Assembly: GCA_947454055.1 (NCBI GenBank)
Contig: CANGIS010000017.1
Coordinates: forward strand, 1 to 52,906
Reading direction: 5' to 3'
DNA length: 52,906 nt
Origin: Hyphomicrobiales bacterium
Lineage (GTDB): Bacteria; Pseudomonadota; Alphaproteobacteria; Rhizobiales; Beijerinckiaceae
Part shown: in pieces, positions 1 to 52,906 of the stretch
Layout: each line of letters begins with the position of its first letter
Numbering within the stretch: position 1 is the first letter of the stretch
Program-made: the position numbers and the translations under genes
The notes under the pieces: generated by a model
Seen by the model: only the letters and a program-made list of their open reading frames with translations
Database searches by the model: none
What the model was told of the DNA's origin: nothing

Positions 1-68
1 GCGCATCCGGGGAGAGACGCCTTTATATTACTTTACATTTCCGCGATCGTTTGTTGACGGTCTAGTGT

Positions 69-95
69 ACCTCAGAAAGCTGAGGTTTGTTATTT
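69..95 (+). terminator. Rho-independent-like terminator at window start
   Basis: The 7-bp arms ACCTCAG (69-75) and CTGAGGT (80-86) enclose an AAAG loop and are followed by a T-rich run. This fits the end of a + strand transcription unit that lies before the window. The stem is short, so termination may be partial. Confidence 0.45.
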
Positions 96-462
96 CTCAA
101 TTATTTCAATCACATAAACGTTATCGTCTTCATATCCACTGGCGCGCCATTGATCAACAAAACCATGAATATTGGCCTGATCGGCGTTGCGGCCGCGATT
201 CAACCGCCAGCGCCCCTCGGCGCAGGTCCAATGCTCCTTGATCCGAAGATTTTGGTGTCGATCCTTGCAATGGACACGAAATTGGCCGGCAAAACGCAGT
301 TTTAAATCAATTTTGGCCTGATTTTTTACTTATATTTCGTCAGCTGGCCCTCATCTTTTGAAGAGATTGACAGCGAATAGGCGCAGCGTGCAGACAGTCA
401 ATGGGTGGTTTACCGACGTGGCGTGTCATTAGCCGCATCGGCTTGTTGTGTGAGGTTTTCCA
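87..462. other. Leader region with two overlapping small open frames, no gene established
   Basis: The stretch before the PqqD-like gene has two competing open frames. On the + strand a 72-codon frame starts with TTG at 87, and an internal ATG at 165 would give a 46-residue peptide ending at 305. Neither start has a good ribosome binding site. On the - strand positions 90-326 are open for 79 codons with a charged, protein-like composition that ends in EIIEK, but there is no ATG or GTG start. That makes it look like a remnant of a broken gene. A precursor peptide for the neighbouring cluster is possible but unproven. The rest, 327-462, is AT-rich and should hold the promoter of the downstream operon. 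Confidence 0.25.
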
Positions 463-891
463 GTGGTTCCAAGTGGCACTTTTATTCTGAATTCGCCGGA
501 TGTTGTGACGGAAGATTTTGACGGCATACCCGTTATTTTGAATTTGACGGATGGCCGCTATTTCAGTCTCGGAGGTATCGGGGCCGATCTTTGGAAAATG
601 GTAACCGCCGGCTACACGCCCGAAGCGCTGTTGATGTCGGTTACGGCTGTGCGCGCTGATCTTGCCGATCGCACCGCTCGCTTCCTTGCCGATCTCGTCG
701 AATATCAGCTTGTGCGATTGGATGGCGGATCAGAAGGCAAAACCAGCGTTGAATCACGTTGGGAAGGGGACGCTCCGGAATTGCTTGTTTTCAGCGATCT
801 GATGGAGCTTATTTACTCTGATCCTATTCATGATGTGGATGATGAATTGAACTGGCCTGCCCAGCCTTCTTCGATCCCTGACCCCGCTTAA
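463..891 (+). CDS. PqqD-like (RRE-type) peptide chaperone
   Basis: This 142-residue protein begins at GTG 463, preceded by GAGG at a good distance. Residues of about 5-85 show the PqqD fold signature: an N-terminal strand pair with DGIPVILNLTDGRYFSL, then GIGADLWKMV and a helical tail. PqqD proteins are small winged-helix domains that bind leader peptides or partner proteins. The acidic tail of about 55 residues is not part of the domain. It is the first gene of a five-gene + strand chain. The combination with an HPr-kinase-like gene matches the PqqD member of the so-called HPr-rel-A systems. Its real substrate is unknown, and no clear precursor peptide gene is visible. Confidence 0.75.
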   Translation: MVPSGTFILNSPDVVTEDFDGIPVILNLTDGRYFSLGGIGADLWKMVTAGYTPEALLMSVTAVRADLADRTARFLADLVEYQLVRLDGGSEGKTSVESRWEGDAPELLVFSDLMELIYSDPIHDVDDELNWPAQPSSIPDPA

Positions 892-893
892 CG

Positions 894-1946
894 ATGTTCC
901 GGCCGTCTATCCGCTCCAGTGATCTTGGTCGTTATGCTCGGGATGTGATTGCTTCGGCACAGGCCCTTGCTCCGGCTCATCTCACGTCACAGCATCATCA
1001 TCCGGCAGGCCTCAGCGTTACCTTGTGGCACCGGGATGCTGCACTGGCCGAGATTTGTCATCGGGGCCTAGCGGTCGATTCGGAGAAGCCGACGGTCGGG
1101 TCGATTGTTGTTTATGCGGTTGATCCGACGATCGCCGGAAGTCCGCAATTTGCGCGTCTCGATGTCGAAAGCGGATTCTCGTCGAGCCGTCTTGATACGC
1201 TGCTGGCCGAAGAAGGGCTTCGTGGCTTCTTCCACGACGAAACAATGTCATGGCAATTTTTTGATCCGAGTGCCGGGGTCGGTGTCTTGCTCATGTCCCG
1301 CCCGACCGGAATTCCGCTCTGGGAGACAGGATCCCCTTTGCGTCTGTTTTTGCATTGGGGTCTGTCCCGCCATCAGCGTCGCCTCATTCATGCCGGTACG
1401 CTCGGAAATACCAACACCGGTGTACTGATTGCCGGCTCGAGCGGTTCCGGAAAGTCCGGAACGGTGATGGCAGGCATTCTCAATGGCCTGAAAACCACCG
1501 GAGACGATTATGTCGTCGTCGGCGGAGACAATGAAGTATCGGCGCGTCCGATTTTTAAGGTCGTTAAACAGGATCCTGCGGGAGTTGCCCGCCTCGGTTT
1601 ACATTCAAATCGTCTTGGGCCGGTCAATTGGCAAGGCAAGTTTGAATTTGATCCGGAACAGATCGCAGTCAATGCCTTTACCGCCGAGCAATCGCTGACC
1701 CATATCCTGTTCCCACGGGTTGCCCGGTTACGTCGCTCGGAGCTTCGTCCGATTTCATCGCGTGAAGCCGCCCTGAGACTTTCGCCGTCCTCCGTATTGC
1801 AATTGCCAGGCGATCGGGAAAGCGGCTTTCGACACTTTGCCGACCTTGCGCGGCGGTTGCCAGCCTTCACGCTGGATCTGTCCGAAGATTCGCTCGAGAT
1901 TGTCGAGACAATCTCCTCCCTCTGGACGCAAGAGATTGTTCCATGA
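894..1946 (+). CDS. HprK-related P-loop kinase (HPr-rel-A type)
   Basis: This 350-residue protein starts 2 bases after the PqqD-like gene. A Walker A loop, GSSGSGKS, lies at residues 181-188 inside a segment with the layout of the HPr kinase C-terminal domain: a strand with LIHAG, the P-loop, then DDYVVVGGD with acidic residues that could hold the metal. The N-terminal 170 residues are less conserved. HprK-fold proteins outside the phosphotransferase system are thought to phosphorylate small molecules or peptides. No HPr gene is present here, so the substrate is unknown. The stop overlaps the next start in ATGA, which suggests translational coupling. HPr-rel-A kinases are known next to PqqD-like and nucleotidyltransferase-like genes, as here. 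Confidence 0.7.
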   Translation: MFRPSIRSSDLGRYARDVIASAQALAPAHLTSQHHHPAGLSVTLWHRDAALAEICHRGLAVDSEKPTVGSIVVYAVDPTIAGSPQFARLDVESGFSSSRLDTLLAEEGLRGFFHDETMSWQFFDPSAGVGVLLMSRPTGIPLWETGSPLRLFLHWGLSRHQRRLIHAGTLGNTNTGVLIAGSSGSGKSGTVMAGILNGLKTTGDDYVVVGGDNEVSARPIFKVVKQDPAGVARLGLHSNRLGPVNWQGKFEFDPEQIAVNAFTAEQSLTHILFPRVARLRRSELRPISSREAALRLSPSSVLQLPGDRESGFRHFADLARRLPAFTLDLSEDSLEIVETISSLWTQEIVP

Positions 1947-2707
1947 CCGTTGCCGTCATCATTCCCGTTTATAATGCCGAGCCTTTCATCAAGGCCGCCA
2001 TCCTCTCGCTTGTCAGCGAACGGGATCAGGTCAAGCTTGATATTATTGCCATCGAGGATGGCTCAACGGACAGAACACCGGATATTCTGGCCTTATGTGC
2101 AAAAGAGGTTCCGGAGTTAAGGGTTTTGCGGAACCCCAGAAAAGGCATCGCAGCGGCGCGGAATACCGGTATCGAGGCTCTCCGCGCCGATTGCCGTTTT
2201 GTTGCATTTCTCGACGCGGATGATCTGAGTGTTCGGGGCCGAATTGCGAACCAAAGGTCGTTGCTCGAGGCTAATCCGTCGATTGACGCCCTTTATGGCA
2301 AAGTCGAAATGTTCAGCCACGCCGATCCTGCAACAATGGGCCCGATGAAGGACCGACCGACGCGCATTATTCGGGGGCCCTATCTTCAATCGGCCATGTT
2401 CCGGCGCTCTGTTTTCGAGCGGGTCGGTCCATTTGATGAAAGCTATCGGCAAGGTTGCGACACTGATTTCGTTCTTCGCCTTGCTGATGCCGGCGTCAAT
2501 TTGTCCCTCGATGAGGGCATCGCGGCCTATTATCGGCGACATAACACCAATGTGACGTTGGATCGCACCGAGATGCACCGCGAATTCATACGGGCGACGA
2601 TGAAATCCGCCATTCGCAATCGGATCAAGGGAAAGCCGCAGCTTCCCGCCATTTTTGATTCTCTGTTTATGAACCGCGCGCACATTGAAGATGAACAAGC
2701 ATCATGA
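1943..2707 (+). CDS. Family 2 glycosyltransferase
   Basis: This is a 254-residue GT-A fold glycosyltransferase. The N-terminus has the VIIPVYNAE strand-loop. EDGSTD binds the nucleotide, RNTG follows, and FLDADD near residue 93 is the metal-binding DxD region. The later part contains the acceptor-side segment around GCDTDFVLRLADAG, as is common in GT2 enzymes. There is no membrane segment, so it is cytosolic or loosely membrane bound. It overlaps the kinase gene upstream and the next glycosyltransferase gene downstream by ATGA, so the three should be translated together. The transferred sugar cannot be read from the sequence. Confidence 0.85.
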   Translation: MTVAVIIPVYNAEPFIKAAILSLVSERDQVKLDIIAIEDGSTDRTPDILALCAKEVPELRVLRNPRKGIAAARNTGIEALRADCRFVAFLDADDLSVRGRIANQRSLLEANPSIDALYGKVEMFSHADPATMGPMKDRPTRIIRGPYLQSAMFRRSVFERVGPFDESYRQGCDTDFVLRLADAGVNLSLDEGIAAYYRRHNTNVTLDRTEMHREFIRATMKSAIRNRIKGKPQLPAIFDSLFMNRAHIEDEQAS

Positions 2708-3387
2708 TTCCTACTTATAGCGTTGTTATTCCGGCCTTCAACGCCGCCGAGACGTTACACGAGGCGGTTCATTCGGTTGAAAAGCAGACCATCCGTCCGG
2801 CTTGCATTATCGTTGTCGATGACGGATCGACCGATCATACTGCACGCTTGGCGGCGAGTTTTAACTCGGTGCGGCTCATCAGCAAATCCAATGGCGGTCC
2901 GGGATCGGCAACCACCGCCGGCATCGATGTCGTTGACACACCTTATTTCGCAACACTCGATTCCGATGATATCTGGCTTCCGAATAAGATGGAGCGTCAG
3001 CTCGCGGTGATGGAAAAAGATCCAACCCTAGCCGGATGCTTTTCACACGCCTCCATGTTCCGTCACGAAGAGGGTATGGACAATATTTTACCCGCAGACC
3101 CCGTCCGGCTATGGACGCGAACCACGATGGTTTTCCGAACCGCCGATGCTATGAAAATCGGCCCGATGCATGATTTTCCAGGTTATCTCGGCGATCTCGT
3201 CGACTGGCTCGGGCGCAGCCGTGAAATGGGTCAAAAGCACATGATGCTGGATGACATGTTGGCATTGCGGCGCATTCGCAAAGGGAGTTTGTCGGATACA
3301 AAAGACGCCAACCGGACGCGCGGCTACCTTCATGCTGCGTTTGAAGCGATGAAACGCCGGCAAAAGATGCTGCCGAGCGGAGATTAA
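2704..3387 (+). CDS. Family 2 glycosyltransferase, short form
   Basis: This is a 227-residue GT-A glycosyltransferase starting in an ATGA overlap with the preceding one. It has VVIPAFNAAE at the N-terminus, VVDDGSTDHT for nucleotide binding and LDSDDIW as the DxD-type motif. It is only distantly similar to the upstream GT2, so it probably has a different donor or acceptor. The C-terminal third is short and basic. Two GT2 enzymes in one chain point to a glycan or glycosylated product made with the kinase and the nucleotidyltransferase-like protein. Confidence 0.8.
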   Translation: MIPTYSVVIPAFNAAETLHEAVHSVEKQTIRPACIIVVDDGSTDHTARLAASFNSVRLISKSNGGPGSATTAGIDVVDTPYFATLDSDDIWLPNKMERQLAVMEKDPTLAGCFSHASMFRHEEGMDNILPADPVRLWTRTTMVFRTADAMKIGPMHDFPGYLGDLVDWLGRSREMGQKHMMLDDMLALRRIRKGSLSDTKDANRTRGYLHAAFEAMKRRQKMLPSGD

Positions 3388-3391
3388 AAAA

Positions 3392-4879
3392 GTGGCTGCT
3401 ATATTTTCAAATTTTCTTACCCGCAATGTTGCTCCAAAGGGGGCCGATGAGGCGCTGCTTCGCGCCATCACTTTGCCCGATAACGAAGCGCAGGATGCAT
3501 TTCTGGCCTTCGAGCGCGAAGCCGATTTTGAAAATCTGCCTTGGAGTTCTTATCGTCTGCTAAGTCTGCTGAGCAGGCGCATCGCCACCATTGCTCCAAA
3601 CTCGCTGCTGCGCCCGCGCATAACCGGCATTGAACGGGCCGTTTGGGTGCGAAGCCGGGTTGCCGTGTCGGAGGCCGTCCCTCTTCTTCGACTGTTTAAG
3701 AATGCCGGCATTCCGCTGATGCTGATCAAGGGAGCAGGATGGGCCACTTGGTCGCTGCCGGTATTACAAGGCCGGTTGATCAATGACATTGACGTCTGTG
3801 TGCCCCCGGATCGCATGGAGGAAGCCTTCGACCTTGCGGTCGCCAATGGATGGGAGCCATCGGGAGCGGGGAGCGCGTTGTTCCATAGAGCGCGACTTGA
3901 TCGGGCCACGGGCATCAATCTGGTCAAAGGCCGCTTCGGAAATATTGATCTTCATCGGACGATGTTTCACGGGCTTTATCAGCGCTCGGTCGGTGACGCT
4001 GAACTTTGGAAGAGATCGATCACGACGCAGTTTGAAGGCGTTGCGGTGCAGGTTCCTCATCCGGTTGACGCCGTCACGATCGCGTTGGCGCATGGCGCAG
4101 GCGAGGCTCACGCCAATCTGGACTGGATCATTGATCTATGCGGCGCGATGTCACTCGGCCTCGATTGGTCCCTTCTGGAAACGACCATCGCGCGCCGCAA
4201 TCTCCGTGCGATGGCGGCACTGACGTTCGACTTTCTGAAAAAGAGCTTGCATCAGCCGGTTCCTGAACAGGTTTGCGCCCACGGCGCCGAATGGATAGCC
4301 AATCATCCGATCAAGGCTTTGCTTGATGTTGCCGAGGTTCCGGCCCGGAAGGGAACCTCCTTCCTGTTCAAGATCGCTAGACCCATCAAGAAACAAATCC
4401 GCCTTAGGCATCGACGCCAAAATCGCAAAAGTTCGATGCTGAAATTTCAGGCATCCGTCGTGCCCAATAAAATAGGCGTTCCGGTTGATGCTAATGCATT
4501 GGGATTTAGCCAATGCTTTGAACTGCCCGTGGCGGAGCCCAATGCTTCGTCGAACGGGCAATTTTCGGTTCGGTTGCAGATGGTATGTCCCGACAAGCCA
4601 AGAAAAATATACCTCGAATTAAATACCGAAAGCCGCCATTTACTCAGAATCAGGGCCTATGGGCGGGGTGAATTGGAGGTTCACTTCCAAGTACCCGTAT
4701 CCTGCGACGCGGGAGATCGCAGGCTCTATTTGGTGTCTTGTCCTGCACAGCGGTTCAACAAAGGCGATCCGCGCGCCGATGAATCTTCGCACGGGGCCAT
4801 CCCCTTCCGTGTGATAGATGCAAATTTTCCAATTTTGCCGCAGCGTTCAGAAGCCGAAGCGTCCAGAGCGCAAGATTGA
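3392..4879 (+). CDS. Nucleotidyltransferase-fold protein (NTP_transf_5 type)
   Basis: This 495-residue protein begins at GTG 3392 with GGAG upstream and is the last gene of the chain. In the first third, LIKGAGW is followed by LINDIDVCVPP with the two Asp residues typical of the nucleotidyltransferase superfamily, then a helical region with HGAGEAHANLDWIIDL. This is the pattern of the uncharacterised NTP_transf_5 family often found in exopolysaccharide, lasso-peptide and HPr-rel-A clusters. The C-terminal 120 residues look like a separate beta-rich domain. The reaction is unknown; nucleotidyl transfer to a sugar, protein or peptide is inferred. The gene converges with the SDR gene downstream. 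Confidence 0.7.
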   Translation: MAAIFSNFLTRNVAPKGADEALLRAITLPDNEAQDAFLAFEREADFENLPWSSYRLLSLLSRRIATIAPNSLLRPRITGIERAVWVRSRVAVSEAVPLLRLFKNAGIPLMLIKGAGWATWSLPVLQGRLINDIDVCVPPDRMEEAFDLAVANGWEPSGAGSALFHRARLDRATGINLVKGRFGNIDLHRTMFHGLYQRSVGDAELWKRSITTQFEGVAVQVPHPVDAVTIALAHGAGEAHANLDWIIDLCGAMSLGLDWSLLETTIARRNLRAMAALTFDFLKKSLHQPVPEQVCAHGAEWIANHPIKALLDVAEVPARKGTSFLFKIARPIKKQIRLRHRRQNRKSSMLKFQASVVPNKIGVPVDANALGFSQCFELPVAEPNASSNGQFSVRLQMVCPDKPRKIYLELNTESRHLLRIRAYGRGELEVHFQVPVSCDAGDRRLYLVSCPAQRFNKGDPRADESSHGAIPFRVIDANFPILPQRSEAEASRAQD

Positions 4880-4898
4880 GCTTTATAACGCTTGAACT

Positions 4899-5672
4899 TC
4901 ACCAGCAGGTATAGCCACCATCGGCCAATACGATCGAGCCGGTCATGAGACTAGACGCATCCGACGCCAAAAACAGCACTACGGAAGCGATCTCGTCGAC
5001 CTCGCCCATGCGGGCCATGGGGGTGAAATCCATCCAGGTTTTGTACATCGCCTCGTTGTTCTTGGCCCATGCGGTCAGCGGGGTGTTGATATAGGTCGGG
5101 GCGACCGCATTGACACGTACGCCGCGGGTTGCCCATTCTGCTGCGAGCGAGCGCGTCAGGTGATGCACGGCGGCTTTGGATGCGTTGTAATAGCTCTGCT
5201 CCTGCGGCTTATTGACGATGAAACCGGACATTGATCCGATATTCACAATCGAGCCGGATTTCTGGGCCAGCATATGGCGGCCAAACGCGCGGCAGCACCA
5301 GAATAATCCGTTCAGATTGACATCGACCACATTCAGCCAATGCTCGTCCGAGACGTCTTCAGCGGGCGTTTCAGAGCGGGCAATGCCGGCATTGTTGACG
5401 ATGATGTCGATATGCCCGTGCTTGGCAACGATGTTGTCGGCAACTTCCGTGACCCGTTCCGAATGGGTCACATCCATCAACACGATTTCGGGGTCATAGC
5501 CCTTGGCGCGCAGTTCTGTTTGACCCTGCTCGGCCACGCTCAGATCACTGTCGGCAATGATGACTTTGGCACCCGCTTCCAGCAGGGCCTCGACACAGGC
5601 GAGCCCGATACCACGCCCGCCACCGGTAACGAGGGCTACCCGATTGGTGAGTTTGAATTTTTCAAGATACAT
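4899..5672 (-). CDS. Short-chain dehydrogenase/reductase
   Basis: This 257-residue classical SDR has the cofactor loop TGGGRGIG at residues 16-23, NNAG at 93-96, a catalytic Ser around 147-149 and the Tyr162-Lys166 pair in YYNASK. The Asp at the end of the second strand (IIAD) favours NAD over NADP. The C-terminus LADGGYTCW resembles polyol and sugar-alcohol dehydrogenases of rhizobia. It is the last gene of a - strand set after deoC and the aldehyde dehydrogenase, 78 bases downstream of the latter. A role in oxidising a sugar, polyol or alcohol linked to deoxyribose use is inferred; the exact substrate is open. Confidence 0.8.
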   Translation of the reverse strand: MYLEKFKLTNRVALVTGGGRGIGLACVEALLEAGAKVIIADSDLSVAEQGQTELRAKGYDPEIVLMDVTHSERVTEVADNIVAKHGHIDIIVNNAGIARSETPAEDVSDEHWLNVVDVNLNGLFWCCRAFGRHMLAQKSGSIVNIGSMSGFIVNKPQEQSYYNASKAAVHHLTRSLAAEWATRGVRVNAVAPTYINTPLTAWAKNNEAMYKTWMDFTPMARMGEVDEIASVVLFLASDASSLMTGSIVLADGGYTCW

Positions 5673-5750
5673 GGCTGTGTGTCCTTTTGCTGCGGAAGAA
5701 GGGGATTGGCCGGGATCGTGCTGTGCGAGATGCCTTCGATGTGCCCCCGC

Positions 5751-8147
5751 TTACTCGCCGTAAGGCACCCAGATGGTTTTGATTTGTGTAGCCCGACGCA
5801 GGAAGCGCGCGCCTTGTGCCGCCGCGTTTGACGACCAATCGGTGCGATCTCCCTCAAACGTCCAGACCGGTTTGAGGTTGCCGGCGGAGGCCGCCTCAAT
5901 CGCCGTCCATTCAGAGCGCGGCGCAGCATACCACAGCGCATCGACCTCATCGTGATCGGCCAGAGTCTTTGACACCTCGGCGCGGGCACCCGTGACGATG
6001 TTGACGACGCCGTCCGGCACATCGGAAGTGTCGAGGATCTGATAGAAATCCGTCACCGAAAGAGGCTGCGTCGAGGAGGGAACCACCACGACGCGGTTGC
6101 CCATCGCAATGGCGGGCAGAACCAGCGAGATCATCCCGAGCAAGGGCGCTTCATCGGGGCATACAAGGCCCATGACACCGAAGGGTTCATGCAGTGCAAC
6201 GGTCAAATGACGCGAGCGCGTGGCGTGCACGCGGCCATCGAATTTATCCGCCCAAGCGGCATAGTAAAACATACGCCGGAGGGAGGTTTCGACTTCGCTT
6301 GCCGCTGCTTCTTTCGAATGGCCGGCAGAGCGGAGACGATCTGAAAATTCGCTCGCACGGGCCGAGAGATTTTCCGCCATGAAATAGAGCACTTGTGCGC
6401 GGTTATGCCCCGCCTGTCCGCTCCAGCCTTTGGCCTTTGCGGCTGCCTCTACTGCATTGCAGATGTCTTTGCGACTGCCGATGCCGGCTTCGCCAAGCGC
6501 TGTTCCGTCAGGCGCGGTGACCGTCCATGAATAGCCGCCATCGGGCCGTGACTGCTTGCCACCGATATAGAGTTTCGCCGTGCGGTCGATCTCCGGCAGA
6601 GCGGAGGCCGCTTTGCCAAGATGCGGGGCTGCATCGGGCTTTTTCGTCGATGCAGCATGAGCGGGCAAAAGGCTTTTTTCGGCATTCGGCACCAGATATT
6701 CCAACAGTCCTTCGCGACCGCCTTCGCGGCCAAAGCCGCTTTCGCGATAGCCGCCAAAGCCGGCTGCGGCATCAAACAGATTGGTCGAGTTGATCCAGAG
6801 CACGCCCGCTTTGATCTGCGAGGCGGTATCGAGCGCCAGATCGATATTCTCCGTCCACACCGATGCCGCCAAACCGTACCGCGTGTTGTTGGCGAGCTGG
6901 ACCGCTTCTTCCGGCGTGCGGAAGGTCATGGCAACGGCCACAGGCCCGAAAATCTCGACGTCGGCGACGGTGGACGCGGGCTCGGCATTCACAAACAGCG
7001 AGGGCGGATAGAAGCTGCCCTTGGAGGGAAGCTCGCAGTCGGACTGCCACAGCGTGCCGCCTTCTGCCACACCCTGTTGGACGAGATCCTCAATGCGGGC
7101 AAGCTGGATGGGATCGACAATCGCGCCCATGTCTATCGACTTGTCGAGCGGATCGCCAACCCGCATTGTGGCCATGCGGCGACGGAGTTTTTCGAGGAAG
7201 CGCGTGCTGATGCCTTCTTGGATCAGGAGACGCGAACCCGCGCAGCAGACCTGGCCCTGGTTGAACCAGATCGCATCGACAACGCCTTCAACCGCGCCGT
7301 CAATGTCGGCGTCTTCAAACACGATGAAGGGCGATTTGCCGCCCAGCTCGAGCGAGAGTTTTTTGCCACTGCCTGCGGTGGCTTTACGGATGATCCGCCC
7401 TACCTCGGTCGAGCCGGTAAACGCGATCTTTTTAACCTCGGGATGCGCCACAATCGCGGCCCCCGTTGCGCCATCACCTGTTACAATGTTGACGACGCCT
7501 GGTGGCAGGCCGATCTCGCTGCAAATTTCGGCGAAGGCCAGCGCGGTCAGCGGTGTAAATTCAGCAGGTTTCAGCACGACGGTATTACCGGCGGCCAATG
7601 CGGGCGCGATTTTCCATGCCAGCATCAGAAGCGGAAAATTCCACGGAATGATCTGGCCACAGACCCCGATGGGGCTGTGATCGGGGATGTCAGTTTCGAT
7701 CAGCTCGGCCCATCCCGCGTGGTGATAGAAATGGCGGGCGACGAGCGGAATGTCGATGTCGCGTGACTCTCTGATCGGCTTGCCGTTGTCGAGGGTTTCA
7801 AGCACCGAGAGAAAGCGCTCGCGCTTTTGCACATGGCGGGCGATGGCGTAGAGGTAGCGCGCGCGCACATGGCCCGGCAGAGCGGACCAAGCCGGAAAGG
7901 CTGCCGCTGCGGCTTTCACCGCGGCGTCGACATCCTCCGCCGTGCCTTCGGCAACGGTGGCGAGTGTTTCTCCGCGGGCCGGATTGGCGACGTTGAATGT
8001 GCCGCCACCGGAGGAGGCAACAAAAGCCCCGCCGATATAGTGACGGAAGCCGTCACGGTGATGATCGAGCCATTCCCGAACCGGCGTATCAGCTTCGGGC
8101 GCGGGGCCATAATCCATGGTGTTCAAAATTTCTTTCACGGTGGGCAC
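5751..8147 (-). CDS. Tandem aldehyde dehydrogenase with an incomplete second domain
   Basis: This 798-residue protein is built of two aldehyde dehydrogenase units. The first, about residues 15-490, is complete, with PWNFP, the FTGSTEVG nucleotide loop, Glu267 in LELGGKSP and the catalytic Cys301 in NQGQVCCAG. The second, about 520-798, has the N-terminal part, including PDEAPL in place of PWNFP, but ends before a catalytic Cys region and should be inactive or structural. Such long dehydrogenases are commonly encoded beside deoC in rhizobia. A likely role is oxidising the acetaldehyde released by DeoC. It lies 12 bases downstream of deoC, so the genes are almost certainly cotranscribed. Confidence 0.85.
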   Translation of the reverse strand: MPTVKEILNTMDYGPAPEADTPVREWLDHHRDGFRHYIGGAFVASSGGGTFNVANPARGETLATVAEGTAEDVDAAVKAAAAAFPAWSALPGHVRARYLYAIARHVQKRERFLSVLETLDNGKPIRESRDIDIPLVARHFYHHAGWAELIETDIPDHSPIGVCGQIIPWNFPLLMLAWKIAPALAAGNTVVLKPAEFTPLTALAFAEICSEIGLPPGVVNIVTGDGATGAAIVAHPEVKKIAFTGSTEVGRIIRKATAGSGKKLSLELGGKSPFIVFEDADIDGAVEGVVDAIWFNQGQVCCAGSRLLIQEGISTRFLEKLRRRMATMRVGDPLDKSIDMGAIVDPIQLARIEDLVQQGVAEGGTLWQSDCELPSKGSFYPPSLFVNAEPASTVADVEIFGPVAVAMTFRTPEEAVQLANNTRYGLAASVWTENIDLALDTASQIKAGVLWINSTNLFDAAAGFGGYRESGFGREGGREGLLEYLVPNAEKSLLPAHAASTKKPDAAPHLGKAASALPEIDRTAKLYIGGKQSRPDGGYSWTVTAPDGTALGEAGIGSRKDICNAVEAAAKAKGWSGQAGHNRAQVLYFMAENLSARASEFSDRLRSAGHSKEAAASEVETSLRRMFYYAAWADKFDGRVHATRSRHLTVALHEPFGVMGLVCPDEAPLLGMISLVLPAIAMGNRVVVVPSSTQPLSVTDFYQILDTSDVPDGVVNIVTGARAEVSKTLADHDEVDALWYAAPRSEWTAIEAASAGNLKPVWTFEGDRTDWSSNAAAQGARFLRRATQIKTIWVPYGE

Positions 8148-8159
8148 GGTGGTTAATCC

Positions 8160-9224
8160 TCAGGCGAGAGCATGATGGGAAGCCGACGCGTAACGGCCGG
8201 TCACGAAATGTTCGAGTTGGCGCTCGATATCGGCAAGCATGGAGCTGGCGCCAATGCGGAAGAGATTGGGCTCCAGCCATTCGCGGCCGAGTTCTTCCTT
8301 TATCAGGATGAGCCAATTCATCGCGTCTTTGGCGGTTTTGAGACCTCCGGCCGGTTTAAAGCCGACTTTTTCGCCGGTGAGATCACCGTAATCGCGCAAA
8401 GCCCGTAGCATGGTAAGGCTCACCGGCAGCGTTGCGTTGACATCTTCCTTGCCGGTCGAGGTCTTGATGAAATCCGAACCCGCCATCATCGCGACCATGC
8501 TGGCTTTGTAGACGCTGCGCAGCGTACGAAGATCGCCGGTGCCTAAAATGGCTTTGAGATGCGCCGGACCACAGGCTTCCCGCATGGCGCAGATTTCGTC
8601 ATAGAGCGCGGTCCATTCCTGCCGGAGTACTTGCGAACGGTTGATCACAATATCAATCTCGCCCGCGCCCATATCGACCGCATAGCGGATCTCGGCCAAA
8701 CGCTGATCGAGCGGCGTCAGGCCGGTCGGAAAGCCGGTGGCGACGGAAGCGACCGGAATACCGGAGCCTTCCAGCGCCTTAACCGCAGGCCCGACCATGG
8801 TCGGATAAACGCAAACCGCGCCCACCTTTGGCGGGGCATCCGAAAGTCCCAAGGCTTCGACGATATCGTTCCTGATCGGACGGCGCGCCTTGGCGGCCAA
8901 GCGATGCACGCGTCCGGGCGTATCGTCACCGGCCAAACTCGTCAGATCGATGCATTGCAACGCTTTGACGAGCCAGGCGGCCTGATAGGCCTTCTTTACC
9001 GTCCGCCGACCCCCCAGCGTCGCGGTGCGTCGCTCGGTTGCCGACAAATTGACCTGAACCGTTTCAAACCAGTCGAGCTGCAAAGCGGTGCCGGCATTGC
9101 GGGCAGGATGGGCGTGCGTCAAGGCCGGCAGGGATATTTTGGTCGGTTGCTCACCCACCGACGGTTCGGAGGGAGAATTCGGCAATTTCGTATGTTTTTT
9201 CATTTTGAAGCTTCGCTTGATCAT
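8160..9224 (-). CDS. deoC: Deoxyribose-phosphate aldolase
   Basis: DeoC cleaves 2-deoxyribose 5-phosphate to glyceraldehyde 3-phosphate and acetaldehyde in deoxynucleoside breakdown. This 354-residue protein belongs to the long form. It has GAGEIDIVINR, the Schiff-base Lys254 in DFIKTSTGK, and KVGFKPAGGLK with the second conserved Lys. The N-terminal 80 residues extend beyond the E. coli enzyme. The start at 9224 overlaps a small upstream frame by ATGA, and a second ATG seven codons later (MKKHTK) is an alternative. It leads the deoC, aldehyde dehydrogenase and SDR operon. Confidence 0.92.
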   Translation of the reverse strand: MIKRSFKMKKHTKLPNSPSEPSVGEQPTKISLPALTHAHPARNAGTALQLDWFETVQVNLSATERRTATLGGRRTVKKAYQAAWLVKALQCIDLTSLAGDDTPGRVHRLAAKARRPIRNDIVEALGLSDAPPKVGAVCVYPTMVGPAVKALEGSGIPVASVATGFPTGLTPLDQRLAEIRYAVDMGAGEIDIVINRSQVLRQEWTALYDEICAMREACGPAHLKAILGTGDLRTLRSVYKASMVAMMAGSDFIKTSTGKEDVNATLPVSLTMLRALRDYGDLTGEKVGFKPAGGLKTAKDAMNWLILIKEELGREWLEPNLFRIGASSMLADIERQLEHFVTGRYASASHHALA

Positions 9225-9484
9225 CGAAAAAGGGCTGTTTGCTCGTCTGCCACGAGCATATTCAAATAAAGGGCGCGGAGACTGGCCAGCGTCACCGCCT
9301 GTTTGTTGCGGCCAGCCGATACGCCGATGGAGCGATCTCGCCTCGTCCTATCCTGTTTATCGTAGGGCTGGGCCACCTGAATTCCGGATCGTTCGAGCTG
9401 TTCAGAGAACAGGTTTAGGAATCGTCCCTGCCACCCCATCCCTTGAACCGACATTGTCATTCGCCTCCAACAGGCGTGCCGCAA
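9221..9484 (-). CDS. Possible small protein overlapping the deoC start
   Basis: This 87-codon frame ends in a TGA that shares ATGA with the deoC start, the same coupling seen at many junctions in this window. The product is basic, rich in Arg and Gln, with no recognised motif and no signal peptide. Alternative starts at internal ATG codons (MTMSVQG) would shorten it by 8 or more residues. The overlap is the only positive sign; composition alone does not prove coding. It could instead be the untranslated leader of the deoC operon. Confidence 0.3.
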   Translation of the reverse strand: MRHACWRRMTMSVQGMGWQGRFLNLFSEQLERSGIQVAQPYDKQDRTRRDRSIGVSAGRNKQAVTLASLRALYLNMLVADEQTALFR

Positions 9485-9809
9485 GGCGACGCTACAGGAA
9501 GGGGGAGCCTATCGGTTCGTGGCAGATAATCCAACAGGGGATCGGAATAATTTGCAGGGCCAGCTCCATCGGAATGTTAGGTGTGGCGCGATTATTGGCG
9601 TGCCGCCCGATGAATGGCCGTCCAGTTCATCGGAAAACAAATCCATAATGGTGTTGGATTGCCGAGAAAAGCGGCACCGTCATAAAAGGTTCAAGAAAGC
9701 TACATAGGAGAGCACGAGCGGTGCAAAAGCCCGTTTCGTCTGTTCCGCTCTTGTGGGTCCCGTGCGGGGCTTTGGGAGTTGCGAGCACCTTCAACATGGA
9801 GTTATTGTC
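9485..9809. promoter_or_regulatory. Leader region between the deoC operon and pstS, with a possible Pho box
   Basis: No gene is supported here. At 9677-9694 on the + strand, CCGTCATAAAAGGTTCAA matches nine of ten positions of the first half of the PhoB box (CTGTCATAAA); the second half matches poorly. It lies about 115 bases before the pstS start, a sensible place for phosphate control. A frame that begins at 9753 and reads into pstS is an artefact of an upstream GTG. Confidence 0.35.
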
Positions 9810-10826
9810 GTGAAACTCTCGACCCTTATCGTAGCGGGCTTTGCCGCCGCCGTTTCCGTTTCCGCTGCTCTAGCCGATGACATTTCGGGTGCTGGCGCGA
9901 CGTTCCCCTATCCGGTCTATTCGAAATGGGCCGATGCCTACAAAAAGGCATCCGGCGTGGGCCTCAATTATCAGTCAATCGGTTCGGGCGCCGGCATCAA
10001 GCAGATCCAAGCCAAGACCGTCACCTTCGGTGCAACCGACATTCCGCAGAAGGCCGAAGATCTTGCCAAATACGGCCTCGTTCAGTGGCCGCAGGTCATG
10101 GGCGGTATCGTTCCGGTCGTGAATCTGGAGGGTGTTGGTGCGGGCGAGCTCGTTCTCGACGGCGCAACGCTGGCCAATATCTATCTTGGCAAAGTCAAAC
10201 GTTGGAATGACGAGGCCATTGCCGCGCTGAACCCGAAGGCGAAGCTTCCTGCCCTGCCAATCATCGTCATCCGTCGTTCGGATGGCTCGGGCACCACGTT
10301 CAACTTCACCACCTATCTCTCAGCGGTTAGCCCGGCATTCAAATCGGTCGTTGGCGTTGGTCAGGCTGTCGAATGGCCCGTTGGCATCGGTGCCAAGGGC
10401 AATGATGGCGTTGCAGCGAACGTGATGCAGACCAAGGGTTCGATCGGTTACGTCGAATACGCCTTCGCCAAGCAGAACGATCTGACCCACACGGACATGA
10501 TCAATGCCGCGGGCAAGCGCGTTAAGCCGCAGCTCGCCAGCTTCGCCGCCGCTGCCGCCAGCGCCGACTGGAACAGCGCCCCGAACTTCAACCTCGTGAT
10601 TGTCAACCAGCCGGGTGCGGCTTCGTGGCCAATGACGAATGCGACGTTCATTCTCATGTACGCTCAGCCTGATGATGTGGCTGCTTCGAACGCAGCGCTC
10701 AAATTCTTTGATTGGGCATTCGCGAATGGCAATCAGATGGCCGAGTCCCTCGACTATATCCCAATGCCGGCCGCTGTTGTGGCCAAGATCAAGTCGACCG
10801 CCTGGAAGTCGATTGCGACCAAGTAA
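9810..10826 (+). CDS. pstS: Phosphate-binding periplasmic protein
   Basis: PstS captures inorganic phosphate in the periplasm for the PstCAB importer. From GTG 9810, with GGAG eight bases upstream, the 338-residue product has a signal peptide ending in AALA before [15 protein letters not shown], the mature PstS start that holds phosphate ligands. [16 protein letters not shown] and [11 protein letters not shown] are the other binding loops. An earlier in-frame GTG at 9753 would add 19 residues before the signal peptide and is less likely. pstCAB-phoU do not follow; a strong terminator does. The gene is therefore a stand-alone binding protein or serves a transporter encoded elsewhere. Confidence 0.93.
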
Positions 10827-10849
10827 GACCGCTCTATCCAATTTTAGCG

Positions 10850-10878
10850 AAAGGCGCCGAGCGATCGGCGCCTTTTTT
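10850..10878 (+). terminator. Rho-independent terminator after pstS
   Basis: A perfect 11-bp stem (AAAGGCGCCGA with TCGGCGCCTTT) encloses a GCGA loop and runs directly into a T-tract, 24 bases after the pstS stop. It isolates pstS from cysD. Confidence 0.92.
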
Positions 10879-11033
10879 GTGTCGGTATACCGAATTAAGA
10901 ATCGAGATCCTTTTATCCGACGGGCAGATTTGAAATCCGGGACAGACGTGGTCAAAAAATAGGTACTGCCTATCAGAAGCGATCATGTGTATATATTATC
11001 CACCCTATTCACGGTTCTGGCTGAGTTATTTCG

Positions 11034-11927
11034 TTGCAACATCTTAAATTTCTCGAATCCGAATCGATTGAAATTATCCGCGAGGTCGCGGCTACGGCCG
11101 CAAAGCCGGTGATGCTGTATTCGATCGGCAAAGATTCGTCGGTGATGCTGCATTTGGCGCAGAAGGCGTTTTATCCGGGGCCCATCCCGTTTCCCTTGAT
11201 GCATATTGATACGGACTGGAAGTTTCCGGAGATGATTTCGTTTCGCGAGCGCATGCGCGAAGACATCGGCTTTGAACTGATCACCTACACGAATCCGCGG
11301 GGGCAGTCGGAAGGGATCGGTCCGATCAGCCATGGCTCCGCCGTGCATACCGATGTGATGAAGACCGAGGCGTTGAAGCAGGCGCTCGATCACTACGGGT
11401 TTGATGCTGCCTTTGGCGGGGCGCGTCGGGACGAAGAAAAATCCCGTGCCAAGGAACGGATCTTTTCATTCCGTGCGCCGGGACATCGCTGGGATCCCAA
11501 GGCGCAGAGGCCTGAACTTTGGACGCTGTATAACCCGCGCATCAATCCCGGGGAAACCATCCGCGTGTTCCCGCTCTCGAATTGGACGGAAGCCGATATC
11601 TGGTCCTACATCGCGGAAGAACATATTCCGATTGTTCCTCTGTACTATGCCGCCGAGCGACCGGTGGTCATGCGCAATGGCCAGTGGATTATGGTCGCCG
11701 ACGACCGCTTGCCGCTTGAACCCGATGAAGTGCCGCAGATGCGGCGTATCCGGTTCCGGACGCTGGGATGTTATCCGCTCACGGCGGGTATGGAGAGCAG
11801 CGCGACCACGCTTGACGAGATCGTTGCGGAGGTCTTGGGCGCTACGCAATCGGAGCGCCAAGGCCGGGTGATCGATCACGACGGTGCGGGCTCGATGGAA
11901 CGCAAGAAACAAGAAGGATATTTTTGA
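11034..11927 (+). CDS. cysD: Sulfate adenylyltransferase subunit 2
   Basis: CysD is the ATP-pyrophosphatase-type subunit that, with the GTPase CysN, makes adenosine 5'-phosphosulfate from sulfate and ATP. The 297-residue protein has the PP-loop [13 protein letters not shown], then [26 protein letters not shown] and the C-terminal [10 protein letters not shown] and [10 protein letters not shown] segments, so it is full length. The start is a TTG at 11034 with a weak ribosome binding site; no better start is in frame, and family members begin at this point. It overlaps the CysN-CysC gene by four bases. Confidence 0.93.
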
Positions 11928-13753
11928 TCGTGGATCTCTTGCGTTTTATGACGTGCGGCAGTGTCGACGACGGCAAATCGACGCTGATCGGTCGCCTCCT
12001 TTTCGAGACGAAAAAGGTCTATGACGATCAGCTTCGGGCGCTGGCTTCGGACTCCAAAGCCTTTGGTACGCAAGGGGAAAAACTCGATTTCGCCTTGCTT
12101 GTCGATGGGCTGCAAGCCGAACGCGAGCAGGGCATTACCATCGATGTCGCCTACCGTTTTTTTGCGACCGATCGGCGGCGCTTGATCGTTGCCGATACAC
12201 CCGGACACGAACAATACACGCGGAATATGGCCACCGCCGCCTCGACCGTGGACGTTGCGATTCTGCTTGTCGATGCCCGTAAAGGTATTCTGGTGCAGAC
12301 CCGCCGGCATAGCCGAATTGCGCGCCTCATGGGTATTCGGTCGGTGGTGTTGGCTGTCAATAAAATGGATCTGGTCGAGTGGTCGAAAGAACGCTTCGAG
12401 ACCATCGTGGCGGAATATCGCGTTTTTGCCGAAAGCATCGGAATTGACGATGTAACCGCCATTCCGATCTCGGCTTTGATGGGCGAAAACATCATCGCGC
12501 CAGCCCCCGACACGGTGCCCTGGTATCAGGGGCCGACGCTTCTTGGTTGGCTCGAGCACATCCCGGTTCGACCAAGAGGAACACGGCAGGGCTTTGCCAT
12601 GCCCGTGCAATGGGTTAGCCGGCCCAATGCCGATTTCAGAGGATTTGCGGGCCGGATCTCGTCGGGGACCGTTCAGGTTGGTGACCGCGTCCGCGTCAGC
12701 CCGAGCGGGCAGGAGAGCACGATTGCACGCCTTGTCGGGGGCAACGCGGATCTTAGCGAAGCCTCGCAAGGGCAGTCGGTTACCCTCGTTCTGGCCGACG
12801 AGATTGATATCAGTCGTGGCGATGTGATTGCTGCTAAGCAGGAGCCGATCCTACACTCCAGCCAATTTGATGCCGATCTGATCTGGATGCATGAGCATCA
12901 TCTGTTGTCGGGCCGTCCCTACCTTATCCAGCTCCACCGCAAAACGGCTGTCGCGCAAATTACCGATATAAAATACCGCGTCGACATCAATAGCGGTTCG
13001 CATCTGGCGGCCAAGACCCTGGAGATGAACGAGATCGGGACGGTCAATTTGTCGATTGATCGAACGGTGCCGTTCGCGCCGTATCAGGAAGATCCGGGGC
13101 TGGGGGCTTTTATCCTCATTGACCGCCTGACCAACGAGACCGTTGGTGCGGGTATGATCCGTCACGCGCTTCGTCGTGACGATAATATCCATACGCAGGC
13201 GCTCACGATTACTAAAACGGAGCGTTCGGCGCTTAAGATGCAGACGCCGCGCTGTCTGTGGTTTACGGGTCTGTCGGGGTCCGGCAAATCGACAATGGCC
13301 AATTTGCTCGAGCAGCGGCTTTTCGCCGAGGGAAAGCACACCTATCTTCTGGATGGTGACAATATCCGCCATGGATTGAACAGGGATCTCGGTTTTACGG
13401 AAGCCGATCGTGTCGAGAACATCCGGCGCGTGGCCGAAGTGGCCAAGTTGATGGTGGATGCCGGTCTCATTGTTCTGGTTTCCTTCATCTCGCCGTTCCG
13501 CGAAGACCGTGCCATGGCGCGCAGTCATTTTGACGAGGGCGAATTTTTCGAGATATTTGTGGATGCGCCGCTTGCGATTTGCGAAGGCCGCGACACCAAG
13601 GGGCTCTATGCCAAAGCGCGCCGTGGCGACCTCAAGAATTTCACGGGGATTGATAGCCCTTACGAAGCCCCCGAGACGCCGGAGTTGCATCTGCATACCG
13701 ACCGGTTGACGCCGGACGAGACACTACACGTGCTGCTGGCGTCGCTGCGGTAA
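11924..13753 (+). CDS. cysNC: Bifunctional sulfate adenylyltransferase subunit 1 / APS kinase
   Basis: The 609-residue fusion carries CysN, a GTPase that drives APS formation, followed by CysC, which phosphorylates APS to PAPS. CysN shows GSVDDGKST near the N-terminus, DTPGHEQY and NKMD, then the EF-Tu-like barrels. CysC begins near residue 440 with its own P-loop GLSGSGKS at 449-456, [10 protein letters not shown] and FISPFREDR. The start may be TTG 11924, in a TTGA overlap with cysD, or GTG 11930; AGAAGGA lies just upstream of both. The fused form is common in rhizobia. PAPS can serve reduction or sulfotransferases, but no sulfotransferase gene is in the window. Confidence 0.93.
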
Positions 13754-13810
13754 TTCCGTTTGGAAGCGGATTCGGCTGACCTTTTCTTCGAACGGGAACT
13801 TGTTCTTCTG

Positions 13811-14284
13811 ATGGTGAACTCCCTTCTCTTTGTTGCCTTGGTCGCGGTCCTCATTTGGTCCAGCATCATTGATTTTCGGCATATGATCTTGCCCGATGCC
13901 GCGACTTTGGCGGTTGCTGCTCTTGGGGGTCTTCGGCTTGTCCTGACCGGTGAGGGCAATGTTCTGGATGCCGGTTTGGGCGTGGTGCTGGGGGGCGGCC
14001 TTTTGCTATGCACCCGTGCGGCCTTCCGTCATTGGCGGCAGCGCGATTCACTGGGCCTTGGCGATGTCAAATTGCTCGCCGCTGGAGGGATCTGGGTTGG
14101 CGCGGCCGGCATTGGTCCTGTGGTGTTGATTGCGACCTTTGCCGCGCTGTTGGCGTTTATGCTGCGGGCGTTTCGTTTGGGGCGCGCTGCCCTTCGCGAT
14201 CCGATGCCGTTCGGCCCCTTTCTCGCTTTTGGCCTTGTTGCCGTTGTCGTGTTCATCGACGGGCCAGTTTGGATTGGCTTTTAG
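13811..14284 (+). CDS. Type IV prepilin peptidase (A24 family), short form
   Basis: The enzyme cleaves and may methylate prepilins at the inner membrane. The product, 157 residues from ATG 13811, is made of membrane segments with the two catalytic Asp sites of the A24 family: Asp21 in SIIDFRHMILPD and the GLGDVKLLAAGG motif. It lacks the N-terminal zinc-binding and methylase domain of full PilD/GspO. A TTG at 13760 would add 17 polar residues. The gene ends 4 bases from the convergent type II secretion operon. A role as the processing enzyme of the GspG-K pseudopilins is the simplest reading. Confidence 0.82.
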   Translation: MVNSLLFVALVAVLIWSSIIDFRHMILPDAATLAVAALGGLRLVLTGEGNVLDAGLGVVLGGGLLLCTRAAFRHWRQRDSLGLGDVKLLAAGGIWVGAAGIGPVVLIATFAALLAFMLRAFRLGRAALRDPMPFGPFLAFGLVAVVVFIDGPVWIGF

Positions 14285-14288
14285 GCGC

Positions 14289-14798
14289 TTACGGTTGATC
14301 GGGTGTGGCGGGTGATTGCTCCGCTGCAGGCGCGCCGGCATTGTTTTGCAAGGCTTGATCAAGCGATACCGTTGTTCGCGTATCACCCCAGTCAAAAACA
14401 GCATCGTGCCGGTTAATCGTGGTCAACGTCCAATCCTTGTACGTGCCGCCAAGCGGAACGCGTGTCACCGTTTCGCTGGCCGTGTCTTTCACGAGCACAA
14501 CGCCATCCCCGCCACTGGAGGATAAAATACCGACAAGAATGCCATCAAAGGCGTGGTCGCCCGGCTTTGGCGAAAGGGAAGGGCCATCAGACGAGACGGC
14601 AGGCGACGGTTTGCGCAAGGGTGAAAACAGCGGATGCTCCCGATAGGCCGTCAGCTCGGCAAGCGGGCGCACCCATGCGCTCTCCGTCTGGTCATCGGAT
14701 TCGACCTGTCCGAAGGCGGCAGGCGATGAGGCTGCCATGATCGCCAAAGCGAGGGCGCTTAACCGGTAGAGGGTCGATTGGTTCGGGCTTTTTTTCAT
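14289..14798 (-). CDS. Type II secretion GspC/XpsN-like protein
   Basis: This 169-residue protein starts at ATG 14798 in an ATGA overlap with gspM; the frame is open far upstream, but that part is shadow sequence. A signal or anchor segment (LSALALAIMAASSPAAFG) precedes EHPLFSPLRKPSP and a small beta domain with FDGILVGILSSSGGDGVVLV and RVPLGGTYKDWTL. This HR-like domain is what GspC, XpsN and PilP use to contact the secretin. No PDZ domain or coiled coil follows. Its place as the last gene after gspM matches xpsN, which replaces GspC in Xanthomonas. The product should link the inner-membrane platform to GspD. Confidence 0.65.
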   Translation of the reverse strand: MKKSPNQSTLYRLSALALAIMAASSPAAFGQVESDDQTESAWVRPLAELTAYREHPLFSPLRKPSPAVSSDGPSLSPKPGDHAFDGILVGILSSSGGDGVVLVKDTASETVTRVPLGGTYKDWTLTTINRHDAVFDWGDTRTTVSLDQALQNNAGAPAAEQSPATPDQP

Positions 14799-15361
14799 GG
14801 ACGGTCGCTCATCCACAAAGCCGAAACCGAAAGATTGCCCTGAAGTTTCGGTGCGGTGGTTGCAGCATCCGGTTGGGGCATGGGGCGAAGGGTTACACCG
14901 TCGATGGCGATCGCAGGGCGGGCGGTTTCGATGATATATAAAGCGGCCTGTAAGGCGGCTTCGTCGATGATGAAGCCTACCGAAAGTCCGACACGGGGGG
15001 GACTGTCCGAGGCATCGTTCGGGATGATTTCGGTTGATAGGACCGTTCCGCCATTGGCGGCGAAGGCCGTGCTCATCCGCTTTTGGAGATCGGCGGCAGC
15101 AAGCGATGCCGATGTCACCGGAAGGCGATAATCTTCGGGCTTCAGTTTCAGGAGCTTGGTTGTTTCCGGCTGCCGTGCGATGCGGGTTTCGAACTGGCGC
15201 AGCGTGGCTTGGCTCGCGGAACGTTCGTTCAGCTGGTCGAACAGGCTGGCGATGGAGGTTACAATCGAAACCGCCATCAGAACCAGCAAGCCGATCACCA
15301 TGATCATGGCTTGTCGCTGCTGTGATGTCAGCTGGAGCGCCGATGCAAATGTGAGCTTCAT
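14795..15361 (-). CDS. gspM: Type II secretion protein GspM
   Basis: This 188-residue bitopic inner-membrane protein has a short cytoplasmic tail with QRQAM, one membrane span (IMVIGLLVLMAVSIVTSIA), a coiled-coil stretch and a ferredoxin-like periplasmic domain. It resembles the XpsM-type (T2SSM_b) subfamily rather than the E. coli type. GspM pairs with GspL to anchor the secretion ATPase. It is joined to gspL upstream and to the XpsN-like gene downstream by ATGA overlaps. Confidence 0.75.
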   Translation of the reverse strand: MKLTFASALQLTSQQRQAMIMVIGLLVLMAVSIVTSIASLFDQLNERSASQATLRQFETRIARQPETTKLLKLKPEDYRLPVTSASLAAADLQKRMSTAFAANGGTVLSTEIIPNDASDSPPRVGLSVGFIIDEAALQAALYIIETARPAIAIDGVTLRPMPQPDAATTAPKLQGNLSVSALWMSDRP

Positions 15362-16377
15362 GGCGTAGACGTTCCGCGTGGGGTGATGGTCGCGTCGATT
15401 CTGAAACTGTCGCCCGCGCGTTGTCGTGTCGTTGCCGCCGTGAAGGTTGCGTTGGCGAAGATGCCCGAGCCGTCGAGCAGCGCGGGCAGGCTGGTGACAT
15501 CGGCCGACACGCCTTCGATATGGATATTCCTGTTTTCGACCGTGGTGGCGGTTAGGTAGGTATGATCGGGCAGTAGACGAGCGAGGTCATTCAGGACTTC
15601 GACCAGCGGACGTTCGGCGCGCTTACGCTCGGCGGCGGCCCCTATCGGATCGGATGCCGGAGCGTTTGTCTTATTCGTCTCGATGGCCTGATTTTTGAGA
15701 TCTGTCAGCCGCGCCTGAAGGTCTTCGAGATCGGCGCCGATGACATATTGCGTTGCCAGCGCCGCCGCGTAACAGAGCAGGGAGAGGATCAACGCTCCCG
15801 CGAGCACCCGGCGCAGAAGGGTTGAAGAGATCGGGGCCGAGGCTTGCGTCGGGCTAAAGGGTAGCGTGATGGTGCGCGGCTTTCCCTCCAGCGGCACGGT
15901 CACCTGACACAAGAATTGTTTTGCCGATAGCCCCTTGAACGGTGAAAGCAGGGCTTCAAGCTTTGTCCTTTGCGTAGCCGCGACACAGATCGACAGCTCG
16001 TGATCGGTGTCATGGACAATGGACCAGCCAAACAGCGTGTCGTCGGCTTTCCACGGCATCAAGCGGTCAATTTGCGAGCGGATAATGCCATCGAGATAGG
16101 GCTTGGCGCCCGCAGGCAGGGACAAGGGGCGGACGAGGAAATGCCGGTCGCTCAGTTCGATATGGATGTCGTGATCCCGAACGGCGTCTTCAAGAACAGG
16201 ACGCGGTGTAAGGGGTGAGAAAATCTGACCATTTTCACCCAATTGCCGAAAGCTCCCGCCATCCTCCTCGACGAGCCTCAAATGGCGGGGATGGGTCAAA
16301 TGCCCAGCCACCCGCGCGAAGCCGCTTGCGGCCTCATCCATCTGGCGGTTGATAAAGGCGGTTAAAGTTTCACTCAC
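15358..16377 (-). CDS. gspL: Type II secretion protein GspL (PilN-like)
   Basis: This 339-residue protein from GTG 16377 has a cytoplasmic actin-like region of about 180 residues, one span (LAGALILSLLCYAAALATQYV), and a periplasmic PilN-type domain containing ERPLVEVLNDLARLLPDHTYL. GspL binds the ATPase GspE through its cytoplasmic part and GspM through the periplasmic part. It lies 30 bases after gspK and overlaps gspM by ATGA. Confidence 0.82.
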   Translation of the reverse strand: MSETLTAFINRQMDEAASGFARVAGHLTHPRHLRLVEEDGGSFRQLGENGQIFSPLTPRPVLEDAVRDHDIHIELSDRHFLVRPLSLPAGAKPYLDGIIRSQIDRLMPWKADDTLFGWSIVHDTDHELSICVAATQRTKLEALLSPFKGLSAKQFLCQVTVPLEGKPRTITLPFSPTQASAPISSTLLRRVLAGALILSLLCYAAALATQYVIGADLEDLQARLTDLKNQAIETNKTNAPASDPIGAAAERKRAERPLVEVLNDLARLLPDHTYLTATTVENRNIHIEGVSADVTSLPALLDGSGIFANATFTAATTRQRAGDSFRIDATITPRGTSTP

Positions 16378-16407
16378 TCGACGATACTCACGCTCGGCAT
16401 AGGCTGT

Positions 16408-17289
16408 TCAGTTCTTAGGCATCGCATCTGCATACAGTATTCGATAGGGTTCGACATCATCCGGAAAGATCGCGACGACACATTCGCTGACCTTGATCAG
16501 GCCGGACGTCAAGCGGACGTTTAGCGTGAACCTTGTCGTTAGGCTGCGTTGAACGTCGAGATCTGAAGTGCCGAAGCCCAGTTCTTTCAAAACCGCGATA
16601 CTGTCCGCTTGCGATTTTCCGCGCAGGGACAAGAGGCTCTGGAGTCGAAGATTGGTCATTCCGGGCAAATGGGAGAGCACCGTCTCGGATGCAATTCGGG
16701 GATCCATCGCTTTCGTCCCCGAATAGATCGTTATGAACGGCGAAAGACGATGGTAAAGCTCCGGCGAGAGACCGTCGATGGAGAGCAATTCGACCGGATG
16801 CGCAAAGGGCCGCTGGCGGATTTGTGGAGCGTTCAAACGGTCTGGCGATGGATTGGCTTGGGGGGAATCGCCCCGACGCTCAACGATGCGCTGCGCTATT
16901 TTTTCGGGCTCGTCGGACGCGCTGCTGAAAGCCTTTATTAGGTCGGTGATGGATTGTTGGGGTGCGGTGTTGATGTCCAGGCGGGCATTCTCGCCCCGCC
17001 AGATGATTGCCACCTCGCCCTCGCTTAGGGTGATGTTGTCCTCGCCCTCGACGGCGCGTTCTTTTGGCGTTGTCATGACATGATATACGCCGATTTCGAG
17101 CCCGCTCTTTGTGAGAAGATCGACGGCCACCTGATCCGAATCGATGGCGATGGCGCTCGACCGGTTGACGATCAGCAGGGCAATGCTGGCCAGCACGAAA
17201 ACAAGCAGCACAAGGCTCAAGAGCGCCGAAACCAGCACCGCTCCGCTTTCGCCCGATTTGACGGGGAGGGGCGTATGGCCCACGCTCAT
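16408..17289 (-). CDS. gspK: Minor pseudopilin GspK
   Basis: GspK caps the pseudopilus tip. From ATG 17289, which overlaps the gspJ stop as ATGA, the product has 293 residues; an ATG at 17313 is less likely. The prepilin segment SGESGAVLVSALLSL lacks the usual Glu at position +5 after cleavage, a known trait of GspK. The large alpha domain with ARLDINTAP (the inserted helical domain) and LSIDGLSPELYHRL is typical of the family. It should be processed by the prepilin peptidase encoded at 13811-14284. Confidence 0.85.
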   Translation of the reverse strand: MSVGHTPLPVKSGESGAVLVSALLSLVLLVFVLASIALLIVNRSSAIAIDSDQVAVDLLTKSGLEIGVYHVMTTPKERAVEGEDNITLSEGEVAIIWRGENARLDINTAPQQSITDLIKAFSSASDEPEKIAQRIVERRGDSPQANPSPDRLNAPQIRQRPFAHPVELLSIDGLSPELYHRLSPFITIYSGTKAMDPRIASETVLSHLPGMTNLRLQSLLSLRGKSQADSIAVLKELGFGTSDLDVQRSLTTRFTLNVRLTSGLIKVSECVVAIFPDDVEPYRILYADAMPKN

Positions 17290-18005
17290 GGCCCCGCCCC
17301 GTTCTTGATCCATGGTTTGGCGAACTTACCCTTCTGAATCGTTTGGGGCTTTGAGGCATCGATCGGTTGGCCTTGGGAAAGCGAAAGGCATTCCTTAAAT
17401 TCGGCAACATGCGCGCAGGGCGCCGGCCATGGTGCCTTCGGGCGCACGGTAAAAGACCAAGGCTCGCTTGATGGTATATCGGCGTTGCGAAGCGTCACCC
17501 TGATTTCTTCCGGCAAGGCGGGCTCAGTCCAAAGCGATATCCATCCGCTTCCGTGTTTCCGGTATGAAAATTCTACCGTGTAATGGTCGGGCAGCAACCG
17601 AATATTTTCGCTCCATTCATCCTCCACGACCGTGTCCGGTGCAGGCCCTCCCCGGGAGGTGCGCATCAATCCGCCATGCTCGCCCGCCAGAAGACCGATG
17701 GAATAAAGACCTTCCTGACGAGGGCCATTGCCGTTAACGAGAAAATAGACGCGCCGGCCGGAGCCTTTAAACAGAAGGGCGGGCCATGCGTCCGAGCCCG
17801 GTATTGCCACCATGCCGGAAAGGTCGTCGGTGATCCGGCCAGCAGCAAGGGCTAGAACTTCGACGTCTTCGGCACGCTTGGCGCCCATATTCCAATTGGA
17901 TAGAAATTGGCGGGTCACCACCGAGAGCATGGAAAGCAGCATGCCGGTCAAAACCAGCGCCGCTATGCTTTCGAGCAAGGTGAAGCCGGCCTCGCGCTTT
18001 CTCAT
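17286..18005 (-). CDS. gspJ: Minor pseudopilin GspJ
   Basis: This 239-residue pseudopilin starts at ATG 18005 in an ATGA overlap with gspI. The prepilin cleavage motif is REAGFTLLESIAALVLTG, with Glu at +5. A beta-rich globular region follows, containing LEVLALAAGR-like and RVYFLVNG segments as in GspJ. The C-terminal 60 residues, with two Cys (PCAHVAEFKEC) and a basic tail, are longer than in the E. coli protein. GspJ forms the tip complex with GspI and GspK. Confidence 0.82.
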   Translation of the reverse strand: MRKREAGFTLLESIAALVLTGMLLSMLSVVTRQFLSNWNMGAKRAEDVEVLALAAGRITDDLSGMVAIPGSDAWPALLFKGSGRRVYFLVNGNGPRQEGLYSIGLLAGEHGGLMRTSRGGPAPDTVVEDEWSENIRLLPDHYTVEFSYRKHGSGWISLWTEPALPEEIRVTLRNADIPSSEPWSFTVRPKAPWPAPCAHVAEFKECLSLSQGQPIDASKPQTIQKGKFAKPWIKNGAGP

Positions 18006-18421
18006 GGCGTGGCCTTGCGGAGCATGACGATGTCGCTGGACATTTGAAGGCCGGTCGGACTTTCCACACGAACGGTCACCATGACCGGACGCCATGCGGG
18101 AGGCTCACCGGAGAGCGGGCTTTTCGAGAGCGGCATCTGTTTCATCGACCGCACGATTGTTAAGCCATTGGCGGCCATGGCCGGCGAGGCTTTAGGGTTT
18201 GAAAGGTCGAGCCGGTCGATGGTCAGAGCGGATTGGAGGGTACGTGCCATAGGCAAGCGATCGGTTAGCCGGCCGGCATAAAAGAGCGTATCCCGCATGA
18301 TGGGGACCAAGACGGCGACAAACAGGCCCGTGATCAACAAGGCAACCAGAACTTCCGGCAAAGAGAAGCCGCTGGTGTCGGAATGGATACCGGTGTGCGA
18401 GGGCGGGCGGCTATTCGGCAA
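18002..18421 (-). CDS. gspI: Minor pseudopilin GspI
   Basis: This 139-residue protein begins at TTG 18421. The prepilin motif GFSLPEVLVALLITG has Glu at +5; the leader is about 17 residues. A short globular part follows, as is usual for GspI, which nucleates the pseudopilus tip. The start overlaps the gspH stop by 11 bases (TTGCCGAATAG), in the same arrangement as gspH over gspG. Confidence 0.8.
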   Translation of the reverse strand: MPNSRPPSHTGIHSDTSGFSLPEVLVALLITGLFVAVLVPIMRDTLFYAGRLTDRLPMARTLQSALTIDRLDLSNPKASPAMAANGLTIVRSMKQMPLSKSPLSGEPPAWRPVMVTVRVESPTGLQMSSDIVMLRKATP

Positions 18422-18884
18422 TCGAAACGCTCCCGGTCAGCCGGTTTATGGTGATGTCGATTGTGCTTTGAACCGTTTGGAGCCGAAGTCCTTCACCGCA
18501 GCTATAGCCGTCTGGAAAGAAGCGGATGACGGGCAACGGACGCGTCGGGTCGCAGGACAAGGAGGAGGCGGTTTCCAGATTAACATCGTCGGGAAGAATC
18601 AGCCATCGTTCCGCCGTTCCCGATTGGATACGGTGGTTGGGGCCATCGACCAGCGTGGAAATGGGCTGGCCCCGGCGCCGTGCGGCGTAGCGATCATTGG
18701 CCAGAATGGCCGTTACTTGATAGGCCCAAGCCCGCAACCGGTTGGGCGACGTCCCTGATCCCGTGCGGGGCAGGGCAAGGGATGCCACGATGGCAAGGAT
18801 GGCGAGGGCAGCCAGCGTTTCAAGCAAGGTGAAGCCGTTGGTAAGGCGCTGAACCTCGCTGCCCGCTGCCGCCTTATTTGGCAT
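18411..18884 (-). CDS. gspH: Minor pseudopilin GspH
   Basis: From ATG 18884 this is a 157-residue pseudopilin with NGFTLLETLAALAILAIVASLALP as cleavage site and hydrophobic helix. It continues with a GspH-type globular domain containing RLRAWAYQVTAILANDRYAARRRG. Upstream in-frame ATG codons (18926, 18917) would add a polar leader inside gspG. The chosen start makes an 11-base overlap ATGCCAAATAA with the gspG stop. It lies between the major pseudopilin and the tip proteins, as in other type II systems. Confidence 0.82.
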   Translation of the reverse strand: MPNKAAAGSEVQRLTNGFTLLETLAALAILAIVASLALPRTGSGTSPNRLRAWAYQVTAILANDRYAARRRGQPISTLVDGPNHRIQSGTAERWLILPDDVNLETASSLSCDPTRPLPVIRFFPDGYSCGEGLRLQTVQSTIDITINRLTGSVSIAE

Positions 18885-19341
18885 GGTTGGTGATGCTTTG
18901 CGGCCCCTCATGACCATCGGGTCCAAAGGACAGAATGTCGAACGGGCTCGCTTTGCCCGGGATGCGATATTGATAGGGATTGCCCCATGGGTCGAGCGGT
19001 AGATCGCCCGCTCGCAAATAAGGCCCGTTCCAGACGGTCTTGCTTTGCGGCTTTTTGATCAGAGCGTTCAGGCCCTCCGTACTGGTCGGATAGCGACCGG
19101 CATCGAGATAGAACAGGTCAAGCGCGTTCCCGATGGCGTCGATCTGAACATGGGCGGCTTTAATTTTTGAATCGGACAAATAGCCCAAAACGCGCGGCCC
19201 AACGAGGCTTGCAACCATGCCGATGATCGCCAGCACAATCAGAACTTCGATGAGGGTGAAACCCCGTTCGCCGGCCTTTTCATATCTTCCCGCAGGATTG
19301 CTCACGGCTTGGCGCATTCTCGATGTAAAGCGTTGGATCAT
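18874..19341 (-). CDS. gspG: Major pseudopilin GspG
   Basis: GspG is the main subunit of the pseudopilus piston. The 155-residue protein has the cleavage motif ERGFTLIEVLIVLAIIG, followed by GPRVLGYLSDSKIKAA and the conserved RYPTSTEGLNALI, then the calcium loop region DPWGNPYQYRIPG and FGPDG. The leader of about 27 residues before the cleavage site is longer than usual; internal Met codons could shorten it. It lies 15 bases after gspF. Confidence 0.93.
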   Translation of the reverse strand: MIQRFTSRMRQAVSNPAGRYEKAGERGFTLIEVLIVLAIIGMVASLVGPRVLGYLSDSKIKAAHVQIDAIGNALDLFYLDAGRYPTSTEGLNALIKKPQSKTVWNGPYLRAGDLPLDPWGNPYQYRIPGKASPFDILSFGPDGHEGPQSITNHAK

Positions 19342-19356
19342 GGCTCGGGCTCTCTC

Positions 19357-20595
19357 CTATCGGGCAAGTTCATTGATCGACATCAGCGCCGACATGACCG
19401 ATACGATCAGACCGCCGATGACGACACTGACGACGACAATGGCCAAGGGGCCAACCACGCCGATCAGTTTTTCGAGGTTTCGCTCAAATCGCTCTTCAAA
19501 CAGATCCGCAGCCTGGTGAACAAGCGTAGGCATCTGGCCCATTTCTTCGCCAATCCGGATCATGCGCAAGGCGGTGGGCGAGAGATCACCAATGCGCGTC
19601 AACGCATCGAAGGCGCGCTCCCCATGGCGCACATCGTCGCGTGCCTTTGTCCATGCCGCCTGTGATTCAGGCCGTGCAACGGATTGTCCGACCAGATTGA
19701 TGGCATCGGCAACGGAAACGCCATTGCTGATTAAATGATTGAAATTTCTACAAAAAATTGCGGTTATATAATCACGATACAGCGATCGCGCGCCGGGAAG
19801 CCGCGTCATGACGCTGAACCATCGGGCGCGTCGATCGTCGTTTCGAAGGACAAGGATGACCGTCAGGATAGACGCGATCAAGGCCGATATCGCGATAAAG
19901 CGATGGGCATTCAGCGCAAGCGAAACTTTTAACAGGCTGACCAAAGTGGGGTCTGCTTTGGCGCCCATTTCGATGAGAACCGGAGCAAATTGCGGCAAGA
20001 CGAAACTGATGAAAAAGACGAGCACGGCAAACGCTGCTGCGAGCAGAATCGCGGGGTATTGTAAGCCGTCGATGGCTTTTTGGCGTAAGCGAAAAGCCTT
20101 CGTGCGTTCTTTGGCAATGGCCAGCAAGACCCGCGGCAACATGCCGGCCTGCTCGGACAGGTGGATCAGCGCCACCATGCTTTTGGGAAACAAATCGGGT
20201 TCGCGTGCCAGCGCCACCGACAATGACTCGCCCGCCATGACGGCAGCCCGAATGTGGCGGACATGGTCCGACAAGGATCCGCTCATTTCGGAGGCTTCCA
20301 GCAGGGTCAAGGCTTGATCAAGCCGGACCGAGGCCTCCAATAAGATCCCCAAATTCTGGATGAAATTGGTGATGTCATGGTGATCGGGTTTGCGAAAAAA
20401 ACGTCCGATTTGAGAGAACAGGCTGTTTCCGACAGGCTCGGTTTGGAACACATCATCCGGTTCAACGGTGATTTCGATGGGTATGAGATGCTTGGTTTCC
20501 AGATGCCGCCGGACATCATCCATGGTGCGGGCGTCAAGGGAGCCTTGCATGATCTCCCCTTTGGCTGCCAAGCCCCGATAGGAAAAGCGTGTCAT
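19357..20595 (-). CDS. gspF: Type II secretion inner-membrane platform protein GspF
   Basis: From ATG 20595, in an ATGA overlap with gspE, the product has 412 residues. It begins MTRFSYRGLAAKG and has two GspF repeats, each with a helical bundle, plus membrane spans near residues 170-200, 220-240 and at the C-terminus (IVVVSVVIGGLIVSVMSAL). QNLGILLEASVRLDQAL and FNHLISNGVSVADAINL are the paired repeat motifs. GspF sits at the centre of the platform and couples GspE to pseudopilus assembly. Confidence 0.92.
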   Translation of the reverse strand: MTRFSYRGLAAKGEIMQGSLDARTMDDVRRHLETKHLIPIEITVEPDDVFQTEPVGNSLFSQIGRFFRKPDHHDITNFIQNLGILLEASVRLDQALTLLEASEMSGSLSDHVRHIRAAVMAGESLSVALAREPDLFPKSMVALIHLSEQAGMLPRVLLAIAKERTKAFRLRQKAIDGLQYPAILLAAAFAVLVFFISFVLPQFAPVLIEMGAKADPTLVSLLKVSLALNAHRFIAISALIASILTVILVLRNDDRRARWFSVMTRLPGARSLYRDYITAIFCRNFNHLISNGVSVADAINLVGQSVARPESQAAWTKARDDVRHGERAFDALTRIGDLSPTALRMIRIGEEMGQMPTLVHQAADLFEERFERNLEKLIGVVGPLAIVVVSVVIGGLIVSVMSALMSINELAR

Positions 20596-22289
20596 GCCAT
20601 GACCCGCTGCGGCGTTACCCGCAAGATTTCCGAGGGCGAGGTAATGCCCTCGTAGCATTTTTCCAATGCGTCGGTTGCCATGCTGCGGAAGCCTTCCCGG
20701 CTTGCCGCATCTTCGATGGTTTCCGCATCGATGCCATGGCGGATCAGAGCGCGAACGGCGCCGGTCGGTTCGAGAATTTCAAATATCCCAATTCGTCCAC
20801 GAAAGCCGGATTGGCCGCAGCGTTCACACCCGACCGGTTCGCAGACGATATCGCCGCTGCGAAGGTTGAGCATGGCGAGGCGCGGGTCCGCTTCAAGGCG
20901 TTCCGCGGTCAGTTTGGTCTGTCGTTTGCAATGGGGGCAGAGCACCCGCACCAACCGTTGTGCGACGACGGCCCGCAAGGTTGAACGCAGCAGAAAGTCA
21001 TCGACGCCAAGGTCGATGAGACGCGGCACTGCCGCAGCGGCCGTTTCGGTATGAAGCGTTGTAAGCACAAGGTGCCCCGTTAACGCCGCATTGACGGCGA
21101 TGCCGGCGGTTTCGCCATCGCGAATTTCACCCACCATGATGACATCCGGATCTTGTCGAACAAAGGCGCGCATGGCGGAAGCAAAGGTCAGCCCGATTTC
21201 GGGTTTCACTTGCGATTGGCAAATCCCTTGAATTTCATATTCGATCGGATCTTCAATGGTCAGAATTTTGCGGTGTGGCTGGTTCAGGGTGGCCAAAGCC
21301 GACGCCAAGGTTGTGGTCTTGCCCGATCCGGTTGGTCCGGTGATGATCACCATCCCGTGGGGAAGCGTCAGAATCCGGTTGATGGCCGCCCGACTGTCCG
21401 GCATCAGCCCAATGCCCGACAGATCAAGCAGGCCACGCTCACGGGGTAAAATGCGGATAACGGCCGTTTCGCCATGAGGGGACGGCATAATAGCGACGCG
21501 GATATCAATCGCTCCCCCCGATGTCACGATGCGAGCCGCACCATCTTGTGGCAGACGGCGCTCGGCAATGTTCAAGCCGGCGAGAATTTTGATGCGGGAG
21601 ATCATGGCGGGCGCCATCATGCGAGAAGGCGAGGCTATGGGCTGCAAGAGGCCATCCACCCTCAAACGGACAGAGAGGGCATCCCGCATCGGCTCGATAT
21701 GAAGATCGGTGGCATTGACCGCCATCGCGCGATCAAACAATTCGTTCACGGCCCGCACCACGGGGGCACCACTGGCGAGATCCCTTAAATTATCCAGACT
21801 TCCGGCCGAACCGGTGTCGAACGTGTCCTCCGCATCGGCCGCTTCGCCGGCCTCCCGGACAGGGCCCGTCAGGCGGTCGGACAAGAGGGCATCGAGATCG
21901 CTGGTTAGGAGGACATAGAGTACGGGCGCCACGCCCAAGACCATTTCCACCGCTTCCATCAGAGCCTGCGTCGGCGGCCAGCACAGGGCCAAGGCCGCAG
22001 AGCCGGTCTCGGTCAAAAACGGAAAAATAGTGTTTTCTCTCAGAAAACGGGCCGAAAATTGATGTTCGAGGCTCTGTTTGGTCGCCAATTCTTCATAAGA
22101 GATGCGATGGGCCTTGGTGAAGTGTGCCACGGCATCGGCAAACGGTTCGGGCTCCAGGCCTGATTCACTTTGGAACTCGCGGGACGAGCGAAATTTGCCG
22201 GTTGCTGAACGCTTCGACGGCGTCGGGACGAGCCTATCGATAAAATCCTGAAAGGCTTCCTCTGATCCGCTTTTTTCCAACTCGGTCAA
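20592..22289 (-). CDS. gspE: Type II secretion ATPase GspE
   Basis: GspE drives pseudopilus assembly from the cytoplasm. The 565-residue protein starts at TTG 22289 after AGGTG. It has the N1 and N2 domains, then Walker A GPTGSGKT at 318-325, the Asp box LTIEDPIEYE, Walker B DVIMVGEIRD, and the four-Cys zinc site (CPHCKRQ and CERCGQSGF). A GxxGRIGIFE segment closes the family pattern. It is the first gene of a ten-gene operon ending with the XpsN-like gene. gspD starts divergently 168 bases away, so the two promoters share one intergenic region. Confidence 0.93.
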   Translation of the reverse strand: MTELEKSGSEEAFQDFIDRLVPTPSKRSATGKFRSSREFQSESGLEPEPFADAVAHFTKAHRISYEELATKQSLEHQFSARFLRENTIFPFLTETGSAALALCWPPTQALMEAVEMVLGVAPVLYVLLTSDLDALLSDRLTGPVREAGEAADAEDTFDTGSAGSLDNLRDLASGAPVVRAVNELFDRAMAVNATDLHIEPMRDALSVRLRVDGLLQPIASPSRMMAPAMISRIKILAGLNIAERRLPQDGAARIVTSGGAIDIRVAIMPSPHGETAVIRILPRERGLLDLSGIGLMPDSRAAINRILTLPHGMVIITGPTGSGKTTTLASALATLNQPHRKILTIEDPIEYEIQGICQSQVKPEIGLTFASAMRAFVRQDPDVIMVGEIRDGETAGIAVNAALTGHLVLTTLHTETAAAAVPRLIDLGVDDFLLRSTLRAVVAQRLVRVLCPHCKRQTKLTAERLEADPRLAMLNLRSGDIVCEPVGCERCGQSGFRGRIGIFEILEPTGAVRALIRHGIDAETIEDAASREGFRSMATDALEKCYEGITSPSEILRVTPQRVMA

Positions 22290-22456
22290 CGCCGCACCTA
22301 CTCACGCCCGCCAAGCCAAATTTAGCATTTAATAACATCAATGCATCGCGACCATATTGATTGCGATGTGGTGAGATGCCCGCTAACAACATACCGTACA
22401 CCCATAGCGTGTATATAGCTTCGATGCCAGTGTTTGTTGTGTGTTTAAGGGATCCG

Positions 22457-24691
22457 ATGGTCCGCTTTGTCCGAGTGATCGCAATAGCGAACCTGCTCAC
22501 GCTTGTGGCGTGCAGCGGCCTTTATGACCGGTTCTCGCCTCAAGAAACGGATGTTCGTTCGGCGGTGGCGGGCATGGATTTGCAGGCCCATCATCCCAAG
22601 CCGGTGCGGTCGGCGGACGGAAAGATTGACGGCATTCGCCCGCATGCGCAGACCTTTATGGAAGACGATGCGGCCGATGATGGCGCCGCCTCCCCGATTG
22701 CCGACGCAGGCGCATCGGGCAGTGGCGGATATGACGTCGACTTTCAAGCCATCCCGATTGAAGCGGCCGCCCGGTCTGTCTTGGGCGACATCTTGAAGGT
22801 CAATTACGAGATTGATAGCCGCGTTCAGGGCACGGTGACGTTGGCGTCCGGTCGCCCTTTACAAGATCGCGAGCTGTTAGGGGCGTTTGAGGCCTCCTTG
22901 CAAACGGCAGGCGCTGCCCTGTTGCGCGAAAAGCTCGGGTACAGGATCGTCCCGATTGATGAGGCGCCCGGCCGGAGCCGGATTGATGTATCGAGCAGCG
23001 TCGAGCCCGGTTTCGGTATTACGGCCCTGCCGCTCAAATATGTGTCAGCCGAAACGATCCAGAAATTAATCGACGGGCTTTCGGTGAAGTCGGGTTCGAC
23101 CCGGGTCATTTCGGCTAAAAATGTCCTATTGATCCAAGGCACGAGCGCAGACCGCCAGACGGCGCTCGATTCAGCCCTGTCGTTCGATCAGAATTGGATG
23201 AAAGGGCAGTCGGTCGGCATCTTTCCGCTCGCCAATTCGGCCCCTGACGTCGTGATTACCGAATTGCGCAAGATTATGGATTCAGGCGAAGCCGGCGCGA
23301 ACCAGACCTTGCTGCAATTCCAGACCTTGGCCCGCATGAATGCCATTCTTGTGATTGCCAAGCGGCAGGAGCTGATCAAGACCGCCGCAAAATGGATTGA
23401 ACGGCTTGACCGTTCCGATAGTGCTGCCAATGCCGGTCGGGTCTATCGCGTAAAATATGGCGATGCCAAACAGATGGCGGGCGTTTTGAATGACGCGTTC
23501 GGCAATGCTACCGGATCAACCGCCATGGACGGGTTTTCCGATCTGAACCGGAAATCGGACCCTTCGATGCTGGGAATGCAATCGGGTGCTTCGGGACAGA
23601 TGCGACAGGATCAAGGCCAGCCAACGGCCGATAATCAGGGCAATCCGGCGCCCTTGAACGGTGCAGGCGTCGCCAATACCGGTATATTCGGGACAAATGC
23701 GGTGCTGCCGTCGGGCAGTTTTGGCGCGACCGAGCAGGCCAACACAGCCACCCGGCAGGATACCAAGCCGGATGGGCAACGGATCCGGATAACGGCTGAT
23801 CCGCTCACCAATTCGCTGCTGATTTTTGCCAATCAGGAAGCGGCCACCATGATCGAGCGTTTGATCGAGCGCCTTGATCGCCCCCGCCTGCAGGTCGCCA
23901 TCGAGGCCACCATTGCCGAGGTTTCGCTGAATGACAGCCTGCAATTCGGCGTTCAGTATTATTTGAAGGGGGGTAACAATGTTACCTCGGGGTCAGTGAG
24001 CCTCAACAATGCCATCACCCAGCAGTCGTTGGGACAGGCATTGCCGGGGTTCAACTTCCTGCTGGGCGCGCAATCGGATCCGAGTACGATTTTGAGTGCC
24101 CTGAGTTCGAAGACCAATGTCAAAGTCTTGTCGAACCCTTCCTTGGTTGTTCTCGACAATCAAATCGCGTCCTTGCAGGTGGGTGACCAGATACCGGTTG
24201 CCACGACGCAGGCCACTTTGGTGGGTGCAAGCTCGCTTTCGGGAACGACGGCGAGCTATCCGGTTGTCAATAATATCGATTATCGGAATACGGGCGTTAT
24301 TCTCAAAGTGCTGCCGCGTGTGAGTGCCAATGGCAATGTGACGCTCGAGATCGAGCAGGAAATCAGCAATGTCGTCAACAATGCGAACAGCGGGACGCTG
24401 ACGCCCAGCGTTTCCGAGCGGCGGGTGAAGAGCTCCGTGGTGGTTGCATCCGGTCAAACGGTACTGTTGGCCGGCTTGATCAGCGATCAGGAGCAATCCC
24501 AGCGGTCGGGAATTCCGATGCTTGAAAAGATAACCCTGCTGGGGGATCTTTTTGCGAAAAACCAGACGGCTGCCAATCGGACCGAACTGATCATTTTTAT
24601 TCGCCCCCACATCATTCAGGAAGCCGTCGACGCTCAGGAAATCGCCGAGCAGATGCGGCAGAAAATGCTTGGCGCAGGGCTGCTGAAATAG
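22457..24691 (+). CDS. gspD: Type II secretion secretin GspD, predicted lipoprotein
   Basis: GspD forms the outer-membrane pore. I place the start at ATG 22457, after AAGGGA; a TTG at 22361 is in frame but adds a non-signal leader. The 744-residue product has a lipoprotein signal with LVAC and lipidated Cys19. It then has a polar linker, N0 (about 90-165), N1-N3 domains with a Gly/Gln/Asn-rich insertion in N3, and the secretin domain with KVLSNPSLVVLDNQ and GVILKVLPRV. The end is NRTELIIFIRPHII plus a short tail. A lipidated secretin may reach the outer membrane without a separate pilotin, as reported for HxcQ. Confidence 0.93.
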   Translation: MVRFVRVIAIANLLTLVACSGLYDRFSPQETDVRSAVAGMDLQAHHPKPVRSADGKIDGIRPHAQTFMEDDAADDGAASPIADAGASGSGGYDVDFQAIPIEAAARSVLGDILKVNYEIDSRVQGTVTLASGRPLQDRELLGAFEASLQTAGAALLREKLGYRIVPIDEAPGRSRIDVSSSVEPGFGITALPLKYVSAETIQKLIDGLSVKSGSTRVISAKNVLLIQGTSADRQTALDSALSFDQNWMKGQSVGIFPLANSAPDVVITELRKIMDSGEAGANQTLLQFQTLARMNAILVIAKRQELIKTAAKWIERLDRSDSAANAGRVYRVKYGDAKQMAGVLNDAFGNATGSTAMDGFSDLNRKSDPSMLGMQSGASGQMRQDQGQPTADNQGNPAPLNGAGVANTGIFGTNAVLPSGSFGATEQANTATRQDTKPDGQRIRITADPLTNSLLIFANQEAATMIERLIERLDRPRLQVAIEATIAEVSLNDSLQFGVQYYLKGGNNVTSGSVSLNNAITQQSLGQALPGFNFLLGAQSDPSTILSALSSKTNVKVLSNPSLVVLDNQIASLQVGDQIPVATTQATLVGASSLSGTTASYPVVNNIDYRNTGVILKVLPRVSANGNVTLEIEQEISNVVNNANSGTLTPSVSERRVKSSVVVASGQTVLLAGLISDQEQSQRSGIPMLEKITLLGDLFAKNQTAANRTELIIFIRPHIIQEAVDAQEIAEQMRQKMLGAGLLK

Positions 24692-24730
24692 GCCATCGAC
24701 GGCTTCTTTCGGGGTGCAAGCCCTGTTACG

Positions 24731-25702
24731 TCAACGGATCAGGACCATGATGCGGTCGATCGACCAGTAAACGGCACTTGTGCCGATCCCGTAGAGCACG
24801 GCCTGACGAAGCCTTTGTTGGGCCGGAAGGCGAGAGGCTGCCAAGGTAAGGAGCCCAGCCAAAGCTAAAACCATGATCTGGCCCGCTTCGACGCCCAGAT
24901 TAAACGTCAGAAGCGCCGTGGGCAGATGCTGTTCGGGCAGGCCGGTTTCTTTCAGCGCGCCGGCAAACCCAAGGCCGTGAACGAGGCCGAAAATAAACGC
25001 CACGACCATGGGCCAGCGCCGCGTCAGCGTTTTGTGATCGCTCAAGGCTTCGGATGCAACGAGGGCAATCGACAAAGCTATGCAAGCCTCGGTGGGTGGC
25101 GAGCGCACGACCAACAGCCCCAGGGCACTGAAGATCAACGTGATGCTATGGGCGACGGTAAAGGCGGTAATGGTAACAAGAAGCTGACGGCGAAAGCCGA
25201 CGAGGCACAGAAGGCTGATCACAAACATCAGGTGATCCGTGCCCGTCAAAATGTGTTCGATGCCGAGCAGAAAATAGACTTTTGCGACCGCGTCCCAGGC
25301 GCGCGTATCGCGGGGGCCGCCATACACCTGAGCGCTGGTTTCCCGCCGCGTCAACGTGTAGGCGGTCTCTTCGTTCTGCCGCCAATGGATGCGAATAATG
25401 GCAGCCGAATAGACCGTGCTCAAGCCGTCTACGCCAATTCTGCCCACCAGACCCTGGGAACAGTTCAGCGTTTGGTGGTCCTCGATGCAGCCTTCGGGCC
25501 AGAGCGGCGTTATGCCCTCCACCGTCGAGCGGCCCTTTAACGGTGCGCCCCATTTCCACACAAAGCTGCCTTGCGCCGTTTCGGTCAGCGTCAGTTCCGC
25601 AATGCCGATTTCATGGGCCGATGCCGGACCCGGCAGGATGAACCAGCAGAGCGCCAAGGCGAGATAGAGCACGCCCGACAGGGAAGGAAATATCCCCTTC
25701 AT
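24731..25702 (-). CDS. HupE/UreJ-like membrane protein
   Basis: This 323-residue protein has a signal peptide ending in PASAHEIG, a periplasmic domain of about 115 residues and a six-span C-terminal domain. The membrane part shows GIEHILTGTDHLMFV, FTVAHSITL, GLVHGLGFAGAL and FNLGVEAGQ, the His-rich signature of the HupE_UreJ_2 family. HupE and UreJ are linked to nickel or cobalt uptake, but this extended subfamily has no settled role. It overlaps the preceding gene by ATGA. No hydrogenase or urease genes are near, so metal supply to those enzymes cannot be inferred from context. Confidence 0.82.
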   Translation of the reverse strand: MKGIFPSLSGVLYLALALCWFILPGPASAHEIGIAELTLTETAQGSFVWKWGAPLKGRSTVEGITPLWPEGCIEDHQTLNCSQGLVGRIGVDGLSTVYSAAIIRIHWRQNEETAYTLTRRETSAQVYGGPRDTRAWDAVAKVYFLLGIEHILTGTDHLMFVISLLCLVGFRRQLLVTITAFTVAHSITLIFSALGLLVVRSPPTEACIALSIALVASEALSDHKTLTRRWPMVVAFIFGLVHGLGFAGALKETGLPEQHLPTALLTFNLGVEAGQIMVLALAGLLTLAASRLPAQQRLRQAVLYGIGTSAVYWSIDRIMVLIR

Positions 25703-26271
25703 TCGACGGGCTTTTCAACGACGACGTTGAATTTGGCCGCCGCGTCCCGAATGGCCGCGGCGAGCAGGGCGGCTTGTGTTTCATCGGTCCAATCGCGGCG
25801 GATTTTGTCGCTGAGCGTTTCGAAAGATTCCGAAAGGCCTTGCTTTTCATAAGAGGCGCGGCGGGCCTCGAACCATGTTCGCAACGCATCGGTGGTGACA
25901 GGGGGCACCGTTAATCCCGATTGGATCACGCCGATGGCATCGCCGATAATCAGGTCGCGAATTTTACGATCGCCCCGATCGAGGCCCTGCTCTATGCCGA
26001 CCCGATAGAGGGCTTCGCTCTCGACCCATCCCTTGATCAGCGCCTTCATGTCTTCGGCACTGGCTTCCCGCTTGTTTCGAACCCGGAAGAGATCACCGAG
26101 TTCGGTCTGAACGTCACCCTTGACGATAATGGTTTCCGCATCGCCGCGGGATGTGAAGAGCACTTGATCAACGGCGAAGACGAGGGCTCCCAGAATGAGA
26201 AAATGCAGCAAGGGATCCTGAAGGATACGGAGCCGGCGGGCATTTTTAATAAGTGCTATGAGGTGAGCCAT
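25699..26271 (-). CDS. SurA/PPIase-associated membrane-anchored protein lacking a PPIase domain
   Basis: From ATG 26271 the product has 190 residues. It has an N-terminal anchor with ILQDPLLHFLILGALVFAVDQV, then a helical domain with ALIKGWVESEALYRVGIEQGLDRGDRKIRDLI that matches the chaperone part of parvulin-type peptidyl-prolyl isomerases found next to HupE-like genes. The parvulin domain expected after it is missing; a short helical tail follows. It may be a chaperone-only form or a domain loss. An ATG at 26343 would extend it into the upstream gene. It lies 19 bases after the periplasmic protein gene. Confidence 0.6.
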   Translation of the reverse strand: MAHLIALIKNARRLRILQDPLLHFLILGALVFAVDQVLFTSRGDAETIIVKGDVQTELGDLFRVRNKREASAEDMKALIKGWVESEALYRVGIEQGLDRGDRKIRDLIIGDAIGVIQSGLTVPPVTTDALRTWFEARRASYEKQGLSESFETLSDKIRRDWTDETQAALLAAAIRDAAAKFNVVVEKPVE

Positions 26272-26290
26272 AGGTGTATCGCTCTCTTGA

Positions 26291-26869
26291 TCAGAAATCC
26301 AGAATGGCATCGGGTGCCATGTCATCGATCCAGAATTGTTCAATGCCCGGACGGATCAGAAAAATCGGCCGGATCGGCTGCCGGATGCTGATGCGCACGC
26401 GATTAAGCGGAATTTTGCTTTCGGCATGGGCCGTAACGTCCAACGGAACGAGCTGAAGGGGCTGTGTCGGCCCTTTCAGCACTTGATCGACCTGTTGCTG
26501 AAGATAGGCCTGCTGATCGGCAGCGTTCGGCCAATGCCAATCCTTCAACACGAGGACCTGACCATCCCCCGTATCGAGCGTGACGTCGTGACTGAGCTGG
26601 GCCTCTACAACGAACAGTGCCGACGAGAAGTCGGATAATGGCATTTCGCTATAGCGTTTCAGAAACGAAAAAATATCGAGATCCGTCGCCAAAATAGCGT
26701 GCAGGGTCTGGACTGGTTCAAGTGAAAAGGTCAGTTCCAGACTGGTCTTTCCGGATTGTACCAGCGTCAGGCTGGCATCATGGGCCGAGGCTGCCGCACT
26801 GAACAAAAAGACCGATGCGGAGCAGATCAGCGTGCGGAGCCAAGGCAGTCGTTTGGTGTGCTTAATCAT
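26291..26869 (-). CDS. Exported protein of unknown function in the HupE operon
   Basis: This 192-residue protein starts at ATG 26869 (another ATG is at 26884) with a signal peptide ending SAAASA before HDASLTLVQSG. The mature part is beta-rich with no Cys and no recognised domain. It shares its operon with the SurA-like and HupE-like genes, so it probably works at the same membrane step. The mature N-terminus, His-Asp, echoes the His-Glu after the HupE signal; metal binding there is possible but speculative. Confidence 0.6.
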   Translation of the reverse strand: MIKHTKRLPWLRTLICSASVFLFSAAASAHDASLTLVQSGKTSLELTFSLEPVQTLHAILATDLDIFSFLKRYSEMPLSDFSSALFVVEAQLSHDVTLDTGDGQVLVLKDWHWPNAADQQAYLQQQVDQVLKGPTQPLQLVPLDVTAHAESKIPLNRVRISIRQPIRPIFLIRPGIEQFWIDDMAPDAILDF

Positions 26870-26925
26870 TCTTGTCCGCCACATCGGTGCCTTAAGGGGG
26901 AGGGAAGTTGCTGGATGTTTCCGGT

Positions 26926-27228
26926 TCAGGAATGGCAGAAGACGCGCTGGCTCGGCTTTTCAGGCGTCAGTGCTATGGCTTCGGCCCGCTCATTTTCGGT
27001 GATTTGAATCATATAGTGGAAGGGCTGCTGAGCCGCTATCTGACCCTTGAGCCAGGTCGTCGAAATCTCTACGCAGGCATCAGGCGGAACACCCTCGGGC
27101 TTCAGCCGTCGTTGCCACCACTCCAATTGCGGTGTGCTGCCAAGATTGTCGGTTGGCAGGGACGCAAGCAATTCATCTCGTTGGCGCTCCGGGTACCGTG
27201 GCTGCCCATGCGCAGCTGGCGGATGAAA
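26926..27228 (-). pseudogene. Possible C-terminal remnant of an unidentified gene
   Basis: Between the HupE operon and the acyltransferase genes, a - strand frame is open for about 100 codons with protein-like composition (HGQPRYPERQRDELL near its start, QLEWWQRRLKPEGVP after it), ending FCHS. The frame opens after a stop, and its only early start is a TTG at 27171. This looks like the tail of a gene cut off by rearrangement. I do not recognise the family. An overlapping + strand frame (26908-27258) is weaker. The following 27229-27467 is AT-richer, with no feature that I can support. Confidence 0.25.
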
Positions 27229-27467
27229 TCAAAAATCCAAGGACTGCGAACTGTCTGACACGTACATACATGGTAAAAACCCAAGTTTAAAATGATCCGG
27301 AACGACTAAGCGACGATGTAATTTGCGATACTGTGGCCCATTCGGACGGTTGCTTCAAGATATTACTTGTGACCCGTGTATAACCTCCCTTTGTGTCTTT
27401 ACGATTTGGCTAAAATTGATTGCTCGGCAATGGTTTGAGATGCTGTTTGAGCGCCGAATGGTATGCG

Positions 27468-28856
27468 TCAGAAGTCGATCATGGCGTCGAGCCCAAATTC
27501 GGCGAGTGTCTGCAAGGTAACCACACGGAGCGTTTCAGGCGTGGTTGGTGTGGGCTCCAGCTGGTAGGCCTCGACACAGAGGGACACCATCTTGCCGAAG
27601 CAGGAGGCCACCACAACGAGGTGGCCGTGCGAACGCTCAAGGTCATGGCGTGTGACGTTGACATCCACGGCCCGGGTCATCACCCGACCACAGGGCGCGC
27701 TGTCGATATAGGCGAGCCCTTCCGGCAGCGTTCCAAGGTTGGAACAGCTCACCGGCAATTCGTCGGCATAGCGGAACAACCGATTCACAAGAGCCGTGGC
27801 GAAGGTACGCGGCATCCAGGCGATCGCCGGCAGGAGCAACGCCAGTGTATCGGTCTGCAACTCCTTCGTGCCGCGAAGCAGTGCCATCAGGGCCGCTTTG
27901 ACCGGCCGCAGATTTGTGGAGAGACCTTCGGGACTCAGGGTCATCGACCGGAATTCGATGGCCAATGCTCGGTCATCGTTCAGGCCGCGCCGCCTGTCGA
28001 TCGGCACAAGCAGGTTGATCGTTCCGTCTGAGGCACGACGGCGTCCCAGACGGGATGCAAGCGCCGCCACAAAGCTCGGCAGCAGCGTGTTCGCGTGGCC
28101 TCCGAGCCTTTGTGCACATGTATCCCAAGCCTGCGCTTCGATGGTCACGGCGACGGCCGGAAGGTCCACGACGGTTGGACGGTCGCTCCTTGTATCATCG
28201 GCCGGAATTGCTGGCTTCTTCAAGGGCCCGGCGGGGCTGCCCCCGCTCGTCGTTGCAATCCGGGCGAGGGCCGCAAGGGTGCGGGGAGCATCAACGAGGA
28301 TCTGCCATGCATCCGAAACGCAGCCAGCCAGCCATAAGCGTGCCCCTCGGGGCTGGTACGGGCTCGGGACGGCGATGCCGTTTGCCGCCGCTTCAATGGC
28401 AAGCAAGGCTCCCATGCCGTCGATCACCAGATGGGATCCCACGGTACTCACGGCGGTGCTGCCATCGTCGAACCTCTGCACGGACATTCGCCAAGCGGGT
28501 CCCTGAACGGGATCGATGGGTGCGCGTGCGCGTTGGTTGGCCCATGGCAGTAACTGCGATCGTGGCAGCACCGCGGGGCTGGTCTCGATCGGCAGGGCAG
28601 CGCCCGCAGGTTTCACCCAGCGCGGACGGCCAAAAGGAAAGGGGGACGGCTCGATCAGCCGGTTGAAGGACAGCGCAGCGAGACGCTCATTCGTCCTCAC
28701 CAGCGCGTCAATGTTCACGTCGCGGTCATAAAGCCAGAGGCATTGCATCAATTGGCTTCGACCGGTAGCCCTGAACAACTCATAGGCCAACTGGTCCAGC
28801 CACGCCAATCGGTGGCGCGCATGGGCAGGTGAACGGGGCGGGTCGATCTCAGCCAT
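27468..28856 (-). CDS. WS/DGAT-like acyltransferase (paralogue 1)
   Basis: From ATG 28856 the product has 462 residues of the condensation/acyl-CoA acyltransferase superfamily. The active-site motif HxxxDG is SHLVIDG, His142-Asp146. About 70 residues upstream is PFGRPRW and about 25 upstream DPVQGPAWRMSV, two motifs shared with the genes at 28849-30210 and 34448-35839. The length fits wax ester synthase/diacylglycerol acyltransferase-type enzymes. It overlaps the preceding paralogue by 8 bases and is the last of three - strand genes starting at 31628. Together with otsA-otsB and the PapA-like gene it suggests transfer of acyl chains to trehalose or an acyltrehalose. The acyl donor is unknown. 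Confidence 0.72.
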   Translation of the reverse strand: MAEIDPPRSPAHARHRLAWLDQLAYELFRATGRSQLMQCLWLYDRDVNIDALVRTNERLAALSFNRLIEPSPFPFGRPRWVKPAGAALPIETSPAVLPRSQLLPWANQRARAPIDPVQGPAWRMSVQRFDDGSTAVSTVGSHLVIDGMGALLAIEAAANGIAVPSPYQPRGARLWLAGCVSDAWQILVDAPRTLAALARIATTSGGSPAGPLKKPAIPADDTRSDRPTVVDLPAVAVTIEAQAWDTCAQRLGGHANTLLPSFVAALASRLGRRRASDGTINLLVPIDRRRGLNDDRALAIEFRSMTLSPEGLSTNLRPVKAALMALLRGTKELQTDTLALLLPAIAWMPRTFATALVNRLFRYADELPVSCSNLGTLPEGLAYIDSAPCGRVMTRAVDVNVTRHDLERSHGHLVVVASCFGKMVSLCVEAYQLEPTPTTPETLRVVTLQTLAEFGLDAMIDF

Positions 28857-30210
28857 CGAAGGACTCGCCGGCGAGGTCATAGGCAGCGAGCAACCGCTCG
28901 ACGATCGCACGAAGATGGCGAGGCTCGGTCACCACTCCGGGTTGGTATGCGACGAAATTGAGAAGCAGAAATCCGGGGATCAAACCCGAGTGGAGCGTAG
29001 CCACACCCTGACGCTCTTCAATCGCGTGTCTCGGCAGCTTACGGTCGATGCCCCGAAAACAAATCCGGTCGGCCGCAATGCCATCGATCATCAGCACATC
29101 GGCGGGCAAATCGCCCGAATGCGAGCAGGTGACCGGCAGATCAGCGAGCGCGCCAAGGGCCAGACGGCCGGCGGTCGAGAACGCGCGGCGGGGCACAAAG
29201 GGGACCAAGGGCATGAGTTTGGCAAGGGAGTCAGGCTCCCGCCGTGTTTTAAGCAGGGCCGCCTGCAGCCGTCTCTGTAATTGATGCAGGCGCCCGCGCG
29301 GTTCGTCGACCGGCACTTTGAAGGTCGCCAGCGAAACACGGTTTCCGCCGCTATCCGACAGTCCGTCGCGCTGATTGACCGGGAACAGCAAAGTCACATG
29401 GCCGTCACGGACACGACCCAGAGCCTCGGCGAATGCCGCGGTCACCGCCGCCAAAAGCGCGAGGCGGTTGGCTCCGAGGCTCGCGGCTCGCGCGTCCCAA
29501 TCCGAGATGGGAACGCGGATGAAAACCGACGGGAAAGCGACGGTCTGGTCGTTAGCCGTGATCGTGGCGGGTGAGGCCTTCGTCAATCGGGTTTGGCTGC
29601 GTGCGGCCCATACCGTCCGGATCAGTTCGGCAAGCGCCCGGAATGTTGTCGGCATGTCCTTCAGGATACGCAGGATTTCTTTGGATAAATTCCCGGCGAC
29701 ATCGACGGAAGGCCATCGCTCGCCCCTTACCGCTTCGCCAATGGCAAGGGTTGCCGCCATGCCGTCCGCGATGCAATGGGACACAACGAGTGAGGCCACG
29801 GTGGAGCCGTCGGTAAGCGGCTGAACGGTAAAGTTCCAGGCTGGCCCGAGGGTAGGGTCTAAGGGCAGTTCTACCTGCGCATCGGCCCAACTCTGCAGGG
29901 CCACGGGAGAAATCGGGTCGGCTGCAACCGCAAGGACGGGCGAGGGACGCGGCGCGCTGGACCATTGATGCCGCCCGAAAGGAAGCTGCGCCGGCCGGAT
30001 GAGCCGCGCCAGCCGGCCATGCGCCAGGTGGCCATAAAATCGTGTCAGTGCGTCGAGGTCCACCGGCCGGCGGAAGCGCCATAGCACCTGAATGACGGCA
30101 TGCTGTCCGCCTGCCTGATGTGCGAGGTACATACCATGATCGGCGAAAGTAAGGAAAGGCGTCGGAATGTTCGAAAGCTGGGCGGAAACAGGTTTGGCTT
30201 GGGTCATCAT
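28849..30210 (-). CDS. WS/DGAT-like acyltransferase (paralogue 2)
   Basis: The 453-residue product starts at ATG 30210 in an ATGA overlap with the PapA-like gene. HxxxDG is SHCIADG with His145 and Asp149. LPFGRHQW and DPTLGPAWNF are the shared paralogue motifs, and DGSTVASLVVSH leads into the active site. A later segment with LLFPVNQRDG matches the second-half core of WS/DGAT enzymes. It has no signal peptide, so it should work on the cytoplasmic side of the membrane. Three paralogues in one cluster suggest several acylation positions or chain types on one acceptor. Confidence 0.72.
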   Translation of the reverse strand: MMTQAKPVSAQLSNIPTPFLTFADHGMYLAHQAGGQHAVIQVLWRFRRPVDLDALTRFYGHLAHGRLARLIRPAQLPFGRHQWSSAPRPSPVLAVAADPISPVALQSWADAQVELPLDPTLGPAWNFTVQPLTDGSTVASLVVSHCIADGMAATLAIGEAVRGERWPSVDVAGNLSKEILRILKDMPTTFRALAELIRTVWAARSQTRLTKASPATITANDQTVAFPSVFIRVPISDWDARAASLGANRLALLAAVTAAFAEALGRVRDGHVTLLFPVNQRDGLSDSGGNRVSLATFKVPVDEPRGRLHQLQRRLQAALLKTRREPDSLAKLMPLVPFVPRRAFSTAGRLALGALADLPVTCSHSGDLPADVLMIDGIAADRICFRGIDRKLPRHAIEERQGVATLHSGLIPGFLLLNFVAYQPGVVTEPRHLRAIVERLLAAYDLAGESFDG

Positions 30211-31628
30211 AGGCCGCCGATATCGGCTTGCAACCGCATCCATGAGTCGGCCACTTGGCGGCACGTGTTCCGAAGCGCTTCGACATAGCGTTGCATCGAC
30301 GCCCTGGCCGTGATGTTGGCCGGATAGGCGGCCGCCAGCGTGAGCCCCTTTTGAGTTCGGAAGAACCAGAGGGAAACCTGCGCGGCCATGCCTTGGCTGA
30401 TATAGATCCGCCCGTCTACCTTTTGCCAGACCCGCTCAATGTGGGGACTAAGCGGCGGACGGCTCATATCGTTAAAGGAAAGCATGACGCCCCCCGTCGC
30501 GACCGGCCTAATCGTCGGCAATTCTGCCGCCAGTTCAAGCACGCGCTCGATCGGCACATTGGCCATGCCCAATCGACCGTCGAAAACGCGCTGAGCCGTA
30601 CCAGCCAGTTCGGGAAACGGATGATTGGCAATGTCGAGATCAATCGGCACCACACCCATGCACCAACCCGCCGTTCTGAAGGCTTGCGGTGATTTTCGTG
30701 TCGCCATCGGGGTGACAACACGATAGCGGCTGCTTCCCGCCAGTTCGCGTTCGGTCAGAGCCGCGCAGGCCAGAAGACCGCCGATCACCCGCGCGCCAGA
30801 CGCCTGGCACGCCGACTCGAAAGCGGCCATGCCGACCGCATCAAGGACATCCAAATCCACATATTCGGCGAGACAACGATCCTCCAGCACACCGAGTGGC
30901 AGCGGGAAAGGAGGCATCCGCCCCTCGTTGCGGTGCAGGAACTCGACCCACCCGGTCACTTCCGGATCCGCAAGCGTCATCGTCGCTGCCCGCTTCCGCT
31001 GGCTTGAGGCGTAATTCACATAGTGCCCTGCCGGGCCAAGCCTTAGCGGTGGTGCGCCATCGAGCGAGGCGCGATACGCTTCATGAATCTCTTTCATCAT
31101 CAGCGGAATGACCGACGCATCTCCGTGCAGGTGGTCGATACTCGCAAAGCAAGTGAACCCCGCCGCGCGTTGCAGGATCCCAAAGCGGAAGCAATCCCAC
31201 TCAAACGGTGCAGGGATTGCCATGGCGTGATGCCGCCAAGCCTCGGCGCTCACCTCGCCGAGCGTCGTGTGCTCCATCTGGATGGTTGCCGGATCCGTGA
31301 GCACATGGCGCATGATGGCATCGCCCCGCTCTTCAAACCAGCTGTGATAGGTGTCGTGCCTGCGCAAATGCGCAGTTACAACCTGGTTCATGGTTGCGAG
31401 GTCACAAAAGCCGGGTTCCTCCCACACAACAATAAGCAGCCGCGCCATTTCTTCATGCCGCTGCTCGCAAGCGCGGAAGGCGCGCAGATGCTGCTCCTGC
31501 TCATAGCTCGGAGGCACGGGCGATAAAGGTGCGTTTTGAGCGCTTGCGAGGGATGCCGTTGACGGGTGCCAATAAGTCAGCCTTGCCGGAGGGCCTGCCC
31601 AGTCATGCAAAGGACGCAGATCAGCCAT
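30207..31628 (-). CDS. PapA-like acyltransferase (condensation fold)
   Basis: From ATG 31628, with GGAG nine bases upstream, the product has 473 residues, the size of mycobacterial PapA1-PapA3. It has the HxxxD site in SIDHLHGDAS (His166-Asp170) and the stretch HLRRHDTYHSWFE near residues 88-99, which resembles mycobacterial Pap proteins that acylate trehalose. A hydrophobic C-terminal half carries GWCMGVVPIDL and VMLSFNDMS. It is the first gene of the - strand acyltransferase trio and is divergent from otsA. The likely reaction is transfer of an acyl group from a CoA thioester or carrier to trehalose. That is inference from family and neighbours. Confidence 0.68.
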   Translation of the reverse strand: MADLRPLHDWAGPPARLTYWHPSTASLASAQNAPLSPVPPSYEQEQHLRAFRACEQRHEEMARLLIVVWEEPGFCDLATMNQVVTAHLRRHDTYHSWFEERGDAIMRHVLTDPATIQMEHTTLGEVSAEAWRHHAMAIPAPFEWDCFRFGILQRAAGFTCFASIDHLHGDASVIPLMMKEIHEAYRASLDGAPPLRLGPAGHYVNYASSQRKRAATMTLADPEVTGWVEFLHRNEGRMPPFPLPLGVLEDRCLAEYVDLDVLDAVGMAAFESACQASGARVIGGLLACAALTERELAGSSRYRVVTPMATRKSPQAFRTAGWCMGVVPIDLDIANHPFPELAGTAQRVFDGRLGMANVPIERVLELAAELPTIRPVATGGVMLSFNDMSRPPLSPHIERVWQKVDGRIYISQGMAAQVSLWFFRTQKGLTLAAAYPANITARASMQRYVEALRNTCRQVADSWMRLQADIGGL

Positions 31629-32151
31629 CGATGCAAGCTCCTGCAGGCGCACCAGCAAACATCCCGCGACCGACGTTGGAGCGGCCCGGTATGCCGTGCA
31701 CCCCTATCGGCGCGATGTGGGTTAAAACGTTGGTAATGTGCAGCGCCGGCGATCTGGAAACTGCCGATCCGATATTTTCCGGCTGTTGATAGCCCATACT
31801 CACACCAACCATCGCAGTCACGATTTGACCGCCTTTCCGATACTCAGACTCGATTTGGCCTTAGTACGCGACTTTCCTTCGAAGCGGCAAGGGGCGTGCG
31901 TTTTCAAGCGCCACAGGGCTCAATTTGAGTACAGTAATCCGCTCAATTAATTGAATTCCTTGCCACTTTGAACAAGTGTCGAGTACTATGCGCGCATTCA
32001 AAATGAAATAAGGCTCTCGGCTGGTGCAAAATATAGGTCGTTTCATGATCGACGATTGTTTTTTTCGATCAGAAATCAGCACGGGAGCAAAATCGGCTTA
32101 CCAGATTGCCAGTATACGATGCCTGTCTGGCGGGCATAGGACGGCGGCGGT
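31629..32151. promoter_or_regulatory. Divergent intergenic region between the acyltransferase trio and otsA
   Basis: This stretch of 523 bases separates two divergent operons and holds no convincing gene. Its otsA-side half (31840-32110) is clearly AT-richer than its surroundings and includes the palindromic CAATTAATTG near 31945. The divergent promoters and any shared operator should lie here. Short frames on both strands lack start signals and protein-like composition. Confidence 0.4.
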
Positions 32152-33639
32152 ATGCTAATTCCAAATTCTACTTCAATGGTCGATGATGGCTACTTCGATT
32201 CCTCCCCATTGCGGAACGATGGGCCGTCTACCCACGCGACCAGCACCTTTATCGTTGCCAACCGGCTGCCGGTCGAGTGGCAGGCGGTTTCGGGTTGGCG
32301 GCCTTCGCCTGGCGGGCTTGTCAGTGCGCTCGAACCTGCGCTGAAGAATCTGAATGCCGTTTGGGTCGGGTGGCGTGGCAGCCCTGCGCCCGAAGACAGC
32401 CGCGGGCCCCGGCCAACGCGTCCACCGCGCACCGACAACATCGCCATCATAGAAATTCCGATGACAAAGCGGGAGGTCGTCGATTTTTATGACGGTGTGT
32501 GCAACACCGCATTCTGGCCGCTCTACCATGAGGTTGGCATTGCTCCGGTGTTTTGCGACGAAGAGTTCGAGGTCTACCGCCGGATCAACCAGCGGTTTGC
32601 AGACTGTGTGGCCCGCAGTGCGCCCGCCGGAGCGCCCGTGTGGGTCCACGACTATCAGCTGCAGCTCGTTCCTGCCCTCCTGCGCGAGACCAGGCCTGAC
32701 CTACGCATCGGCTTTTTTCTGCATGTGCCGTTTCCCTCGCCTGAGGAGTTCGAAACGCTGCCGTGGAACGAGAACGTTTTGGATGGGCTGCTTGGCGCCG
32801 ATCTTATCGGCTTCCAAACCGCATCTTCTGCGGAGCGGTTCATGGCGGTGGCTTGCCTACACGCGTCGGTGCGCCGCGAAGGCAACAGCCTGCTCGTGAG
32901 CGAGCCGACTGGCACGCGACGCGTGACGGTGGGAGTGTTTCCCATAGGGCCGGACTCAGAGCGGTTCTCCAGTCTCGCTGCCTCACCAGCGGCGCAGGAA
33001 TCGGCGGCGAGGATTCGTGCCGATTTCGACGCTCCGGAATTGATTCTGCTGGGTGTGGACAGGCTCGACTACACAAAGGGTATCGACGTTCGCATCCGGG
33101 CGGTGGCGGATCTGCTCAAAAGCGACGAGTTCAAAGGACGCGACATCCAGTTCATTCAGGTGGCGATGCCAAGCCGCAGCGACCTTACGGCCTATCAGCA
33201 CCTTCGCGCTACGGTGGAAGAGACACTGCTGTCGGCCAACGCTGAACTTGCCGCGCTTGGACTTCGGCCAATCCACTATGTTTATGAAGCGGTGCCAACC
33301 GAGGAAGTCGTAGCGCTCTATGTGGCCGCCGACATCATGCTTGTTACCTCGCTCGCCGACGGTATGAATCTGGTCAGCAAAGAGTTCGTCGCCTGCCGCC
33401 AAGCGGGGGATGGTGGTCTGGTGCTCAGCAGGACGACGGGTGCCGCGGCCCAATTGCATGACGCTTGGCTGGTTGAACCTGGGGATGTCGCTGATTTGAC
33501 GCGCGGCATGGGTGAGGCCATTCGTGCAGAAGTCGACGAGACACGGGGCCGTATGGAGCGGCTACGTCAGGCCGTGTTCACCGCTGATGCTCGCCATTGG
33601 GCCGAGGCCTTCCTCGCGCGCCTGAACAAAGCCCGATGA
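32152..33639 (+). CDS. otsA: Trehalose-6-phosphate synthase
   Basis: OtsA joins UDP-glucose and glucose 6-phosphate to trehalose 6-phosphate. The 495-residue GT20 protein has VANRLPVEW near residue 35, WVHDYQLQLVP, FLHVPFPSPE, GVDRLDYTKGI with donor-binding Arg and Lys, and DGMNLVSKEF. The first 30 residues are an extension without motif; ATG 32176 is an alternative start. It begins an operon with otsB, a WS/DGAT-like acyltransferase and a membrane protein gene. Being directly divergent from a PapA-like acyltransferase points to trehalose as a lipid building block as well as a stress solute. Confidence 0.93.
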   Translation: MLIPNSTSMVDDGYFDSSPLRNDGPSTHATSTFIVANRLPVEWQAVSGWRPSPGGLVSALEPALKNLNAVWVGWRGSPAPEDSRGPRPTRPPRTDNIAIIEIPMTKREVVDFYDGVCNTAFWPLYHEVGIAPVFCDEEFEVYRRINQRFADCVARSAPAGAPVWVHDYQLQLVPALLRETRPDLRIGFFLHVPFPSPEEFETLPWNENVLDGLLGADLIGFQTASSAERFMAVACLHASVRREGNSLLVSEPTGTRRVTVGVFPIGPDSERFSSLAASPAAQESAARIRADFDAPELILLGVDRLDYTKGIDVRIRAVADLLKSDEFKGRDIQFIQVAMPSRSDLTAYQHLRATVEETLLSANAELAALGLRPIHYVYEAVPTEEVVALYVAADIMLVTSLADGMNLVSKEFVACRQAGDGGLVLSRTTGAAAQLHDAWLVEPGDVADLTRGMGEAIRAEVDETRGRMERLRQAVFTADARHWAEAFLARLNKAR

Positions 33640-34451
33640 GCACCCTTCTGCCGGAAGCCCTCGTCCAACGATTGATCTCGCTTGGAGCGGCGCGGCACCT
33701 TCTGGTGTGCTCCGACTATGACGGAACACTCGCGCCGCTCGCACCGCGTCCGGAGCAGGCGCAGCTTTTGCCGGGCGCGTTCGATCTCCTGCACTCGCTC
33801 GCAGGCCTGCCGCATACACGCTTGGCCATCATTTCCGGACGCTCGCTCGATAATCTTCGCATTCACTCGGGTCTTGACGGACCTGTCATGCTGGTGGGTT
33901 CCCATGGTGCCGAATTGCCGGGGCACGACACAGTCGGAAGGACTCCGGAAGGGCAAGCACGGCTCGACGCACTCGAGCGAGAGCTGATACAATTCTGCGC
34001 GCCGGCACCGGGGGCTTGGCTCGAACGCAAACCGCTGGGCATCGCCGTGCATGTGCGGCAGGCCACCCGTTCGGATGCGGAGCACGTCCTCGCCAAGGTG
34101 CGTGGCCATCTGTCCGGATGGCCTGAACTGCATGTGAGAGAGGGCAAAGCCGTCATCGAACTGGCTCTCTTGCGCACCAGCAAAGGTGATGCCGTGCGGT
34201 GGCTTCGTGACAACTGGGGCACCGACCCAGAGGTGCTCTATCTTGGTGACGATGTGACGGACGAGGCTGCGTTTGAAGCGCTGGGACCAAGGGATGTCGG
34301 CGTCAAAGTCGGCGCGGCTCCGTCAAAAGCCGAATATCGCGTGGCGTCGGAAGAGTTGGCGCTTGATGTCCTCACCTTTATTGGCAGGCATCGGGCTGCA
34401 CTCACCAATCATCCCCTTGCACAGCAACGGTTAAGGGGAGCCTTGGCGTGA
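33636..34451 (+). CDS. otsB: Trehalose-6-phosphate phosphatase
   Basis: OtsB releases free trehalose. The start at ATG 33636 overlaps the otsA stop as ATGA; the frame also extends back to a TTG at 33597. The 271-residue HAD-family phosphatase has CSDYDGT with the nucleophile Asp27 and acid Asp29, SGRSLDNL, VGSHGAEL and the metal-binding YLGDDVTDEAAF. The length is that of bacterial OtsB. Coupled translation with OtsA and with the next acyltransferase gene suggests a direct flow from trehalose synthesis to acylation. Confidence 0.93.
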   Translation: MSTLLPEALVQRLISLGAARHLLVCSDYDGTLAPLAPRPEQAQLLPGAFDLLHSLAGLPHTRLAIISGRSLDNLRIHSGLDGPVMLVGSHGAELPGHDTVGRTPEGQARLDALERELIQFCAPAPGAWLERKPLGIAVHVRQATRSDAEHVLAKVRGHLSGWPELHVREGKAVIELALLRTSKGDAVRWLRDNWGTDPEVLYLGDDVTDEAAFEALGPRDVGVKVGAAPSKAEYRVASEELALDVLTFIGRHRAALTNHPLAQQRLRGALA

Positions 34452-35839
34452 GCGGGGCGTCTGCCGATCGACGGCGCGGACACCGCAGCCAAGCGAGCGA
34501 AGCTGATGCAGGTTCGGACAACGTCCTGTGTTACGCCGACCAAGGCTCGTTCGTCGGCCTGCGCGCGCTTGGGCGAGGGCCCGTATTGCACTTCACATGG
34601 ATCTATTCGCACCCGCTTGATGAAGCCAAGGTCGATCAGTTCAACGTGAGCCTCGCGCAAAGCCTGCTCGGACGCGTGCTCAGGCGTTCCCCCTTGCCAT
34701 GGGGACGGCACCGCTGGGTGGCGAGCCCTGTTCCCGTCCCCGTGAAATGGTTTCGGGATCCGATTCCGCTCGAGAGTCTGCCCGAATGGCGTAGTTCGCT
34801 GGTCGAGCTGCCTATCGACCCCGAGTATGGTCCGGGCTGGCGCCTCGCCGTTCAGGTACTGGACGATGGCAGCTGCGCGCTTTCGATCCTCGTGTCGCAT
34901 ACGATCGCGGACGGACAGGCCGCCATTCAGGCCATGGTCGACGCGGTGGCGGGCCGACCTTTGGACCCCGGATTTCCGGCACCATCGTGGCGATGGTCTC
35001 CGGTGCTGCTGGCGCGCGATGCTGTGGAGAGTGCGCGCGCCTTACCGGAAGTGGTGCGTGCCTTGGCGACGCTGCTGCGGCGGCCACGCACAAAAGGGGC
35101 GGATGCCATACCGCACTCCACGTCACGACTCCTTAACGGTCAGCATGACGCACCTGAGCCCACGGTAGACGTTCCGCTCGTACATGTGGTTCTCGACGAA
35201 GCGGCATGCGAAGCGCGGGCAGCGGATCTGGGTGTGGCGAGCAATACGCTGCTTGCGGCCTTTGCGACACGGCTCGCGTTCCGGCTCGGGCGCGTGGACG
35301 CTTCCGGCCGCGTGAAGCTGGTGCTGCCGGTCAGCGACCGCCAGCCGGGGGACCGGCGAGGCAACGCGCTGCGGGCCATCACCGTCATGGCCGACCCCGA
35401 CGCTTACCGCACCAATCTGCGCCCGTTTCAACGCGAGCTCAGGACTGCCCTGACCTCACTGCTCCGGTGGGGGGATGACTTGACCCCGCTCGCCCCTCTT
35501 CTTCCCTATGTGCCCTTGTGGCTGGCGCGTCATTTGGAACGGCTTGTGCTCGGAGCCGACCTGCCCGTCGGATGCTCGCTGGTTGGCGAAATGCCTGCGG
35601 AATTGAGTCGTCCCTGCGGCGAGGCATCGATGTTACAAATTTCCGGACTGGAGCGTTATACGGCCTCGGTCCTTGAACAGCTGGGAGGCCGTCTGTATCT
35701 CGTAGGCTATCGCATTCGGGGAAGAATACTGGTCAGCGTATCGGGCTACGCGCCTGACCACGTTACAACACGAACGGCGTTGGCATCCTCGGTTGGCGAC
35801 GCGCTTGCCGATCTGCTTCTCGATGGGACGGTCAGCTAG
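34448..35839 (+). CDS. WS/DGAT-like acyltransferase (paralogue 3)
   Basis: The 463-residue product starts at GTG 34448 in a GTGA overlap with otsB. HxxxDG is SHTIADG with His151 and Asp155. PLPWGRHRW and DPEYGPGWRLAV match the two motifs of the paralogues on the other side of otsA. The first 25 residues are polar and variable. LVLPVSDRQPG corresponds to the second-half core segment. Since it is translationally tied to otsB, its acceptor is very probably trehalose or a trehalose ester. The three paralogues probably arose by duplication inside this cluster, with one copy moved to the opposite strand. Confidence 0.75.
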   Translation: MSGASADRRRGHRSQASEADAGSDNVLCYADQGSFVGLRALGRGPVLHFTWIYSHPLDEAKVDQFNVSLAQSLLGRVLRRSPLPWGRHRWVASPVPVPVKWFRDPIPLESLPEWRSSLVELPIDPEYGPGWRLAVQVLDDGSCALSILVSHTIADGQAAIQAMVDAVAGRPLDPGFPAPSWRWSPVLLARDAVESARALPEVVRALATLLRRPRTKGADAIPHSTSRLLNGQHDAPEPTVDVPLVHVVLDEAACEARAADLGVASNTLLAAFATRLAFRLGRVDASGRVKLVLPVSDRQPGDRRGNALRAITVMADPDAYRTNLRPFQRELRTALTSLLRWGDDLTPLAPLLPYVPLWLARHLERLVLGADLPVGCSLVGEMPAELSRPCGEASMLQISGLERYTASVLEQLGGRLYLVGYRIRGRILVSVSGYAPDHVTTRTALASSVGDALADLLLDGTVS

Positions 35840-35931
35840 TGACGGATGGTCAACAATCCGGGCCCCTGCGGCACCCGAATGCCATTCAGCAGTCAACAGA
35901 ACACGCTCTTCCGCGGGAGAATGAGGAACCC

Positions 35932-37161
35932 ATGAAACCGATCGATCAGGACAGCACCATTCGCCGGAATTACACGATGCTCGGGTTGCTGTTAGCGGTT
36001 TGGGTACTCATTCTGGTTGCGCTAGCCATCTTCGTCGTCCCGGATATTTACTGGTATTCCTATTATTCGGTTGACTATGCCACGGGCTTTGTCAGGCGTG
36101 GACTGGCAGGACAACTCGTCGGGCTGTTTCCGCACGAGCAATACTTCTCCGCCCTGCAGGTCCTGCGCTGGTTGCCGACGGCCTCTTTGGCGTTCGGACT
36201 CGCACTTCTCGCCAGAGCCGTCGCTTCGGGAGCGGGGCACTCTGAACGGCGCGTTCTGCTTGCGCTGCTTACGCCAATGCTTCCCTTCGGCTTCGCGTAT
36301 GGGCTCTACTCGGTGCGTCCTGACCTGTTTGGCGCTACTGCGCTCATTGTTTACACCGTTGCAATCCAGTCGGCCGGCAGTGACCGCAGAGTTGTGATCG
36401 CAAGTGCCGTATTCGGTACGCTCACGGCCGTATTGACCTTAATGCATGAAGCCATTCCATTTGTCTTTGGGCTTGGCGTTATGGTCTCGCTGACCGTCTT
36501 CGCGCGGGCTCGAAGTGAGACGGCTTTGCGGATCAGCGCGCTCCTCGCTCTCGGTCCCGGAATGCTGGCCGCGGCTGCCATTGTGCTTCTGGGTCGGCGC
36601 GATATTTCAGGGCAACTGTGCCTGCGGATTCCTCATGGTCCGGTAAACGACCCGCTATTGGCTCATCCGAGCTTCGATCAAGTATTGGCCGGGTTTCGTT
36701 TCGATGTTGATTATCATGATTGGGTATGCCGCAATATTTTGCCTTTGTTTGACCAAAACATTGGCGATGCAACCCTCTTCGTTGCTCATATCGGTGCGAA
36801 GGCGCTCCTCGGCTCCACGATATTGGGGGTTGCCTTGTTGGCGCTCACCCTTCAGGCGACGAGCCATTTTTCCGGCGTGCCCTTCCGTCGGATGTTTTCG
36901 CTCTTACGCGCACGCAGCGGATGGATAGGGATCGGCCTCGGACTATTCCTGCCAATCTTCCTGACGGGAGCCGACTGGACACGCTGGTGGATGATGATCA
37001 CCTTCGATATCGGGGTTTCCTTCGTTCTGTTCGCCAGCGGAGAACAAGAAGCAGCCCAACCTTTAAAATTTAGCATGCGGACCATCTGCTGGATCGGAGC
37101 GCTTCTGGTGGCCGGACTGTTGAGCGCCATTCCCGGCTTTGGCATCCCTGCTCCGACGTAA
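35932..37161 (+). CDS. Polytopic membrane protein of unknown function
   Basis: I start this at ATG 35932, preceded by GAGGA; a GTG at 35839 overlapping the previous stop would add 31 polar residues. The 409-residue product has about ten membrane spans. Between the first two spans lies DIYWYSYYSVDYATGFVRRGLAG, a loop with an Asp and the pattern GFVRRGL seen in families of uncharacterised membrane proteins. The layout of a large first loop after one span with an acidic residue would fit a GT-C fold glycosyltransferase or a lipid flippase, but no decisive motif is present. As the last gene of the otsA operon it probably modifies or translocates the trehalose product. It converges with the exporter operon. 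Confidence 0.55.
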   Translation: MKPIDQDSTIRRNYTMLGLLLAVWVLILVALAIFVVPDIYWYSYYSVDYATGFVRRGLAGQLVGLFPHEQYFSALQVLRWLPTASLAFGLALLARAVASGAGHSERRVLLALLTPMLPFGFAYGLYSVRPDLFGATALIVYTVAIQSAGSDRRVVIASAVFGTLTAVLTLMHEAIPFVFGLGVMVSLTVFARARSETALRISALLALGPGMLAAAAIVLLGRRDISGQLCLRIPHGPVNDPLLAHPSFDQVLAGFRFDVDYHDWVCRNILPLFDQNIGDATLFVAHIGAKALLGSTILGVALLALTLQATSHFSGVPFRRMFSLLRARSGWIGIGLGLFLPIFLTGADWTRWWMMITFDIGVSFVLFASGEQEAAQPLKFSMRTICWIGALLVAGLLSAIPGFGIPAPT

Positions 37162-37190
37162 GCAAACGCCGCTCGTCGTCTGGCGGGGCG

Positions 37191-38345
37191 TCAGATGGCT
37201 CTTAGCGCATCGACGATTTTCATGCGGGCGGCTTGCACGGCCGGAAGGAAGCCGCCGAGAAAGCCCATGCCGAGCGCAAAAAGAAGCGATTGCAACACAA
37301 TCCTTGGCGTGAGGACGAAGGGGAAAGCGAGTTCGGAGAAGGACGTCCAGTTGAGTGTCGTTATTTTCACCTGCATCATGAACGATGCGAGTGTCAGACC
37401 GGCCGCCCAGCCGGCCAAGCCGAGAAACATTGCTTCTGCCAAAAATGCCGCGAGGATACTTAATTGCCGGAATCCAAGGGCGCGCAGAACCCCTATTTCC
37501 CTTTTTCGCATGGCGACAGCCGCGTACATGGTGATGGTTGCTCCGATGACGGCGGCCAGCGAGAAAAGCGTCGAGAGCGTGATGCCGAGTACTTTGATTA
37601 AGCCGGAAAGCGTGTTCGACTGCTCCTCGTAAAAGCGACGTTCGCGCTTCGCTTCGATGGTCAAGCGAGGATCCGACTCAAGTCGAGCCTTAAGCTTAGA
37701 GAATGCCTCCGGATCCGCCAGCCTGACCACCACCGAGGAGAAGACCTCCCGACGGAAAGCTTGCATGAACTGCTCGCTGTCGCCCCATATTTCGGAGTCA
37801 AAGCCGCTTCCGCCCGCGTCAAAGCGGCCGACGACCTGCCACTCCCGCTGGGCAAACCGGATTTGCGATCCGATCTCGATGCCTTCGAAACGCCCTCCTA
37901 TGACGATTTCGCTCGATCCGGGAACGAACATGCGTCCGACGGTTAACTTTACCTGAGGCCTCAGGGCGAGAACTCTAGGTCCGACACCGCGGGTCGTGAT
38001 GCTTCTTGTTCGTGAGCGGTCGGACCCGGGCAGGGCGATCATCACGACGACTTCCTTCGAAACCAGGGGTATACCTTCTTGCCCGATCATAAGCTCGGGT
38101 TCGCCCTCGATGATCGAAGCCTGTCGACGATCGATGACGCTTTGGATCTCCACTTCCGCCGAGCGGCGTAGAAAGATGACGTTATTTTCTTCGCCCGTTG
38201 ATGCCATTGTTTTCTCAAGACCGGTGTCGAGCATGAGAACGGCGGCATAGACGAACACAACCAGTGCCATGCCCCCAGCCGTGAGCGCGTTCGTCAATTT
38301 TCGAACCCGCAAATTGCGCAAACTGTAGGTGAACAGCAAAGGCAT
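37191..38345 (-). CDS. ABC transporter permease, FtsX/MacB type (second permease)
   Basis: This 384-residue protein has one N-terminal span (NALTAGGMALVVFVYAAVLML), a periplasmic domain of about 210 residues, and three C-terminal spans carrying the FtsX domain, with REIGVLRALGFR as the ATPase-contact helix. It has the MacB/LolC topology. It starts 2 bases after the first permease gene and is clearly different from it in sequence, so the exporter would be a heterodimer. It is the last gene of the four-gene operon that starts at 41463. Confidence 0.85.
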   Translation of the reverse strand: MPLLFTYSLRNLRVRKLTNALTAGGMALVVFVYAAVLMLDTGLEKTMASTGEENNVIFLRRSAEVEIQSVIDRRQASIIEGEPELMIGQEGIPLVSKEVVVMIALPGSDRSRTRSITTRGVGPRVLALRPQVKLTVGRMFVPGSSEIVIGGRFEGIEIGSQIRFAQREWQVVGRFDAGGSGFDSEIWGDSEQFMQAFRREVFSSVVVRLADPEAFSKLKARLESDPRLTIEAKRERRFYEEQSNTLSGLIKVLGITLSTLFSLAAVIGATITMYAAVAMRKREIGVLRALGFRQLSILAAFLAEAMFLGLAGWAAGLTLASFMMQVKITTLNWTSFSELAFPFVLTPRIVLQSLLFALGMGFLGGFLPAVQAARMKIVDALRAI

Positions 38346-38347
38346 TG

Positions 38348-39508
38348 TCAGCCCACTGCCCGAAGGCCGTCGACAATGCGGATATTGGCCGCACGATGCA
38401 TCGGGACCAGCGTCGACAGCAGGCCGACAGCCAAGGATGCAAACAGCTGCAGGGCGATTATTTTTGTATCGACGATTAGCGGTGGAAGCGGTGTTTCGGT
38501 AAGTGCGACAAGACGCGAGGCGACGGGCGGTGTCAGCGCGATTGCGATCGTGCCACCGATAAGTGCGATCATGACGGATTCACCCAGGATCAATCGTGCG
38601 ATATAGCCGGGGCCAAAGCCCAGGGCTTTCAGCGTTGCGTATTCCCCGAGACGCTCGCGCGCCGTCATTGCCATGGTGTTGGCCATGACAGCAAGGATGA
38701 TGCCGATGACGACGACGGACACGATGCGGATCGAGACAAGGATCGATTCGGTCTGCTTCATGAATCCGATTTGGAAGGCTCGCTCGGTCTCGGTGAGTGT
38801 ATTCGTGGTTGAATTACGGAAGAGAGCGTCGATGGTCTGGCTGACCTCGTTGACCCGATCGATGTCGGCAACATCGACAACGAAGAAGCCGACCTGGTCG
38901 GCCTGCGCCTTTGAGCGGGCGCGAAGCGTCTCGTTCAGATAGTCCCAGTGGAAAAACAACTGCGACGTATCGGCTTTGGGGTCGCGGGCATCGAAAATGC
39001 CCTCGATCACAAACTCCCAATCGCCAGGGTAGATGGTTCCGCGCAACTGAATTACATCGCCAGGCTTAAATCCGAAACGGTTGGCAAGTTTGCGTCCCAC
39101 GATTGCGCCACGGCGGTCGCTCATAAAAGCGCGACGCGTTTCGTCCGAAAGCACGAATTCGGGGTACATATCGAAATGGCTCCCGGCGTCGATGGCAATT
39201 TGAACAAAGAAATTCTTGTTTTCTTTGTATATGCCGCCAAAAATGTTCATGTAGGTCACGCCCCGCACCCCGTCGATGGCACGGATGCTCTTATCATAAG
39301 AGTGCGGAAGAGGCATGGTGAACGCTATGGCATTGCGCGTGACAAGACGCGAAGGCACTGCGTTATCGATGCCTGCATACCATGCGCTAATGATGGTCTG
39401 AAGCACGCCGAAGGCAAGGATAGCAACAACGAGCCCCGCAAGGGTTAGCCATGTGCGGAGGCGTTGCCGCCAAGCGTTGCGCGCCACGAGTTTGAACCAT
39501 TGGATCAT
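38348..39508 (-). CDS. ABC transporter permease, FtsX/MacB type (first permease)
   Basis: This 386-residue protein has the same four-span layout: a first span after WRQRLRTWLTLAGLVV, a periplasmic domain with GRKLANRFGFKPGDVIQLRG (a MacB-type periplasmic core motif), and a C-terminal FtsX domain with MTARERLGEYATLKALGFG. It lies 9 bases after the ATPase gene. Such permeases extract substrates from the membrane rather than the cytosol, which suits a glycolipid cargo. The cargo assignment is inference from the neighbouring trehalose acylation genes. Confidence 0.85.
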   Translation of the reverse strand: MIQWFKLVARNAWRQRLRTWLTLAGLVVAILAFGVLQTIISAWYAGIDNAVPSRLVTRNAIAFTMPLPHSYDKSIRAIDGVRGVTYMNIFGGIYKENKNFFVQIAIDAGSHFDMYPEFVLSDETRRAFMSDRRGAIVGRKLANRFGFKPGDVIQLRGTIYPGDWEFVIEGIFDARDPKADTSQLFFHWDYLNETLRARSKAQADQVGFFVVDVADIDRVNEVSQTIDALFRNSTTNTLTETERAFQIGFMKQTESILVSIRIVSVVVIGIILAVMANTMAMTARERLGEYATLKALGFGPGYIARLILGESVMIALIGGTIAIALTPPVASRLVALTETPLPPLIVDTKIIALQLFASLAVGLLSTLVPMHRAANIRIVDGLRAVG

Positions 39509-39517
39509 GTTCAGAAA

Positions 39518-40249
39518 TTACTCACGGCGTAACTCCACGCGCTCGGCAAGCTCGCCCTTCTCCAGATGCATGATGGCCTTGGCATGTTCTGCCGCGCGTC
39601 GGTCATGGGTCACCATGATGATCGTAGTGCCCATCTCGCGGTTGAGCCGCTGCATGATGGTGAGCACTTCTTCTGCGGATTGCCGATCGAGATCGCCGGT
39701 TGGCTCGTCGGCGACCAGCAGCGTGGGGTCGGTGACAATTGCCCGCGCGATGGCCACACGCTGCTGCTGGCCACCCGAGAGCTCCGACGGGAAGTGCTTG
39801 ATGCGATCGCTGAGGCCGACGAGTTCAAGGGCGAGGAGCGCATGGTCCCGGCGTTCACGCCGCCCCAGATGGGTGAGGGTGAGGGGCAATTCGACATTCT
39901 CCAGCGCTGTGAGCACCGGCATGAGATTGTAGAACTGAAAGATGAACCCGACATTCGCCGCGCGCCAGTCAGCCAGCGAGGCTTCGGGGAGACGGGTGAT
40001 ATCGTTGCCGCCAACGACGATTGAGCCGCTATCAGGATTGTCGATGCCCGCGATCAGATTGAGGAGCGTCGACTTCCCCGACCCTGATGGGCCCATGAGC
40101 GCGAGGAATTCTCCCCGCCGGATGTCAAAGCCGATGTCCGAAAGGACCGGGACGACCTCTTTACCACGCCGATAGGCTTTGCTGACGCCACGAAGCGCGA
40201 TCAGCACATCGTCCCCGGAGTGGGCGTCAGGAGAACGTTGCGAGGTCAC
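39518..40249 (-). CDS. ABC transporter ATP-binding protein (MacB/LolD family)
   Basis: This 243-residue ATPase has Walker A GPSGSGKS at residues 53-60, a Q-loop in GFIFQFYNLMPVLTALENVELPL (typical of the MacB/LolD group), the signature LSGGQQQR, Walker B LLVADEPTGDLD and the switch His in VTHD. It overlaps the adaptor gene by ATGA. It powers the two FtsX permeases encoded just downstream. Confidence 0.92.
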   Translation of the reverse strand: MTSQRSPDAHSGDDVLIALRGVSKAYRRGKEVVPVLSDIGFDIRRGEFLALMGPSGSGKSTLLNLIAGIDNPDSGSIVVGGNDITRLPEASLADWRAANVGFIFQFYNLMPVLTALENVELPLTLTHLGRRERRDHALLALELVGLSDRIKHFPSELSGGQQQRVAIARAIVTDPTLLVADEPTGDLDRQSAEEVLTIMQRLNREMGTTIIMVTHDRRAAEHAKAIMHLEKGELAERVELRRE

Positions 40250-41463
40250 TTTGCATCCTTGGTCACGGCGCGCCCGTCGACGAGGGTATCGGACGCCCTG
40301 ATCACGACACGGGTGCCGACCTCGAGACCATGCACAACAACTTGCTCGCCTACTTTCGCTCCGACCTCGACGCGCCGCAGACGAGCCTTACCCTCGTCGA
40401 TCATCCAGACAGACTTGCCATCGCCCGCTTCAACGATAGCCGATGCCGGTACAACGAGAATTGGCTTATGCTCATCCCCTTCCACAGGCCGCTTCAGGAA
40501 TGCCACTTTGGCGCTCATGTCCGGAAGCATTTTCGGGTCGCGCTGCATGAAACGAACCTTGACGAGGACCGACGCCTTTGCCCGATCTACCGTTGGTACC
40601 ATCAGGCTTACCTGACCATCGAAGCGTAGGCCGGGCATGGCGTCGAGCTGGATTTCAACCGGCTGGCCTACCTGGATGTCCATGAATGACGACTCCGTCA
40701 CGGACGCCTCCACTTCGAGCGTGTCCATATCGGCGATGGTGACCACCGCTCCCTTGGTATCGACGGCTTGCGAAAAGGGAGTGATCGTATCGCCGACATT
40801 GGCATTCCGCGTAATGACAACGCCGTCGAAGGGCGCACGGATGATGGTCTGGTCCAGGGCGACTTCGGCGACCCGGAGATTGGCCTGAGCAACCGCAACA
40901 GCCGCTTCAAGGCCCGCCACTGCCGCCCGCGCCTTGCCAAGGCGTCCCACAGCACTATCGTGCGCCGACTCGCTGACGAGCTTCTTTTCGATGAGAGCCT
41001 CTGAACGATTGAAGGCGAGTTCGGCCTCCGAGAGTTCAGCCTGTCCCTGACCGACATTGGCTTTGGCGAGCAGCACATTGGCGGCTGCCTGGTCCCGTAA
41101 TGCTTGCGTGTCTCCGTTTTCCAGTCGCGCGATGACATCGCCGATATGGACATCGCTTCCTTCGAGGACGCCGAGCCATTCGAGCCGACCCGTTGCTTTG
41201 GATGCAACAGAAGCCTTGCGCTGTGCTACAACATAGCCTGTTGCGTTAAGAACGGTGAGCAGCTGCGACGGATAGACGTTCGACACAACCACGGTCTCGA
41301 CGGTCAATGGCGTGAACTGCTGCCACGTCCAAATCGAAATTCCGATGCCGACGAGAGAGGCCGCGATGAGTATCGACGGGCGAACGCCGTGTGGCCCCGC
41401 GTGACGTCGCGTGTTCGCGGTACGGGCGATCGATAGTGCGGACAGATCCGATGGCGTCTTCAC
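40246..41463 (-). CDS. Periplasmic adaptor (membrane fusion) protein of the exporter
   Basis: This 405-residue protein has one N-terminal span (PSILIAASLVGIGISIW), a lipoyl/barrel-sandwich domain split around a helical hairpin (about residues 105-205, rich in Ala, Glu and Leu), and IIRAPFDGVVITRNANVGD as the return strand. A beta-barrel and a membrane-proximal domain follow. It is of the MacA/HlyD type and is the first gene of the exporter operon. No TolC-like gene is in the window, so an outer-membrane partner, if used, is encoded elsewhere. Confidence 0.88.
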   Translation of the reverse strand: MKTPSDLSALSIARTANTRRHAGPHGVRPSILIAASLVGIGISIWTWQQFTPLTVETVVVSNVYPSQLLTVLNATGYVVAQRKASVASKATGRLEWLGVLEGSDVHIGDVIARLENGDTQALRDQAAANVLLAKANVGQGQAELSEAELAFNRSEALIEKKLVSESAHDSAVGRLGKARAAVAGLEAAVAVAQANLRVAEVALDQTIIRAPFDGVVITRNANVGDTITPFSQAVDTKGAVVTIADMDTLEVEASVTESSFMDIQVGQPVEIQLDAMPGLRFDGQVSLMVPTVDRAKASVLVKVRFMQRDPKMLPDMSAKVAFLKRPVEGDEHKPILVVPASAIVEAGDGKSVWMIDEGKARLRRVEVGAKVGEQVVVHGLEVGTRVVIRASDTLVDGRAVTKDAK

Positions 41464-41643
41464 GTAACCTCTTAAGGGTTGGGGGCGATTCTTGGGCTGA
41501 TTACCATTTTCAGGAACATCGCGTAGATTTCGAAGAAAAAGCTTTGTAGAGAACGGCTTGAGCCCAAGTCTGGTTAAGTTTAATCGACAATTTCATGTTA
41601 CAAGACTGTTCAAGGTAACGCGATAGAGAAAACGAACCTGCGA
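41464..41643 (-). promoter_or_regulatory. Promoter region of the exporter operon with a small dyad
   Basis: This AT-rich 180-base stretch upstream of the adaptor gene contains the dyad GTTAC-N13-GTAAC at 41597-41619 and a wider 8-bp inverted repeat CTTGGGCT (41491-41498) / AGCCCAAG (41561-41568). Either could be an operator or an RNA structure. No promoter hexamers stand out. Confidence 0.25.
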
Positions 41644-42528
41644 TCAGACGGGACCGGGCCATAGTGCAAATGCGCAGGCAACCACCCAAAGCGCTACCGT
41701 GAGCAACAATTGCCAGTCGGCCAACAAAACATCCGTCGGTGACTCGCCGTTATCATCCGTTTCTACAACGAACCAATAGCGAAATAGCCCAAACAGTACC
41801 AACGGAACAGTGATGACTAAATCAGGTTTCGCAGAAATTACGAACATACTGTAGAAAATTAACGTGCTGGTTGCTGCCATTTCTACATAACGCTCGATCA
41901 ATATTAACGAGTATTTTTCCAATACTTTGCGACCGTCGGTACCGCTTTGTCGCAATTCTTGTCTGCGCTTTATGGCTGCAAGATATAAAGCGAGACAGAG
42001 CGTCGTGATGAACATCCAAGAGGACAAAGGCACATCGAGCGCGACGGCACCTGCATAGACCCGCAGCACAAAGCCGATCGCGATCGTAAAAATATCCATC
42101 ACGGGCTGGTGTTTGAGCACAAAGGTATAGGCGAGGTTCAGCAACAGGTAGCCGATAATAACCGTTACCACTTTAGGTGTTACGAACCATCCGCCGATGA
42201 TGACGGCATAGAGGCAAAATAAAACGAAAAACGCAGCGGGAATTGATACGGTGCCGGCGGCCAGCGGCCGGTCTTTGGATTTTTTAATATGACGGCGATC
42301 ACTCTCAATGTCGTATAGATCATTGCTGATATAGGTTGCCGACGACGCAACACAGAACAGCAGGACCGCCAACAGGCTATTGATGACGGCGTGATACTCC
42401 AAGAACGCTTTTGAAAAGACCAAGGGTGCCAAAACAAAGCCGTTTTTAACCCAATGCTTCGGCCTCATCAGCTTGATTAAGCCAGGCATCTGGGCTAGCG
42501 AAAAGTGGCCTGGCCCCTTGTTTTCCAT
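41644..42528 (-). CDS. UbiA-family decaprenyl-phosphate phosphoribosyltransferase (DPPR synthase)
   Basis: The enzyme would transfer 5-phosphoribose from PRPP to decaprenyl phosphate, the first membrane step of decaprenylphosphoryl-arabinose synthesis. From ATG 42528 the product has 294 residues and about eight spans. It shows LMRPKHWVKNGFVLAPLVFS, the first Asp motif NDLYDIESDRRH followed by KSKDRPLAAG, and a second motif region with YLAAIKRRQEL. These fit the Rv3806c-type subgroup. A longer start at 42663 would run through the divergent gtrA-type gene and is rejected. The dprE1-dprE2 genes alongside support the assignment. Confidence 0.82.
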   Translation of the reverse strand: MENKGPGHFSLAQMPGLIKLMRPKHWVKNGFVLAPLVFSKAFLEYHAVINSLLAVLLFCVASSATYISNDLYDIESDRRHIKKSKDRPLAAGTVSIPAAFFVLFCLYAVIIGGWFVTPKVVTVIIGYLLLNLAYTFVLKHQPVMDIFTIAIGFVLRVYAGAVALDVPLSSWMFITTLCLALYLAAIKRRQELRQSGTDGRKVLEKYSLILIERYVEMAATSTLIFYSMFVISAKPDLVITVPLVLFGLFRYWFVVETDDNGESPTDVLLADWQLLLTVALWVVACAFALWPGPV

Positions 42529-42555
42529 TAATTCGAACCTTGGTTTTGATACAGA

Positions 42556-42969
42556 ATGATTGCGTCTAAGCAGCTGGCTTTCAGCTATGCGATTTTTGCG
42601 ATCATCGCAACCGTCGCAAATATTGGCGCTCAGGACATGGTTATCCATGTTTATCATGGGCAATTCGATATATTGGCATCAATGATTGTAGGCACAGGAG
42701 CCGGTATTATTGTGAAATATGTACTCGATAAGCGATATATATTTCAATTTCGTCCGCGAAATCTCGTTCACGGTACTTGGACGTTCGTCCTCTATACCGT
42801 TATGGGGCTTGCCACGACCATCGTTTTCTGGGGCTTCGAGTTTGTTTCGTATCACCTATTCGAATCCAACGAAATGCGCTATCTGGGCGGTGTTATCGGC
42901 TTGGCGGTCGGCTATCCGATGAAATATCAACTCGATAAGTTTTATGTTTTTCCCAAGGAGACCGCATGA
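42556..42969 (+). CDS. GtrA-family membrane protein
   Basis: This 137-residue protein has four spans, with FSYAIFAIIATVANIG, GTGAGIIVKYVLDKRYIF and VGYPMKYQLDKFYVF. The repeated KY-LDK-(Y/F)-F pattern is the GtrA signature. In mycobacteria the GtrA member Rv3789 is encoded directly before dprE1-dprE2 and has been proposed to translocate or organise decaprenylphosphoryl-arabinose; the gene order here is the same. The stop overlaps the dprE1 start as ATGA. It starts only 27 bases from the divergent UbiA-type gene. Confidence 0.85.
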   Translation: MIASKQLAFSYAIFAIIATVANIGAQDMVIHVYHGQFDILASMIVGTGAGIIVKYVLDKRYIFQFRPRNLVHGTWTFVLYTVMGLATTIVFWGFEFVSYHLFESNEMRYLGGVIGLAVGYPMKYQLDKFYVFPKETA

Positions 42970-44267
42970 GGCGAATTTCCTCCTGGGGACGTCTCAACGC
43001 TTTAACGCATAACGTTATTGGACTGAGTGACTCGCCTACCATCAAAGACATCATTAGCCGGGGACCTCATCCTGGCTTGGCTCATGGTATGGGCCGAAGC
43101 TATGGCGACGTCTGTTTAAACCCTCTCGGTACGCTTTGGCTCACAACCGCCCTCGACCGATTGATTGCCTTCGATGACAGGACTGGACTCTTGGTCTGCG
43201 AAGCGGGCGTTCTTTTGGGAGATATACAACGGCTCATGATTCCGCGTGGCTGGAGTTTGCCGGTGGTTCCAGGCACCCAAATGGTGACCGTCGGAGGTGC
43301 GATTGCCAACGACGTCCATGGAAAAAATCATCATGGCATGGGCTCGTTTGGCGATCACGTCACGCAACTGACCCTCCTCCGAACGGATGGGGAGACGATT
43401 GTCTGCGGACCAAATCTGCAATCGAATTGGTTCGCGGCCACGGTGGGCGGGATCGGGCTAACGGGAGTGATTGCGCAAGCTACGATCCAGTTGCATCCAG
43501 TGCCTGGCCCCTGGCTTGAAACCGAGACAATTCCCTTTGCCGATTTCGACGCGTTTTTTCAAATTGCTGCTGCTTCAGAAGCGGGTTGGGAACACACGGT
43601 ATCGTGGATCGATAGTGTATCGCGTTATCGTGGACGTGGCCTTTTTCTGCGAGGCAATTCGGCGGTTGTAGCCCATCCGCCCGAGGTTAAAAAAATTAAT
43701 CTGAAAATGCCGTTTACGTTGCCAATTTCCCTGTTCAATCGGCAGACCATTCGTCTTTTCAACATGGCATATTACACTCTCCACGCCCTCAAGGCCGGAA
43801 GGAATATTTCCCACTACACCTCCTATTTTTATCCTCTCGATAATGTACTCGAGTGGAATCGAATTTATGGGAAAAGAGGCTTCTTTCAATATCAGAGCGT
43901 TGTACCCAATGACGTGGGGAAATTCGCAGTTCAAGCGATGATGAAAGAAATTGCAGCTTCGGGGGATGGCTCGTTCCTGACCACGCTAAAGACATTCGGC
44001 GATCGCCAGCCCATTGGCATGCTCAGCTTTCCGCAGCCTGGTGTGACCCTGGCACTCGATGTTCCTAACCGCGGCCAACGTTCGCTCATGCTGTTTGATC
44101 GGCTCGATGCCATCGTGCGTGAAGCAAAGGGACGCCTTTATTTGGCCAAGGATGCACGGATGCCAAGAGACCTGTTTGAGGCCGGCTATCCGCGTCTGGC
44201 TGAATTTATAAAATATAGAGACCCGGGCATCAGTTCTAGCCTATCACGCCGCTTGATGGGGCATTAA
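42966..44267 (+). CDS. dprE1: Decaprenylphosphoryl-ribose 2'-oxidase
   Basis: DprE1 is the FAD-dependent oxidase that, with DprE2, epimerises decaprenylphosphoryl-ribose to the arabinose form. The 433-residue protein has the FAD-binding GRSYGD, PVVPGTQMVTVGGAIANDVHG with His118 (matching the flavin-region His of the M. tuberculosis enzyme), VGGIGLTG, and near the C-terminus RLYLAKDAR with Tyr392 and the catalytic Lys395. The position matching M. tuberculosis Cys387, the target of benzothiazinones, is Ala363 here (VTLALDVP). It starts in an ATGA overlap with the GtrA gene and is followed directly by dprE2. Confidence 0.88.
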   Translation: MRRISSWGRLNALTHNVIGLSDSPTIKDIISRGPHPGLAHGMGRSYGDVCLNPLGTLWLTTALDRLIAFDDRTGLLVCEAGVLLGDIQRLMIPRGWSLPVVPGTQMVTVGGAIANDVHGKNHHGMGSFGDHVTQLTLLRTDGETIVCGPNLQSNWFAATVGGIGLTGVIAQATIQLHPVPGPWLETETIPFADFDAFFQIAAASEAGWEHTVSWIDSVSRYRGRGLFLRGNSAVVAHPPEVKKINLKMPFTLPISLFNRQTIRLFNMAYYTLHALKAGRNISHYTSYFYPLDNVLEWNRIYGKRGFFQYQSVVPNDVGKFAVQAMMKEIAASGDGSFLTTLKTFGDRQPIGMLSFPQPGVTLALDVPNRGQRSLMLFDRLDAIVREAKGRLYLAKDARMPRDLFEAGYPRLAEFIKYRDPGISSSLSRRLMGH

Positions 44268-45020
44268 ATGAACACCAAGAAGAGAATTGCGATCATTGGG
44301 GCGACCTCGTTGATCGCCGAACATTGCGCCAGATTGTGGGTAGAAGGCGAGCCGACTGATCTCATTCTGGTCGGCCGTGACCTACAGCGACTTGATCGGA
44401 TCGCAGCGGACCTCCGCATCCGCAGTCCACAATCCGAAATCAAAACGCTTCAGGCCGATTTTTTGGACCCCATCGCAATCCATGCGACCGTCGAACGGAT
44501 TTTTCAGTCAGGCCAAGTCGATACGGTGCTTATCGCGCAGGGCTCATTGCCCGATCAAGCTGATTGCCAAGTCGATTTGCGCCATTGCCGGGACGCGATA
44601 GAAATAAACGCGATTTCGCCCGTCCTTTATGCTGAAGCTTTCGCCCGGCAGATGGAAGCAAACAACTCCGGAACCATCGTGCTCATGAGTTCGGTGGCTG
44701 GCGACAGAGGCCGAAAATCCAATTATGTTTATGGCGCGGCAAAGGGCCTCATTACGCGTTATGCTCAGGGCTTACAGCACCGTTTCACGGGAACGGGGGT
44801 CAACATCCTGATCATCAAGCCAGGTCCAACAGATACGCCAATGACGGCCCATCTCAAGGCCAGCGGTGCGAAATTAGCATCAGTCGAAAATGTTGCGAAG
44901 CGTATTGTTGAAGGGGCGAAGCTAGGCAAATCCGTTATTTATGCTCCAGGTCAATGGAAGCTGATTATGTTTGTTATTCGACACCTTCCTGAAGCCATAT
45001 TTAAGAAAATGAATATCTAA
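44268..45020 (+). CDS. dprE2: Decaprenylphosphoryl-2-keto-ribose reductase
   Basis: DprE2 reduces the keto intermediate made by DprE1 to decaprenylphosphoryl-arabinose. The 250-residue SDR has the cofactor loop IIGATSLIAEHCA, where the last Gly of the usual TGxxxGxG is replaced as in other DprE2 proteins. It also has LVGRDLQRL, Ser141/142 and Tyr155-Lys159 in YVYGAAKG. The C-terminal hydrophobic helix (WKLIMFVIRHLP) probably sits on the membrane. ATG 44268 directly follows the dprE1 stop with no spacer. No arabinosyltransferase gene is beside it. Confidence 0.87.
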   Translation: MNTKKRIAIIGATSLIAEHCARLWVEGEPTDLILVGRDLQRLDRIAADLRIRSPQSEIKTLQADFLDPIAIHATVERIFQSGQVDTVLIAQGSLPDQADCQVDLRHCRDAIEINAISPVLYAEAFARQMEANNSGTIVLMSSVAGDRGRKSNYVYGAAKGLITRYAQGLQHRFTGTGVNILIIKPGPTDTPMTAHLKASGAKLASVENVAKRIVEGAKLGKSVIYAPGQWKLIMFVIRHLPEAIFKKMNI

Positions 45021-45460
45021 AATTGCACAGGATAATGGCGTGAAGCGGCGGGGTTTCGAAAGTGTAATTCTCTCGATAATCGCCTTATTGAGGATGTCGA
45101 ATACGGCCCCTTCGTTAGCATCGTTCTTTCCGATTGAGGGGGCAAGTATTGCGTGTCTGATGGTGGAGCGTGTTACCGCTAAGAGTAAAAGGTCATCATT
45201 GATTATAAGAGCGAGAGTATCGGCCCGCTCGTCCACGACATGAGGCTTTAAAGTGCTTCAGGCGAAACCTTGTGAGAATTTCATCCGAGTCAATCCTGGT
45301 GTCGCAGCATGACGTGCTGATCGCGGGTTCACACTCAGTGGAAGCTTGTCTGAAAGGTTGCGGGAGACACCAAGCGCCACAATAAATTGAGTTAGAATAG
45401 CCGTATCATCCGGTTAAATTCCGCCACGTGGGAATCCGAATACGCAAAAAATTAAGTTGG
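45021..45460. other. Stretch without a supported gene
   Basis: This is 440 bases between the dprE2 stop and the convergent hydrolase gene. Frames on both strands near 45040-45243 are open for about 65-105 codons but show repetitive Ser/Arg or Leu/Ile composition and no ribosome binding site. It may be decayed sequence; nothing firm is seen. Confidence 0.35.
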
Positions 45461-46258
45461 CTACCAATGAGAGCTGGCATTTATCAGCGAAATCAAATGC
45501 GCGACCTGTTCAGTGTTATCGTCGAACATTCCCTCGACGATACCAGACAATGCACCTTCTTCTTTGAGCCACCGGGCGACACCATGACCACGCCCGTTGA
45601 CGATATAGGCCGATACATTTGGTGCGTTCGGAATGAGGGCGATGTGCTTTTTATCATCTCGGTTCTGATCGCCAAAAATCAGATAATAGCTCGTCTTGCT
45701 TTCCTCCATGATGGGCTGAAGGGTAGGACACAGATCAGGCCCGAAGCGGAGACGGTATTCATCCCAATCCGGATGATCGGTGATGTCAGACTCCAGGGAC
45801 AAGGCTGGAGCAAAGGCGGCGACGACCCGGATTGGCAAATCCTTTGAAAATAAAATCGCACCAAAACCACCCATGGACGATCCAATCGCGCAGATGTCGG
45901 TAATGCTGTTTTCTGATGCGTAATCTTTGATCACACTGAGTGCACGATCGCGCATGCCGTCCTGCGAAAAATAGCTTGCTGCCAAATCGTTGATGAAGAG
46001 AACGTGATTTTTGTGGCCATGTGATGCAATGACAGCAAACTCGGCTGTATACGCACCTCGCGCGACCTTTTTGAGGTTAACCTTCTTTTTGACTGATGAA
46101 CCGGAAAAAACCAAAATCAGTGATCGGCTATTTCCGTCCAGAGATCGAACAAGCAAGTCGTCGCTGAAAACAATCGTCCTAATTGCCAAGTTACAAGTGT
46201 GCAGCCGATCCCATTTTCTTTGGATTGAGCGACGACATGATTTCAAAAAAGAGAGCAT
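45461..46258 (-). CDS. Alpha/beta-hydrolase-like protein
   Basis: This 265-residue protein has a nucleophile elbow, GSSMGGFGA, near residue 127, an upstream strand region with HVLFINDLAASYFSQDGM, a possible acid in YLIFGDQNRDD and a late His in GRGHGVARWL. That order, Ser-Asp-His, fits the alpha/beta hydrolase fold. There is no signal peptide. Similar proteins appear in polysaccharide and cell-envelope loci, where they may act as deacylases. Direct neighbours are the dprE genes and an insertion-sequence remnant, so context gives little. The base composition is AT-richer than in the acyltransferase region. Confidence 0.6.
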   Translation of the reverse strand: MLSFLKSCRRSIQRKWDRLHTCNLAIRTIVFSDDLLVRSLDGNSRSLILVFSGSSVKKKVNLKKVARGAYTAEFAVIASHGHKNHVLFINDLAASYFSQDGMRDRALSVIKDYASENSITDICAIGSSMGGFGAILFSKDLPIRVVAAFAPALSLESDITDHPDWDEYRLRFGPDLCPTLQPIMEESKTSYYLIFGDQNRDDKKHIALIPNAPNVSAYIVNGRGHGVARWLKEEGALSGIVEGMFDDNTEQVAHLISLINASSHW

Positions 46259-46321
46259 GGACGCAACTCAAAACTCTGTAATTGAATCGTATCGGGTTCG
46301 TCGGAGGCTTAATAGTTTAAG

Positions 46322-46402
46322 TTAAGCAGCTAATTTGGTTTCGTCTAGTTCTGCGTAATATTTTTCCCCGGCTTCAGCGGGTGGGATATTGCCGATGGGC
46401 TC
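46322..46402 (-). mobile_element. C-terminal remnant of an IS3-family transposase
   Basis: On the - strand, 26 codons read EPIGNIPPAEAGEKYY followed by AELDETKLAA and a stop. This is the characteristic end of IS3-group OrfB transposases, which usually reads LLEPIGNIPPAEAE followed by YY. The match stops abruptly at 46402, and no upstream integrase core, OrfA or terminal repeat is present. It marks an old insertion or recombination point between the arabinose region and the effector region. Confidence 0.75.
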
Positions 46403-46416
46403 GACAATCGCCGATT

Positions 46417-46509
46417 GTGAAAAGCCTCGCCTATTCTGAGGACAAGCATGTGGTGCGCATGGATCCGAAAGAACGGGCCGTGTTTATGAAAAGCATCAAC
46501 GGCGACTGA
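46417..46509 (+). pseudogene. C-terminal fragment of an unidentified gene beside the IS remnant
   Basis: The + strand frame from GTG 46417 reads VKSLAYSEDKHVVRMDP then KERAVFMKSINGD and a stop. The composition is that of a real, charged C-terminus. The frame begins just where the transposase remnant ends, so this looks like the tail of a gene cut by the insertion. I cannot name the family. Confidence 0.35.
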
Positions 46510-46524
46510 GATCAGGCGGGCGGA

Positions 46525-47004
46525 CTAGCCGCGGATCATCGTCAATTGGGAGGCAAGCGTCGGAGGATCAGACTTGGTGGCCGACCAATCGGCGGTGGCG
46601 ATGCCGATCATCGTTCCCGCCTGACTGACCGCGTCCGCCAGAAGGGTCTCGAAAGCGTCGACGTTGAGAGTGTCTAGCGCGGCATTGGCGACGAGCAGCG
46701 GCTGGCCATCATTCGCGATGACATAGCGCCAATCGGAGGCGAGAACCGCATTGGCATTGAGCCGATGCATCAAGGCAAGCGCATCGGGCGAGGTCAAAGC
46801 CGTACGGTCATCGGCCTTCGTAAAGGCGATCGACACCATCAGCGAGCGAGCATCTTTCGGATTGGGTGCAGCCGTGACAAGGCAGTCTTCGCACTCAACC
46901 TCGATCTCGGTGGGCGTGTCCTGGATGTCATGGCCACGCCGCCCGAAAAATCCACGGGCCAAAAGCAGAAAATGAGGATTAATCGTTTCCGTAGTGGTCA
47001 TCAT
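46525..47004 (-). CDS. CesT-like type III secretion chaperone
   Basis: This small acidic protein of 159 residues lies 74 bases downstream of the effector-like gene at 47079-48155 on the same strand. The core LALMHRLNANAVLASDWRYVIANDGQPLLVANAALDTL is the strand-helix pattern of CesT/Tir-type chaperones, where the last strand reads like GxLLLxAxLPL. The start may be the first or second of two adjacent ATG codons after GAGG. Such chaperones bind the N-terminal region of one or a few effectors and keep them ready for export. The client is inferred from gene order. Confidence 0.5.
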   Translation of the reverse strand: MMTTTETINPHFLLLARGFFGRRGHDIQDTPTEIEVECEDCLVTAAPNPKDARSLMVSIAFTKADDRTALTSPDALALMHRLNANAVLASDWRYVIANDGQPLLVANAALDTLNVDAFETLLADAVSQAGTMIGIATADWSATKSDPPTLASQLTMIRG

Positions 47005-47078
47005 GCCTCGCTCACGGATTTCATGTAAGGCAATCGGACGCTTGTGTCGTCAAAAAAAGCACCGGAAGACGAGAGCCC

Positions 47079-48155
47079 TCACGCCGATACCTCCCGCTGG
47101 CCACGCTCGAAATATTCGGTGCGTGCGGCGTTCTCGATATCTGTGGGCTGGAAGTCGGTATGGCTTTGCAGCGCTTTATCGACAGGAATGTCGAAACTGT
47201 GCCCGGCCGTAAAGCGCCAACCGGTTTTGCTTTCATAGGGCCCGTCGCGGCTGATCACCAATTCGGAGACGTTATCGACAAAAGCGTCGCGTCGCGCGTG
47301 GATTTTGCCGTCCGCGACAGTGAGCGTTACCGTAAAGCGGGGGTTATTTTCACCCATATTCTTGCCGAGTTGCGATTGAACGCCCTCGCCTAGCGGGCTG
47401 ATATAGGAATTTTGATCGAAGAACATCAAAACATTGCTGATCGTATTGTTCATTTGAGCCTTGTCATTGCGGTCAATGCCCAGCTTCTGCTCAAAAAACT
47501 GCAGGATATTTTCGAGATTTGTATCAACGCTGTGGTCGTCGGTTCGCCCGCGGCTGATCTTCAACATGCCATTATCAAGCGTCACCGTGCCCCGATTGAT
47601 AATGTCGCCGACAACCCCACGGTGCAGGCTATAATCGCCGACATCGGTCAAAATTTCGGCCTTGGACGGGCAGTAGCGAACGAAATCGGCTTTCGTCTGT
47701 TCCGGCGTCGTATCCGGAATGAGCTTTCTTTCGAAAGCGCCTGTTTCATTGCCTCGTCCGGCCAACTGCTCGATTTCGGAAAACGCAGCAGCAATATCCG
47801 CCTTGGTAAGCTTGTAGCCTTCACCATTCATGGTGATTTTATTCTCGAAGACCGAGGCCAGACCGGCGCCGAACTTTGCCTCGACCGCAGATTTCAACAC
47901 GGCGGTGGTCAATTCGTTGCGCTCGCCCTTGAAGGTTCTGGCCCACCAGCCTTCCTTGCCCAGCGACAGCTCACCCGTCGTGCTGCCATATTTGACGCGC
48001 AACACGGCGTCCCCGGGCAAGCCCGAGACATAGGATTTGATCTGATCGAAATTATTGGCCTTCTGATCGGCCGCATTGCGCAAACCACGATCCTGCACAG
48101 CATTCATTGTGGCCGCGACATCGCCGCTGCCAATGCCACCAAGCTTGATACTCAT
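47079..48155 (-). CDS. Putative type III effector A (shared N-terminal module)
   Basis: From ATG 48155, preceded by AGGTG, the product has 358 residues; an upstream ATG at 48212 is less likely. Residues 1-95 form a module shared with the proteins at 48497-50338 and 50909-52645: MSIKLGGIGSGDV at the start, then AVLRVKYGS, ARTFKGERNELT and VLKSAVEAKFG. There is no signal peptide or membrane segment. The C-terminal 250 residues, with NTISNVLMFFDQNSYISP and a beta-rich end, match nothing I recognise. The CesT-like gene downstream on the same strand supports a secreted effector. The function in a host is unknown. Confidence 0.5.
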   Translation of the reverse strand: MSIKLGGIGSGDVAATMNAVQDRGLRNAADQKANNFDQIKSYVSGLPGDAVLRVKYGSTTGELSLGKEGWWARTFKGERNELTTAVLKSAVEAKFGAGLASVFENKITMNGEGYKLTKADIAAAFSEIEQLAGRGNETGAFERKLIPDTTPEQTKADFVRYCPSKAEILTDVGDYSLHRGVVGDIINRGTVTLDNGMLKISRGRTDDHSVDTNLENILQFFEQKLGIDRNDKAQMNNTISNVLMFFDQNSYISPLGEGVQSQLGKNMGENNPRFTVTLTVADGKIHARRDAFVDNVSELVISRDGPYESKTGWRFTAGHSFDIPVDKALQSHTDFQPTDIENAARTEYFERGQREVSA

Positions 48156-48496
48156 ACCGTTACACCTATGCAGGAAATGGCTGGTTTGCAGATGTGATGG
48201 ATACAAACTCAATGGCTTGAAAATACAATACGCACGATAGGGATGGCAAATAGTATTTTACGCTAATTTATTCGCTTTCAACCATCTTATTTGCGAAAGA
48301 ACTATCTCTTGTTTATTTAAAAGAATGCCCAATAGGCTGGCCGTTGAACCTGATGCGTAATCATGATACATTCTGACTTGATTTATAAAGAGAAGTTTTG
48401 CGTTCGTTTCCGGAATACCGGCGCCCTTGAATCGGTTAACCCCGATCTGATTGCGTGAATGTGAGGCGTAGCGCTACAGTTTGGGGAGGATAAAAA
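48156..48496. promoter_or_regulatory. Divergent AT-rich region between effector genes A and B
   Basis: This region of 341 bases separates two divergent genes and is clearly AT-richer than either. It should hold both promoters. TTCGCTTTC and TGCGAAAG around 48270-48299 form a loose dyad. I found no good match to the rhizobial tts box or to hrp-box patterns. A strong ribosome binding site, GGGGAGGAT, lies before gene B. Confidence 0.35.
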
Positions 48497-50338
48497 ATGG
48501 CGATTGATCTCGGCATTGCCGGACGCGGCAACCTGGCCACCACGACGCAGGCGGTCAACCAGCGGGGCGCCGAGGCGGCGCCTGCGGCAAATTATGACGA
48601 GATCAAAGCCTATCTCGGAACCGGTAGCCGAACCGCCGTGCTGCGGGTCAAATACGGCTCCTCCGAGAACAATATCCATCTGGGCACCGAGCGTTTCGGC
48701 GTGCGCACCTTCAAGGGTGATCGCGACGAATTGACGATGTCCGTGCTGAAGGCCTCGGTCGAGGCCAAATTCGGTAATGCTTCCTATGGTGCGGAATTGG
48801 AGCGGCTGTTGCAAAAGCCCAGAGGCGGCTTCAATCTCGGCAAAGCCGGGGTCTCGGGCGCCCTGACCGCTCTTGAAGCGATGCATGCGAATGGCGGCGT
48901 GATGCCGGTGGTCGCCGGACGGGCGAACGCGCCCGATGTGAACCAGGTCTATGCCGACCAATTGGTGCGTTCCGCCGGCGCCGGGCAAGCCAAAAACGGA
49001 CAATTTCAGGCGGGCGGCCAAAGTCTGCTCGAGGTTCTCGGTCAAGAGACGGCCAAACTCGAATCACTTCCGGTCCAGCGACAGCTAGCCACCATGAAGC
49101 TGAATGCGGGCACGGTGAACCAGATTTTCAGAAACAATGACCGTCTGGTCGAAGCGGGCACCGATGACCCGGCGCTAACCGCGCGCATCAATGCATTGCG
49201 AGCCACCTATCTGGGTGATCCGGAACTCGCAGCCATGGAGGCCTATCTTGCCCCGGCCTATCTAAGCGCGGCCGATGGCATGGTGTTCTTGTATCCGACG
49301 AGCAACGGCACGTTCATGTGCATCGATTATGAAAATCTGGACAAGATCCTGCGCCTTGATGTCGACGACATCACAATCGGCATCAATGAATTCAGGGTCG
49401 TTCCAAAGATCGAGGGGGTAGGATTGGAGGTTGTTCCTCTCGCGGCGGGCGAAATGAATCCGGCCCAGCTTTATCGTGAATTCCAGTTTATGCGGGGTGC
49501 CTTGACCGCAGCAGGTGCGCGCAATCCCGATCCCGCGACGCGCACGGCCGACCTTTTGTTCGGCGCGGATCCCGATTTCGCGATGATCATCAAATCGGCC
49601 ATGCACGGTAATTATCGCCCGCTTACCCTAGACATCGTCAATGACCGCGTTTATCCGGCCCTTTCCTCGGCCATCACGAATGCGCCGGTGATGATGACCC
49701 CCGATCGCTGGGATGAAATGGGCGTGAGCGAGGCGCATCTCGCCTCCCTCCGGACCGCAATGACCGATAGCGGCATCGCGGATACCGCGTCCAATTTTGC
49801 CAAATACCTGTTCAACCTCTCGGCCGTCTATATGAACCTTTCAGGCACAGCGCGGCTGGGCTTCGAAGGTGGCTCGATCATCCCGTTGCGGGCCTATGCC
49901 TATGTGCTGATGAATGCCGCGAAGCAGGCCGACAACGCCGTCTTCAGGGTCGGCGAGCTTGACGGGGAAGACGCCTATCTGGAGACCGCCCGCGCCGACC
50001 GGTGCGCGGATGTTCTGAGCAAAAATATGATGGGCACGGCCCGAGCGATTGACCGCGAGATTTTCGGACAGGTTGTCCATGCAAGCCTCGCGGAGGCCGC
50101 TTACAATATCCAACGGCCGCGTGACGGCGAGCAAGCATTGCCATTCGGCCTTGGGAATGATCCGGGCGATCGCGGCATATCCTTCTTGCGCCGGAACTCG
50201 ATCATCGGTGGCGGGCAGAATGACAATGAAAACATCCGCGACATCGATGATTTCAGCGACGACGCGTCACTGCAAGACGCCGAGCCGGATCATGTTATCT
50301 TCCGCAACTTCTTGTTACAGTTGATGAATCAGCAATAA
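48497..50338 (+). CDS. Putative type III effector B (shared N-terminal module)
   Basis: The 613-residue product starts at ATG 48497 after a strong GGGGAGGAT site. Residues 1-92 match the module of effector A closely: MAIDLGIAGRGNL, AVLRVKYGS, VRTFKGDRDELT and VLKASVEAKFG are nearly identical blocks. The remaining 520 residues are mostly helical, with FMCIDYENLDKIL and LTLDIVNDRVYP, and end in an acidic tail (DNENIRDIDDFSDDAS). I recognise no catalytic motif. There is no signal peptide or membrane span. It lacks a chaperone gene of its own on its strand and may share one of the two nearby. Confidence 0.5.
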   Translation: MAIDLGIAGRGNLATTTQAVNQRGAEAAPAANYDEIKAYLGTGSRTAVLRVKYGSSENNIHLGTERFGVRTFKGDRDELTMSVLKASVEAKFGNASYGAELERLLQKPRGGFNLGKAGVSGALTALEAMHANGGVMPVVAGRANAPDVNQVYADQLVRSAGAGQAKNGQFQAGGQSLLEVLGQETAKLESLPVQRQLATMKLNAGTVNQIFRNNDRLVEAGTDDPALTARINALRATYLGDPELAAMEAYLAPAYLSAADGMVFLYPTSNGTFMCIDYENLDKILRLDVDDITIGINEFRVVPKIEGVGLEVVPLAAGEMNPAQLYREFQFMRGALTAAGARNPDPATRTADLLFGADPDFAMIIKSAMHGNYRPLTLDIVNDRVYPALSSAITNAPVMMTPDRWDEMGVSEAHLASLRTAMTDSGIADTASNFAKYLFNLSAVYMNLSGTARLGFEGGSIIPLRAYAYVLMNAAKQADNAVFRVGELDGEDAYLETARADRCADVLSKNMMGTARAIDREIFGQVVHASLAEAAYNIQRPRDGEQALPFGLGNDPGDRGISFLRRNSIIGGGQNDNENIRDIDDFSDDASLQDAEPDHVIFRNFLLQLMNQQ

Positions 50339-50373
50339 TAAAGCGGAAGCAACAGAGCCGGCGGCGTTTTGGT

Positions 50374-50859
50374 TCACTCGCGCAAGGCGTTGAGCGTCAG
50401 GTCGAGCCGTTCGTCGGCTGCCATCGGCCTGAGCTCACACGCGCGTTTCCAGAGGTCGCCGAGCCGGTCGGCCCGGTCGAGACCTTCGTCGATCAAGCTT
50501 TTGAGGCGGTCGACCGTCATGCCGGCAAGCGGCGGCATGGTGTGAATGGCGAGCATGTCGTCATCATCGATCGACACCGTCCAGCCATGGTCAAATGGGC
50601 CGGTATCGTTCATACGGTGCAGCATGAGCAGCGGATTGGTAACTTTGGCGACATCCGCGAGATCAAGGCCGCGAATGTCGACCTCGATGACGACGAGACT
50701 GGTGTCGCGCGGCAGCAAATAGGCGCGTGCGACGAAATCGCCAAAGACGAATTCCAGCACGTCGCCGGGCTCGGCCGTCTGGGCGTGTCCCGCCGTTGAA
50801 CCGACAAAGCCGCGTAGTAGCGTGTGGAAAGTATCTTCGTTCTTACGGCTATTTAGCAC
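50374..50859 (-). CDS. CesT-like type III secretion chaperone, second copy
   Basis: This protein follows the kinase-like effector gene on the same strand. GTG 50859, with GGAG nine bases upstream, gives 161 residues; a GTG at 50901 would include a GC-rich hairpin sequence. The core LLMLHRMNDTGPFDHGWTVSI followed by DDMLAIHTMPPLAGM parallels the LMHRLNA core of the other chaperone, and a helix with LIDEGLDRADRLGDLW closes the fold. It is strongly acidic, as class I chaperones are. The client is probably the kinase upstream. Confidence 0.5.
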   Translation of the reverse strand: MLNSRKNEDTFHTLLRGFVGSTAGHAQTAEPGDVLEFVFGDFVARAYLLPRDTSLVVIEVDIRGLDLADVAKVTNPLLMLHRMNDTGPFDHGWTVSIDDDDMLAIHTMPPLAGMTVDRLKSLIDEGLDRADRLGDLWKRACELRPMAADERLDLTLNALRE

Positions 50860-50878
50860 GATCGTGTTCTCCGTCGGC

Positions 50879-50899
50879 GGCCCCGCCAAAGCGGGGGCC
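50879..50899 (-). promoter_or_regulatory. GC-rich hairpin between kinase effector and chaperone genes
   Basis: Read on the - strand, GGCCCCCGC and GCGGGGCC arms around TTTG form a near-perfect stem about 10 bases after the effector stop and 20 bases before the likely chaperone start. There is no T-tract, so it is not a normal terminator. It could adjust chaperone translation or stabilise the upstream mRNA end. Confidence 0.45.
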
Positions 50900-50908
50900 A
50901 CCCCTTGG

Positions 50909-52645
50909 TTACTGCGCTATGGCGGGGTGCCGGGAAAGGACGTTGAGGGGATGATCCGGACCCGATGTCTGGGGGTTGTAGCGCTCGAGCTTCGATCCGT
51001 CCCAATCGGTGGCAAGGCGCATGCATTGAAGCGCAAAATCAATAGGGCCGCCCTTCGGCTCGCGGATCATCAACATTTCGATATCGTCCATATAGGCGGT
51101 GGGCGCCTTTTTCACATAAAGAGCGAGTGCGACGCCCTGGTTGCCGTTGCGATCCGCCAGAATATTGGTGATCTGGTCAGCATCGGCGTGGCGACCGCGC
51201 ACCTTCAAAGTGGTTTCCAGCATCGACGCTCCGAAAGCGAACAAGTCCCGCTCGAAGCCGATGCCCGCCCCATTCTTATCCGAAACCTTGGGCAGGAGAT
51301 AAGCGTCCGTTGAAGGCCCACCGATGCTGGTGGCGTTCACATGCGAAACCTTTTGAAGGCCGGAAAAATCGATCAGCTGAAACTGTCCGCTGCTTTTGTC
51401 AAAGATTATGTTTTGCGGTTTGACATCCCCATGAATAAACCCATGGGCGGCCATGTCCTTGAGGGCGCTCAGCCCGCCCCGTGCAACACTCTTGAGTTGC
51501 GTGTCCGACATCTTGTTCATCAAGACGAACTCGTTCCCCGTTTTGTTGATCGCTGCATCGGACAACAACTGAGTGCCCTTGGCCTGCGGCATGACCATAC
51601 CGGTAATCTCGAGCTTGGCGCCCAGCTTCAACTGCTCGCCCGCCCATACTTTAAGAAATTTTCCGCTGGGAACGCCATGGAATGCGACCTTCTGATCCGG
51701 CATCGTTGTTTTGACCATATAGACGGACGGCTTCACGACATTGCGAATGTCGTTCTTCATCCATGCAGCGGTCACTTCACCATTTCGGGCGAGCTTTACC
51801 TTGTTCGCCGGTTGGGACTGAAGCAATGCCGGGGCCTCGTTCAATTTGGCCTCTGCACCTAACGGATTAGGAAATTCACGCTCCTGGAATTGGTCCAGAT
51901 CCGGAATTTTGTGCATCTTGCTGCCGTAAAAATAGTCTCGATATTTTTCGTGAAGTTCGAATTGGGCAATCTCGGCCGGTGTAAAATCCTTACGCCGGCC
52001 GGCATTATAATCGAACATCGCCGATTTGAATTCATGATCGGCAATTGCCTTTTTCTGAGACGAGCCGACAGGTTTTTTCTGACCCTCAAGTTCAATGGTC
52101 GGCAGACTGTTGTCGGACGAGATTGCTTTGTAAACGCTCGCTTTGCCGCGATAGGTGACCTTGCTCACCGTGCCGAAAACACCCGCTCCCAACACATCGC
52201 CGGGGCCCGGTTCCCGAATCCCGAGTTGGGACAGAACATCTCTCGTACTCGTGCCGCTTGTCACCGTGATGCTTTCGATGAACCGGACGACTTGCTGGCT
52301 TTCGAGCCCGTTGCCCGATCGTGAATTCTGGTAGGCGTCAAAATCTTCCAGAGCCTTGCCCGTCATTCCCGCGTTCATCAAAAGGCTGCGGATGGCGGAA
52401 GCGCTCTGATCAAGCTTGGCATCTTTAACGAACGTGGCTTTGAATCCGCCCGCATTCTGGAATTTGAGATCCCTGTCTTTGGTCGTGTGCAGAAGCCGGA
52501 CGACGCCCTTTTTATTGCCAAGATCGGCCCGCAAATCGTTGAGAATCTGCTTGGCGTCCGAACCCTTCACATTTTTGAGGAGATCCAGCCCGCGCGCATT
52601 CTCCGCGTTGTTGACGCCTTTGAAACCTTCAAGCTTGACCGCCAT
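50909..52645 (-). CDS. Protein-kinase-fold putative type III effector C
   Basis: This 578-residue protein starts at ATG 52645 with GGAG upstream. Residues 1-100 are a divergent copy of the module of effectors A and B (MAVKLEGFKG, then GVVRLLHTT, FKATFVKDAKLDQS). From about 148 it is a eukaryotic-like kinase with Gly loop LGAGVFGTV 152-160, Lys173 in VYKAI, catalytic loop HGDVKPQN with Asp407, Lys409 and Asn412, DFS at 426-428 in place of DFG, and Asp467 in ERDLFAFG. A 200-residue insertion rich in charged residues separates the N- and C-lobes. All catalytic residues are present. A secreted Ser/Thr kinase acting in a host cell is the likely role. Confidence 0.68.
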   Translation of the reverse strand: MAVKLEGFKGVNNAENARGLDLLKNVKGSDAKQILNDLRADLGNKKGVVRLLHTTKDRDLKFQNAGGFKATFVKDAKLDQSASAIRSLLMNAGMTGKALEDFDAYQNSRSGNGLESQQVVRFIESITVTSGTSTRDVLSQLGIREPGPGDVLGAGVFGTVSKVTYRGKASVYKAISSDNSLPTIELEGQKKPVGSSQKKAIADHEFKSAMFDYNAGRRKDFTPAEIAQFELHEKYRDYFYGSKMHKIPDLDQFQEREFPNPLGAEAKLNEAPALLQSQPANKVKLARNGEVTAAWMKNDIRNVVKPSVYMVKTTMPDQKVAFHGVPSGKFLKVWAGEQLKLGAKLEITGMVMPQAKGTQLLSDAAINKTGNEFVLMNKMSDTQLKSVARGGLSALKDMAAHGFIHGDVKPQNIIFDKSSGQFQLIDFSGLQKVSHVNATSIGGPSTDAYLLPKVSDKNGAGIGFERDLFAFGASMLETTLKVRGRHADADQITNILADRNGNQGVALALYVKKAPTAYMDDIEMLMIREPKGGPIDFALQCMRLATDWDGSKLERYNPQTSGPDHPLNVLSRHPAIAQ

Positions 52646-52906
52646 TGAACCTGCTCCACGTCACACCAAAAGCCACGCAGCCGATATGAGGCGGTAGCTG
52701 AAACTATCGTGTAACATTTCAAATTTTTGTGATTTTCGCAACTTTGACGAGAATTTTTGGCGTCCGCATACCGGACAGGCGCCATTCGCTTGCGCTTCTG
52801 CAAGACCGCTTTGATGACGCCTCAATTCTACAAATTGAATAGCCCCGAGTTTTCTAGACACCCTCTGAGCTTATTTTTTGCTGTCGCTCGTAGTCGATGG
52901 GCGACA

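What the first reader, a model, noticed from the sequence alone, without database searches (positions are those of the whole stretch)
27468..41463. Predicted trehalose-ester lipid pathway with its own exporter in a proteobacterium
Seen: otsA-otsB sit between four HxxxD-type acyltransferases (one PapA-like, three WS/DGAT-like), a polytopic membrane protein and a four-gene MacAB-like exporter. GTGA/ATGA overlaps tie otsB to an acyltransferase and link the divergent trio. Known: mycobacteria acylate trehalose with PapA proteins and export the lipids with MmpL. Inferred: this cluster makes and exports an acyltrehalose by a parallel route with FtsX-type permeases. I know of no such described system in Alphaproteobacteria, but I cannot search.
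Basis: partly seen in the sequence, partly recalled or inferred. Interest (0 to 1): 0.85.

Follow-up and report, generated by a model that had tools for sequence, protein, structure and literature searches.

The report
Mycobacterial-type trehalose-lipid island in an alphaproteobacterium
A small-genome alphaproteobacterium carries a gene island that probably makes trehalose with fatty acids attached, using enzymes related to those of mycobacteria, and exports it through a Gram-negative pump in place of the mycobacterial exporter; if confirmed, this would bring a hallmark lipid chemistry of mycobacteria into a distant group that includes root-nodule bacteria.

Summary
Gene content is as described: otsA-otsB, four HxxxD acyltransferases, a polytopic membrane protein (MP) and a MacA/ABC/FtsX/FtsX exporter, with the claimed overlaps. 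It is an island: the left flank is genus-native, but the acyltransferases and OtsA are missing from 11 of 11 congeners. The PapA-like protein's only solved relative at E<=0.01 is PapA2, a mycobacterial trehalose-2-sulfate acyltransferase (5e-108). AT1-AT3, one family, are each sister to a Bradyrhizobium orthologue and nest in different mycobacterial clades. Ten of 10 Bradyrhizobium loci carry PapA, three ATs and the same exporter, 9 with a long PKS; 22 of 70 actinobacterial loci hold PapA-AT-PKS. Window OtsA groups with mycobacterial OtsA; one Bradyrhizobium locus keeps an otsA remnant before AT3. So the route is homologous to the mycobacterial one with MmpL exchanged for a MacAB-type pump, not 'parallel'. 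Against: 0 of 80 related loci hold intact otsAB, three of four docked PapA2 acceptor residues differ, and no lipid was measured. UbiA/DprE1/DprE2-like genes adjoin.

The parts
27468..28910 (-). AT1: HxxxD acyltransferase of a family without its own Pfam model
   Evidence: no Pfam family at E<=0.001; H and D invariant; orthologue of Bradyrhizobium AT1, 66-71%
28849..30210 (-). AT2: second paralogue; start likely ATG at 30210 (ATGA overlap with the papA-like stop); ORF as listed runs to 30264
   Evidence: (weak WS/DGAT TIGR02946 1.5e-6)
30207..31658 (-). PapA-type acyltransferase, nearest solved relative PapA2, motif HLHGD; predicted to acylate trehalose
   Evidence: PF00668 2e-16; PapA2 6aef E 5e-108
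31659..32151 (.). 493-bp divergent intergenic region; no PKS, GT1, FadD or MmpL similarity with E below 0.2
32152..33639 (+). OtsA, trehalose-6-phosphate synthase, nearest to mycobacterial OtsA among those compared
   Evidence: motifs
33636..34451 (+). OtsB, trehalose-6-phosphate phosphatase, ATGA overlap with otsA
   Evidence: DYDGTL motif
34448..35839 (+). AT3: third paralogue, GTGA overlap with otsB
35839..37161 (+). MP: polytopic membrane protein without known family; in the genomes searched, homologues only in mycobacteria apart from one weak hit
37191..38345 (-). FtsX1, MacB-type half permease
38348..39508 (-). FtsX2, MacB-type half permease
39518..40249 (-). ABC ATPase, LolD/DevA/MacB type
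40246..41463 (-). MFP, MacA/RND-type periplasmic adaptor
41644..42663 (-). UbiA prenyltransferase, similar to decaprenyl-phosphate phosphoribosyltransferase (possible extension of the system)
   Evidence: 8j8j E 5e-37
42966..44267 (+). DprE1-like FAD oxidase (possible extension)
   Evidence: 4aut E 3.7e-71
44268..45020 (+). DprE2-like short-chain dehydrogenase directly after the DprE1-like gene (possible extension)
   Evidence: adh_short 2e-26; pairing seen elsewhere

Best explanation
The island encodes a small pathway for an exported, multiply acylated trehalose. OtsA and OtsB make trehalose (family function). The PapA-type enzyme puts the first acyl chain on a trehalose hydroxyl (inferred from PapA2). 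AT1, AT2 and AT3, one family of HxxxD enzymes, add further acyl chains from acyl-CoA or acyl-ACP (inferred from the motif, co-conservation and weak WS/DGAT and PapA5 similarity). No PKS, FadD or MmpL is in the window, so the chains are probably ordinary fatty acids or come from genes elsewhere. MP may act on the acylated sugar at the membrane (flippase or sugar-adding enzyme; unresolved). The MacA/ABC/FtsX/FtsX pump carries the glycolipid towards the outer membrane, the job that MmpL proteins do in mycobacteria and DevBCA-TolC does in Anabaena. The acyltransferase set was acquired from a mycobacterium-like actinobacterium, or shares a common source with it, and was fitted with a Gram-negative exporter before the window lineage and Bradyrhizobium diverged or exchanged it.
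For: PapA-like protein matches only PapA2 in the PDB set at E<=0.01, 365 bits over 460 residues, catalytic H166 aligned to the H of HLHGD (role of H166 from passages of PMC6996325). otsA, otsB, AT3 and MP overlap end to start. OtsA is in 0 of 11 congeners and once in this genome, in the island. Window OtsA: 42-45% and 382-407 bits to the OtsA of 16 of 17 actinobacterial carriers (the 17th has none), 31-36% in 6 of 6 Bradyrhizobium carriers, best of 298 other Pseudomonadota genomes 39%/278 bits; tree support 97 with 16 mycobacterial OtsA, long branch, no other Actinobacteria in the tree. otsA remnant of 38 aa about 30 bases before AT3 in B. cajani, best match window OtsA 1.4e-10, then 16 mycobacterial OtsA. 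PapA, AT1-3 and exporter in 10 of 10 Bradyrhizobium loci, 9 with a long PKS, and in G643. AT tree. MP 50-52% to M. neoaurum and M. litorale copies and inside AT clusters in L047, L055, L056 and L206. MacB-type glycolipid export precedent DevBCA (PMC5985334 passages). Mycobacterial model PapA3/PKS/MmpL10 for diacyltrehalose (PMC4183827 passages).
Against: No lipid measured. 0 of 80 related loci hold intact otsAB; 10 of 25 actinobacterial PapA-AT loci and 6 of 10 Bradyrhizobium loci (one a 438-base piece) have a GT1-type glycosyltransferase, so the acceptor there could be another sugar lipid. PKS, FadD, GT1 and MmpL are missing from the window. PapA1, PapA3 and PapA4 did not turn up in the PDB set, so PapA2 is the nearest solved relative, not proof of the reaction. 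Of four acceptor-side residues named for PapA2 by docking (P171, T307, T324, S384), three are not kept (A181, P317, M334) and one is (S394), read by eye on the alignment with residues checked. MP is unassigned; structure prediction never ran. The PapA tree does not nest the alphaproteobacterial copies inside mycobacteria, so the direction of transfer rests on AT1-3 and OtsA. Right flank not compared with congeners.
Confidence: 0.6

Rival explanations
1. The acyltransferases and pump make and export an acylated glycolipid whose acceptor is not trehalose (for example a glucosyl or rhamnosyl lipid, or a lipopeptide), and otsAB is an unrelated stress gene pair that came to lie beside AT3.
For: GT1-type glycosyltransferase in 6 of 10 Bradyrhizobium and 10 of 25 actinobacterial PapA-AT loci; 0 of 80 loci with intact otsAB. 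Three of four docked PapA2 acceptor residues differ.
Against: otsB-AT3 GTGA overlap; 11 of 11 congeners without OtsA; otsA remnant before AT3 in B. cajani; nearest solved relative of the PapA-like protein is a trehalose acyltransferase; no GT1 in the window.
Confidence: 0.24
2. otsAB, the acyltransferases and MP, together with UbiA-DprE1-DprE2, make a larger mycobacterial lipooligosaccharide-like molecule: acyltrehalose decorated by MP with a pentose carried on polyprenyl phosphate.
For: UbiA similar to decaprenyl-phosphate phosphoribosyltransferase and FAD protein similar to DprE1 next to the exporter; a strong DprE1 match only here among 12 genomes of the genus; MP is polytopic and of mycobacterial affinity.
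Against: UbiA-DprE genes have lower G+C (0.50 against 0.59-0.63) and lie without the AT cluster in the stretches fetched from six other genomes of the order; they are absent from 10 of 10 Bradyrhizobium loci and, but for one weak DprE1 hit, from 70 actinobacterial loci; MP matches no glycosyltransferase family.
Confidence: 0.12
3. The cluster is a decaying or silent remnant of horizontal transfer with no product.
For: PKS, FadD and glycosyltransferase present in relatives are missing here.
Against: The window ORFs are full length with intact catalytic motifs and tight overlaps.
Confidence: 0.04

Closest known systems
Mycobacterial acyltrehalose loci: DAT/PAT (Pks3/4, PapA3, FadD21, MmpL10, Chp2; PMC4183827 passages) and SL-1 (PapA2, PapA1, Chp1, MmpL8; PMC6996325 passages)
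   Same: PapA-type acyltransferase, further acyl chains, dedicated exporter
   Different: No PKS, FadD or MmpL here; extra chains assigned to three HxxxD enzymes; otsAB inside the cluster; MacAB-type pump
Mycobacterial PKS-PapA-AT-AT-(FadD)-(MP)-AT-(GT1)-(MmpL) loci (L040, L047, L055, L058 and others)
   Same: Homologous PapA (34-48%), AT1-3 (30-43%) and, in some, MP (38-50%)
   Different: Product of these loci not known to me; they have PKS and often MmpL, no otsAB, no MacAB-type pump of this kind. Identity with the M. smegmatis LOS island MSMEG_4727-4737 is my guess from recalled gene order, untested
Bradyrhizobium (PKS)-PapA-AT2-AT1-AT3 / FtsX-FtsX-ABC-MFP locus
   Same: Orthologues at 61-83% for eight genes, same pump
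   Different: Long PKS in 9 of 10, GT1 in 6 of 10; no intact otsAB (one 38-residue remnant); trio in the other orientation relative to AT3; no MP
DevBCA-HgdD (TolC) heterocyst glycolipid exporter of Anabaena; MacAB-TolC
   Same: Adaptor, ABC ATPase and MacB/FtsX-type permease exporting glycolipid from a Gram-negative cell (PMC5985334 passages)
   Different: Two separate FtsX half permeases here; no outer-membrane channel gene seen in the cluster
Wax ester synthase/diacylglycerol acyltransferases (PF03007, TIGR02946)
   Same: HxxxD; weak sequence similarity
   Different: Below the curated cut-offs for the window proteins tested

Membership tests
PapA1-PapA4-type acyltransferases | full-length similarity to PapA2 | tested here: met
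   residues 14-473 to 4-460, E 5e-108; no other PDB sequence at E<=0.01
PapA1-PapA4-type acyltransferases | HxxxD with catalytic His | tested here: met
   HLHGD aligned with PapA2 H166; HxxxD at this place in the window copy, 11 of 11 Bradyrhizobium rows (G643 among them) and 23 of 23 actinobacterial rows
PapA1-PapA4-type acyltransferases | acyl transfer to trehalose | not testable with these tools
   needs enzyme assay
PapA2 proper | docked acceptor residues P171, T307, T324, S384 | tested here: not met
   three of four changed on the alignment, read by eye (residues); so not filed as a PapA2
PapA2 proper | zinc-finger motif | not tested
   motif residues not looked up
Mycobacterial DAT/PAT- or SL-type locus | PKS beside papA | tested here: not met
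   no PKS similarity in the window; long PKS in 9 of 10 Bradyrhizobium relatives, a 201-base piece in the tenth, L035
Mycobacterial DAT/PAT- or SL-type locus | MmpL exporter and FadD ligase | tested here: not met
Mycobacterial DAT/PAT- or SL-type locus | Chp-type transesterase | not tested
   no query at hand
WS/DGAT | score above the curated cut-off | tested here: not met
   window AT3 18.2 bits against 23.6 for PF03007; AT2 27.4 against 309.95 for TIGR02946
MacAB/DevBCA-type tripartite exporter | adaptor + LolD/MacB-type ATPase + MacB_PCD/FtsX permease | tested here: met
   (general families; the MacA, MacB and DevA/B/C equivalog cut-offs are not reached)
MacAB/DevBCA-type tripartite exporter | outer-membrane channel | tested here: inconclusive
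   none among the 40 window ORFs scanned with Pfam; rest of genome not searched
OtsA/OtsB | family score and catalytic motifs | tested here: met
   OtsA is over the Pfam GT20 cut-off, but 450.6 bits against 564.85 for NCBI's OtsA equivalog TIGR02400; OtsB over TIGR00685
Decaprenyl-phosphoryl-arabinose pathway | UbiA phosphoribosyltransferase + DprE1 + DprE2 | tested here: inconclusive
   UbiA and DprE1 match solved enzymes; DprE2 judged only by SDR family and position
GT-C glycosyltransferase (for MP) | match to a GT-C family or fold | tested here: inconclusive
   no Pfam or PDB sequence match; fold prediction not run, machine busy

The most novel reading that the evidence does not exclude
The window encodes a full lipooligosaccharide mimic: trehalose made on site, acylated by a mycobacterium-derived set of four acyltransferases, decorated by MP (a GT-C-like enzyme) with a pentose carried on polyprenyl phosphate by the UbiA-DprE1-DprE2 trio, and exported to the outer membrane by a MacAB-type pump, so that an alphaproteobacterium displays a mycobacterium-like surface glycolipid.
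Probability: 0.12. Interest if true: 0.92.

Novelty: new variant of a known kind. Interest (0 to 1): 0.74.

Why it matters
Acylated trehaloses are a hallmark of mycobacteria and their kin; [quoted passage not shown] A conserved acyltransferase set shared by mycobacteria, Bradyrhizobium and a small-genome relative, with the exporter exchanged for a Gram-negative one, would give a tractable system outside mycobacteria for how polyacyl trehaloses are built and moved. It would also name a function for an acyltransferase family that has no Pfam model of its own, and raise the question whether some Bradyrhizobium show mycobacterium-like lipids to their plant hosts.

Tried and rejected
Contamination: rejected, because the T2SS operon left of the island is syntenic in congeners G009 and G010 (34-80% amino-acid identity over the block; ATPase, F, G and secretin 69-80%), and the HupE block (34-55%) recurs, inverted, in G010; DNA of the left flank matches 11 of 11 congeners in part. 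The right flank (45-53 kb) was not compared. Phage or plasmid origin: no tRNA and no convincing flanking repeats; 0 of 72,556 plasmid records hold 80% of AT3 in one place. The PapA-like genes of Sinorhizobium and Cupriavidus plasmids are distant (22-31%), and the two fetched show no AT (L026, L027). AT family = GPL Atf1/Atf2: rejected, since those have ten predicted transmembrane domains (PMC10400925, one passage). Intact window-type otsA in Bradyrhizobium: none in 265 genomes, best 36% (list sorted by E; its tail was cut, so further remnants could not be counted). PKS relic in the papA-otsA gap: none. Rfam: nothing.

Literature: ten searches of the CC-licensed PMC library; I saw listings of 2 to 20 papers each, only the top of longer lists. 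None of the titles and abstract starts shown is about acyltrehalose genes in Bradyrhizobium or other Alphaproteobacteria. Passages only, never whole papers, were seen of PMC11139207, PMC13354803, PMC12507525, PMC6996325, PMC6669457, PMC10400925, PMC4183827, PMC1885439 and PMC5985334. Etienne 2009 and Rombouts 2011 are not held.

Rows dropped before counts: the AT tree used 5 of 10 Bradyrhizobium loci, left out 34 of 70 actinobacterial loci by hand and matches under 350 aa; the OtsA tree used 84 of 85 sequences; the PapA tree left out matches under 330 aa; alignment A7 was 28 hand-picked rows. Trees are quick IQ-TREE runs with SH-aLRT only, midpoint-rooted. The scan kept the best 80 of 135 relatives found by two short peptide patterns, so counts of loci are lower bounds; 46 of the 70 actinobacterial loci are 18 kb or longer, so absences there are partly due to contig ends.

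Full report
What is there. From left to right: AT1, AT2 and a PapA-like gene on the minus strand; otsA, otsB, AT3 and a polytopic membrane protein (MP) on the plus strand; FtsX1, FtsX2, ABC ATPase and adaptor on the minus strand. Overlaps were read directly: ATGA (otsA/otsB), GTGA (otsB/AT3), TAGTG (AT3/MP), ATGA (PapA/AT2) and GTGA (adaptor/ABC).

It is an island in a genuine contig. The T2SS proteins left of the cluster are syntenic in congeners G009 and G010, 34-80% identical, with the core ATPase, F, G and secretin at 69-80%, and DNA of the left flank matches 11 of 11 congeners at least in part. The right flank was not compared. The AT family has no strong match in 297 other genomes of the family (two weak ones, best E 2.3e-8). 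OtsA is absent from 11 of 11 congeners, while 10 of the 13 other family members sampled have one. The PapA-like protein has no match in the 11 congeners. Whether congeners have this exporter was not searched.

The PapA-like protein. Against all PDB sequences it has one match at E<=0.01, PapA2, called trehalose-2-sulfate acyltransferase: 365 bits, residues 14-473. The catalytic His166 of PapA2 (passages of PMC6996325) aligns with HLHGD. Of four residues that docking placed near the acceptor in PapA2, three are changed here and one is kept, so I call it PapA-type, not PapA2. Bradyrhizobium orthologues are 66-71% identical, actinobacterial cluster copies 34-48%.

AT1, AT2 and AT3. They are 30-35% identical to one another. 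Twenty-eight of 28 aligned members keep H and D of HxxxD. Pfam gives only WS_DGAT_cat, in 13 of 28 members at E<=0.01, under the cut-off for AT3; the PDB gives only PapA5, E 6e-4 with alignment A2 and 1.6e-3 with A7. In the tree of 92 rows each window copy is sister to the matching Bradyrhizobium copies (support 100 each), and each pair lies inside a separate mycobacterial group (starred sets 99, 99, 97), in positions that match the mycobacterial gene order (quick tree, midpoint root). An actinobacterial MAG contig, L071, has PapA-AT2-AT1-AT3 in the same order and is the nearest, though long-branched, relative in the AT tree. The simplest account is one transfer of the whole set. The PapA tree, with only distant plasmid copies outside, puts the alphaproteobacterial PapAs beside rather than inside the actinobacterial ones, so direction is not settled by every gene.

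Neighbourhoods. The genome-contig scan kept 80 of 135 relatives: 10 titled Bradyrhizobium or Bradyrhizobiaceae at 61-66%, and 70 titled Mycobacterium and kin or actinobacterial MAGs (three loci titled Bifidobacterium, perhaps mislabelled bins) at 30-43%. Ten of 10 Bradyrhizobium loci have PapA, three ATs, FtsX1, FtsX2, ABC and adaptor; 9 have PKS over 5.4-5.7 kb, and L035 keeps only a 201-base piece of it, a parallel to the PKS-less window; 6 have the GT1-type glycosyltransferase, in L033 only 438 bases of it. Of 70 actinobacterial loci, 25 have PapA within 1 kb of an AT; of these 25, 22 have PKS, 14 FadD, 11 MmpL (10 of them with PKS) and 10 GT1 (Pfam names). The Bradyrhizobium PKS is about 51% identical to the mycobacterial one, and GT1 54-59% in those 10 loci. 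G643, a genome of the window's order, has orthologues of the eight genes at 65-81% with PKS and GT1; it belongs to Bradyrhizobium by inference.

Trehalose. Against that: 22 of 23 carriers tested have OtsA in the genome. The window OtsA is nearer to mycobacterial OtsA (382-407 bits) than to any other Pseudomonadota OtsA found (matches in 81 of 298 genomes, best 278 bits), and the tree joins it to them with support 97, on a long branch and with no other Actinobacteria for comparison. Its best PDB match is 5jij, whose source organism (M. thermoresistibile) I recall. Most telling, in Bradyrhizobium cajani (L032, about 9852-9968) a 38-residue N-terminal piece of OtsA stands about 30 bases before AT3, 60.5% identical to window OtsA (E 1.4e-10); the next 16 are all mycobacterial, and the first Bradyrhizobium OtsA comes at E 1.1. 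So otsA-AT3 linkage is seen in two lineages and was probably once in this Bradyrhizobium locus; the other nine loci show no such piece at E<=1e-5. No intact OtsA of this type appears in 265 Bradyrhizobium genomes.

MP. Homologues at 35-52% are in 6 of 17 actinobacterial carriers and 0 of 6 Bradyrhizobium carriers; in 397 other Pseudomonadota genomes there is one weak hit. In L047, L055, L056 and L206 it lies inside the AT cluster. It has no Pfam or PDB sequence relative. Its role is open.

Export. The four-gene pump is of MacB type; NCBIfam gives LolD 240 bits, DevA 217 and MacB 214 for the ATPase, and MacA 128 bits for the adaptor, all below the equivalog cut-offs. A MacB-type tripartite pump, DevBCA with a TolC homologue, exports heterocyst glycolipids in Anabaena (passages of PMC5985334). 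In mycobacteria MmpL10 is needed for diacyltrehalose to reach the surface after PapA3 has made it in the cytosol (passages of PMC4183827), and MmpL12 for lipooligosaccharide (PMC12507525, abstract start and passages). Hence the model: acylation in the cytosol, then export by the pump. Shown: gene content, homology, conservation of the set. Inferred: acceptor, number and kind of chains, export of this product, role of MP.

Extension. The UbiA-DprE1-DprE2 genes differ in G+C (0.50 against 0.59-0.63), occur without the AT cluster in stretches from six other genomes of the order and are missing from the Bradyrhizobium loci. They could supply a pentosyl donor to MP, or be a neighbour by chance. I hold this at low probability.

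Verdict. I score it as a new variant of the mycobacterial acyltrehalose kind.

Noticed in passing
L032 about 9852-9968: Broken N-terminal piece of an OtsA of the window type just before AT3 in Bradyrhizobium cajani.
   Followed up: yes
L035 about 5458-5665: Bradyrhizobium sp. AT1 keeps only about 200 bases of PKS beside an otherwise complete PapA-AT-exporter locus, so the PKS seems dispensable there as in the window.
   Followed up: partly
48497-50338 (+) and 46525-47004 (-): A protein with a SopA-like catalytic domain match (6e-6) near a small protein with a weak CesT-type chaperone match; looks like a possible secreted effector and chaperone. Described only.
   Followed up: no
50909-52645 (-): Protein-kinase-like domain (PF00069, 2.4e-11).
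   Followed up: no
15358-24691: Type II secretion operon next to the island, syntenic in congeners G009 and G010.
   Followed up: partly
5751-8147 (-) and 11034-13753 (+): Protein with two aldehyde dehydrogenase stretches; PAPS reductase followed by a GTPase-APS kinase fusion (sulfate activation).
   Followed up: no
L198-L203: UbiA, DprE1- and DprE2-like genes sit together, in part or whole, in six other genomes of the order without the acyltransferase cluster in the stretch fetched (window DprE1 63% to the copy in G017).
   Followed up: partly
L025 10363-19128: Tsukamurella tyrosinosolvens plasmid with an AT-family gene, a PapA-like gene, two annotated acyltransferases and a glycosyltransferase close together.
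   Followed up: partly
L026 11965-24719: Sinorhizobium fredii plasmid from a bean nodule with a distant PapA-like gene, oxidoreductase, aminotransferase, glycosyltransferase and RND exporter; a possible other lipid cluster.
   Followed up: no
L043, L044, L048, L049, L051, L206: Second mycobacterial layout: one or two GT1, MmpL, divergent FadD, AT; in L206 MP lies between MmpL and FadD.
   Followed up: no
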